Below, one piece after another: positions 1 to 36,325 of a stretch of 36,325 bases of DNA (positions within the stretch are counted from its first letter, which is position 1; each line of letters opens with the position of its first letter). The translations under genes and the position numbers were made by a program. Under the pieces are notes generated by a model. It ran no database searches and was not told the DNA's origin. It saw nothing but the letters and a program-made list of their open reading frames with translations. The stretch is from Candidatus Faecicola pullistercoris (GTDB lineage Bacteria; Bacillota; Clostridia; Christensenellales; CAG-917). The DNA is taken from assembly GCA_018714105.1 (NCBI GenBank), contig DVNW01000021.1, positions 127,900 to 164,224 on the forward strand. The letters are read 5' to 3'.

Positions 1-249
1 GGCGAAGACATCGTATGCGCAAGCCTTTCGTCCATAGTGCAGACGGCGGTACTCGGTATATTGCAGGTCGCGGGAATAAAAGCCGACTATGCGGTAGACG
101 AGGCCGAAGGGTATCTTAAACTTACTCTTCCGGGCGCGTTGAGCGCGGGCGCGAGACACGACGCGGACGTGATTCTTAACACTTTATTGCTGGGCGTATC
201 CGACCTTTACGAAGGGTTTTCGGATTTCATAGAATTGGAGGTAAAGTAA
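1..249 (+). CDS. prp: Ribosomal-processing cysteine protease Prp (5' truncated)
   Basis: The reading frame is open from the first base of the window, so this is the C-terminal part of a longer gene; an internal GTG at 37 is not the real start. It begins [12 protein letters not shown], which matches the Prp (YsxB) block holding the catalytic cysteine; the catalytic histidine would lie upstream, outside the window. Prp removes the N-terminal extension of ribosomal protein L27 during ribosome assembly in Bacillota. The stop is followed after one base by the L27 gene, the usual rplU-prp-rpmA order. The downstream L27 has the matching cleavable extension, which strongly supports the call. Confidence 0.9.
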
Positions 250-250
250 A

Positions 251-529
251 ATGTTTATAAAAATCCAACTTTTCGCGCATAAGAAGGGCGTAGGCAGTTC
301 GAGAAACGGCCGCGACAGCGAGTCCAAACGCCTCGGGCCCAAAAGAGCGGACGGTCAGTTCGTGCTCGCGGGGAACATCCTCGTAAGGCAGAGAGGCACA
401 AAGTTCCATCCCGGTAACAACGTAGGTATCGGCAAGGACGACACTCTGTTCGCGCTTATCGACGGCGTTGTACGTTTCGAAAGAAAAGGCAAGGACGACA
501 AACAGGTTTCGGTTTACGCGAAGCAGTAA
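251..529 (+). CDS. rpmA: 50S ribosomal protein L27, with Prp-cleaved N-terminal extension
   Basis: This 92-residue protein is a canonical bacterial L27: [20 protein letters not shown] near the N-terminus, then a conserved core with [16 protein letters not shown]27 reaches the peptidyl transferase centre of the large subunit through its N-terminal tail. Here the tail is preceded by MFIKIQLFA, the hydrophobic extension found in Bacillota, and cleavage is expected between Ala9 and His10 by Prp, encoded just upstream. The gap between the two genes is one base and GGAGG sits at the end of prp, so they are translated from one message. A hairpin terminator follows the gene. Confidence 0.98.
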
Positions 530-554
530 GCGAAGTCTGAATCAACGCAAATTC

Positions 555-607
555 AAAAATTCCTTTAACGGCGTGTATTAAGTTACGGCCGTTTCGGGAA
601 TTTTTTT
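555..607 (+). terminator. Rho-independent terminator of prp-rpmA
   Basis: Two arms (AATTCC and AACGGC at 559-572, matched by GCCGTT and GGAATT at 588-602) form an interrupted stem with a three-base internal mismatch, followed by a run of T from 601. It ends the ribosomal unit before the next promoter. Confidence 0.8.
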
Positions 608-619
608 ATTTTATCCCCG

Positions 620-648
620 TTGACAAGGGAAACGCACTTTGATAAAAT
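620..648 (+). promoter_or_regulatory. Sigma-A-type promoter for first TM2 gene
   Basis: TTGACA at 620-625 and TAAAAT at 643-648 are separated by 17 bp. The GTG start at 673 follows a strong GGGGGGAG ribosome binding site at 661-668. Confidence 0.8.
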
Positions 649-672
649 CGTATTATAAAAGGGGGGAGCGGT

Positions 673-1167
673 GTGAGCGCGCATCTGGTAAAATGCGATA
701 ATTGCGGAAGAAGTTTCATAGGCGATACGTCGGCGCCGACTTTGCCTTGCCCGAACTGCGGATTCGATACCGTGCTTGCCAAAAGGCAGGAGGAAGAAAA
801 CAGGGCGAAAGAAGAAGCGGTAAAACGTATTTTCGATTTGGTTACCCTTGAAAAGATTAGGGCGTATCTCACCGAAAGCGATTACGAATATCTCGCCTGC
901 AAATTGCGGGATAAGCCGCAGTACGTACAAGCCGTCACTTCGCTTAAATTCAAAGATCCGCGCGTAGCCCTTATGCTTTCGGTGACGGCGGGCTCGCTGG
1001 GAGCGGACAGATTTTACGAAGGCAAGCGCGGTCTGGCCGTTTTAAAGGCAAGTTTCGGGGTTTTTACTTTGGGATTATGGTACGTGGCCGACTGGTTTTT
1101 AATAGTAAATTCGGTAAAACAGACCAACTATAAAAAAATTGCAAAGCTGTTGACCTTTCTTTGCTGA
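673..1167 (+). CDS. Zinc-ribbon/TM2-domain membrane protein (A)
   Basis: This 164-residue protein starts at GTG behind a strong ribosome binding site. The N-terminus has two CxxC knuckles (Cys8, Cys11, Cys26, Cys29), a typical zinc ribbon. A charged stretch follows (about residues 35-60), then a TM2 domain from about residue 95 with the hallmark GADRFYEGKRGLAVLK between two hydrophobic segments and a W-x-x-D-x-F motif in the second. TM2 proteins are small two-helix membrane proteins of poorly known function. It is a paralogue of the protein at 1466-1966. Its stop codon directly abuts the stop codon of the convergent XRE gene, with no room for a terminator. The function is unknown; the zinc ribbon is likely cytoplasmic. 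Confidence 0.85.
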   Translation: MSAHLVKCDNCGRSFIGDTSAPTLPCPNCGFDTVLAKRQEEENRAKEEAVKRIFDLVTLEKIRAYLTESDYEYLACKLRDKPQYVQAVTSLKFKDPRVALMLSVTAGSLGADRFYEGKRGLAVLKASFGVFTLGLWYVADWFLIVNSVKQTNYKKIAKLLTFLC

Positions 1168-1377
1168 TTATATATCGCTGAGTCCCAGCAGATAATCCGT
1201 CGAGACGTCGTAATATTTTGCAATTGTAACCAAAAGTTCCAGCGAGGGTTCCCGCTGGTTTTTTTCGTAATGCAGATAAGTTACGCTGTGTATGCCGAGT
1301 TCGGCCGAAATCTGCGCCTGAGTCAGGCGGCGTTCGGTGCGGAGTTCTTTAAGACGCGTTCCAAAAATTTTCAACAT
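1168..1377 (-). CDS. XRE-family (Cro/CI-type) transcriptional repressor
   Basis: This 69-residue protein is essentially one helix-turn-helix domain: RLKELRTERRLTQAQISAEL, then the recognition region and the C-terminal YYDVSTDYLLGLSD motif typical of HTH_3 regulators. There is no sensor or dimerisation extension. It is divergent from the second TM2 gene, and the 88-bp space holds two near-identical palindromes, one inside that promoter and one just downstream of it, the arrangement expected for a local autorepressor. AGGAAGG upstream of the ATG acts as ribosome binding site. DNA binding and repression are inferred from family and context; the inducer is unknown. Confidence 0.9.
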   Translation of the reverse strand: MLKIFGTRLKELRTERRLTQAQISAELGIHSVTYLHYEKNQREPSLELLVTIAKYYDVSTDYLLGLSDI

Positions 1378-1393
1378 AATAGGCCTTCCTGTA

Positions 1394-1422
1394 TTGACAT
1401 ATTACCAAAATGGTAGTATAAT
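1394..1422 (+). promoter_or_regulatory. Consensus promoter for second TM2 gene, with embedded operator
   Basis: TTGACA at 1394-1399 and TATAAT at 1417-1422 are both perfect matches with 17 bp between them. The spacer is occupied almost wholly by the first palindrome, so a bound repressor would block RNA polymerase. Confidence 0.88.
1403..1415. promoter_or_regulatory. Operator O1 (TACCA-AAA-TGGTA)
   Basis: A 13-bp inverted repeat with 5-bp arms and a 3-bp centre lies between the -35 and -10 boxes. The same 13-bp core recurs 31 bp downstream, about three helical turns. It is the likely binding site of the divergent XRE protein. Confidence 0.75.
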
Positions 1423-1431
1423 AAACACAAA

Positions 1432-1448
1432 ACTACCAAAATGGTAGT
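1432..1448. promoter_or_regulatory. Operator O2 (ACTACCA-AAA-TGGTAGT)
   Basis: A 17-bp inverted repeat with 7-bp arms shares the 13-bp core of O1. It sits just past the expected transcription start and directly before the GGAGG ribosome binding site at 1451-1455, so it could also act in the RNA leader. Confidence 0.72.
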
Positions 1449-1465
1449 ACGGAGGTTTTGATGAT

Positions 1466-1966
1466 ATGAAATGGATAAAAGTAAAATGTAAATCGTGCGG
1501 CAATATATTTGACCACGATCTGGATACGGGTACCGCGGCGGTATGTTCTTGCTGCAACTGTCTGAACAATATACGGACCGAGCCCGGGCTGCCTCCCGTA
1601 CGCGTGAGCGAGGTTAATGCGCCCGCGCCAGCGAACGTGGCCGCACTCAGTGCGATATCGAAATATTTCAATTCGGCAAACTATTCCTTTCTCGTTTCCG
1701 AGGCGAGAAGAAACCCCCGCATAATAAACTTGCTTCTCGAAGCGCGTTTCAAAAAGCCGGTTACCGGGTTCTGGCTGTCCTTTTTCCTCGGCGGACTTGC
1801 CGCAGACAGGTTTTATCAGGGAAAGACGGGCCTTGCGGTGTGCAAACTGCTGTTCGGCTGGATGACAGGCGGACTGTGGCCGTTGATAGATTTATTCCTG
1901 ATTATGAAATCCATACGCGAAACGAATTACGAAACGGCGATGGAAATTATAAACTATCAGACATAA
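1466..1966 (+). CDS. Zinc-ribbon/TM2-domain membrane protein (B)
   Basis: This 166-residue protein parallels the one at 673-1167. Cys8 and Cys11 form one knuckle, and a cysteine-rich cluster at 27-32 (CSCCNC) supplies the second, with more cysteines than needed for one zinc. A Pro/Ala linker follows, then a TM2 domain with GLAADRFYQGKTGLAVCK and a second hydrophobic segment ending in an L-x-D-x-F motif. The ATG at 1461 reads only two codons before a stop, so the start is the ATG at 1466, 10 bp after GGAGG. It is expressed from a consensus promoter with twin operators. The function is unknown. Confidence 0.85.
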   Translation: MKWIKVKCKSCGNIFDHDLDTGTAAVCSCCNCLNNIRTEPGLPPVRVSEVNAPAPANVAALSAISKYFNSANYSFLVSEARRNPRIINLLLEARFKKPVTGFWLSFFLGGLAADRFYQGKTGLAVCKLLFGWMTGGLWPLIDLFLIMKSIRETNYETAMEIINYQT

Positions 1967-1988
1967 AAGAGCTGAGGCTCTTTTTTTA
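1966..1988 (+). terminator. Terminator of TM2 gene B
   Basis: AAGAGC (1967-1972) and GCTCTT (1977-1982) form a six-pair stem with a TGAG loop, followed by a T-run. Confidence 0.75.
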
Positions 1989-1994
1989 TACCGC

Positions 1995-2023
1995 TTGATT
2001 TACGTCCGTTTATATTGTATAAT
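1995..2023 (+). promoter_or_regulatory. Promoter for ogg
   Basis: TTGATT at 1995-2000 and TATAAT at 2018-2023 have a 17-bp spacer. The GTG start at 2065 is preceded by GAAAGGGAAAG. Confidence 0.72.
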
Positions 2024-2064
2024 ATATTATAATATTATTTTTATTTTACGAAAGGGAAAGCGGC

Positions 2065-2901
2065 GTGAGTTTTTATATCGAAAACGGAAATATAGTCGTA
2101 GAAAACACCGATACCTTCGATATCGGCGCGATACTCGAATGCGGACAGGTGTTCAGATACGGAAACGAGGGAGGAGAATGGAGCGTAACGGCGGGAGATA
2201 GGCGCGCTTTCATAAAAAAAGAGGGAAATAAGACGATAATACGTCAAAATGACGAAAATTTTTTTGTAAAATACTTTGATTTGCACCGAAACTATGATAT
2301 AATAGTATCGGAATTAGAGGTTAAAAGCCCAATTCGGGCAGCAGTTGAGTACGGTAAGGGCATAAGAATTCTCAATCAGGAGCCCTTTGAGACGCTTATA
2401 AGTTTCATAATTTCGGCTAATAACCACATTCCGCGCATAAAATCGATTATAGAAAGGCTTTCTTTCGCACTCGGACGGGACTGCGGTGGTTATTATGCTT
2501 TTCCCTCTCCGCAGGCAATGGCGGGCGCGTCGGTCGATTTTTACAGATCAATAGGGGCGGGGTACCGCGCAGAATATCTCAAGCGCACGGCGGCGGCCGT
2601 TGCCGACGGTTTCGATCTTGAAGCGCTTTACGGTATGGACTCGGAAGAGGCGCGCGCAAAACTTATGTCCTTGAACGGAGTAGGCCCCAAAGTGGCGGAT
2701 TGCATTTTGCTTTTCGCATACGGGAAAACGGACGTGTTTCCCGTGGATACCTGGATTAAAAAGGTGTTCAGGGATATGTACGGCGACAATCTGTCCCCCG
2801 TTCAGATGTCCCGCAGACTGTCGGCGGAGTTTAAAAACCTGTCGGGTTACGCGCAACAATATCTGTTTTACTATAAACGTGCGACGGATAAAAAATATTG
2901 A
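2065..2901 (+). CDS. ogg: 8-oxoguanine DNA glycosylase/AP lyase (OGG1 type)
   Basis: This 278-residue protein has an N-terminal OGG_N-like region (ECGQVFRYG near residue 25) and a helix-hairpin-helix GPD domain. The motif LNGVGPKVADCILLFAYG contains the expected catalytic lysine (Lys209), and FPVDTW provides the conserved aspartate (Asp228). NNHIPRIKSIIERLS is typical of the OGG1 branch rather than Nth or MutY, and no iron-sulfur cluster cysteines are seen. The enzyme excises oxidised guanine opposite cytosine. The start is GTG. It has its own promoter and is followed after 26 bases by the small NYN gene, with no terminator between them, so the two are probably co-transcribed. Confidence 0.9.
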   Translation: MSFYIENGNIVVENTDTFDIGAILECGQVFRYGNEGGEWSVTAGDRRAFIKKEGNKTIIRQNDENFFVKYFDLHRNYDIIVSELEVKSPIRAAVEYGKGIRILNQEPFETLISFIISANNHIPRIKSIIERLSFALGRDCGGYYAFPSPQAMAGASVDFYRSIGAGYRAEYLKRTAAAVADGFDLEALYGMDSEEARAKLMSLNGVGPKVADCILLFAYGKTDVFPVDTWIKKVFRDMYGDNLSPVQMSRRLSAEFKNLSGYAQQYLFYYKRATDKKY

Positions 2902-2927
2902 GTTTATTAATAAGTGGAGGAACTACT

Positions 2928-3440
2928 ATGGCAAAAAAATTAGTTGTATTAGCCGATATCGAAAGCGTAAGGATTCCCTTTACCTCTTTTGAAAAGGCTT
3001 TGAAAGAAGTTTCCAAGCAAGGCGAAATCGCAACCGTTAAATTCTACGGGTATTCCGCCAAAAGGACCAAAGACTACGCCGAGTTTATTCAGGACAATAA
3101 CTATGACGCTCTTTCCGCTCTTCCCAGAAAAAGAAAGGGTAAACTTGACCTGCGTCAGGTAATCGACGCCGTTAAGTACGCTCAGTATCCCAACGTAGAC
3201 GGTTTCTTCATTATTTACGGCAAGGGCGATATCAAACCCCTTATTTCCTACCTTAAAGGCTTAGGCATGGACGTTATCGCGGGTGCTGCCGCTCCCGACG
3301 CCAACAGCGCTCTATGCAACCAGACCGTGCTGCTGGAAGGCGCGGCGATGCCCAAACCCAGAAAGGCCGCTCCCAAGAAGGCTGCTGCCGACGACGGCGA
3401 TGATTTGATTGCTCAATTGTCCGCTCTGCTCAAAGGCTGA
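2928..3440 (+). CDS. Small NYN/PIN-like domain protein (degenerate active site)
   Basis: This 170-residue protein starts at the ATG at 2928, behind GGAGG (2916-2920); an in-frame upstream GTG at 2898 overlaps ogg and lacks this site. It resembles LabA/DUF88 NYN domains: Asp10 in VVLADIESV, Asp74 in KLDLRQVIDAV, and FFIIYGKGDIKPLISYLKGLG where active members have SSDGD. Lys99 replaces the first aspartate of that pair, leaving Asp101, so RNase activity may be reduced or lost. The C-terminus is a lysine/alanine-rich linker followed by a short acidic amphipathic end. A fuller NYN protein lies at 8625-9719. The role is unknown; RNA binding is an inference. Confidence 0.7.
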   Translation: MAKKLVVLADIESVRIPFTSFEKALKEVSKQGEIATVKFYGYSAKRTKDYAEFIQDNNYDALSALPRKRKGKLDLRQVIDAVKYAQYPNVDGFFIIYGKGDIKPLISYLKGLGMDVIAGAAAPDANSALCNQTVLLEGAAMPKPRKAAPKKAAADDGDDLIAQLSALLKG

Positions 3441-3466
3441 TAAGGCGAACAAGACAAAAAGTTTTT

Positions 3467-3500
3467 CAAAATCGCTTTGCAAAAGGCGATTTTGTTTATA
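3467..3500 (+). terminator. Terminator after ogg-NYN unit
   Basis: CAAAATCGC (3467-3475) pairs perfectly with GCGATTTTG (3486-3494) around a 10-nt loop, followed by TTTATATAA. The weak T-run lowers certainty. Confidence 0.6.
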
Positions 3501-3584
3501 TAATATATATTATACTAACGTATAACCGTTTTGACTCAGGTTATGCGGGCTGAAAGGTTTATTAATTTTTAAAGAGGTATAAAT

Positions 3585-3791
3585 ATGGCAAAGGTTACTA
3601 TCGACAAAAACGCCTGCAAGGGTTGCGGACTTTGCACTCTTGCATGCCCAAAAAAAATTCTTGCCATATCTTCCACCCAAAGCAACGATAAGGGCTATTT
3701 TATCGTTGAGGTTACCGACCCCGACAAATGTATCGGCTGTGCGGCCTGCGCGATAATGTGTCCCGATTGCGTATTGGAGGTAGAAAGATGA
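3585..3791 (+). CDS. vorD: 2-oxoacid:ferredoxin oxidoreductase, delta (2[4Fe-4S] ferredoxin) subunit
   Basis: This 68-residue protein has two complete cluster motifs, CKGCGLCTLACP and CIGCAACAIMCP, each CxxCxxCxxxCP. It is the electron-transfer subunit that passes electrons from the TPP-enzyme core to free ferredoxin. It opens a four-gene set (delta, alpha, beta, gamma) whose stop and start codons overlap or nearly touch, and its TGA overlaps the next ATG by four bases. AAAGAGGT precedes the ATG. The operon could be named kor or vor; the vor choice follows the type of alpha subunit. No convincing promoter was found between 3500 and 3570. Confidence 0.9.
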   Translation: MAKVTIDKNACKGCGLCTLACPKKILAISSTQSNDKGYFIVEVTDPDKCIGCAACAIMCPDCVLEVER

Positions 3792-4852
3792 GCGAGAAAA
3801 AACTTATGAAAGGCAACGAAGCTATTGCCGAAGCCGCTATCCGCGGAGGTTGCAGATATTTCTTCGGATATCCCATTACTCCTCAGAACGAGATTCCCGA
3901 ATACATGTCCTGGCGTCTTTACGAGGTAGGCGGTTCGTTCGTGCAGTCCGAAAGCGAAGTGGCGGCCATCAATATGGTTTACGGAGCGGCCGGCGCGGGC
4001 GCAAGGGCCATGACGTCGTCGTCAAGCCCCGGCATATCGCTTAAACAGGAAGGCATTTCCTATATTGCCGGCGCGGAAATTCCCTGCGTAATAGTCAATA
4101 TGGTCAGAAGCGGTCCGGGTCTGGGCGGCATCCAGCCTTGCCAGGGCGACTATTTCCAGGCGGTAAAGGGCGGCGGCCACGGCGATTACAAGATGCTCGT
4201 ATTCGCTCCTTCCACCGTGCAGGAAGCGGTAGATATCATTTACACCGCTTTCGACAAGGCCGAAAAGTACCGTATTCCCGTTATGATACTCGGCGACGGC
4301 ATGCTGGGCCAGATTATGGAAGCCGTTACTCTGCCCGAAATGATAGACGTCACGAAGCTTCCCAAACACAGCTGGGCGGCCGACGGTACGGGCGTGGGCG
4401 AAAAACGCAGGATTATAAACAGCCTGTACATTCAGCCCGACGTTCTGGAAGAGATGAACAAAAAGCTTTACGCGCGCTACGCCGAAATGTCGGCTAACGA
4501 AGTAAAGGTGGAAACCTACAAGTGCGACGACGCCGAAATCGTTATTACAGCTTACGGTTCGGTTGCGCGCATAGCCAAAAGTTCGGTTGACATTCTGCGT
4601 GAAAAGGGCGTAAAAGCCGGTCTTGTACGTCCCGTAACGGTATATCCGTTCCCCTCGGAGACCTATCTGGCTCTTGCCAAAAAGGACTGCGTCAAAAAGT
4701 TTGTGTGCGCCGAGCTTTCCATGGGGCAGATGATAGAAGACGTCAAACTCGCTACCAATATGCTTAAACCCGTGGAATTCTACGGCAGGTCGGGCGGTAA
4801 CGTAATGTCGCCCGAGGATATAGTCGATTTCGTTTTGAAGGAGGGTAAATAA
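3788..4852 (+). CDS. vorB: 2-oxoacid:ferredoxin oxidoreductase, alpha subunit (VorB-type)
   Basis: This 354-residue protein starts at the ATG at 3788, forming an ATGA overlap with vorD; a longer in-frame ORF exists but runs through vorD. It shows KGNEAIAEAAIRGGCRYFFG and YPITPQNEIPEYM, the pyrimidine-binding TPP domain of the alpha subunit, and SSSSPGISLKQEGISY and SGPGLGGIQPCQGDY, characteristic of the 2-ketoisovalerate/2-oxoglutarate branch. With the beta subunit it oxidatively decarboxylates a 2-oxoacid to acyl-CoA. Length and motifs fit VorB, but substrate (branched-chain 2-oxoacids versus 2-oxoglutarate) cannot be settled from sequence alone. Confidence 0.9.
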   Translation: MSEKKLMKGNEAIAEAAIRGGCRYFFGYPITPQNEIPEYMSWRLYEVGGSFVQSESEVAAINMVYGAAGAGARAMTSSSSPGISLKQEGISYIAGAEIPCVIVNMVRSGPGLGGIQPCQGDYFQAVKGGGHGDYKMLVFAPSTVQEAVDIIYTAFDKAEKYRIPVMILGDGMLGQIMEAVTLPEMIDVTKLPKHSWAADGTGVGEKRRIINSLYIQPDVLEEMNKKLYARYAEMSANEVKVETYKCDDAEIVITAYGSVARIAKSSVDILREKGVKAGLVRPVTVYPFPSETYLALAKKDCVKKFVCAELSMGQMIEDVKLATNMLKPVEFYGRSGGNVMSPEDIVDFVLKEGK

Positions 4853-4853
4853 T

Positions 4854-5591
4854 ATGGCCGTTGTATTCAAGAAAACAAAAATGCTTACCGACGCCCATTT
4901 CCATTATTGCCCCGGTTGCACCCACGGCATAGCTCACAGGCTTGTGGCCGAAGTGCTTGAAGAAATCGGTGCCGAAGGACACGTTGTAGGTATTGCTCCC
5001 GTAGGGTGCGCGGTATTCGCTTACGATTATTTCAACTGCGATATGATGGAGGCTGCTCACGGCAGGGCTCCCGCAGTCGCCACCGGCGTAAAGAGGACCA
5101 ATCCCGACAACATCGTATTTGCCTATCAGGGCGACGGCGACCTTGCTTCCATAGGTATGGCCGAAATAGTGCATGCCGCTACCCGTGGCGAAAAAATTAC
5201 GGTTATTTTTATAAACAACGCCATTTACGGCATGACGGGCGGTCAGATGGCTCCTACCACTTTGATAGGGCAGAAGACCACTACCAGCATATACGGCAGA
5301 GATCCCGCTATCAACGGAAACCCCATAAGAGTATGCGAACTGCTTGCCACTCTGGACGGGCCGAGTTATATCGAACGCGTTTCTTTGCAGGACGTGAAAC
5401 ACGTTGTAGCCGCTAAAAAAGCTATCAAAAAGGCTTTCACGCATCAGATAGAGGGCAAAGGTTTCAGCCTTGTGGAAATCCTTTCCACTTGCCCCACAAA
5501 CTGGAAGATGTCTCCCGAACAGGCGCTTAATTACGTTGCGGAAGATATGCAGAAGTTGTTCCCCCTGGGCGTTTTTAAGGAGATAAAGTAA
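4854..5591 (+). CDS. vorA: 2-oxoacid:ferredoxin oxidoreductase, beta (TPP-binding) subunit
   Basis: This 245-residue protein carries the TPP-pyrophosphate/Mg motif GDGDLASIGMAEIVHAATRG followed by INNAIYGMTGGQ. HFHYCPGCTHGIAHRL near the N-terminus and GCAVFAYDYFNCD are typical of the beta subunits of this family. It forms the active site together with VorB and holds cofactor and probably an iron-sulfur cluster near the CPGC motif. It starts one base after the vorB stop, with GGAGG inside the end of vorB, and its own stop is one base before the next start, so the four subunits are tightly coupled. Confidence 0.92.
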   Translation: MAVVFKKTKMLTDAHFHYCPGCTHGIAHRLVAEVLEEIGAEGHVVGIAPVGCAVFAYDYFNCDMMEAAHGRAPAVATGVKRTNPDNIVFAYQGDGDLASIGMAEIVHAATRGEKITVIFINNAIYGMTGGQMAPTTLIGQKTTTSIYGRDPAINGNPIRVCELLATLDGPSYIERVSLQDVKHVVAAKKAIKKAFTHQIEGKGFSLVEILSTCPTNWKMSPEQALNYVAEDMQKLFPLGVFKEIK

Positions 5592-5592
5592 T

Positions 5593-6120
5593 ATGGAAAA
5601 AATTATTATAGCAGGTTTCGGCGGTCAGGGCGTACTGAGTCTCGGTCAGTTTATCGCCTATGCCGCTATGTACGAAAACAAAGCCGTAACCTGGCTTCCT
5701 TCTTACGGCCCCGAAATGAGAGGCGGTACGGCTAATTGCAGCGTCGTTGTGGACGACGTCGCGGTCGCAAGCCCCGTTATAGCCGTTCCCGATTGCCTTA
5801 TAGCAATGAATAAGCCCAGCCTCGACAAGTTCGTAAACAGCGTTCGTCCGGGCGGACTTATCCTGGTGAACAGCTCGCTTATTTCGGATAAAGTAGAGAG
5901 AACGGACGTCAAGGTTCTGTACATCGACGCGAACAAAATCGCTCATTCCATAGGCAACGACAAGGCCGCCAACATTATCGTACTCGGAGCTTATATCAAG
6001 CACAGCGGCCTGTTCGACAAAGAGGTTATGGTAAAGACGATTCAAAAAGTTTTTGCCGCTAAACCCAAAGTAATTCCTTCCAATATAGCCGCGCTCGAAG
6101 CGGGCTGGGCGCTGGAATAA
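5593..6120 (+). CDS. vorC: 2-oxoacid:ferredoxin oxidoreductase, gamma subunit
   Basis: This 175-residue protein begins IIIAGFGGQGVLSLGQFIAY and includes WLPSYGPEMRGGTANCSVVV, the standard blocks of the gamma domain, which binds CoA and completes the oxidoreductase. The end (NIAALEAGW) is also conserved. It is the last gene of the operon and is followed by a strong hairpin terminator. Gene order delta-alpha-beta-gamma is the usual clostridial vor/kor order. Confidence 0.92.
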   Translation: MEKIIIAGFGGQGVLSLGQFIAYAAMYENKAVTWLPSYGPEMRGGTANCSVVVDDVAVASPVIAVPDCLIAMNKPSLDKFVNSVRPGGLILVNSSLISDKVERTDVKVLYIDANKIAHSIGNDKAANIIVLGAYIKHSGLFDKEVMVKTIQKVFAAKPKVIPSNIAALEAGWALE

Positions 6121-6127
6121 ACACATT

Positions 6128-6160
6128 TAAACGCTTCCCTCTGCGGAAGCGTTTGTTTTA
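6128..6160 (+). terminator. Terminator of vorDBAC
   Basis: AAACGCTTCC (6129-6138) and GGAAGCGTTT (6145-6154) form a ten-pair stem with a six-base loop, followed by a T-rich tract. Confidence 0.88.
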
Positions 6161-6214
6161 TTAAACTTTATTTAACGTTCAATTTGTACAGTTGTATTAT
6201 TATCTTTAAAGATA

Positions 6215-6244
6215 TTTACACGGCGGCGTTATTTATGATATAAT
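6215..6244 (+). promoter_or_regulatory. Promoter for nfeD-floA operon
   Basis: TTTACA at 6215-6220 and TATAAT at 6239-6244 have an 18-bp spacer, 25 bp upstream of the nfeD ATG; ACGGAGG serves as ribosome binding site. Confidence 0.65.
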
Positions 6245-6268
6245 GATATAAACAAAACGGAGGCAGAT

Positions 6269-6799
6269 ATGTTACAGGAATTACAGCTACTGTTTACCGA
6301 AATGGGGCCGGCTGCGGCGGTATGTCTTATAGCAGGCCTTATATTCATAATTATCGAACTGATTATTCCCGGTTTCGGCTTTTTCGGAATTACGGGCGGC
6401 TTGTTGCTGCTGGCGGGAATAATTCTCAGGCTGATAGACGGCGGAAACGGCAATCCCGTGGCGCAGTTCTTTTTAATGCTGCTGATACTGATACTAATTC
6501 TCGGAGCGGCGTTCGGGCTGGTGGCTCTGGCGGCTAAGAAGGGCTGGCTTAACCGAACCTTTCTCGTAGATACCGGCAGGGCGGTTCCCGAAGGACGTAC
6601 CGAGGGTACCAAAGATTATTCCGGGCTAATCGGAAAAACGGGAACGACCGCCACCATGCTCCGTCCCGCGGGGATCGCGTTTATAGACGGAGTCAGGTAC
6701 GACGTCGTCGCTCAAGGCGAATATATCGCCAAGGATAAGGAAATAATAGTCGAGGCCGTAGAAGGCGCTCGTATTGTTGTTAAAGAAAATATAATGTAA
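6269..6799 (+). CDS. NfeD-family membrane protein (short NfeD1b type)
   Basis: This 176-residue protein has three hydrophobic segments (about residues 15-33, 36-55 and 65-90) containing the NfeD motif [20 protein letters not shown]. It ends in a small beta-rich OB-fold domain (about 118-172, [20 protein letters not shown]). It lacks the ClpP-like protease domain of long NfeD proteins. Short NfeD proteins are commonly encoded next to a flotillin-like or stomatin-like partner and are thought to help organise membrane microdomains. The neighbour here is FloA, 13 bases downstream, which fits that pairing and the Bacillus yqeZ-yqfA arrangement. Confidence 0.88.
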
Positions 6800-6812
6800 T
6801 ACGGAGGTTTTT

Positions 6813-7817
6813 ATGAATCTGATTTTAGCCGCCCAGAACGTAGGCGTAATAATAGCCATTGTAGCGGTTTTATTACTTTTTATCGCGGTATTTTTTGCGC
6901 TTGTTCCCGTGTCGCTGTGGTTTTTGGCGCTCGTATCGGGCGCGAGAGTATCCATGGGACGTCTCGTGGGCATGAAGCTTCGTAAAATAAAGGTCAGAAT
7001 GGTTGTCGAGGCTTACATCAGCGCTACAAAAGCCGGGCTCGATATCGACGTGGCCGAACTCGAAACCCACTATCAGGCCGGCGGCGACGTGCTTAAAGTC
7101 GTTAACGCTCTGATTTCCGCTCACAGCGCGAACATTGCCCTTACTCTGGGTACTGCAAAGGCAATCGACCTTGCGGGCCGCGACGTGCTTAACGCAGTTA
7201 AGGTAAGCGTTAACCCCAAAGTTATCGAAACTCCCATTATTGCGGCAATCGCAAAAGACGGTATCGAACTTCGCGCAAAGGCCAGGGTTACCGTACGCGC
7301 CAATATCGCAAGGCTCGTAGGCGGCGCGGGCGAAGATACCATTATTGCCCGTATAGGCGAAGGCATCGTAACCACGGTAGGTTCGGCGTCGTCGCATAAG
7401 GACGTACTCGAAAATCCCGACAGCATCAGCAAAACCGTTCTCGCAAAAGGCCTTGACGCAGGTACGGCGTTTGAAATTCTGTCCATAGATATTGCCGATA
7501 TCGACGTTGGCCGCAACATAGGCGCACAGCTTCAGATGGATCAGGCCGAGGCCGATAAACGCATAGCTCAGGCAACCGCCGAGGAGAGAAGGGCTCTTGC
7601 CGTAGCTCAGGAACAGGAAATGAGAGCCAAGACGCAGGAAATGCGCGCCGAGGTTGTCAAGGCGGAAGCCGAAGTTCCCAAGGCAATAGCCGCAGCGCTC
7701 AAAGCAGGCAATATCGGCGTTATGGATTATTACAATATGGAAAACGTAATGGCCGATACCAAAATGAGAAATTCTATTTCCGGCGTGGATAAAAAGCCTG
7801 AAAAAACCAATAAATAA
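6813..7817 (+). CDS. floA: Flotillin-like protein FloA
   Basis: This 334-residue protein is close to the length of Bacillus FloA (331 residues). It has an N-terminal hydrophobic hairpin (about residues 8-42), the UPF0365 signature region ([20 protein letters not shown]), a PHB/SPFH-like core, and an Ala/Glu-rich coiled coil (about 240-300) with [20 protein letters not shown]. FloA oligomerises on the cytoplasmic face of the membrane and organises microdomains linked to secretion, cell-shape and signalling proteins. GGAGG precedes the ATG. It lies in an operon with nfeD upstream and an unrecognised anchored protein downstream. Confidence 0.95.
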
Positions 7818-7828
7818 GCGGTAAAATA

Positions 7829-8503
7829 ATGGATATTCTGTTTGAAATTTTACTTGAATTCGGCGGGGTTATAATCTTCTTCGTCATAGGCATAACGGCT
7901 TTTCTGACAAAGAAGGCGCAAAAACAGCTCAAATCCCGACAGGATTACCCTAAGCCCGAAACCCGCTCTGCGGCCGTCAAAGAAGTTAATCCTCCTTTGA
8001 AGTCCGACACTGCGGTAAAACCCAAACCGGGCAACGCGTTTAAGGAATTTGCGGATTTTATGTCCGAGTTCGCGGAAGGGACAACGGGCAAAGTTCTTCT
8101 TGGCGAGGAGCTGCGTTCGGATAAAAAAGAGCTCAACCACAAACCCCCTGTCGATACGGTGGACGATACGGCGGGCGGATACAGTGAAGCCGAGCGTGAA
8201 AAAACCAAAAAGAACGGCGCTTTTCTGCCCCCCGTGGAGCGTCAAAGCGCCCGTGCCGACCATTATCATCCTGCCGCTGCGGGTAAAGTAAAAATAGAAA
8301 AGGGTATTCCTACAACCAACAGTCTCAATTACGATTCTCCCGAAGGTTGTAAGGAGCTGAGCGACATACGCATCGTCAGCTCGTACGAAGAGGAAGAAGC
8401 GGACGCTCCGTATTTTACGGAAGAAGAGCTTGAAAAGCTCGTCATTTTCGGCGAAGTCGTCGACAAGCCGCTTTACGCGCGCAGTTACCGTCGCAGGCAT
8501 TAA
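7829..8503 (+). CDS. Unrecognised membrane-anchored protein, third gene of floA operon
   Basis: I do not recognise a family for this 224-residue protein. It has one N-terminal hydrophobic segment (about residues 3-27, LLEFGGVIIFFVIGITAFL), then a basic patch (KKAQKQLKSR) that predicts a cytoplasmic C-terminus. The remainder is largely low-complexity, rich in Lys, Pro, Glu and Ala, with an acidic cluster (YEEEEADAPYFTEEELEKL, about 190-208) and a basic end (RSYRRRH). It begins 11 bases after floA with no clear Shine-Dalgarno sequence, suggesting coupling to floA translation. Membrane anchoring beside a flotillin suggests a microdomain client or scaffold partner; this is inference from position only. 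Confidence 0.7.
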   Translation: MDILFEILLEFGGVIIFFVIGITAFLTKKAQKQLKSRQDYPKPETRSAAVKEVNPPLKSDTAVKPKPGNAFKEFADFMSEFAEGTTGKVLLGEELRSDKKELNHKPPVDTVDDTAGGYSEAEREKTKKNGAFLPPVERQSARADHYHPAAAGKVKIEKGIPTTNSLNYDSPEGCKELSDIRIVSSYEEEEADAPYFTEEELEKLVIFGEVVDKPLYARSYRRRH

Positions 8504-8528
8504 TCGCATAATACGGCAAAATTTTCGG

Positions 8529-8552
8529 GCCGCCCCGCAATGGGCGGCTTTT
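8529..8552 (+). terminator. Terminator of nfeD-floA operon
   Basis: GCCGCCC (8529-8535) and GGGCGGC (8542-8548) form a seven-pair GC stem with a six-base loop, then TTTT. Confidence 0.78.
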
Positions 8553-8568
8553 GCGTATATTTTCGGGA

Positions 8569-8597
8569 TTGCTTTTAAAACGGTTTTATGCTATAAT
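8569..8597 (+). promoter_or_regulatory. Promoter for LabA-like gene
   Basis: TTGCTT at 8569-8574 and TATAAT at 8592-8597 have a 17-bp spacer. CAGGAGAG precedes the ATG at 8625. Confidence 0.75.
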
Positions 8598-8624
8598 ATG
8601 TAAGATATATCATCAGGAGAGCTT

Positions 8625-9719
8625 ATGGAAAAGAAAATAGCACTGCTTATCGATGCCGAAAACGTACCCGCGTCTTACGTGGATAAAATATTCGCCGAGC
8701 TTAAAAAAGTCGGTACGGTTATAATCAAAAGAGCATACGCCGATTGGTCAAAAGCCTATCACCGCCCCGCCAGAAAAAAGGACGACAGTTACAATCTTTG
8801 GGAAGTACTTAACAAATGGTACGCGGTACTTTCCGAAAAGGGCATTACTCCCGTGCTTCAGATTCAGAATACGGTTGGGAAAAATTCCTCCGATATCTGT
8901 CTCGTGATTGACGCAATGGATATATTTTACACGTCTGATCCCGACGTATTCTGCATTGTTTCGTCGGACGGAGACTTCACAAAACTCGCTTCGCGGTTAG
9001 TCGAGGGCGGCAAAAAGGTGATAGTCATGGGCGAGAGTCAGACTCCGAAATCGGTAAGAAGCGTATCCGAATTTATACTTCTGGGTGAGGCCGTTACGCC
9101 AAAAGCGTCTTACGTTTCGTCCGAAAAGCGTACGGAAAGAAAGAAAACCGGCAATAAGGAAAAGATTGCCGAAACAAAATCCGAGCCCAGAACCGAACAA
9201 AAGGCAGAAGCCGCAGAGCCGGCCGATATACAGCCTGCACCTGTTGAGTCCGAGAAGCCGAAGCCCGCGCAGGAACCCTTTGACGCGAGGGAGTACGACA
9301 GGATTATTTCTGACAGCATAAAGGAAATTATTTCGCAGGCCGGAGGACAGATTACCTATCAGCAACTGCTTGCAAAACTCAGAATACGTCATCCCGATTG
9401 CGACGTCATAAAAGTAGGGGAAAAACCTATCGAAATATTTAAAAACCTTCCTTTTTTGAAAGTCAAACAGGAAGGCGCTACTTACTACTTTACCTTAAAA
9501 CGGGAGGAGACCGACAAGCCCGCGGACGAGGCGGAAGCCGCGTCGGAATCCGAAACGCAGAGCAAACCTGCAAAAAAGCCGGCGAGGCGCAGTAAGACTG
9601 CCGACAAGGATGAGGACCCCGCGACGGCCGAGCCTGCCGCCACACAGGACGAAAAGCCCGTTTCAAAACCGCGGCGCGGCCGAAAACCCAAAAAAGACGC
9701 GCAGTCGCAAAACGAATGA
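8625..9719 (+). CDS. LabA-like NYN domain protein with C-terminal LOTUS/OST-HTH domain
   Basis: This 364-residue protein has an NYN (PIN-like) domain at about residues 5-155 with the acidic set intact: Asp10 in LLIDAENV, Asp90 in SSDICLVIDAMD, and Asp115 and Asp117 in SSDGDF. A charged linker leads to a LOTUS/OST-HTH-like winged helix at about 222-292 (SIKEIISQAGGQITYQQLL, then FLKVKQEGATYYF). The tail is Lys/Pro/Glu-rich and ends in PRRGRKPKK, similar to an AT-hook. NYN plus OST-HTH is a known bacterial combination expected to bind and perhaps cut RNA. Its target is unknown. It has its own promoter and terminator, so it is monocistronic. Confidence 0.88.
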   Translation: MEKKIALLIDAENVPASYVDKIFAELKKVGTVIIKRAYADWSKAYHRPARKKDDSYNLWEVLNKWYAVLSEKGITPVLQIQNTVGKNSSDICLVIDAMDIFYTSDPDVFCIVSSDGDFTKLASRLVEGGKKVIVMGESQTPKSVRSVSEFILLGEAVTPKASYVSSEKRTERKKTGNKEKIAETKSEPRTEQKAEAAEPADIQPAPVESEKPKPAQEPFDAREYDRIISDSIKEIISQAGGQITYQQLLAKLRIRHPDCDVIKVGEKPIEIFKNLPFLKVKQEGATYYFTLKREETDKPADEAEAASESETQSKPAKKPARRSKTADKDEDPATAEPAATQDEKPVSKPRRGRKPKKDAQSQNE

Positions 9720-9746
9720 AAAACCGCCTTGCGGCGGTTTTTTTAT
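9719..9746. terminator. Terminator, possibly bidirectional
   Basis: AAACCGCC (9721-9728) and GGCGGTTT (9733-9740) form an eight-pair stem with a TTGC loop, followed by a T-run on the plus strand. On the minus strand the T-run is shorter, but the convergent glycosylase gene also ends here. Confidence 0.85.
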
Positions 9747-10237
9747 TTGTCGTTTTTAAAGTACGGAGCCCATATCCGAATCAGGCTGTCAAGGCTCATC
9801 GCGGCGTTTGCCGCCGAAGGCGACGGCAGTCGGTAAGCCATGTCTGCCAGCCCCGGATTGGCTTTTATAAATTCGTTATAGGCTTTGTTGCCCGTAATCA
9901 GAATTTTGCTTATTCGGGTACCTTTGATAAGTTTTGTTATATCAGCGGGGACGACGTCGGAGATAGTGCTGTCGGCCGATCCTTTTATTGTGCAGCTTTC
10001 AAGTACGTCGTAAAGGGCTATGCGGTGCTTGAGAAGCAGTTCGATCTTCTGCGGCTTGGGCACCGAAAAGTCTTCGTCGAAAATCGCCGACAGAATTTTC
10101 CAGAAACGGTTCGATTTATGCGCATAGTAAAAACCTTCGGCGGCGGAGGCTACCGAAGGAATACTTCCCAAAACCAGAACGGTGCAGTTGTCGTCTATTA
10201 CGGGGGCAAAGCCGTGCTCGGCAAAACGTTGGTTCAT
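9743..10237 (-). CDS. DNA-deoxyinosine glycosylase-like protein (uracil-DNA glycosylase superfamily)
   Basis: The start chosen is the ATG at 10235-10237, which overlaps the upstream stop by four bases (ATGA); a longer ORF exists but runs into that gene. The 164-residue product has VLVLGSIPSVASAAEGFYY followed by HKSNRFWKIL, matching the hypoxanthine-DNA glycosylase (family 6) branch of the uracil-DNA glycosylase fold, and KILITGNKAYNEF plus RLPSPSAANA for the C-terminal motif block. It would remove deaminated adenine from DNA. Exact specificity within the superfamily (mismatch uracil versus inosine) cannot be fixed by eye. Confidence 0.82.
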   Translation of the reverse strand: MNQRFAEHGFAPVIDDNCTVLVLGSIPSVASAAEGFYYAHKSNRFWKILSAIFDEDFSVPKPQKIELLLKHRIALYDVLESCTIKGSADSTISDVVPADITKLIKGTRISKILITGNKAYNEFIKANPGLADMAYRLPSPSAANAAMSLDSLIRIWAPYFKNDK

Positions 10238-10794
10238 CTGGCGCTTTGTCCTCGCGCAGACTCGTTTTGATGCGCTTCGCTTACCGTGAATATGCTGCGG
10301 CAGTATTCGCATACGCCCTTACCGTTGAAAACCTTTACTTTTGCGTTGCAATACGGGCAGGATACCGTTTCCGCCGTAGTGGTTTCCACCTGTATTTTAC
10401 CCTCGGAGGTGGAAACAATCTGGTCCTGCACGATAATTACGTCCGTCAGATAGCCTCTGCGGATCATATAGTTGAGTTTGGAACGCATCTGAACTTCGGG
10501 CAGATTGTTTATGCTTGCAAGTTTGATTACGTTGGTTACGCCGTTTACGAAAATCTGTTCCAGCACGGTCATTGATTTTTTAAGAGAGCCGTAGTAAACC
10601 CACATCAGCGGAGTGCCGTAAAAACCAACTGCCGTACCGACTATGCCGAATACCATTAAAAAAGTACTCTTTTTCGCGCCGATAGGTATACACGGTATGC
10701 CCGCCACGAAAAGAACGGAAATAAACAACGAGGCGAAAAAAACGACGTTGAGATGTAAACTTAATTTTTTATAGTCTTTTCTGTTTTTATCCAT
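10234..10794 (-). CDS. Two-helix membrane protein with C-terminal zinc ribbon
   Basis: I do not recognise a named family for this 186-residue protein. It has two hydrophobic segments (about residues 15-36 and 43-66), a middle region with a winged-helix-like pattern (about 75-130, MRSKLNYMIRRGYLTDVIIV), and a zinc ribbon (CPYCNAKVKV, then CEYC at about 144-163). The middle and ribbon are probably cytoplasmic. The downstream DNA glycosylase is translationally coupled by ATGA. The -10 box of its promoter lies only six bases before the ATG and there is no Shine-Dalgarno sequence, so the mRNA is predicted to be leaderless. Confidence 0.72.
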   Translation of the reverse strand: MDKNRKDYKKLSLHLNVVFFASLFISVLFVAGIPCIPIGAKKSTFLMVFGIVGTAVGFYGTPLMWVYYGSLKKSMTVLEQIFVNGVTNVIKLASINNLPEVQMRSKLNYMIRRGYLTDVIIVQDQIVSTSEGKIQVETTTAETVSCPYCNAKVKVFNGKGVCEYCRSIFTVSEAHQNESARGQSAR

Positions 10795-10800
10795 GTTTAA

Positions 10801-10829
10801 ATTATAACATTATATGCTTTATTTTGCAA
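10801..10829 (-). promoter_or_regulatory. Promoter giving a leaderless mRNA (membrane gene and glycosylase)
   Basis: Read on the minus strand, TTGCAA (10829-10824) and TATAAT (10806-10801) have a 17-bp spacer. The start codon begins at 10794, so transcription should start at or next to its A. A second TATAAT-like box lies a few bases upstream (around 10809-10814) with a poorer -35. Confidence 0.62.
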
Positions 10830-10851
10830 CAGCAATAACAAAAGTAGTGCA

Positions 10852-10881
10852 TTGACAAATATCTTCGGGCACGGTTATAAT
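10852..10881 (+). promoter_or_regulatory. Promoter for GH31 gene
   Basis: TTGACA at 10852-10857 and TATAAT at 10876-10881 have an 18-bp spacer. AAAGGAG at 10905-10911 lies six bases before the GTG start. Confidence 0.82.
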
Positions 10882-10917
10882 ATTAACATACAGATTCGGT
10901 TTTTAAAGGAGATAAAG

Positions 10918-12423
10918 GTGTTTTCGGTTAAAATAGCAAGAGGCGAAAAATGGTACGGCGGAGATATAATGTTGGGTTCGTTTATGCCCGTAGGCAGTCT
11001 GCGGCCGCACTTGATCAAAGGCAAAAGGGTGGTTACTGCAAACCAGTTCAATACTTTGCTGGTAAGCGATAAGGGCAGGTATATCTGGACGCGGGAAGGA
11101 GCCGACGTGCTTTTCCTGTTCGGCCGTATAAACGTAATGTGCGATAAGGATAATGTTACTTTCAAAGACGGACTGGGCAATCTGAAAGGGGCATACGAAA
11201 CGGCCTGCAAAAATCATTTCCCGTTCAGGAAACAGATGCCTGCCGAAATAATGTTCCGAGCGCCGCAGTACTGCACTTGGATTGAAATGACAAATCGTCC
11301 TTCGGCAGAAAAGGTAATAGCTTATGCCCGTAGCATAATAGAAAGCGGTATGCCTGCGGGCGAACTTATTATAGACGACGGCTGGCAACGCAATTTCGGC
11401 GAATGGGAGTTTACCGACAAGTTTCCCGATCCCGCGGGCATGGTAAAAACCTTAAACGGCCTCGGCTTTAAAGTAATACTGTGGATTTGCCCCTTCATAT
11501 CGGAAAAAAGCCCCGATTTCGGCTATCTGAAAGAGAAAGGATTGCTGGTTAAAAACAAAAACGGCGAGGTCGCTTTCAGAAACTGGTGGAACGGACGGGA
11601 CGCTTTGCTCGATCATTCCAATCCCGAAGGGCTTGCGTGGTACAGGACGGTTACGGAAAATCTTAAAAACAAGTATAACGTGGACGGGTTTAAAATGGAC
11701 GCGGGCGACGCGCGTTTTTATCGCGACGACGACATTAATTTCGCGGGCGCAAATTCTAACGAGATGAGCAGACTATGGGCGCTTGCGGGTACGGATAATC
11801 CGTTTTCCGAACTCAGGGCCTGTTTTCAGCTCGGAGGATACGGGCTTGCGCAAAGGCTTGCCGACAAAAATCACAGTTGGGGAAAACTTGCGGGCTTACG
11901 TTCGCTTATTCCCAACGCTTTGCTTGCCGGCGTGTCGGGATACCCCTTTGTGTGTCCCGATATGATCGGCGGCGGACAGGTCAAATCCATCGAGGGGGGA
12001 ACGGGCGGTTACGACAACGAGCTTTTCAAACGCTCCTGCGAGTGCAGCAGTCTGATGCCGATGATGCAGTTTTCCATAGCGCTGTGGAATATGCCCGACA
12101 AGTCCGTGGTACAAGCCGCTTTGCTTGCGGCAAAAAGGCATTCGGAGTTTTCCGATTACATAGTTTCGTTGGCCGAAGAGGCTGCCGTTAGCGGAAGGCC
12201 GATCATACGGTATTGCGAGTACGAATTCCCCGGCCAAAAAATGTACAGATACAAACAACAGTTTATGCTGGGCGATAAATATCTTATTGCGCCCGTTACC
12301 GACAAGAAGGGATATTCCGCCGTAAAACTGCCGAAGGGCAGGTGGAAAAATCTTTCCGACGGCAGCACGGTTGAAGGAGGAAAACTGAAAGTATCCGCTT
12401 TTACCGTATACGAAAGAATATGA
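10918..12423 (+). CDS. GH31 glycoside hydrolase, MYORG-like (candidate alpha-galactosidase)
   Basis: The start is GTG at 10918, six bases after AGGAG; the longer ORF would begin inside the -35 box. The 501-residue protein has a GH31 TIM barrel: LIIDDGWQRNFGEWEF, then VILWICPFISEKSP, RNWWNGRDALLDHSNP, and DGFKMDAGDARFY with the predicted nucleophile Asp. HSWGKLAGLRSLIPNALL and GYPFVCPDMIGGG follow, with an Asp in LADKNHSW as the likely acid/base. As I recall the MYORG branch, whose human member is an alpha-galactosidase, it shares this WWNG, LDAGE and PDMVGG pattern. There is no signal peptide, so it acts in the cytoplasm. No sugar transporter lies nearby, and the substrate is inferred. Confidence 0.82.
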   Translation: MFSVKIARGEKWYGGDIMLGSFMPVGSLRPHLIKGKRVVTANQFNTLLVSDKGRYIWTREGADVLFLFGRINVMCDKDNVTFKDGLGNLKGAYETACKNHFPFRKQMPAEIMFRAPQYCTWIEMTNRPSAEKVIAYARSIIESGMPAGELIIDDGWQRNFGEWEFTDKFPDPAGMVKTLNGLGFKVILWICPFISEKSPDFGYLKEKGLLVKNKNGEVAFRNWWNGRDALLDHSNPEGLAWYRTVTENLKNKYNVDGFKMDAGDARFYRDDDINFAGANSNEMSRLWALAGTDNPFSELRACFQLGGYGLAQRLADKNHSWGKLAGLRSLIPNALLAGVSGYPFVCPDMIGGGQVKSIEGGTGGYDNELFKRSCECSSLMPMMQFSIALWNMPDKSVVQAALLAAKRHSEFSDYIVSLAEEAAVSGRPIIRYCEYEFPGQKMYRYKQQFMLGDKYLIAPVTDKKGYSAVKLPKGRWKNLSDGSTVEGGKLKVSAFTVYERI

Positions 12424-12448
12424 AAAAGCCCCGTATCAGGGGCTTTTT
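12423..12448. terminator. Bidirectional terminator between GH31 and histidine kinase
   Basis: AAAAAGCCCC (12423-12432) and GGGGCTTTTT (12439-12448) form a ten-pair stem with a six-base loop. The A and T runs on both sides serve both convergent genes. Confidence 0.85.
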
Positions 12449-12457
12449 AAATGCAGG

Positions 12458-13675
12458 TTATTGTTTGAAGGTAATTGTGAAGCAAGTAAAAGTAGCTCCG
12501 TCGCTTTCGACCTTGATGCTTCCGCCGAGGTTTTCGGTTATGGATTTTGCGATGGACAGTCCGAGGCCGAAGCTGGTTTCGTTGTTCTTTCCGCTGTGAG
12601 ATTTGTCCGCACGGTAGAACCTTTCAAAAACCTTGTCAAGCATATCGCTGCTTATTCCGCCGCCGCTGTTGCTGACTTTAAGAACAACGCTTTTTTTATG
12701 CTTTTCGAGCAAAACCGATATTTTACCGTTTTTATTCGTGTATTTAAATGCGTTATCAAGCAAAATGTATACTAATTTTTCAAACAGGTAAGAGTCGGTT
12801 GTAAGAGTTATGTCGGGTTGAATGTGGTCTTCCAGCCTGACGCTTTTTTCAAACATGGCGGCTTCGTACCCGAGCAGGATTCCGCTTATGCTGCGGCTTA
12901 CGTTTACTTCGGATTTGTTTATTACGGGGCTGTTGTCAAGACGGGCCAATTCCAGCATTTCGCAAATCAGTTTGTTCATTCTGACGGTCTGGTATTCGAT
13001 ATTGCCGAGAAAACGCTTATCCTGTTCCGAAAACGACGAGGTGTCCAGAGCGGCGATATTCGTATCTATTACCGTTATGGGAGTTTTAAGTTCGTGCGAG
13101 GCGTTAGTGATAAGTTCGTTCTGTTTCTGCCACGCGTTTTCGGTAGGAGATACGATATGATCCGAAATAAGGACCGCCGCTATTATCACCAGAACGTAGG
13201 ATATTATAAGCGACAGGACCATCGTAAACGAAAATGTATTAATGGTGCCGTGATATACGGTTGCGTTGAAAACGGCTATGCGGGTAATACCGTCCGCGTA
13301 ATCGTTCGCTCTTTTAAAATAAAGCACGCTTTCGCCCAAATCGAAATTACCCTTGGATTTGTTGCCGGTAACGCTTTGGATTATGACGTCGATTTCATCT
13401 TCGGAAAAATTTTCCATTCCTTTAAGATTGTAATTGCCGTCCGAGGTAATTTCTATCAGAAAGCAATACCCCTGTATTTTGTCGTTTGGAATGGCGGCGG
13501 CAGAATCGGGAAGCCTTTGTCCCTCGCCGCTCAGCGCAACGGTCAGTATCATATCTATAGCCCTCATCGCGTTGGAATAGTTGACGATATACAGTGCTGC
13601 AAACAACACCGTACAAATCGCCACGCCTATCATCGACAGGGTTAATATGAGACGTTTTCTCAGCTTTTTGAACAT
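12458..13675 (-). CDS. Sensor histidine kinase
   Basis: This 405-residue protein has two membrane segments (about residues 9-31 and 149-171) enclosing an extracytoplasmic sensor region of about 115 residues with no family I recognise. HisKA follows with NASHELKTPITVI and the phosphoacceptor His194. The ATPase domain has the N box (LLDNAFKYT), SNSGGGISSDMLDKVFERFY and a GLGLSIAKSI G2 box. No obvious HAMP domain separates TM2 from the dimerisation helix. It overlaps the response-regulator gene by 16 bases, so the two form one operon with the regulator first. The signal is unknown; neighbours do not settle it. Confidence 0.95.
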   Translation of the reverse strand: MFKKLRKRLILTLSMIGVAICTVLFAALYIVNYSNAMRAIDMILTVALSGEGQRLPDSAAAIPNDKIQGYCFLIEITSDGNYNLKGMENFSEDEIDVIIQSVTGNKSKGNFDLGESVLYFKRANDYADGITRIAVFNATVYHGTINTFSFTMVLSLIISYVLVIIAAVLISDHIVSPTENAWQKQNELITNASHELKTPITVIDTNIAALDTSSFSEQDKRFLGNIEYQTVRMNKLICEMLELARLDNSPVINKSEVNVSRSISGILLGYEAAMFEKSVRLEDHIQPDITLTTDSYLFEKLVYILLDNAFKYTNKNGKISVLLEKHKKSVVLKVSNSGGGISSDMLDKVFERFYRADKSHSGKNNETSFGLGLSIAKSITENLGGSIKVESDGATFTCFTITFKQ

Positions 13676-14349
13676 GCGTCCTCCAGTTGATAACCCACGC
13701 CGCGTACGGTTACGATATTTACATCGGAGCCGATATAGCTCAGTTTTTTCCGCAGGAAACTGATATATACCTCGATATTATTGGATTCGAGTTCGCTGTC
13801 AAACCCCCAGATTTTGGCTATCATATCGTCGCGGGTGGCTATAAACGAAGGCTTTTCCATTAAAAACCTTATGATTTCGAATTCCTTAACCGATACTTTT
13901 ACCGAGTTTTTGGCGGTATAAAGGCGATATCCTTTTAGGTCAAGGCTCAAATCGCCGAAGGTAAGCACGTTGTCCTGAATCAGCGTGTCGTTTTTGCGCC
14001 GGGACAGAGCACGGATTCTTGCCAGCAGTTCGGGTACGGAAAAGGGTTTGGGCAGATAGTCGTCCGCACCTAAATCCAGGCCCGTTATTTTATCGTTTAC
14101 AGTATTCAGCGCGGTAAGCATCAGGACGGGCGTTTTTATATGTTTATGCCTGAGCGCTTTGAGTACGCTGAATCCGTCCATAGTGGGAAGCATTACGTCG
14201 AGCAGGATAATATCGTAAATGCCCGTAAGCGCGAATTCGAGGCCTTCGGCTCCGTCAGCCACAATATCCACAGAGTATTTTTCTTTTTTGAATATGTTTG
14301 CCAAAGCGTCCGTCAGTTGCTTTTCGTCTTCTATCAGCAGAATTTTCAT
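13660..14349 (-). CDS. OmpR/PhoB-family response regulator
   Basis: This 229-residue protein has a receiver domain with the acidic pocket (IEDE near residue 7), phospho-acceptor Asp51 in DIILLDVMLP, Thr79 and Lys101 in YLPKPFS. A winged-helix DNA-binding domain runs from about 130 (SVKEFEIIRFLMEKP, then SNNIEVYISFLRKKL and VRGVGYQLE). It is a full-length transcription factor phosphorylated by the kinase encoded just downstream with a 16-base overlap. A GAGGTG ribosome binding site precedes the ATG. A candidate small RNA is transcribed divergently about 200 bp away. No clear direct-repeat binding site for it was found. Confidence 0.95.
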   Translation of the reverse strand: MKILLIEDEKQLTDALANIFKKEKYSVDIVADGAEGLEFALTGIYDIILLDVMLPTMDGFSVLKALRHKHIKTPVLMLTALNTVNDKITGLDLGADDYLPKPFSVPELLARIRALSRRKNDTLIQDNVLTFGDLSLDLKGYRLYTAKNSVKVSVKEFEIIRFLMEKPSFIATRDDMIAKIWGFDSELESNNIEVYISFLRKKLSYIGSDVNIVTVRGVGYQLEDACSKS

Positions 14350-14521
14350 GGCACACCTCGCGATATATTAATATAATAATACAACATCTGAGTTAAAAAA
14401 GCATTAAATACAAAAAAATTTTTGCCGCAAGCCGTTTATCTGCAAATTCGATTGAATGTAAAATAATATCGGTTAAGCGCGAAAAAGGAAATAATTGGCT
14501 GACAAATTTAAGAAAATATTG
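14350..14521. other. Intergenic region between response regulator and sRNA
   Basis: This AT-rich stretch has no ORF I would call. It must hold the response-regulator promoter on the minus strand, but no single -35/-10 pair stands out; TATTAT-like boxes lie around 14365-14380. Confidence 0.4.
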
Positions 14522-14550
14522 TTGACAACGGCAGGGCTATATGCTAAAAT
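14522..14550 (+). promoter_or_regulatory. Strong promoter for candidate sRNA
   Basis: TTGACA at 14522-14527 and TAAAAT at 14545-14550 have a 17-bp spacer, with an extended -10 TG at 14542-14543. No start codon with a ribosome binding site follows. Confidence 0.8.
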
Positions 14551-14555
14551 CTAGG

Positions 14556-14671
14556 TGTCTGAAAGATGACGTCAAGGCACACGGTGCCTGCCGCCGCAGG
14601 GCGGTCTTAAATTTGCTAATATCCTCATAATCCACTCCCCGAAACCCGCACGAATTTTTTGTGCGGGTTTC
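14556..14671 (+). ncRNA. Candidate trans-acting small RNA, about 116 nt
   Basis: A strong promoter is followed by structured, apparently noncoding sequence. A perfect palindrome TGACGTCA lies at 14567-14574. Hairpin 1 is AGGCAC/GTGCCT (14575-14589) and hairpin 2 is CCGCC/GGCGG (14591-14604). An unpaired pyrimidine-rich stretch at 14606-14640 includes CCTCATAATCCACTCCCC, which could pair with GGAG/GGGGAG ribosome binding sites. An 11-pair hairpin, GAAACCCGCAC/GTGCGGGTTTC (14641-14671), closes it; its downstream T-run is weak (CACTTT) and six T lie in the loop. Two structured domains flanking an exposed anti-Shine-Dalgarno resemble known Bacillota sRNAs in design. The alternative is a leader or attenuator of queH, 63 bases downstream. 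I recognise no named RNA family. Confidence 0.6.
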
Positions 14672-14698
14672 ACTTTGCGCGCAATTTGTTTCAATCGT

Positions 14699-14727
14699 TT
14701 GAAAATTTTATTAAACTGTGATATGCT
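14699..14727 (+). promoter_or_regulatory. Promoter giving a leaderless queH mRNA
   Basis: TTGAAA at 14699-14704 and TATGCT at 14722-14727 have a 17-bp spacer. The ATG starts six bases after the -10 box, so transcription should begin at the start codon. Confidence 0.55.
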
Positions 14728-14733
14728 TTGCTT

Positions 14734-15315
14734 ATGAATTTTTACAGTACTTTTACAAAACAGGCCGAACTTTATAAGGGTAAAAGGCTTTTGCTTCACA
14801 GTTGTTGCGCGCCTTGCAGCAGCGCGGTACTGGAATTGCTTTGCCCGATTTTCGAGGTGAGCGTTCTGTATTATAATCCTAACATATTCCCCGAGGAAGA
14901 GTATTTGCTGAGAAAAAACGAACAGATAAGATTTCTTGACGAATGCTGCAAAAGCGCGGGATTTATCGACTGCGACAGTTCGCCGTCCGATTTTTACGAC
15001 GCGGTAAAAGGTTACGAACATGAAAAAGAAGGGGGCTCGCGCTGTGAGTTATGCTTCGGTCTCCGTTTGTTGAAAACCGCGGAAACGGCAGTTCAGAAAG
15101 GATTTGACATTTTCGGTACTACGCTTACGGTAAGCCCGCATAAAAATGCCGAGGCGGTCAACGCCGCCGGATTGGCGGCGCAGGAAAAGACGGGCGCGGT
15201 CTTTCTTGTGGCGGATTTCAAGAAAAAGGACGGATACAAGAGGTCGCTCGAGCTCAGCCGGAAATTTAACCTTTACCGGCAGAATTACTGCGGATGCGAA
15301 TTTTCAAAAAAATAA
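14734..15315 (+). CDS. queH: Epoxyqueuosine reductase QueH
   Basis: This 193-residue protein is QueH (formerly DUF208). LLLHSCCAPCSS near residue 20 supplies adjacent cysteines (Cys24, Cys25, Cys28), GSRCELCFGLRL another cysteine pair, and NYCGCEFS the C-terminal ones; they bind an iron-sulfur cluster and a further iron. SVLYYNPNIFPEEEY and FGTTLTVSPHKN are also diagnostic. QueH reduces epoxyqueuosine to queuosine in tRNA, the last step of that pathway, and replaces QueG. The ATG at 14734 was chosen over an in-frame TTG at 14728 that lies directly against the promoter -10 box. No Shine-Dalgarno sequence is present upstream. No other queuosine genes are in the window. Confidence 0.92.
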   Translation: MNFYSTFTKQAELYKGKRLLLHSCCAPCSSAVLELLCPIFEVSVLYYNPNIFPEEEYLLRKNEQIRFLDECCKSAGFIDCDSSPSDFYDAVKGYEHEKEGGSRCELCFGLRLLKTAETAVQKGFDIFGTTLTVSPHKNAEAVNAAGLAAQEKTGAVFLVADFKKKDGYKRSLELSRKFNLYRQNYCGCEFSKK

Positions 15316-15336
15316 AGCGGCACGGGCCGCTTTTTT
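15314..15336. terminator. Bidirectional terminator between queH and ABC genes
   Basis: AAAGCGGC (15314-15321) and GCCGCTTT (15326-15333) form an eight-pair stem with an ACGG loop. T-runs follow on both strands, serving both convergent units. Confidence 0.85.
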
Positions 15337-17059
15337 AAACCTGTCGGAACTGACTGTTGTAAAGGTTGTAATAAAACCCGCCTTTTTCCATAAGGCTTTT
15401 GTGAGTGCCGTACTCTATTATATTTCCTTTATCCATAACCAGTATGACGTCGGCTTCCTTTATCGTCGAAAGTCTGTGCGCCACGATAAAACAGGTACGG
15501 CCTTTCATCATACGGTCGAAAGCGCGCGAAATATTGAGTTCGGTGCGCGCGTCGATGTTACTTGTGGCTTCGTCCAGAATCAGTATCGGAGGCAGAGTAA
15601 GCATTATTCGCGCAATACATATCAGCTGTTTCTGTCCTGCCGAGATACCGTCGTTTATAACGGTATCGTAGCCGTCCTTCTGCGCGACGATATAATCGTG
15701 AATATGCGCGCTTTTCGCTGCGGATACGATTTCGTCCATGGTGGCGTCGGGCTTGCCGTAAGCGATGTTTTCGGCGTACGTGCCCTCAAACAGCCAGCTT
15801 TCCTGCAATACCATTCCGAAACACGAACGCAAACTGTTTCGGGTAACGGACGGGACAGGCTTTCCGCTGAGATAAATAACGCCGTCGTTGACGTCGTAAA
15901 AACGCATAAGCAGGTTTATTAAGGTGGTTTTGCCCGCGCCTGTCGGCCCGACTATGGCGATACGCTGACCTTTTTCCACTTTAAGATTGAAGTTTTTTAT
16001 AAGAGGTTTATCGGGGGTATAGCCGAAGCTGACGTTGTCTATAACCAACGTGCCGTCGCAATGCGAAAGCGCTTCCGCATCAGAGTCGTCAGGCTCGTCG
16101 GCGGTATCGATGAGTTCGAAAAGCCTGTTGGCGGCGGCAATCGAGGATTGCAGTTCGGAAACAACGCCCGTAATTTCGTTAAAAGGTTTGGTATACTGAT
16201 TGGCGTAGGACAAAAAGCAGCTCAGTTCGCCGACCGTCAAAGTACCCTTTACGGCAAGAATCGCCCCGACGACGCCTACGCCCACGTACACTAGATAGTT
16301 TACGAATCGGGTAACCGGATTTACAAGGGCGCCGTAAAGCTGAGATGTAAAACCGCTTTTGTAAAGGCTTTGATTTATTTTTTCGAGTTCCTCGTTGGCG
16401 TATTCCTGTTTGTTGAAGGCCAGCATCGTTTTGTGTCCGTCGCACATTTCCTCGATAAACGCAGTCATTCTGCCGCGGTCTTCGGACTGCTTTTTGAAGT
16501 GAACGAGCGAGCGCCTGGTGATAAAGAATGCGACAAGCAGGGAAAGCGGCGTTACGATTACCACGACCAAAGCAATAGTCACGTTAAGCGTAAACATCAG
16601 CACAAGCGTGCCCGCTATGGTGATTACCGAGGTAAAAAACTGCGTAAACGCCTGTAATAGTCCGTCCGAAACCTGTTCCACGTCCACTATAACGCGGCTG
16701 AGTATATCGCCGTGAGGGTGGGTGTCTATATATCCGAGCGGAAGCGTGTTAAGTTTATTGAAAGCGGCGGTGCGCAGCTGCAAAGCAATTTTATAAGTAA
16801 GTTTGTTGGCCGCGAATTGCATAACCCACTGGAACAGCGACGACAGAGTAAGCGAACCAGCTATAAGCCCGATAATCTTTCCGATATTCTGAAAATCGAC
16901 GTTGTCCTTTCCCACTATATAGTCCACCGCGCGGCCCGTGAGCAAAGGAATAAGCAAGGTAAAAGCCACGCTTACAAAGGCGCCCGCAAGAGAGAAGGCG
17001 ACGTAACGTTTTAGCGTTTTGCTGTAAGAAATGAGGCGTAACATGGTATGTTTCATCAT
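15335..17059 (-). CDS. ABC exporter half-transporter, catalytic-site subunit
   Basis: This 574-residue protein has an N-terminal six-helix transmembrane domain (about residues 15-305) and a C-terminal ATPase. Walker A is GPTGAGKTTL, the Q-loop VLQESWLF, Walker B LILDEATSNID with the catalytic Glu, and the switch is VAHRLSTI with His. The signature is ISAGQKQ rather than LSGGQ. It is the second gene of a two-gene operon, joined to its partner by an ATGA overlap at 17056-17059. With that partner it forms a heterodimeric exporter of the BmrCD/LmrCD/TM287-288 type, in which one of two ATP sites is degenerate. The substrate (drug, lipid or peptide) cannot be told. Confidence 0.93.
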   Translation of the reverse strand: MMKHTMLRLISYSKTLKRYVAFSLAGAFVSVAFTLLIPLLTGRAVDYIVGKDNVDFQNIGKIIGLIAGSLTLSSLFQWVMQFAANKLTYKIALQLRTAAFNKLNTLPLGYIDTHPHGDILSRVIVDVEQVSDGLLQAFTQFFTSVITIAGTLVLMFTLNVTIALVVVIVTPLSLLVAFFITRRSLVHFKKQSEDRGRMTAFIEEMCDGHKTMLAFNKQEYANEELEKINQSLYKSGFTSQLYGALVNPVTRFVNYLVYVGVGVVGAILAVKGTLTVGELSCFLSYANQYTKPFNEITGVVSELQSSIAAANRLFELIDTADEPDDSDAEALSHCDGTLVIDNVSFGYTPDKPLIKNFNLKVEKGQRIAIVGPTGAGKTTLINLLMRFYDVNDGVIYLSGKPVPSVTRNSLRSCFGMVLQESWLFEGTYAENIAYGKPDATMDEIVSAAKSAHIHDYIVAQKDGYDTVINDGISAGQKQLICIARIMLTLPPILILDEATSNIDARTELNISRAFDRMMKGRTCFIVAHRLSTIKEADVILVMDKGNIIEYGTHKSLMEKGGFYYNLYNSQFRQV

Positions 17060-18777
17060 GCGGTCACCCCCGACTGAATGTCGTATATTTCCTTATAGAC
17101 GGGGCAGGTGCGCATAAGGAATTCGTGTTTGCCTATGCCAACCGGTTTACCCTTATCCATAACTATGATTTTATCGGCGTATTTTATGGAGTTTGCGCGT
17201 TGCGAAACTATTATAACGGTAACCGACTTGTCAAGTCCGCGGATTGCTTTTCTAAGATTTGCGTCCGTCCTGTAATCGAGGGCGGAAAGGCTGTCGTCGA
17301 GCACCAAAATTTCGGGTTTTGCGATAAGCGCGCGGGCAATTGCCAGGCGCTGATTCTGACCGCCCGAAAGATTTTTGCCTCCTTGCATAACGGTGTCGTC
17401 AAGCCCTTTGGAATAAACGAAATCGGAAGCCTGAGCGGCTTCTACGGCACGTGCCACGTCGTTGTCGTCGGCTTGGGGATTGCCCCAGGTCAGATTGTAT
17501 TTTATCGAGCCGTGAAAAAGTTTTGTACCTTGCAGGACAAGTCCGAATTTACCGCGGAGCTGGCTGACGGGGTAGTCCTTTACCGGGTGACCGTCTATCA
17601 GAACGCTGCCTTCGGTAGCGTCGTAGAACCTTGCAAGTATGTTTACTATCGTGGTTTTTCCGCTGCCCGTACCGCCTATAATTCCCACCGTTTCACCCTT
17701 TTCGATATCAATGGTCAGTCCGCTTAGCGAGGGAGCGACGTTACCTTCGTAAGTTATGCCTGCATTCACAAACGATATTTTAGGCGCACCTTTTACTGGT
17801 ATCAAATGCGTATTTGTATTATTATCCTCCACAGAGGGCTTTGTTTCGAACAGTTCGTTTATTCTGTGCGCCGAGGCTGCGCTTTTTGTGAAAATCACTA
17901 CCAGATTGGCCACCACGACCAGAGCGAGAGAAATCTGAGTCATATAATTAATGAGGGCTATTACTTCGCCCTGCGTAAGACTTCCCGCGTTTACCTGTAT
18001 GCCTCCGAACCATATAACGGCTATTATCGCCAGATTGATAAGGGCAGAAGTTACGGGGTTAAGAAGCGCGGATATGAATCCTACCGCGGTAATGCTTTCG
18101 GCATAGTCCTCGGACGCCTCTTTAAAGTCGTCCTGTTCCTCGCGCTGTCTCGAAAAAGCGCGTACCACTCTGTTGCCCGACAGGTTTTCGGCGGTAAGCA
18201 GGGAGAGCTTGTCGAGTTTGGATTGGTTGCGTCTGTAATAGGGAACGGTGCGGGACATTATGAGATACATTACCGCAAAAACCGCCAGCGCGGTAGCAAT
18301 GAATATCAAGGCCGTTTTCACATTGATGATCATCGCCATGACTATTGCGCCTATAAGCAGAAAGGGTGCACGTACCACAAGCCTGATAAGCATAGCCACG
18401 GCCACCTGAAGCTGATTTATATCGTTGGTCATACGGGTTATTAAGGTAGATGTTCCCAGTCTGTCGATATCGGGCATGGACAGCCGGGTTATATGGCGGT
18501 ATAAATCGCGGCGCAACAGAGTGCCGACTCCCTGCGAGGCGCGCGACGCCGCATATTGACATATAAGAGAAAAACACAGCCCCGTAAAACTCAGCGCAAG
18601 TATTATCCCGCCTTTTTTAAGTATATAAGAAATATCGCCGGCCGCTATTCCCACGTCTATGATTTGCGCCATTACAAGCGGAATGATCAGTTCGAAAACG
18701 GCTTCCAGCCATTTGAAAAACGGCCCTATGATAAGGTGTTTTTTGTATTGTAACAGATACCTTTTCAGTTTTAACAT
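17056..18777 (-). CDS. ABC exporter half-transporter, degenerate-site subunit
   Basis: This 573-residue protein has six transmembrane helices and an ATPase domain with Walker A GGTGSGKTT, Q-loop VLQGTKLF and canonical signature LSGGQNQRLAIARAL. Walker B is followed by Asp instead of Glu (LVLDDSLSALD) and the switch histidine is replaced by Gln (IVSQRANSI). These substitutions mark the subunit that contributes the non-hydrolysing site, while its LSGGQ completes the active site with the Walker A and B of the partner. It is the first gene of the operon, with GAGG before the ATG and a promoter at 18804-18831. Confidence 0.93.
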   Translation of the reverse strand: MLKLKRYLLQYKKHLIIGPFFKWLEAVFELIIPLVMAQIIDVGIAAGDISYILKKGGIILALSFTGLCFSLICQYAASRASQGVGTLLRRDLYRHITRLSMPDIDRLGTSTLITRMTNDINQLQVAVAMLIRLVVRAPFLLIGAIVMAMIINVKTALIFIATALAVFAVMYLIMSRTVPYYRRNQSKLDKLSLLTAENLSGNRVVRAFSRQREEQDDFKEASEDYAESITAVGFISALLNPVTSALINLAIIAVIWFGGIQVNAGSLTQGEVIALINYMTQISLALVVVANLVVIFTKSAASAHRINELFETKPSVEDNNTNTHLIPVKGAPKISFVNAGITYEGNVAPSLSGLTIDIEKGETVGIIGGTGSGKTTIVNILARFYDATEGSVLIDGHPVKDYPVSQLRGKFGLVLQGTKLFHGSIKYNLTWGNPQADDNDVARAVEAAQASDFVYSKGLDDTVMQGGKNLSGGQNQRLAIARALIAKPEILVLDDSLSALDYRTDANLRKAIRGLDKSVTVIIVSQRANSIKYADKIIVMDKGKPVGIGKHEFLMRTCPVYKEIYDIQSGVTA

Positions 18778-18803
18778 ATTTTCCTCGCAGTAGCTTAATA
18801 TTT

Positions 18804-18831
18804 ATTATAGCACTTGCCCGACATTTTTCAA
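18804..18831 (-). promoter_or_regulatory. Promoter for ABC exporter operon
   Basis: On the minus strand, TTGAAA (18831-18826) and TATAAT (18809-18804) have a 16-bp spacer and an extended TG before the -10. It is divergent from the cyclophilin promoter. Confidence 0.72.
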
Positions 18832-18842
18832 TCAAACAAAAG

Positions 18843-18871
18843 TTGATTATTCGGTTAAAATAATATATAAT
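18843..18871 (+). promoter_or_regulatory. Promoter for cyclophilin gene
   Basis: TTGATT at 18843-18848 and TATAAT at 18866-18871 have a 17-bp spacer. CAGGAGA at 18893-18899 is the ribosome binding site for the ATG at 18903. Confidence 0.75.
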
Positions 18872-18902
18872 ATTAAAAAACAGAATGTTCGGCAGGAGAA
18901 AT

Positions 18903-19412
18903 ATGGACAAAGTCAGGATTATTTTAAAAGACGGTCGCGAAATACCGCTCGAACTTTACGCCGAATCGGCGCCCGAAACCGTAAGAAACTTCTTGTCACT
19001 GGTTGACAACGGCTTTTATAACGGTCTTTGTTTTCACCGCGTAATAGACGGATTTATGATTCAGGGCGGCGGCTTCACGGCCGAAAAGGACGGCTCGATT
19101 AAGGAAAAAGGCGGCCTCAAACCCATTAAAGGCGAGTTTGCTTATAACGGCGTCAACAACCCGGTAAAGCATACCGAGGGCGTGATATCGATGGCGCGCA
19201 CTCAGGTTATGAACAGCGCGACCTCTCAGTTCTTTATCTGCGTGGCCGATTGCCGCGGCCTCGACGGGCAATACGCCGCTTTCGGCAGGATTACCGACGA
19301 AAAGGGGCTGGAAACGGCCAAAAGCATCGCCAAAGTCAAAACCAAACGGTGGGGCTGGTACGACGATATTCCCGTAGAGCCCGTGGTAATAGACAAAATC
19401 GTAAGGGATTAA
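18903..19412 (+). CDS. Peptidyl-prolyl cis-trans isomerase, cyclophilin type
   Basis: This 169-residue protein is a cyclophilin: VRNFLSLVDNGFYNGLCFHR, VIDGFMIQGGGF, GVISMARTQVMNSATSQFFI and LDGQYAAFGRI contain the active-site Arg, Phe, Gln and the conserved SQFFI. It lacks a signal peptide, so it acts in the cytoplasm, catalysing proline isomerisation in protein folding. The ATG at 18903 has the good ribosome binding site; an in-frame ATG at 18885 lies upstream of that site. A diguanylate cyclase gene follows after 42 bases with no terminator, so the two may share a transcript. Confidence 0.93.
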   Translation: MDKVRIILKDGREIPLELYAESAPETVRNFLSLVDNGFYNGLCFHRVIDGFMIQGGGFTAEKDGSIKEKGGLKPIKGEFAYNGVNNPVKHTEGVISMARTQVMNSATSQFFICVADCRGLDGQYAAFGRITDEKGLETAKSIAKVKTKRWGWYDDIPVEPVVIDKIVRD

Positions 19413-19454
19413 AAGGTTTTACAAAAGAGGGGAATAAGTTTTAAGAGCGCTTAT

Positions 19455-21305
19455 ATGAAAAAAGTCAAAACCAGGCAGAACAGCGTCGGAATAGCATTGA
19501 CGGCGGGTATCGTGATTATGATGATTCTCATAATCGTGAGCCTGTGGGGATTCACCAAAGCCGTTAACGAAACCACGCGCGAGAGCAACCTGTCCAAGCT
19601 CAAAGAGCTGTCGAGGCAGGGCGGTTTGGCCGTACAAGCCCGTCTTGACGGATTGCTGGACGAACTGCGTTATCGCGCCGGTCTCGTATCCGAAGGCGCT
19701 TCAGAAGAATTGGCTTTGAATTGCGAGTGGTCGGAATTTTCGGAAATTGTAAGTGTCGACCACGAAGGTAATTCGGGTGCGGTAAATTATTCCGACAGAG
19801 AATTTTTCAAGCGGGCTTTCGGCGGCAGCGATTACGTCGGATACAATTCGCGTACCGTTTTTCTGGCCGTTCCCGTCAATAACGCCGAGGGCAGCCCCAA
19901 GGGCGTGCTAATGGCAAAACTTCCGTCTTCCGTATTTGCCGACACGCTTTCGGCCGATGCGTTTTCAGGGCAGGCGTCCGTCAATCTGGTGGATTCGGTA
20001 GGAGAATTCATCGTAAACAACGGCGGTAACAACGACTCGTCGAACGTGTTGGCGCTGCTGAACGAGGCGCAATATCTTTACGGGTACGAACGCGAAAAGA
20101 CATTGCAGGATATAAGCACGGGGAAAGAAGGTTATTCCTTCTATACCCTCAATATGCAGTCGTACTGCATTTACTACTATCCCCTCGAAAATACCGACTG
20201 GATGTTAATAGGCAGAATGTCGGGCATGCAAAGCAACAGCATGCAGACCGGCGTGAATTACGACGCTTACCGCATGGTTGGCGCGATTACGCTGATAACC
20301 GTCGTATTTGTACTTGTAATCTCGTTTTTTGCGACAAATACCCAAAACTATATTCTTAGAATAAACCGTCAGCTTCAGCTCAGCCGCAAGGCGATTAAAG
20401 TTGCCGCCGAGCAATCGGCCAACATTATTTTCGAGTACGACAAAGAGGGCCGCAAACTGATATGCTTCGGCGAAACAGAGGCCGAAAACGTCATTTTCGA
20501 CCTTAACGACGACAAATTTGCCGAAAGGCTCTTCGGCGTGGAAAACCTGCCCGAAAGCTCGCTTAACAACATTACCGAACTCTTCGGCGAGATTGACGGC
20601 GGCGCAGAAACCGTATCCAGGCTCATCAAGATAAAACGGGACGGCGTAAGGTGGTATCAGATAACCATGACGGCCACAAGCGACCCAAAAATAACCGCGG
20701 TAGGAACTATAGCCGATATAAGCGAACAGCGCAATCAGGAAAGACAGCTTTTAAAACGCGCCGAAAAAGATCAGCTTACCAACATATACAACCGTCAGAC
20801 GGCACAGGAAACCATAGAGGACTTTATATCTTCTTACGTCATCGACGATAAGCGCATAGGCGCGTTTATGTATCTCGACCTCGACAAATTCAAAGAGGTA
20901 AACGACAATCTCGGTCACGGCGAGGGTGACGAGGTATTGATTAAGGTTTCGTCAAAACTTCGTTCGCTGTTCAGAAAATCCGATATTATCGGCAGGTTCG
21001 GCGGCGACGAATTCGGCATATTCCTTACCGACTTGCCCAACGAGCAGATAGCCTTGCTCAAAGCGGAAGAACTTAACAAAGCCGTCAGGATTAAGGCCAA
21101 GGGCGGTAAGCCCGAGGAAACGATAGAGGTTACCTGTTCGATAGGTATCGCTCTGTTCCCCGAACACGGCAAGACCTTCGAGGAGCTGTACAAAAAGGCG
21201 GATATCGCTCTTTACAAAGCTAAAGAGCAGAAAGGTAAATACGTGATATACAACGACAGCTTCGCAAAAGACGGAGATAAACCGGACGGGAAAGACCGGG
21301 AGTAA
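19455..21305 (+). CDS. Membrane diguanylate cyclase (Cache-PAS-GGDEF)
   Basis: This 616-residue protein has transmembrane segments near residues 12-35 and 275-297 enclosing an extracytoplasmic region typical of a double-Cache sensor (EFSEIVSVDHEGN, YPLENTDWMLIGRM). A PAS-like domain follows (about 305-425, ending TAVGTIADISEQRNQE), then GGDEF from about 432. The signature GRFGGDEFG is at 513-521, intact for c-di-GMP synthesis, and RKSD (507-510) five residues earlier is a complete inhibitory product-binding I-site. No EAL domain is present. Only a weak AAGAG lies before the ATG. The pilus genes in this window are possible beneficiaries of c-di-GMP control, but nothing here shows it. Confidence 0.93.
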   Translation: MKKVKTRQNSVGIALTAGIVIMMILIIVSLWGFTKAVNETTRESNLSKLKELSRQGGLAVQARLDGLLDELRYRAGLVSEGASEELALNCEWSEFSEIVSVDHEGNSGAVNYSDREFFKRAFGGSDYVGYNSRTVFLAVPVNNAEGSPKGVLMAKLPSSVFADTLSADAFSGQASVNLVDSVGEFIVNNGGNNDSSNVLALLNEAQYLYGYEREKTLQDISTGKEGYSFYTLNMQSYCIYYYPLENTDWMLIGRMSGMQSNSMQTGVNYDAYRMVGAITLITVVFVLVISFFATNTQNYILRINRQLQLSRKAIKVAAEQSANIIFEYDKEGRKLICFGETEAENVIFDLNDDKFAERLFGVENLPESSLNNITELFGEIDGGAETVSRLIKIKRDGVRWYQITMTATSDPKITAVGTIADISEQRNQERQLLKRAEKDQLTNIYNRQTAQETIEDFISSYVIDDKRIGAFMYLDLDKFKEVNDNLGHGEGDEVLIKVSSKLRSLFRKSDIIGRFGGDEFGIFLTDLPNEQIALLKAEELNKAVRIKAKGGKPEETIEVTCSIGIALFPEHGKTFEELYKKADIALYKAKEQKGKYVIYNDSFAKDGDKPDGKDRE

Positions 21306-21318
21306 TAAACCGATAAAC

Positions 21319-21348
21319 AAAAAGCAGAGCCGATGCTCTGCTTTTTTT
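21319..21348. terminator. Bidirectional terminator after diguanylate cyclase
   Basis: AAAAAGCAGAGC (21319-21330) and GCTCTGCTTTTT (21335-21346) pair perfectly around a CGAT loop, with T-runs on both strands for the convergent genes. Confidence 0.88.
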
Positions 21349-21362
21349 ATGCGTTTTCGCTT

Positions 21363-22235
21363 TTACAAAACCTCCGGAGGGGTTGCTTCGCCGTCGGAAT
21401 GGTCGGCCGAGGACCTTTCTTCAGCGGAGGATTCGTCCTTGGATTGGCCGCTTTCGTTTACGTCGGCGTCGGGTTCGTCTGGCGCGGCGTCTCCGTTATC
21501 CGTCTCTTCCGTGTCGCTTTCCGCGTTAAGGGCGTCGTCTTCGGCCTTGCATTTTTTGTAGTAAAGCCGCCTTGCGTTAAGGAAACAGAATATAACGCCC
21601 ACAAACAGCATATTGCCGGCCGTAGCTATCGAGGCGGCCGCGGGTATGAGATTTAGAACTATGCACAGCGCGGTAATACCTGCGAGCGGCCAGAGGGCGA
21701 TTTTGGGATACTTTATAAGGTATTTGCCACCGAGTGCTCCGAATAGAGCGAATGCCACCGTTTCGAAAGCCGGAGTCAGAAATGCAGCTTTGTCGCTTTC
21801 CAAAAACTCGGTGAGGCCCGATATGGACAGGAAGAATACCCCTATCGCTATTATAAGCACGGTAACGATGGAGGATACTGCTATGGATATGGTGCTTATT
21901 ATAGAGGCCTCTTCGGTGCCGTGTTCGGTCTGCGTGACGTCGAGCGCGTTGACGGCGCAAGGTATTTTAAGATTGCTCAGATTTCCCGTAACGAAGGAAA
22001 GATAAGCGGCGTCGTTTCCGATAATGGGAGTGTAAATCATAACTTCGCCTATGGCTGTGGGAAGATATATTACGGACAGGGCTATAAACGCTTTGAAAAA
22101 GGCGCCCCAGTCGGGACCTGAGCCGACTATTATTCCCGATACGACGGGAATAAAACACATCATTATAAGGGCGGCAGCCATCCATATTCTGCCGTAAAGA
22201 TGGGTTTTGGAATCGTAAGTGCTTAAAGATTTCAT
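21363..22235 (-). CDS. Polytopic membrane protein, partner of DUF5058-type protein
   Basis: I cannot name a family for this 290-residue protein with confidence. Hydrophobic segments lie near residues 18-38, 45-66, 113-138, 153-168, 175-195 and 203-222, and the tail (about 230-290) is strongly acidic and Ser-rich, probably cytoplasmic. Its ATG overlaps the stop of the upstream DUF5058-type gene by four bases (ATGA), so the two are translated together and probably form a two-component membrane complex. The tail composition is unlike a folded domain. A transporter role is suggested by topology only. Confidence 0.75.
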   Translation of the reverse strand: MKSLSTYDSKTHLYGRIWMAAALIMMCFIPVVSGIIVGSGPDWGAFFKAFIALSVIYLPTAIGEVMIYTPIIGNDAAYLSFVTGNLSNLKIPCAVNALDVTQTEHGTEEASIISTISIAVSSIVTVLIIAIGVFFLSISGLTEFLESDKAAFLTPAFETVAFALFGALGGKYLIKYPKIALWPLAGITALCIVLNLIPAAASIATAGNMLFVGVIFCFLNARRLYYKKCKAEDDALNAESDTEETDNGDAAPDEPDADVNESGQSKDESSAEERSSADHSDGEATPPEVL

Positions 22236-23065
22236 AATACAATTCCTCCCTGTACGAGTGTAATGATTGCGGAAGCTTCTCCCGCCGCGTCGGCGGCTCC
22301 GCTGAAATTGAAGTAGCTTATAACGGCTACGACGCCCATGCCTATTATCATGGAAAGAGCGAGGTTGAAGTTTTCAAGCCACTGCTGATTGTATTTTTTT
22401 ATTATTACGTCGAACAGCCACATGCTGAGCGTGGCAACGATAACGGCTATAATATAGTAATAGCTTTCCACTTTTGCGGGCGCGGACGCCGCTTTGGCTA
22501 TAGCCACGGCGAAGAAAGCCACTACCATCCCCACGAAAACCGAGCCGAAAACGTAGTCCTTCCATTTGCCCGTAGTTTTGCGGGGAGCTTTCTCGTTCTT
22601 CTTCTGCGCGATTTTTTTAAGCGCGAACAGGCAGAACATCGGCCCCCATATAATACCGAACGTCATGGCCGAAACAATGGTGACGTACTGCGCGGGCGTC
22701 ATGTTTCCGATAATGGCCTGCATACCTCCCATATTGTCGGCAACCTGATTTGCCGCCATGGTTTCGTATTGCAACGCGCCTATAATGGAAAGCCTTATGG
22801 CGGGCATCGGTATCCCCAGAATGGGTATGAGAGTTACTATGCCTATGAATATGCCTACGGACGGCAGTATGGAAAAGGAAACGGAACTGGTAATAACCTT
22901 TTTTATTTTGGAGCTTTCGATATTAAGTTCTTTGGCGCGTTTCAGAGCGCGCAAAAGATAAAATACCGACTGCGCCAGTACGAATACGACTATTACTGCA
23001 TACATAAGATAAATACCGGCGGAGTTCATGTTTACTCCGGCGGCAAGAACGTTGGAAATTAACAT
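22232..23065 (-). CDS. DUF5058-type polytopic membrane protein
   Basis: This 277-residue protein has about six hydrophobic segments. The block ILPSVGIFIGIVTLIPILG followed by AIRLSIIGALQYETMAAN resembles what I recall of DUF5058 proteins, clostridial membrane proteins of unknown function. It reads as the first gene of a two-gene operon, with GGAGG five bases before the ATG and a well-matched promoter at 23105-23133. The second gene is coupled by ATGA. Candidate roles are transport of an organic solute or a component of a two-subunit permease, neither shown by sequence. Confidence 0.72.
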   Translation of the reverse strand: MLISNVLAAGVNMNSAGIYLMYAVIVVFVLAQSVFYLLRALKRAKELNIESSKIKKVITSSVSFSILPSVGIFIGIVTLIPILGIPMPAIRLSIIGALQYETMAANQVADNMGGMQAIIGNMTPAQYVTIVSAMTFGIIWGPMFCLFALKKIAQKKNEKAPRKTTGKWKDYVFGSVFVGMVVAFFAVAIAKAASAPAKVESYYYIIAVIVATLSMWLFDVIIKKYNQQWLENFNLALSMIIGMGVVAVISYFNFSGAADAAGEASAIITLVQGGIVL

Positions 23066-23104
23066 ACAACCTCCGTGCAGCCTGAATTCTTATACGATAA
23101 CAAA

Positions 23105-23133
23105 ATTATACATTAAATCGTTTTATAAATCAA
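23105..23133 (-). promoter_or_regulatory. Promoter for DUF5058-type operon
   Basis: On the minus strand, TTGATT (23133-23128) and TATAAT (23110-23105) have a 17-bp spacer. Confidence 0.72.
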
Positions 23134-23178
23134 CAAATCTCGCTTAAAACGCGCATAAAACAAAGTAAGGGTATTAGC

Positions 23179-23207
23179 TTGAAAAAGAAAAAACGTTGTG
23201 ATAAAAT
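23179..23207 (+). promoter_or_regulatory. Promoter for zinc-finger membrane gene and CDF exporter
   Basis: TTGAAA at 23179-23184 and TAAAAT at 23202-23207 have a 17-bp spacer. GAGGTAG lies before the ATG at 23223. Confidence 0.7.
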
Positions 23208-23222
23208 AATAGCGAGGTAGTT

Positions 23223-24122
23223 ATGTTTAATTTCAGAGCCGCATTAAAACTGCTGGGGTTTGAAAAACGCGACGGAAGCATCGAATACGCAAAGTCTCTT
23301 CTGGGGCTTAACGCCGAACCTAAAAAACCAAAGGAAGGAGAGGTGCAGTGCGTGGTCTGCGGCAAGTCCATGCCGCCCGAAGCGGTGGCCGAATTCGACC
23401 ATAAATGCGCCGATTGCGTCGAAAACGAGTTTGAAAAGAAACAAAGGCAGTTTATAAAAAAAATATTCTACGTGCTGGTGGTGTCGCTGATCGCCATAGT
23501 TTTTTATTATACGATTTTTAAGCTTGTATTGGGCGACCGTCTGGAAGAAATAAGACAGATACCCGTGGCGGGGAAGTTTTTCAGGGACAGTTTTCTGTTT
23601 TTTGTTATAGAACTCGTCGTATTTTCAATGATTGTCATAAAATATTTCAGCGCGGAAAAGCGCGGCGAGAAAAAATCGCAGCTTATAGCCGCTTCGGTGC
23701 TGATGTGCGTCGCGCTGTTTATGATGACGCTTTGGCTGGGCGACCGCGGCGCAATCGCATACGACTTTGTCCTGTTGGCTGCAATACTTGTATTTTTGAC
23801 ATTGATTGTGTCAAAAAACAGAATAATGCGCAGCCGTATAAAAAAATACAAACAAAATAGCATTCTTTATATCTTCGACCTCGCCGATACTCCTCTTGAA
23901 GGGCAGGCGTATAAGGAAAGCCTGGAAAAATACAGAGAGTCTGTAGCCCGTCGCGCGCAGCTGCAAAGGGAAAATAAATCGGCGGAACTTGTCTTTTCGC
24001 CGGTGATTTATGCCGACGGAACGGGAGAGGTAACGGATAAATGCGTTTACGACGAACTGGGCAGCGAAGTTACACCGGTCTTGTCAACCGATTGCGCCGT
24101 CGACCCGGATTTCGCGATATAA
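23223..24122 (+). CDS. Zinc-finger membrane protein of unknown function
   Basis: I do not recognise a family for this 299-residue protein. An N-terminal region of about 40 residues precedes a likely zinc site with Cys43, Cys46, Cys62 and Cys65 (CVVC and CADC). Four hydrophobic segments follow at about residues 81-100, 122-141, 153-171 and 179-197. A charged cytoplasmic tail has a basic helix (SRIKKYKQN) and an acidic end. The next gene, a CDF cation exporter, starts 57 bases downstream with no terminator between, so they may be co-transcribed. A role in metal homeostasis would fit both the zinc site and the neighbour but is not shown. Confidence 0.68.
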   Translation: MFNFRAALKLLGFEKRDGSIEYAKSLLGLNAEPKKPKEGEVQCVVCGKSMPPEAVAEFDHKCADCVENEFEKKQRQFIKKIFYVLVVSLIAIVFYYTIFKLVLGDRLEEIRQIPVAGKFFRDSFLFFVIELVVFSMIVIKYFSAEKRGEKKSQLIAASVLMCVALFMMTLWLGDRGAIAYDFVLLAAILVFLTLIVSKNRIMRSRIKKYKQNSILYIFDLADTPLEGQAYKESLEKYRESVARRAQLQRENKSAELVFSPVIYADGTGEVTDKCVYDELGSEVTPVLSTDCAVDPDFAI

Positions 24123-24178
24123 ATTTTCAGACCACGTTCAGCCCGGGGATTTATACCCCCGCCGTAAGGAATATATTT

Positions 24179-25354
24179 ATGTACAAATTCATCAAAAGCA
24201 GATTTATCAGGAATTACGACAAAACTTCGGATCCTTCCGTAAGGGTGAGGTACGGCATCGTTGCGGGAATTTTCGGTATTGTTACGAACGTCGTGCTTTT
24301 CGTGTTTAAAATTCTGGCAGGCGTACTGTCGGGCAGTATTTCCGTTGTCGCAGACGCAGTCAACAACCTCTCGGACGCGGGTTCGTCGGTAGTAACGGTG
24401 CTGGGGTTCAGGCTCAGCGGCCGTCCCGCCGACGCCGAACACCCTTACGGTCACGCGCGTTACGAGTATATAACGGGATTTATCGTTTCTCTTATCGTGC
24501 TTATCATAGGCATACTGTTGATGAAGTCATCAATCGACAAAATCATAAACCCGTCGCCCGTGGAAACGGGAGTTTGGACCTTCGTCGTGCTGGGAGTGGC
24601 CATTGCAGGCAAACTCTGGCAGGGCGGACTTTATAAAAATTTCGGTAAAAGCATAGATTCCGCCGCGCTGAAAGCGGCTTCCGCCGACAGCAGAAACGAC
24701 GTAATAAGCACTGCCGCCGTACTGATATCAGTAACAATAGCCGCATTCAGGCCCGACGTTATGCTTGACGGTTACATCGGAGGGCTGGTATCTTTGTTTA
24801 TAATGGTTTCGGCGCTTAAAATGATAAAGGATACTTTAAATCCTCTTCTGGGCGTGCCTCCCGAACCCGAACTTGTCAAAATGATATGCAGCAAGGTGAT
24901 GTCGTACGACGGCGTGCTGGGAATTCACGACCTTATCGTGCACAGCTACGGGCCTTCGTATTGCTTTGCCACCTTGCACGTGGAAGTGGACGCGAAAGTC
25001 GATATTATGGTAACGCACGACCTTATCGACAATATCGAAAGGGAATTTAACGAGAAAGAACACATATTTATGGTCATACACATGGACCCTATAGTTACCG
25101 ACGATCCCGAAATCAACAACTTGCGCGACAGTATTTCGGAATTCGTAAAGCAGGCCGTTTCGCCCGAGTGTACGATACACGATTTAAGGCTTGTAAGAGG
25201 CGTTACTCACACAAACGTGCTTTTCGACGTTGTAGTGCCTTACGGAATAGGTAAGGACAAAAAACAAATAACGGATATGCTGACAGACAGATTCCGCACC
25301 CCCGAAAACAATTATTATTTTGTAATAAATATAGACAATAAATATACCGCCTGA
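24179..25354 (+). CDS. Cation diffusion facilitator (CDF) metal exporter
   Basis: The ATG at 24179 is chosen because AAGGA lies eight bases upstream; the longer ORF overlaps the previous gene. The 391-residue protein has six transmembrane segments with metal-site motifs VVADAVNNLSDAGSS (Asp59, Asp66) in TM2 and ASADSRNDVIS in TM5, and RLSGRPADAEHPYGHARYEY between TM2 and TM3. Long C-terminal CDF domains follow (about 210-390), longer than the usual 300-residue CDF. DNNxxD-type TM2 sites occur in Mn2+-exporting clades, so Mn2+ or Zn2+/Fe2+ export is plausible; the ion cannot be decided by eye. A bidirectional terminator follows. Confidence 0.9.
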   Translation: MYKFIKSRFIRNYDKTSDPSVRVRYGIVAGIFGIVTNVVLFVFKILAGVLSGSISVVADAVNNLSDAGSSVVTVLGFRLSGRPADAEHPYGHARYEYITGFIVSLIVLIIGILLMKSSIDKIINPSPVETGVWTFVVLGVAIAGKLWQGGLYKNFGKSIDSAALKAASADSRNDVISTAAVLISVTIAAFRPDVMLDGYIGGLVSLFIMVSALKMIKDTLNPLLGVPPEPELVKMICSKVMSYDGVLGIHDLIVHSYGPSYCFATLHVEVDAKVDIMVTHDLIDNIEREFNEKEHIFMVIHMDPIVTDDPEINNLRDSISEFVKQAVSPECTIHDLRLVRGVTHTNVLFDVVVPYGIGKDKKQITDMLTDRFRTPENNYYFVINIDNKYTA

Positions 25355-25360
25355 AAATAA

Positions 25361-25386
25361 AAAAGGCACCCTGACGGGTGCCTTTT
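25361..25386. terminator. Bidirectional terminator after CDF gene
   Basis: AAAAGGCACCC (25361-25371) and GGGTGCCTTTT (25376-25386) form an eleven-pair stem with a TGAC loop. On the minus strand a long T-run follows, serving the convergent gene. Confidence 0.88.
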
Positions 25387-25395
25387 CATATACGG

Positions 25396-26949
25396 TTATT
25401 CTTCGTCGTCCTCGCCGACGCCGTCCTTTACTTCCTCGGCGTTAAGGTCGGAAACTTCCTCGTCCTCGTCGGGGTTGTACGAACCCGTGTCAATCATGGA
25501 CAGGGATACCCGCTGTTTGGTTTCGGCCTTGGGTGCCTCGACGGGCTTGGGAAGAGATTTGAGCATTATATTCTCGATATTTTCAAAGAAAGTGTTTATC
25601 ATTTCTTCGCCGACGCCTTTATCGGGCAACATTGTTACCGACAGCTCGGAATTGAAAATGAATTTGTAATAGAGTTCCTTAATGAATTTGGAAGTGTCGA
25701 GATTCTTCGGCGGCTTGACGAGCAGGCAACCCATATCGGCTTTGGCTCCCTTCTGGAATACCAAAGTAAATTTTCCGCATTTGACGATATTCTGCCCCTT
25801 CATATAGCTGTCTTTGATAAACTCGCCGTCGATATCGTAGTGGGAGAGGGGTTTGGGCTCGCGCAATATATCCGTTTTGGTCTGCTGCATAACGGCAATC
25901 TGATAAGCCGTGTCGATAAGCCATTTGACCACTTTGGGCGGAAGATTTCTGAGCTCGCTGAAACAGAACCATACGGGGCCTGCGGGGAAGTTGCTGTCTT
26001 CCAGAGCCTTGAAAACTTCGTTGAGTTTTACGGCGGCGTCGGGGAAACATTTGATTGAAACTTTATAGCAGTCTTTGCCTTCCCTTATCATCATAAAGGA
26101 TTTGGCGCCGTATTTGAAAGTCCAGTTGATTGCGCCGCGCTTTTTGATTGTAACGATGCCTTTTTTAGTCATGGCGTAGGAACAGATTTCCTTGGCCGTC
26201 ATCGTGTTCTGAGTCCGTTGAGTTTTAAGAATCTCGTCGAACTTGGTATTGCCGGACATATTGGTCTGGATAATATCGAGGTCGGTAGCGCCCAGTTTTT
26301 CGAGCACTTTGATTTTTTCGTCGTATTTGATAACTTCCGCATAAAGACCGCCGTTGATTTCCTCGAGGTCGGTTTTGTTGTATTTATCGAAGTTGATGGG
26401 CGTTGCGTCAACCTCGATTTTTGCGGGTTTATATTCGCTTTCGTCGGGAATGGGAACAAGCACCTCGGGAGCGTCGCTTTCGGTTTCGGCCACCTCGGTA
26501 ACCTGCTTGATTTCCTGAATGACGACGTTCTTTTTAAAGGCGGGCATGAAAATAACGATCAGAGTAAGTACTGCCTGAACGGCCAGAGGGGCAAGAGCCG
26601 CGTAGTCCTTTAAGAAAGGAATATAAGTAACGAGATCTATTACTTTAATATAATCGAGCACCGCTATGGCAATAAGGCCGAGCGATACAACAGCCGCAAA
26701 AATCCTGAATACGATAATTCCCGCCGAATTGTCGCGAGGCTTTTTCTGCTCAGCGGGACTTTGAGAGTTTTGCTGCTCGGAAACTTCTTCGCCGGATTTT
26801 TTTGCGCGCCTGCTTTTATTGTTTTTGACAGGTTCGATTATTTTGACCTCGGGCCCTTCGTTTACGGGCTTACCGTCGGCCGCGATTGCCGGATTGCTGA
26901 CTTCGGTTTCGGCGGAAGCGGATTCCGCAGATAAAGTTTTTTTAGCCAT
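25396..26949 (-). CDS. Large unrecognised two-helix membrane protein
   Basis: This 517-residue protein has a low-complexity cytoplasmic N-terminus (about 1-72, rich in Ala, Glu, Lys), two hydrophobic segments (about 77-98 and 115-138), and a long soluble C-terminal region ending in an acidic tail (DEDEEVSDLNAEE and GEDDEE). The stretch around residues 265-345 (YKVSIKCFPDAAVKLNEVF, then VVKWLIDTAYQIA) weakly resembles the MmcQ/YjbR double-wing fold; I would not call it on that alone. It is the only gene of its unit, with a promoter at 27062-27090, divergent from the pilus operon. The function is unknown. Confidence 0.7.
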   Translation of the reverse strand: MAKKTLSAESASAETEVSNPAIAADGKPVNEGPEVKIIEPVKNNKSRRAKKSGEEVSEQQNSQSPAEQKKPRDNSAGIIVFRIFAAVVSLGLIAIAVLDYIKVIDLVTYIPFLKDYAALAPLAVQAVLTLIVIFMPAFKKNVVIQEIKQVTEVAETESDAPEVLVPIPDESEYKPAKIEVDATPINFDKYNKTDLEEINGGLYAEVIKYDEKIKVLEKLGATDLDIIQTNMSGNTKFDEILKTQRTQNTMTAKEICSYAMTKKGIVTIKKRGAINWTFKYGAKSFMMIREGKDCYKVSIKCFPDAAVKLNEVFKALEDSNFPAGPVWFCFSELRNLPPKVVKWLIDTAYQIAVMQQTKTDILREPKPLSHYDIDGEFIKDSYMKGQNIVKCGKFTLVFQKGAKADMGCLLVKPPKNLDTSKFIKELYYKFIFNSELSVTMLPDKGVGEEMINTFFENIENIMLKSLPKPVEAPKAETKQRVSLSMIDTGSYNPDEDEEVSDLNAEEVKDGVGEDDEE

Positions 26950-26981
26950 AATATGTCTCCCGAAAAAATTTAAAGATTGCG

Positions 26982-27020
26982 TTTTTTAAAATTCGGCCGT
27001 GCGATTTTTAAATTCGGCCG
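26982..27020. repeat. Two direct repeats in the leader of the 26.9 kb gene
   Basis: TTTTTTAAAATTCGGCCG (26982-26999) and TTTTTAAATTCGGCCG (27005-27020) repeat with a 21-22 bp period, about two helical turns. They lie between the minus-strand promoter and the ATG of the gene at 25396-26949. Confidence 0.55.
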
Positions 27021-27061
27021 AGTAAATTTGCGTAAAGTCGACATGTATGCCGATTAATGAG

Positions 27062-27090
27062 ATTATATCGCAAAGCTATTTGCAAGTCAA
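27062..27090 (-). promoter_or_regulatory. Promoter for the large unknown membrane gene
   Basis: On the minus strand, TTGACT (27090-27085) and TATAAT (27067-27062) have a 17-bp spacer, leaving a leader of about 105 nt. Confidence 0.75.
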
Positions 27091-27451
27091 TAATTTGCGG
27101 ACAAAAAATTTTTTCGGAGGCCTCTTCGTCATGCGATTTCCGGCGCGTAAAGGCAAAGCGGTTTAATGGCGGAAAAAAATTTTTCCGTTCGTTTAGGCGC
27201 GCACTTGACGCAATATGCACTTTAACAAAACTTTTACGGATGTTAAAACCTCTTTTTTGTTATACACGTTTTTCCTGCAACGCGTACGGGCATGTTTCAG
27301 GAAGAAAAAACGGTCCGAGGCGGTAAAAAAAGGCGTATTCGGCCGTGTGGAAAATTATTTCGGGAAGTCAAATTATTTACTATTTTCTGGAAAAAGTTTT
27401 AAATTTTTTTCAATGCGGATTTATTTTTCCGCTAAAAATTTAAAATAGTAA

Positions 27452-27480
27452 TTGCATATGGAGTTTATAAGTGATATAAT
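27452..27480 (+). promoter_or_regulatory. Promoter for pilCMNO
   Basis: TTGCAT at 27452-27457 and TATAAT at 27475-27480 have a 17-bp spacer. GAGGGGTAA lies before the pilC ATG at 27549. Confidence 0.72.
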
Positions 27481-27548
27481 TATTTTACGATTATATTAGG
27501 TTTCGCCGTTTCTCTGTTCGGATTCGGCGGACGCCCGAGGGGTAATTT

Positions 27549-28739
27549 ATGCAAAAATATTCTTATAAGGCTTTATCTTCGGACGGCAAAGTACATAGAG
27601 GCATTATCGCCGCTACCGACGAGGACGATTTCAATAAAGTCGTTGCCGATAAGGGTCTGCGGGTTTTTTGGGTTAAGGTTTACGGAAAGAAAGAAACCTC
27701 TTCGGTCAAAAAACTGGACCTTGTAATGGTAATGACTTTTTGTCGTCAGCTGTCCTCCATGCTTACGGCGGGTCTTCCGCTTTCGAAGTCTCTCGAAATG
27801 CTTTACGAACGTACGGACAAACCCAAGCTGAAAAACGCGCTTGCGGCCTTGTTCGAGGGCGTTCAGAAAGGTCAGTCGCTTGCCGAGTCCATGGCCGAGA
27901 TGGGCAACGCTTTCCCGCCCTTGCTGATCAGCATGATAAAAGCGGGGGAGATGAGCGGCCAGCTCGAAGATACTCTTACCAAAATGGCCGACCATTACGA
28001 AAAGCAGAAAAAGCAGGCGTCGCAGGTCAAGTCGGCAACTTCGTATCCCAAAATGCTGGGCATAGTACTTGTTCTGGTAACGGTGGCCATGATAAAGTTC
28101 ATTCTGCCTAGAATGGTGGACGTTTTGCCGGAAGGGACAGCCGTTCCGGGGCCGACCAAAGTGCTGATGGCTCTCGATACTTTTCTCACCAATAATTTCG
28201 TAATTATCATAGCGCTTGTATTCGGAATTTTCATCGTGCTGCCCATAGTGCGTAAAATCGAAGCGGTGGATTTGTTTTTGGGCCGTCTGAAAATTTATCT
28301 GCCCATCGTAGGCAAGCTCAGGCGTCAGATTTATACTTCGACTTTCGCGAGTTCGCTTTATACGCTTTCAAGCAACGGCGTTCCGCTTCTCGACGCCATG
28401 AACATGTGTTCCGAAATGATGGGCAACTCATTTATCAGTCTGCAACTCGACGGGGCGATAGAGGCTATACGCCGCGGCGAGTCCATATCGGCATCGCTGC
28501 AATCGATAGAGGCCTTCGACCCCTTGCTAATGACGATGATATTCGTAGGAGAGGAATCGGGTTCGCTGGATCTCATACTCAAACAGACTGCCGAATATTT
28601 CGAAAACGAAGCTTCCGAAGCAATTAAAGGCATGACATCGCTTATCAATCCTTTGATGACGCTTGTCATGGCGGTGGTAATCGGCTTTGTGCTTATAGCG
28701 ATACTGATGCCGATGTTCTCGCTTTACGATTCATATTAA
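27549..28739 (+). CDS. pilC: Type IV pilus inner-membrane platform protein PilC (GspF family)
   Basis: This 396-residue protein has the two tandem GspF domains of the platform protein: FCRQLSSMLTAGLPLSKSLEML and FASSLYTLSSNGVPLLDAM start each copy, and GEMSGQLEDTL and GEESGSLDLIL are the matching loops. Three transmembrane segments are seen (about residues 168-190, 215-238 and 365-388). PilC anchors the PilB motor at the membrane and passes rotation or force to pilin assembly. It opens the operon pilC-pilM-pilN-pilO; gaps between genes are 11-23 bases. Confidence 0.95.
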   Translation: MQKYSYKALSSDGKVHRGIIAATDEDDFNKVVADKGLRVFWVKVYGKKETSSVKKLDLVMVMTFCRQLSSMLTAGLPLSKSLEMLYERTDKPKLKNALAALFEGVQKGQSLAESMAEMGNAFPPLLISMIKAGEMSGQLEDTLTKMADHYEKQKKQASQVKSATSYPKMLGIVLVLVTVAMIKFILPRMVDVLPEGTAVPGPTKVLMALDTFLTNNFVIIIALVFGIFIVLPIVRKIEAVDLFLGRLKIYLPIVGKLRRQIYTSTFASSLYTLSSNGVPLLDAMNMCSEMMGNSFISLQLDGAIEAIRRGESISASLQSIEAFDPLLMTMIFVGEESGSLDLILKQTAEYFENEASEAIKGMTSLINPLMTLVMAVVIGFVLIAILMPMFSLYDSY

Positions 28740-28762
28740 TTTAGTGACAGAGGGACGGAAAA

Positions 28763-29671
28763 ATGATACATTTTTATCTGAACAGTGAAAAGTTAAAGGC
28801 AATGTCGGCAAATGCCGGAAAGAAGAAAATCAAGGTTACCAAAATATACGACCTGGATTTCCCCAACGAGTTTCTCAACGACCCCGACCAGGATAAGCTT
28901 GACGTAAAGCTTACCGAGGCAATGCTGAACATAATCCGCGCGGGGGACATAAAATCCAAAACGGCCTCTTTCGTGGTAGACCATTCCAAGATACCTTTCA
29001 GAGAGATGTTACTGCCCGCCGGTACGCCGGCAAAACTTTCGCCGATAATAAAGGGCGAACTGTTTACCGACAAGAAGATGGCCGAGGCCAACACGGTGGA
29101 TTATATCGAAGTGGAGCGCAACGTCAATCAGGACAAGCAGAGCCGCGTTCTGGTAACTTATATGGATAACACCATAATAGACAACCTCAAAAAGTGTTGT
29201 AAGGACGTGGGCATGGGGCTTAAAAGCATCAATATTCAGCAGAACTGTCTTACCAAGCTGGTAAACTTTATGAAAGAAGAGCTGCCCGAAAACTTTATGC
29301 TTGTGGATTACAGGGTTACTTACACGACCACTTATCTGTTTTCTAAGGGCGAGCACATCTTTTCTATGACGAAGTCCATCTTTTCGGTACCGAGCGAATC
29401 TTTCGCGAACGAAACGGCCTTTTTCATAAACGATATAAGTTTGCAGCTGTCGGACGCAATGTCGTTCTTCCTGTCCAAGTACGACAACGCGAGATTCGAT
29501 ACGATATTCGTAACGGGGAGCACCTTCCTGTTCGAGCCCTGCCTGCCGCAGATATCGTCCATGCTTAACCGCACCGTAAAATTATTGCCTAAACCCGAAA
29601 AAATCGAAGGCGTAGGTATACACGAATTCAACGATTACAGCAGCCTTATCGGCAGCCTTGTTAAGAAGTGA
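28763..29671 (+). CDS. pilM: Type IV pilus assembly protein PilM (actin-like)
   Basis: This 302-residue protein is divergent PilM. It has the length and place expected between pilC and pilN, a central region FMLVDYRVTYTTTYLFSKGE resembling the phosphate-binding strand-turn-strand of actin-like ATPases, and DTIFVTGSTFLFEPCLPQIS as the adenosine motif. PilM is a cytoplasmic protein that binds the N-terminus of PilN and links it to PilB. The neighbour PilN begins KTDINFIVSQK, which resembles the conserved INLLP motif PilM recognises. Key acidic residues of the ATPase seem weak, so nucleotide use is uncertain. Confidence 0.8.
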   Translation: MIHFYLNSEKLKAMSANAGKKKIKVTKIYDLDFPNEFLNDPDQDKLDVKLTEAMLNIIRAGDIKSKTASFVVDHSKIPFREMLLPAGTPAKLSPIIKGELFTDKKMAEANTVDYIEVERNVNQDKQSRVLVTYMDNTIIDNLKKCCKDVGMGLKSINIQQNCLTKLVNFMKEELPENFMLVDYRVTYTTTYLFSKGEHIFSMTKSIFSVPSESFANETAFFINDISLQLSDAMSFFLSKYDNARFDTIFVTGSTFLFEPCLPQISSMLNRTVKLLPKPEKIEGVGIHEFNDYSSLIGSLVKK

Positions 29672-29683
29672 GGGGACTAAAAT

Positions 29684-31489
29684 ATGAAGAATTCGAAGAA
29701 AACAGACATTAACTTTATCGTCAGCCAGAAGCTGGGCGCGAAGCAGAACCAATCGTTTTCGTTCGAGCTGATACTCGTAATGGCGGTTGTGGTAATAATC
29801 GTGCTGATGGGCTATCTGTACTTTGACGCGTGGTGGAGCAACAACTCTATCGAGAACGAAATCCGCAAAATATACGGCGCGGACATGAAAGAGGAAATAA
29901 CCGCGGGCGATACCGGATTGATAGCGATAACGGTAAACGAAAGCGGCTATCAGCATCTTGTTAATCTGAAAGCCCAGCGGGACGAACTCAAATTGCAGCT
30001 GGAAGAGCTGAAATCCGCCAACGACGCCGCTCTTGCCGAAATAGAATTACAGGCCGAGCATCTCGTAATTCTTTATACCGAGGCGTCGGCGTCAAACGTA
30101 ACTTTGCAATCGCTGTCGCTTAACGGCAATACGCTTACCATAAGCGGCGTTACGAACCTGGATCAGAATCTGTTCAATTTCATCAGGTCGCTTGAAAGCG
30201 GCGTGCCCGGAAGCACCGGTCTTGTGAACAGCGAATGGATGACCTACATACCTCAGTCTTTCTCGTCGCCGATAAAGGAATGGACCATAGCGGTAACGCT
30301 GCTGTCGCCCGCAATGACGGACCACGCCGCCATATCGGTAGCCAACATCAAGGCGGAAGCGGCGGACATAGCCACCGATATAAGGAGCATAACGAGAGTC
30401 AGCACGGGTTCGATGAACCTTGCCGGCATAATGCAGAGGCTTGAAAGCGACTACGGCAGAGAAATAGCGGTAACTGGCGCGAATATCGGCAAACTGTTGG
30501 GCGAGCATTCGATATACACGCTTACCTTTACTCGCGGAACCGAGGGCAAGTACAGCAGTATCAGGATAGAAAGCGCGGATACGGGCGCTAACGGCGCGGA
30601 CGCGGTAAACGTTGACATAGGCGTGGCCGTTACGGACGAGGTACTTGCCGAATACGCCGCCGCCGAAAAAGCCGAAATTAAAATGCAGCTGCAAGCGATA
30701 GCCGGTAGCGGTACCACGTCGGAAAGCGGCATTAAGCAAGCTCTTTCGGCAAAGCATTACGTGATCGACGGCAATTCCGTACACGGCAGTTACGGCGATT
30801 ACACGCTTGTATACCTGGTAGCGACGGCCGACGCGGCAGGCACGGTAACGATTGACGGCGAAAGCGTCGAGATAACCGGCCCGATAACGGACGCCGCGGC
30901 GTACGTACGCGCAGAGGCCGAGGAGATAGCCGAGGCTCTGGCCGCAATAGCGTATGACAAACTCTACGAGCAGGCGGACATAATCAAAGCGCTTGATGAT
31001 AATTATTTCTACGTCATAACGGATACGACGGGCGCGGTAAGCACAGTCAAGGGCAGTTACAGCGATTACAAACTGACTTACGGCGAAGCTACCGATAAAG
31101 ACGCGGGTACGGTAACGGTTGAAAGCGTTGCGGCAGGCGCCGACGGAGATAACGCGATAAGAGTGGAAATCCGCAAGAAACTTACGCTCAGCGAACTTGC
31201 GGCCATAGTACGCGCCGAAGCCGAGGCGATTGCGCTGAGTCTCAAAGCGGCGGGGCAGGCGGCGATAGCCGAAGGCGAAACCTTCGGGCAGGCCGAGGCC
31301 GAAGCCTTGCTGGCCGACGAAGGATACGTAGCCGACAGCACAACCGACGGAGCATACGTGGGCCTGTGCGGATATTCGTCGTATAAAGTAACGGTGTCGG
31401 AAAGCGACACGGCGATTACCGTCAGGGTGGAAAGCACTGCGCGCGGCGCGTCGGGCTACGACGCAATAGTAGCCACGGTAGCCAAATAA
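29684..31489 (+). CDS. pilN: PilN-like alignment protein fused to four C-terminal repeats
   Basis: This 601-residue protein starts with a PilN-like module: KKTDINFI, a single transmembrane segment (about 29-47), a coiled coil (about 92-125, KAQRDELKLQLEELKSANDA) and a ferredoxin-like fold to about 210. Normal PilN is about 200 residues. Residues 214-601 instead form four degenerate repeats of 85-103 residues (about 214-316, 317-401, 402-501, 502-601), each beginning with a helix rich in Ala and Glu (AxVRAEAEEIA) and ending in a beta-rich block containing SDYKLTY or GDYTLVY. The topology places the repeats outside the cell membrane. There is no frameshift or low-quality break. The function of the extra part is unknown. 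Confidence 0.82.
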   Translation: MKNSKKTDINFIVSQKLGAKQNQSFSFELILVMAVVVIIVLMGYLYFDAWWSNNSIENEIRKIYGADMKEEITAGDTGLIAITVNESGYQHLVNLKAQRDELKLQLEELKSANDAALAEIELQAEHLVILYTEASASNVTLQSLSLNGNTLTISGVTNLDQNLFNFIRSLESGVPGSTGLVNSEWMTYIPQSFSSPIKEWTIAVTLLSPAMTDHAAISVANIKAEAADIATDIRSITRVSTGSMNLAGIMQRLESDYGREIAVTGANIGKLLGEHSIYTLTFTRGTEGKYSSIRIESADTGANGADAVNVDIGVAVTDEVLAEYAAAEKAEIKMQLQAIAGSGTTSESGIKQALSAKHYVIDGNSVHGSYGDYTLVYLVATADAAGTVTIDGESVEITGPITDAAAYVRAEAEEIAEALAAIAYDKLYEQADIIKALDDNYFYVITDTTGAVSTVKGSYSDYKLTYGEATDKDAGTVTVESVAAGADGDNAIRVEIRKKLTLSELAAIVRAEAEAIALSLKAAGQAAIAEGETFGQAEAEALLADEGYVADSTTDGAYVGLCGYSSYKVTVSESDTAITVRVESTARGASGYDAIVATVAK

Positions 31490-31502
31490 GGAGGACGCGG
31501 AT

Positions 31503-32093
31503 ATGTCATTAACCAAGAAAGAAAAAACATTAATATTCGTACTTATAGTAATAATGATAGTAGGCGGCTTTTACATGTACGGCATCACGCCCATGAACGA
31601 GAAAAAAGCCGATAACGAGGAGTTGCTCAAAAAGGCGCAGGAAGCCCTTAAAAGCGTAGAGGACCAGTACTTCGAAGTAAACAACAACGGCGCCACAATC
31701 GTATCCAACGAAATAGAGCAGATACAGGCCGAGATGGACAAATACACGGGCAACGTAACCGAAACGGGCGACTATCAGTTCTGGTCTTCCAACGACGAGC
31801 AGTACAAGAAAAACTATTCCACGATGGTAGAGGTGCAAAACAAACTTAAAGAGTGGGGGCTCACGCTTTACAGCACTCAGATAGGCACGTTTGCGGGCAA
31901 TCCTACTATCGACGAAGTGGTATTTCAGGCTCAGTACGAGTGCAGGGGCGGCATTGACGGCATCAAGAAGTTTTTAAACAGCGTGGATAAAGAGATGAGT
32001 CTGCTTATAGCGGGAATCAGCATAGCGCAGACGGAATCGGGCGCGCTGGGCGGCACTATAACCCTGCATATCAAGATAGCCGTAGGGCATTAA
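31503..32093 (+). CDS. pilO: Type IV pilus alignment protein PilO-like
   Basis: This 196-residue protein has one N-terminal transmembrane segment (about residues 8-28, TLIFVLIVIMIVGGFYMYGI), a coiled coil (about 34-80) and a C-terminal ferredoxin-like region ending in TITLHIKIAVG. Size, topology and position after pilN are those of PilO, which dimerises with PilN through the same coil and core folds. GGAGG is present 13 bases before the ATG region. It is the last gene of the pilC operon, followed by a strong terminator. Sequence identity to PilO is low, as is usual. Confidence 0.82.
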   Translation: MSLTKKEKTLIFVLIVIMIVGGFYMYGITPMNEKKADNEELLKKAQEALKSVEDQYFEVNNNGATIVSNEIEQIQAEMDKYTGNVTETGDYQFWSSNDEQYKKNYSTMVEVQNKLKEWGLTLYSTQIGTFAGNPTIDEVVFQAQYECRGGIDGIKKFLNSVDKEMSLLIAGISIAQTESGALGGTITLHIKIAVGH

Positions 32094-32108
32094 GCGCAAG
32101 CGGACATT

Positions 32109-32139
32109 AAAAGGCAGCCGGATAACGGCTGCCTTTTTT
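32109..32139 (+). terminator. Terminator of pilCMNO
   Basis: AAAAGGCAGCCG (32109-32120) and CGGCTGCCTTTT (32126-32137) form a strong stem with a GATAA loop and T-run. Confidence 0.88.
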
Positions 32140-32280
32140 ATTGCGTGCGGCAGGCAGTATCTATACTCATACGAAAAGCGGAAAACGGTTTTGCGGCAAT
32201 GTACGGCGGTCAAGAGGGGGATGCGGGGGAGAAAAGGCACCGCATCGGGGCGTCCGACGGTAAACGCTTTAAAATTATTA

Positions 32281-32309
32281 TTGAAAAATATAAATATATA
32301 TTATATAAT
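32281..32309 (+). promoter_or_regulatory. Promoter giving a leaderless pilD mRNA
   Basis: TTGAAA at 32281-32286 and TATAAT at 32304-32309 have a 17-bp spacer. The pilD ATG begins seven bases later. The region is very AT-rich. Confidence 0.6.
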
Positions 32310-32316
32310 ATTAATT

Positions 32317-33096
32317 ATGAATGCGTTAGATTATACCTTAATAGTGTTTTCCGCCCTGTTCGGGCTGGCGGTGGGCAGTTTCTTAAACGTGTGCATATAC
32401 CGCATACCGAAAAAAGTCTTTTTCGAAAGCAAGCGTTCGTATTGTCCCGAATGCAAGGCTCAGCTTAAATGGTACCATAACGTACCGCTTTTCAGTTATA
32501 TCGCATTAAAGGGCAAATGCGCGTTTTGCGGGGCGAAAATAAGCCCGAGATACCCGATAGTCGAATTTTTAAACGCCGCGCTGTGGGTAGCCACGTACTT
32601 TGTGTACGGGCCGAGTTTTCAGACTTTGCAGATAGATTTGATAATAAGCGTGCTTATAGTAATGTCGTTTATCGACTTCGACACAAAAGAAATACCCGAC
32701 GGCATACACGCGGTGCTGATTGTCCTGGGGATAGCGGGCATATTCTTGTGCAGGAGCTACGGCGGCGGCGACATACTCTGGTGGGAAAAACTGATAGGCG
32801 CGCTCGCGGTAAGCGTACCTATGTTCGTAATAGCCTTGATAACGGGCGGCATAGGCGGCGGCGACATCAAGCTGTATTTTGCTTTGGGGCTGATACTCGG
32901 CTGGAAACTGATACTCGCGGCGGGGCTGATAAGCGTACTGCTGGGAGGGCTCGGCGGTGTAATATTAATGCTTATGAAAAAGGCGGGGCGTAAAACGGAA
33001 ATGCCCTTCGGCCCGTACATAGCGATTGCAAGCCTTGTAACGCTTTATTTCGGCGAGGACCTGCTGAGCTGGTACATAGGATTAATGGGATTTTAA
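32317..33096 (+). CDS. pilD: Prepilin peptidase/N-methyltransferase PilD
   Basis: The ATG at 32317 (MNALDYTLIVFSALFGLAVGS) starts the conserved protein; the 42 residues encoded further upstream are not PilD-like. The 259-residue enzyme has a zinc-binding loop (CPEC and CAFC near residues 47-72), and the two catalytic aspartates in SFIDFDTKEIPD and GGIGGGDIKLYFALG. Multiple transmembrane helices are present. PilD cuts the leader peptides of prepilins and methylates the new N-terminus; both pilins downstream have the matching G-F cleavage site. There is no Shine-Dalgarno sequence, and the mRNA is predicted leaderless. The gene is monocistronic. Confidence 0.93.
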   Translation: MNALDYTLIVFSALFGLAVGSFLNVCIYRIPKKVFFESKRSYCPECKAQLKWYHNVPLFSYIALKGKCAFCGAKISPRYPIVEFLNAALWVATYFVYGPSFQTLQIDLIISVLIVMSFIDFDTKEIPDGIHAVLIVLGIAGIFLCRSYGGGDILWWEKLIGALAVSVPMFVIALITGGIGGGDIKLYFALGLILGWKLILAAGLISVLLGGLGGVILMLMKKAGRKTEMPFGPYIAIASLVTLYFGEDLLSWYIGLMGF

Positions 33097-33193
33097 CGGT
33101 GAGGGCCGAATGATAAAAATTTAACAATTTTCGCAAATTTGTCGAAAAAGCGCGGTCAAAGGGCCTTTAAGCAAAAAAAATACAAAATAGATA

Positions 33194-33223
33194 TTGACAT
33201 TACGGCTGTACAGCTAGTATAAT
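33194..33223 (+). promoter_or_regulatory. Promoter for pilB
   Basis: TTGACA at 33194-33199 and TATAAT at 33218-33223 have an 18-bp spacer. The expected RNA starts at the palindrome TAACC-AAAA-GGTTA (33232-33245), just before GGAGGG. Confidence 0.78.
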
Positions 33224-33258
33224 TATATTAGTAACCAAAAGGTTATCGGAGGGAAATT

Positions 33259-34947
33259 TTGGCAAACATCTCGTTGGGGGATCTGCTTGTCGAACGCAGG
33301 CACATCTCACAGGCGCAACTTAACGACGCAATACGCTGGCAGCGCACGCATCCTAACGAAAAGCTGAGCGACATACTGCTTTCCAGGGGGTTAGTGTCGG
33401 AAGACCACGTACTTAAAGCCTATGCGGATATATTGGGCCTAAGGTATATCGAAAACGAGATAGTCGTACTCCGTCCCGAAATTTTAAAACTCATACCCGA
33501 ACAGCTCGTCAAAAAGTACACCATAATGCCGGTGGAAATGAAGGGCACCAGCAAAATAGTAATTGCAACAAGCGACCCGCACGACATGTCGGCCACCGAG
33601 GACGTCAAGATGGTGTCCAAAAAAGAGGTGGAAATCGCGCTTTGCCCTAAGCGTAACATACTTACGGCAATCGACAAATACTACACTAACGCCGGCGCAT
33701 TCTTCGTATCGGACGAAGCCGTTCAGAAAACCATAAACACGGTATCCGCGGCCACGCAGGCCAAGATGACCGAAATAGAAAGCCGTGTTGACAACACGCC
33801 CGTAGTTAAGCTGATAAACAGTCTGGTACAGCAAGCCTACGTAAGGCGCGCGTCGGATATACATATCGAGCCTTTCGAGGAACAGGTTCTCGTGCGTATG
33901 CGTATCGACGGCGAACTTGTGGAGGTAATGCGCCTTGACATAGCGTCGCACTCGGCAATAGTATCCCGCGTAAAGATACTTTCCGGCATAAACATCGCCG
34001 AAAAACGTATCCCGCAGGACGGCCGTTTCGACTTTGTAACCGACGACCTTACGGTAGACCTTCGTGTAAGCACCTTGCCCACGATATACGGCGAAAAGGT
34101 CAATATGCGTCTTCTGGCCACAGGCGAGGCCAAAAGCATAAGATTAAGCGAACTCGGCATGAAGCCCGAGCACTTAAAGCAATTTGAAAAGATAATACAC
34201 GCGCCAAACGGCATAATCCTGGTTACAGGTCCTACCGGTAGCGGTAAATCAACCACGCTTTACGCCGTACTGGCCGAACTTAACCAGCCCAACGTAAACA
34301 TTACTACGGTTGAGGACCCTGTCGAAAAACAGATTTTCGGCGTAAATCAGGTGCAGACCAACGCCAAAGCGGGCCTTACGTTCGCTTCGGGCCTCAGAAG
34401 CATTCTGAGGCAGGACCCCGATATCGTCATGATAGGTGAAATCCGTGACGAGGAAACGGCCGAAATCGCTATCCGCGCGGCTATTACGGGCCACTTGGTT
34501 CTGTCCACGTTGCACACCAACGACTCTATCGCGTCTATCGTGCGTCTTATAGATATAGGCGTGCCCGCATATATGGTTGCCGCTTCGGTAAACTGCGTTG
34601 TGGCGCAAAGGCTTGTGCGTAAGCTCTGCCCCGACTGCAAACGCAAACGTAAAATCAAACCCGAGGAGTCCGACCTGTTGCAGGACAGCAGTATCAAATA
34701 CGTGTACGAGCCCGTCGGTTGCCCGCGTTGCGGCAACACCGGTTTTAAAGGCCGTACCGCTATATACGAAATCGTCGAGCTGGATAACCACATCAAGCGC
34801 ATGATTACCGAAGGCAAAAGCACCGACGAAATCAAACAGTACGCCCGTGAAAACGGCATACCTTTCCTGGCGGACAGCTTAAAAGTTCTGCTTGCGGAGG
34901 GGACCACCGCTCTTACGGAGTATTACAGGCTGATATACTCTATCTAG
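33259..34947 (+). CDS. pilB: Type IV pilus extension ATPase PilB
   Basis: The start is TTG at 33259, five bases after GGAGGG. The 562-residue protein has an N-terminal MshEN-like domain (LGDLLVERRHISQAQLNDAI), then the GspE ATPase: Walker A GPTGSGKSTTLYAVL, Asp box (TTVEDPVEKQ), Walker B (PDIVMIGEIRDEET), His box (GHLVLSTLHTNDS), and a zinc-binding loop with two CxxC pairs (CPDC, CPRC). PilB hydrolyses ATP at the cytoplasmic face of PilC to extend the pilus. MshEN-type N-termini bind c-di-GMP in some PilB proteins, but the binding residues were not checked here. It is followed by pilA, possibly in the same unit. No PilT is seen. Confidence 0.96.
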   Translation: MANISLGDLLVERRHISQAQLNDAIRWQRTHPNEKLSDILLSRGLVSEDHVLKAYADILGLRYIENEIVVLRPEILKLIPEQLVKKYTIMPVEMKGTSKIVIATSDPHDMSATEDVKMVSKKEVEIALCPKRNILTAIDKYYTNAGAFFVSDEAVQKTINTVSAATQAKMTEIESRVDNTPVVKLINSLVQQAYVRRASDIHIEPFEEQVLVRMRIDGELVEVMRLDIASHSAIVSRVKILSGINIAEKRIPQDGRFDFVTDDLTVDLRVSTLPTIYGEKVNMRLLATGEAKSIRLSELGMKPEHLKQFEKIIHAPNGIILVTGPTGSGKSTTLYAVLAELNQPNVNITTVEDPVEKQIFGVNQVQTNAKAGLTFASGLRSILRQDPDIVMIGEIRDEETAEIAIRAAITGHLVLSTLHTNDSIASIVRLIDIGVPAYMVAASVNCVVAQRLVRKLCPDCKRKRKIKPEESDLLQDSSIKYVYEPVGCPRCGNTGFKGRTAIYEIVELDNHIKRMITEGKSTDEIKQYARENGIPFLADSLKVLLAEGTTALTEYYRLIYSI

Positions 34948-34958
34948 CCGCCCTAACC

Positions 34959-34987
34959 TTGAAACAGTTGACTACTGTAAATAAATT
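34959..34987 (+). promoter_or_regulatory. Possible promoter for first pilin
   Basis: TTGAAA at 34959-34964 and TAAATT at 34982-34987 have a 17-bp spacer; the -10 is poor. There is no terminator between pilB and this point, so readthrough is also possible. A separate pilin promoter would fit the need for more pilin than motor. Confidence 0.35.
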
Positions 34988-35013
34988 ATTTGACATTTAA
35001 GGAGGATAAAAAA

Positions 35014-35481
35014 ATGTTAAAGAAAAAGTTAAACAAAAAAGGCTTCAGCTTAATCGAATTGATTATAGTTATAGCCATTATGGCAATTCTTGCCGCAATT
35101 ATCGTTCCTACCGTTATCAACAAAGTTCAGGAAGCTAATGAGTCTGCCGCTCAAACAGAAGTTAGCAATATTGCCACCGCAATTCAGCAGGAAATAGTTG
35201 AGTTACAGGCTACTACACCTGCTAAAGAATTAGTTTATTTAAAAGATGATGCAAACGGTGCTATTTCGTTAGTAACCACTTCTTCTGGTGATTCTAGAAT
35301 TGCACTGACTCCTGATACTAATCCTACTACTATCACTATTACAAATACTGTAGGAAGCACTGAATATAAGGCAACCATAACGATTTCTACCGGAAAAGTT
35401 GTGTATAGTTGGAATAGCGGCGGCACAGAAGCAGTAGAAGGCGGCGCAGGCGGCGCAGGCGGCGCAGGAGCAGGAGCTTAA
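35014..35481 (+). CDS. pilA: Type IV prepilin 1 with Gly/Ala repeat tail
   Basis: The ATG at 35014, eight bases after AAGGAGG, is used; the longer ORF starts upstream of that site. The 155-residue protein has a basic leader (MLKKKLNKKG), cleavage between Gly10 and Phe11, and the FSLIELIIVIAIMAIL helix with Glu at position +5. A beta-rich globular domain follows, without cysteines. The C-terminus is TEAVEGGAGGAGGAG then AGA, encoded by a tandem repeat. The gene body is clearly more AT-rich than its neighbours and prefers ACT, CCT, GAT and GAA codons. This fits either high expression or a different history. It is probably the major pilin. Confidence 0.92.
   Translation: MLKKKLNKKGFSLIELIIVIAIMAILAAIIVPTVINKVQEANESAAQTEVSNIATAIQQEIVELQATTPAKELVYLKDDANGAISLVTTSSGDSRIALTPDTNPTTITITNTVGSTEYKATITISTGKVVYSWNSGGTEAVEGGAGGAGGAGAGA
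35440..35466 (+). repeat. Three tandem 9-bp repeats encoding Gly-Gly-Ala
   Basis: GGCGGCGCA occurs three times in a row at 35440-35448, 35449-35457 and 35458-35466, followed by GGAGCA and GGAGCT. The repeat lies at the extreme 3' end of the pilin gene and preserves frame, so copy number can vary without breaking the protein. Confidence 0.9.
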
Positions 35482-35504
35482 GTTTAATAGTTTGGTTTAT
35501 TCAG

Positions 35505-35531
35505 AAGGCCCGCATTAGCGGGCCTTTTTTT
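35505..35531 (+). terminator. Terminator after pilin 1
   Basis: AAGGCCCGC (35505-35513) and GCGGGCCTT (35518-35526) form a nine-pair stem with an ATTA loop and a long T-run. Confidence 0.9.
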
Positions 35532-35598
35532 ATGCCTTAATTGTAAAAACTATAAAAACCTTCAAAACTCTTGCTTTTTTTTGGCGCAGGCGGTACAA

Positions 35599-35604
35599 TA
35601 TAAT
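35599..35604 (+). promoter_or_regulatory. Possible -10 box of pilin 2 promoter
   Basis: TATAAT at 35599-35604 lies 26 bp before the ATG. At 17 bp upstream there is only a T-run, so the -35 is unclear. AAGGGG (35620-35625) is the ribosome binding site. Confidence 0.4.
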
Positions 35605-35630
35605 AAGGTTAGTTATCGTAAGGGGTGTTT

Positions 35631-36062
35631 ATGAAAAGATATACTTCCAAAAAAGGTTTCAGTTTAATAGAGCTTATTATCGTAATTGCCATAATGGCAA
35701 TACTTGCCGCCATTATTGTGCCCACCGTAATAAACAAGGTAGGCGAAAGTCAGGATACGGCCAGCTTGATGGACGCTAAAAATTTGGCTAACGCCATTAC
35801 GAACTATTCGGTAGAGCACCCCGATTACGACTGGGCAAACGTAAATTGGCAGGAAGTTACGGGTATACAGAGTATAGGCTCGGATAATAAGTATAAGGAT
35901 TTAACTTTGGGCTACGAGGCCGCTCACGGCGTATCAATAAGTTTTGTGGCTCAAAGCAGCGGCCTTAACGGCCAGCTTCCCGAAGTAGAAAAAGGAAGCA
36001 CCGTTATTTACTGGGTAGCCGTGCTTGATCAAGGCCGTCAGTCCATAGAAGTTACCGATTAA
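35631..36062 (+). CDS. Type IV prepilin 2
   Basis: This 143-residue protein starts at the ATG at 35631, six bases after AAGGGG; a GTG two codons earlier overlaps that site. Leader MKRYTSKKG is cut before Phe10, giving FSLIELIIVIAIMAIL with Glu at +5. From KKGF for 31 residues the sequence is identical to pilin 1, while the rest is unrelated in detail (NWQEVTGIQSIGSDNKYKD, WVAVLDQGRQSIEV). Codon choice in the shared part differs at many silent sites. No cysteines are present. It has its own terminator, so it is a separate unit. It is likely a minor or alternative pilin. Confidence 0.9.
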   Translation: MKRYTSKKGFSLIELIIVIAIMAILAAIIVPTVINKVGESQDTASLMDAKNLANAITNYSVEHPDYDWANVNWQEVTGIQSIGSDNKYKDLTLGYEAAHGVSISFVAQSSGLNGQLPEVEKGSTVIYWVAVLDQGRQSIEVTD

Positions 36063-36089
36063 AAAAAGCAAGCCACGGCTTGCTTTTTT
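36063..36089 (+). terminator. Terminator after pilin 2
   Basis: AAAAAGCAAGC (36063-36073) and GCTTGCTTTTT (36078-36088) form an eleven-pair stem with a CACG loop and T-run. Confidence 0.88.
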
Positions 36090-36107
36090 ATTTATTCGAC
36101 CTTATCG

Positions 36108-36128
36108 CTTTAAAAGCATATTTTAAAG
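36108..36128. repeat. Perfect AT-rich inverted repeat
   Basis: CTTTAAAA (36108-36115) and TTTTAAAG (36121-36128) pair perfectly around GCATA. A second inverted repeat, TTTGTTTC (36147-36154) and GAAACAAA (36167-36174), follows 18 bases later with a 12-base loop. Their role is unknown; they lie between the pilin 2 terminator and the next promoter. Confidence 0.55.
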
Positions 36129-36257
36129 TCGCCTATGTTGCCGTACTTTGTTTCTCGCTCGTGCTCGAAACAAAATCCGATAGTTTAATTTTATGTCATA
36201 AAATCGCAAATTTTTAACCGATATAACGTATAATAAATATTATAATTGATATTGCGT

Positions 36258-36286
36258 TTGACAATATTGTTAATTCATGATATCAT
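36258..36286 (+). promoter_or_regulatory. Promoter for the next gene beyond the window
   Basis: TTGACA at 36258-36263 and TATCAT at 36281-36286 have a 17-bp spacer. AGGAGG(T) is at the very end of the window (36320-36325), so a start codon is expected just beyond it, plausibly another pilin-locus gene. Confidence 0.65.
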
Positions 36287-36325
36287 TATGTTGCAATGAT
36301 ATTATTGTAAATGATGGCAGGAGGT

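Follow-up and report, generated by a model that had tools for sequence, protein, structure and literature searches.

The window, a stretch of 36,325 nucleotides (contig C18, positions 127900-164224), belongs to a genome of approximately 1.6 Mb whose genus has no second species among 43 family genomes. Within it, a gap of 384 nt separates a divergently oriented two-component pair from queH, which encodes an epoxyqueuosine reductase, and this gap contains the promoter, hairpins and open linker of a candidate small RNA (Table 1). The adjacency of queH and the response regulator was absent from the queH loci of 29 relatives and from the stretches compared at 80 distant loci. An 11-nt perfect inverted repeat, CAAATTTAAGA at 14503-14513 and TCTTAAATTTG at 14605-14615, flanks the promoter and the first two hairpins; the idea of a mobile element was rejected, given that an inverted repeat of at least 11 nt arose in 16 of 400 shuffles and that the candidate RNA region is single-copy in the genome. 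A 19-codon frame with a TTG start (LADKFKKILLTTAGLYAKI, 14495-14554, + strand, SD energy of -5.8) overlaps the small-RNA promoter and had no convincing relatives among the loci compared.

Table 1 Features of the region between the two-component genes and queH, and of its neighbours.
Feature	Position	Strand	Basis or remark
Sensor histidine kinase, partner of the OmpR-family response regulator	12458..13675	-	
Response regulator, OmpR family, divergent neighbour	13660..14349	-	
Response-regulator repeat TTTAATGCTTTTTTAAC, at its own gene's promoter, outside the RNA unit	14392..14408	-	
Sigma-70 promoter TTGACA-17-TAAAAT, extended -10 (TG)	14522..14550	+	11/12 consensus match
Predicted small RNA, about 116 nt	14557..14672	+	presumed start, 7 nt past the -10
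Hairpin 1, 6 bp	14575..14589	+	predicted fold
Hairpin 2, 6 bp, core CCGCC-GCAG-GGCGG	14590..14605	+	predicted fold
Open pyrimidine-rich linker, proposed target-pairing region	14606..14640	+	predicted fold, unpaired probability
Anti-start codon CAU	14626..14628	+	sequence, open in fold
Anti-SD CUCCCC, containing UCCCC	14635..14640	+	sequence, open in fold
Terminator-like hairpin, weak U-tail	14641..14671	+	predicted fold, terminator score
Separate queH promoter TTGAAA-17-TATGCT with TG	14699..14727	+	
queH, epoxyqueuosine reductase (PF02677)	14734..15315	+	

An initial annotation of the region had proposed the promoter with its extended -10, and this proposal held up. We counted promoter-like sites in a genome sample of 394,961 bases, composed of the window and 20 further stretches (about 24% of the genome). 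Sites matching the consensus at 11 or more of 12 positions numbered 67, of which 23 carried the TG, all 23 lying outside called ORFs. A first-order Markov model built from 50,482 noncoding bases of the sample yielded 1.4 and 0.0 such sites, respectively (10 simulations), so the promoter at 14522-14550, with 11 matches plus the TG, exceeds chance by far and can be taken as real. The same sample holds 72 strong noncoding promoters, and 6 of them are followed by a good terminator with no called gene in between. Three of these 6 units are known RNA elements (a cobalamin riboswitch, an FMN riboswitch, and tRNA-Ser), so the filter does find RNAs, although the two riboswitches are leaders and not free RNAs. 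Two more units of this kind in the same genome (L184, 19182, + strand; L195, 2315, + strand) have neither a called gene nor an Rfam match.

The predicted fold agrees with the layout described at the outset, namely two GC hairpins, an open pyrimidine-rich linker of 35 nt, and a strong final hairpin. The linker contains 24 pyrimidines, and the mean unpaired probability over 14605-14640 is 0.93. The z score of the fold is -3.5 with the terminator hairpin and only -1.4 without it, so it is the terminator that makes the fold stand out statistically. Hairpin and tail together score -18.6, beyond the 1% threshold set by intragenic controls (-12.4); the U-tail alone scores -0.89, which is weak compared with the gene terminators of the genome (median -2.65, n = 60) and consistent with the weak T-run noted earlier. 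This hairpin is terminator-like on the + strand only, and on the minus strand GGGGAG comes after it. The transcript was also said to lack a plausible ORF, and we agree: the loci compared held no convincing match for either of two frames, one of 14 codons in the sense direction within it (MTSRHTVPAAAGRS, ATG at 14566) and one of 29 codons that starts inside the promoter (ATG at 14541). The original observation of a promoter followed by a short, gene-free transcript layout with hairpins is confirmed.

The complement of the linker reads as a complete translation start, consisting of GGGGAG, 6 nt, and ATG. Its SD energy is -7.0 kcal/mol, calculated with what we take to be the anti-SD core sequence, and is stronger than that of 55% of 329 called genes. 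An equally good anti-start arrangement was present in only 44 of 4000 random 36-nt pieces of the window, but among dinucleotide-shuffled versions of the linker, which keep its own composition, the share was 10.9%. In csRNAs, open regions likewise hold an anti-SD together with an anti-AUG (PMC3091779), and RsaE, LhrC and other RNAs are described as using UCCC(C) as a seed (PMC4132741, PMC9217828). The claim that the layout is that of an sRNA masking ribosome-binding sites was partly supported: the layout fits base-pairing small RNAs known from low-GC Gram-positive bacteria, the UCCCC is present, and an anti-AUG at the right spacing adds to what the initial annotation had noted; the searches below gave no homologue and placed target pairing at chance.

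No known Rfam family had been recognized in the candidate, and comparison with Rfam bears this out: the window gave no match at the gathering score and only three sub-threshold matches at E values up to 10, none of them to RsaE/RoxS or LhrC. Identity with 6S RNA was rejected, as the candidate had no covariance-model match and the 6S RNA of the same genome lies elsewhere, on contig C22 (E = 1.5e-10, above the cut-off). When 14515-14700 was compared with 60 relatives by BLASTN (E up to 1), 47 of the 60 genomes gave matches, and all non-self matches were short; the best of them covers 23 nt (E = 0.003), and the two best sit in a coding frame just upstream of a gene that, from its protein letters, we take to be rpsL-like. 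A plasmid search with the RNA region gave no match, and an exact 18-mer search of IMG/VR returned 0. We also built a single-sequence covariance model from the candidate and ran it on genomes of the family and the order. With E values up to 1 allowed, it matched 6 of the 43 family genomes, and with E values up to 0.01, 6 of the 200 order genomes, the candidate's own genome included in both counts, and the best non-self score was 25 bits versus 164 bits for self. In the 8 non-self alignments inspected, the 5' hairpins, the linker motif and the terminator were never kept together. The fullest of these matches (L202) has partial linker similarity (CCACUCC) and a shorter hairpin 2, and we interpret it as a terminator preceded by AT-rich sequence; another match is antisense to a gene start.

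With no credible homologue found by BLASTN or by the covariance model (43 family genomes; 200 from the order), the candidate shows neither covariation nor signs of selection, and the covariance analysis of homologous regions recommended in the initial annotation had nothing to work on. This amounts to absence of evidence, because QueH is at best 53% identical to its family relatives and an intergenic RNA is not expected to align at that distance. The candidate with its complete anti-start sequence thus far appears in a single genome of a little-studied Clostridia-type lineage.

In a duplex scan of 324 gene starts, the linker pairs more strongly with starts than with coding pieces. The pairing at these 324 starts was not clearly above that of shuffled linkers, 4 of 40 of which equal it, and the best site reaches -23.5 compared with a mean best of -24.7 for the shuffled linkers. 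The start of the histidine kinase, ranked second (-23.2), was not taken as a target. Whole-genome searching for the linker complement placed GGGGAGTGGATTATG, with at most 3 mismatches, at 28 sites (self included) versus 15 for the backwards control. Among the 27 non-self sites, 11 ending in ATG were inspected and two of these resemble true starts, presumably those of a MurA-like and an AbrB-like protein; their duplexes (-22.1 and -18.7, respectively) are unremarkable, and this whole-genome search did not find a compelling start.

The neighbouring two-component system offers a comparison with the csRNAs of streptococci. Relatives of the kinase occur in 36 of 43 family genomes, its own included, and 29 of the 30 loci fetched, counting the window, have TTTAA-N6-TTTAA ahead of the response-regulator gene (L142-L170, L203-L219). 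At the response-regulator promoter, the motif takes the CiaR-like direct repeat form TTTAAT-N5-TTTAAK. TTTAAK-N5-TTTAA occurs 17 times in the genome and its backwards control 6 times. Several copies of the repeat lie exactly 10 nt ahead of a -10-like hexamer, which is the spacing described for CiaR promoters (PMC3091779). These data suggest a CiaR-type regulon in the family. A scan of 14440-14700 with the repeat matrix gave its two best scores, 4.9 and 4.0, at 14699, over the queH promoter, followed by -1.8 at 14507; for comparison, the matrix gives 18.5-27.1 for the sites of 28 relatives and 21.3 for the site of the regulator itself. As nothing similar stands around the RNA promoter, where -1.8 is the best score, control of the small RNA by the response regulator via this repeat was rejected.

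The candidate resembles the CiaR-dependent csRNAs in several respects. It is intergenic, its length falls within their size range of 51-202 nt (PMC3091779), its stem-loops surround an open stretch with complements of both the SD sequence and the start codon, and it ends in a terminator-like hairpin (with a weak tail); in addition, the adjoining regulator carries the CiaR-like repeat, 10 nt from the -10, at its own promoter. Unlike csRNAs, the candidate has a promoter with a consensus -35 and without the NTTAAG-N5-TTTAAG that precedes the -10 by 10 nt, is present in single copy, and has no Rfam match. Strictly speaking, it falls outside the csRNAs, one of the RNA types to which the initial annotation had likened it, since its promoter lacks the response-regulator repeat. 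RsaE/RoxS of Staphylococcus and Bacillus share the UCCCC motif that pairs with a G-rich SD (PMC9217828), but the candidate has one UCCCC instead of two and no Rfam match to this family at an E value of 10. LhrC of Listeria is similar in its CU-rich UCCC motif within a single-stranded stretch between hairpins (PMC4132741), but possesses three motifs, five copies and two-component control, whereas the candidate is a single-copy RNA with a single UCCCC motif, for which no two-component control was seen. A csRNA- or UCCCC-type manner of action is the most likely reading, without membership in those families. We only tentatively suggest that csRNA-like masking arose here independently of csRNA-type control, with the RNA uncoupled at its promoter from the adjoining CiaR-like system.

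What is shown here, from the promoter and the predicted fold to the terminator-like hairpin and the anti-start geometry, together with the lack of a good competing coding reading, is best accounted for by a trans-acting small RNA, about 116 nt long and restricted to its lineage. The constitutive-looking promoter would drive this stand-alone RNA and an intrinsic terminator would end it through the 3' hairpin, while the two GC hairpins would shield the 5' part and leave the linker open. The linker would then base-pair with a target mRNA at its ribosome-binding site and start codon, through the anti-SD CUCCCC and, 6 nt away, the anti-AUG, and this pairing would block 30S binding. Transcription, end point and pairing mechanism are what we infer. 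The candidate probably exists as a separate transcript; for the whole explanation, masking of ribosome-binding sites included, we consider the case evenly balanced.

The strongest competitor is a real transcript that is functionless or decaying, with a strong promoter, a terminator and mere spacer sequence between them, which is possible but clearly less likely than a masking RNA. It would fit the conservation that was not found, the ordinary fold without the terminator, and target pairing that is about at chance. It fits less well with the retention of a near-consensus promoter in so small a genome (1.6 Mb) and with the joint occurrence of an open linker, UCCCC and an anti-AUG at the proper spacing; moreover, the sampled relatives are too distant for non-conservation to tell much.

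The initial annotation had left room for a queH leader or attenuator, and the arrangement of queH bears on this. The queH promoter stops 6 nt ahead of the ATG and the gene is nearly devoid of an SD sequence, such that transcription would begin on or next to the ATG and the mRNA would be leaderless. We compared 30 family queH loci (window included; 37 family genomes had a match) with 80 more distant ones: a -10 hexamer 4-8 nt before an in-frame queH start is present in 21 of the 30 (20 of them extended) and in 10 of the 80 (3 extended). A leaderless queH mRNA therefore looks like the usual state of the family, independent of the small RNA. That transcription from 14557 instead provides a 5' leader for queH, with the hairpin as a conditional attenuator or a partial brake, is unlikely, because queH has its own conserved promoter and the 5' arm of the terminator has no antiterminator partner: its pairing of -7.9 kcal/mol is equalled by 67% of shuffles, compared with 3.7% for the cobalamin riboswitch and an equivocal 22% for the FMN riboswitch. 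The layout and the weak tail are compatible with a leader, in that the first gene downstream on this strand is queH, 183 nt beyond the -10 of the small-RNA promoter, the order of promoter, terminator and gene recurs at the cobalamin and FMN riboswitches of the genome, and the tail allows read-through. Nevertheless, no Rfam leader was found in the window or in the 20 of 30 fetched family queH loci that were scanned, and BLASTN located the RNA region in none of the queH loci of 29 relatives and none of the 80 distant loci.

A small protein gene, either the sense frame MTSRHTVPAAAGRS or a minus-strand frame MRILANLRPPCGGRHRVP (ATG at 14628), is highly improbable: the frames are short (14 and 18 codons, respectively) and the loci compared gave no convincing match to either peptide, the SD-like bases of MTSRHTVPAAAGRS precede the presumed transcription start, and MRILANLRPPCGGRHRVP, despite an SD energy of -7.4 (its SD being the + strand anti-SD by construction), is rated low because no promoter could be placed for it, the minus-strand promoter call (14575-14548) lying downstream of its start, and because it has no convincing relative.

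In summary, the CiaR-like regulon and the family-wide leaderless queH are better supported than the function of the candidate RNA, and both are directly testable. If expressed, the RNA would provide a candidate for ribosome-site masking by a small RNA in a lineage on which a limited literature search found no relevant paper, and it would show the reach of the UCCCC/anti-start solution beyond Bacilli.

Follow-up and report, generated by a model that had tools for sequence, protein, structure and literature searches.

A PilN with four tandem repeats on its predicted outside end in a type IVa pilus locus of Candidatus Faecicola pullistercoris

How do monoderm pilus machines cross a thick cell wall, and why are PilN or PilO sometimes enlarged in them (PMC6916266)? 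These questions are touched by a pil locus from Candidatus Faecicola pullistercoris, in which pilN encodes an extended protein of 64 kDa. The window, that is the whole stretch of DNA analysed here (36,325 nucleotides of contig DVNW01000021.1), contains a type IVa pilus locus with the order pilC-pilM-pilN-pilO-pilD-pilB-prepilin-prepilin and the following features:

27549-28739, plus strand: pilC, platform protein (PF00482, E 1.2e-59)
28763-29671, plus strand: pilM (PF11104, E 8e-4; position; 46% identity to PilM of the relative G001)
29684-30319, plus strand: PilN core, aa 1-212 (cytoplasmic tail with DINF motif, membrane helix at about aa 21-52, coiled coil, PilN-like fold)
30329-30631, plus strand: PilN repeat 1 (R1), aa 216-316, repeat profile domain
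30635-30883, plus strand: PilN repeat 2 (R2), aa 318-400, repeat profile domain; shorter, without the GAxGxxAI end
30893-31183, plus strand: PilN repeat 3 (R3), aa 404-500, repeat profile domain; the copy that was modelled
31190-31486, plus strand: PilN repeat 4 (R4), aa 503-601, repeat profile domain
31503-32093, plus strand: pilO, 196 aa (T2SSM PF04612, E 7e-6, slightly below the cut-off; position)
32191-33096, plus strand: pilD, prepilin peptidase (PF06750, PF01478)
33259-34947, plus strand: pilB, extension ATPase (PF00437, E 3e-133; MshEN)
34990-35481, plus strand: prepilin 1 (N_methyl, E 7e-9)
35625-36062, plus strand: prepilin 2 (N_methyl, E 1.5e-8)

The contig ends 263 bases past prepilin 2. 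Prepilin 1 (34990-35481) has a C-terminal glycine-alanine run, GGAGGAGGAGAGA, which is absent from prepilin 2. On the minus strand of the window, positions 25396-26949 encode a protein of 517 aa, divergent from the pil locus, that contains a membrane segment, and relatives possess a divergent gene of 540-600 aa at the same place (665-2458 in locus L018 and 1516-3171 in locus L019). The source genome is a draft of 1.6 Mb in 28 contigs, 98% complete, and encodes on contig C20 a second PF00437 (T2SSE-type) ATPase (158.8 bits, 353-aa frame), which is taken as PilT by its size and family alone. When this 98% complete genome was searched for a secretin, no match to PF00263 was found at E 1. An absent secretin is expected of a monoderm. 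From the full pil locus, the ATPase of PilT size and the lack of a detected secretin, the pilus machine looks complete and of the monoderm type IVa kind. Between pilO and pilD, family relatives encode two minor pilins together with a protein of 1100-1670 aa whose N-terminus is hydrophobic; the source genome has the equivalent module on another contig (C7; positions 7668-12283 of locus L043), where a 1215-aa protein with a hydrophobic N-terminus is accompanied by minor pilins of 122 and 193 aa. Because this module is present, the possibility that the PilN repeats replace a minor-pilin module lost from the pilO-pilD interval was rejected. Five prepilin-type matches were found in the genome, all of them outside the repeats.

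Translation of the window gives pilN as one frame of 601 aa without interruption (29684-31489, plus strand). A preliminary description of this DNA had claimed that the PilN-like part and its single membrane segment are intact, and this is borne out by profile, BLAST and hydropathy results. In a Pfam profile search the core matched PF05137 with E 7e-4 and 20.1 bits, the curated cut-off being slightly higher at 22.8 bits; a second profile search gave 22.2 bits, covering profile positions 13-47 only, and BLAST gave 25% identity to PilN of G001 with E 4e-7. The protein resembles ordinary type IVa PilN (PF05137) in its position between pilM and pilO, with gene order as in relatives, and in its short cytoplasmic tail, one membrane helix and PilN-like core, whereas ordinary PilN stops after the core and the PilN described here adds about 389 residues. 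Hydropathy analysis indicates one hydrophobic segment at about residues 21-52, and the N-terminus, KKTDINFIVSQK, has a net charge of +4 and a tail motif of the D-I-N-F type. Because of the one membrane helix and the positive N-terminus, PilN is predicted to be bitopic with its N-terminus inside and its C-terminus outside, so that the repeats would lie outside the membrane, as had been proposed.

The extension after the core consists of four tandem, diverged copies of a domain of about 97 residues. The internal symmetry that had been described as four degenerate repeats was recovered in two ways: a profile built from the four PilN repeats delineates four domains, and R3 as a single query retrieves the other three copies with conditional E values of 5e-9, 2e-8 and 4e-9. 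Shuffle z-scores are 12.6-13.8 for the pairs R1-R3, R2-R3 and R3-R4 and 5.0 for R1-R4, and reach only 3.7 for R1-R2 and only 2.2 for R2-R4. As R1, R2 and R4 are only 28-46% identical to R3, the copies are old and do not stem from a stutter in assembly. The repeats contain the motifs given in the preliminary description, the GADGDNAIRV-like end occurring in R1, R3 and R4 but not in R2. The extension is acidic (pI 4.4) and rich in Ala, Thr and Gly. Opposite the repeats, the minus strand of the window has a 474-codon open frame (30092-31516), probably a by-product of composition, with nothing pointing to a gene.

To what extent is this extension shared? PilB was detected at E 1e-60 or better in 15 of the 43 family genomes, and those with a PilB 59-73% identical have the same kind of pil locus. 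In seven family loci (L018-L024), which include three identical in PilN, this protein has 240-254 aa and no repeats; the extra region is thus not found in PilN generally. Since close relatives with the same locus have no repeats, the extension would seem to be dispensable for pilus assembly in the family generally. The earlier suggestion that the repeats stand in for PilP and PilQ of Gram-negatives is likewise not supported: the family relatives keep the same pilus locus without them, and as both PilN and PilO are short in G001, the wall appears passable with no extension of this kind. It is nonetheless conceivable that the repeats span the wall or guide the pilus across it. A check for accompanying pilO had been proposed, and pilO is indeed present beside the extended pilN; as it is present in all loci, its co-occurrence proves nothing. 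The repeat profile found nothing beyond PilN in its own genome, no match in 396 genomes of the order, and in 391 genomes of the class only two weak matches (L036 and L037, E 0.0015-0.0017), which look like chance. A phage origin, suggested by the GAxGxxAI end, was rejected, as no match to the repeats was found in PHROGs, phages, plasmids or viral contigs. Neither the protein nor the profile gave anything significant against Pfam and PDB sequences, a Tad_C match to the repeats (E 0.03-0.04) being below threshold, and two short-pattern scans of genome contigs retrieved no relative, these being weak negatives that depend on the short patterns. The repeat is seen in one draft genome of one species, and a second example was not found among about 790 genomes of the order and class; judged from these sequences, the extended PilN is apparently a unique, lineage-restricted and extreme case of domain accretion on PilN.

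Matches to PF05137 occur in 131 of the 391 class genomes, mostly in frames of about 180-220 aa. Frequent matches in frames of about 500-600 aa gave the impression that long PilN is common. Nearly all of the long frames fetched (15 of 18) appear to be fusions of PilM to PilN in which PilN forms the C-terminal part, judged by the position of the match and PilM-like first residues (about 350) and not by a PilM profile; one is a chance match, which is what the 2147-aa frame of genome G564 looks like, and two have C-terminal additions. Such fusions, described for C. difficile (PMC6916266) and as PulL in type II secretion (PMC10191384), share with the protein described here a long PilN-containing frame and are common in the class, but their extension is an N-terminal, cytoplasmic PilM, whereas here the repeats are predicted to be outside. 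The two C-terminal additions are a PsbP-like domain (PF18933, E 3e-6) in the 332-aa PilN of genome G598 (L060) and an unnamed beta-rich tail in the PilN of up to 324 aa of genome G654 (L061). PilN frames in the genera of both are about 310-340 aa long, which suggests that the additions are common to their members, one member of each having been read. From these two tails, the outside end of PilN seems to be a site where clostridia add domains. Both resemble the present case in having an extra outside C-terminal domain and differ from it in that this domain is in one copy and from other families; among the PilNs examined here the 601-aa protein is the longest and the sole one with tandem copies.

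Enlargement also affects PilO. Relatives of one genus (L019, L020 and L021-L024) have a PilO of 305-345 aa, the extra part of which has no Pfam name, beside a PilN of about 245 aa, whereas PilN and PilO have 601 and 196 aa in the source genome and 244 and 194 aa in G001. Extra mass is found on different partners across the family, yet it is not obligatory: both proteins are small in G001, which breaks any rule that one of the two must be enlarged. A parallel outside the clostridia is Streptococcus sanguinis, another monoderm whose PilN-PilO pair carries additional mass outside the membrane. Its PilO has 56.6 kDa and has been proposed, as speculation, either to ease passage of the pilus across peptidoglycan or to serve as an anchor for the machine (PMC6916266); in that species PilO is the enlarged partner and PilN has 22 kDa, the reverse of the distribution found here.

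A single-sequence model of full-length PilN was unusable (pLDDT 38.9). A model of R3, for which the other three repeats served as alignment, showed an alpha-alpha-beta5 arrangement, i.e. two helices followed by five strands, with pLDDT 82.6 and pTM 0.78. A Foldseek comparison of this model with PDB structures and with viral models gave only E values of 0.07 or more. A second structural comparison was run on Foldseek's 999 best chains, and 50 matches were listed. Among the matches listed, the best is the pseudopilin EpsI (3cfi_A; Z 5.6, 68/76 residues, 3.0 A), followed by 5bw0_B of the XcpV-XcpW pseudopilin complex (Z 5.5, 71/89 residues, 3.1 A); the pilin 4d40 is tied third with Z 4.5, from which value unrelated proteins appear too, the IVb pilin 3fhu is eighth (Z 3.9) and the bimodular minor pilin 7ba2 has Z 3.0. 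Pilin-type entries make up 5 of the 50 matches listed, notable given how small this protein class is, although on the scale of the tool Z below 8 perhaps indicates only a common arrangement. The likeness to the heads of EpsI and 5bw0_B is that of a helix followed by an antiparallel sheet, with almost the whole domain aligned, whereas the PilN repeats have no prepilin signal, stand in tandem and are carried on PilN. There is thus moderate support from modelling for a pilin-head-like fold minus the hydrophobic stem of a pilin. It is conceivable, and somewhat better placed than the other alternatives, that the repeats are instead a generic alpha/beta extracellular domain unrelated to pilins and fused to PilN as a spacer of the surface type, which could span the wall, bind wall polymers or be near-neutral. 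The acidic Ala/Thr/Gly-rich composition, as in many surface repeats, the middling Z values and a sequence link to pilins that is not significant would fit such a spacer, but pseudopilins are the top structural matches over nearly the whole domain, and the repeat went undetected in other surface proteins of the source genome and of the roughly 790 relatives.

In sequence, kinship of the repeats to pilins is weakly supported. The N_methyl motif of prepilins is absent from the repeats, and hhalign revealed no link between the repeat profile and the family pilins. When the frames of the pil loci were scored with the repeat profile, the top scorers were mostly pilins, and pilin heads as a set scored above their own shuffles (p 2e-4); their excess over their own reversed sequences was not significant (p 0.14). 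The best single pilin head, from G001 (16702-17151 of L018, minus strand), reached 9.2 bits, equalled by none of 100 shuffles, against 30-81 bits for true repeats on the same scale, and no chain of homologues joining repeats and pilins was found in the order. Given this weak evidence, we call the fold pilin-head-like without claiming homology. That the repeats descend from pilin heads and dock pilins at the base, holding or storing subunits, or guide them via pilin-like surfaces, is consistent with the fold matches, the set excess and the 9.2-bit head, and a summary of work on Thermus thermophilus suggests that PilN and PilO bind the pilin PilA4 through their outside domains, the PilN domain being a reported pilin-binding site (PMC6325625); with the reversed-sequence result, the gap to true repeats and the missing chain against it, such descent is doubtful. 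Only tentatively, too, might the four stemless modules be seen as fixed imitation subunits beside the growing pilus, docking pilins or guiding the filament through the wall. A misassembly joining the extension to pilN, thinkable for a single draft genome in 28 contigs, is very improbable, as there is one open frame with copies only 28-46% alike, third-position GC is 0.64 in the extension and 0.65 in the core and equal in pilM and pilO, and pilO starts 13 bases after pilN in the same order as in relatives.

The reading we favour, at a probability of about 0.5, is that the extension forms an accessory stalk of pilin-head-like modules on the outside end of PilN at the base of the type IVa pilus; the top Z of 5.6, unrelated chains from 4.5 and Foldseek E values of at least 0.07 count against its pilin-head part. 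In this monoderm machine the outside C-terminus of PilN would have gained four tandem alpha-alpha-beta5 domains, which would stand outside the membrane beside the growing pilus and, as an extended string, might measure perhaps 14-18 nm by our estimate. Their role would most likely be that of a lineage-specific stalk in the cell-wall zone, contacting or spacing the emerging filament: the modules could hold or guide pilin surfaces, or could serve as a spacer. What is new is the tandem four-domain extension, since domain addition to the C-terminus of PilN has clostridial precedents, together with a predicted alpha-alpha-beta5 fold whose best structural matches are pseudopilin heads. The extension is an obvious, removable set of four modules on a PilN whose relatives exist without it, which offers a clean truncation test, and if the modules are pilin-like, pilin heads would be reusable as fixed parts of the pilus machine.
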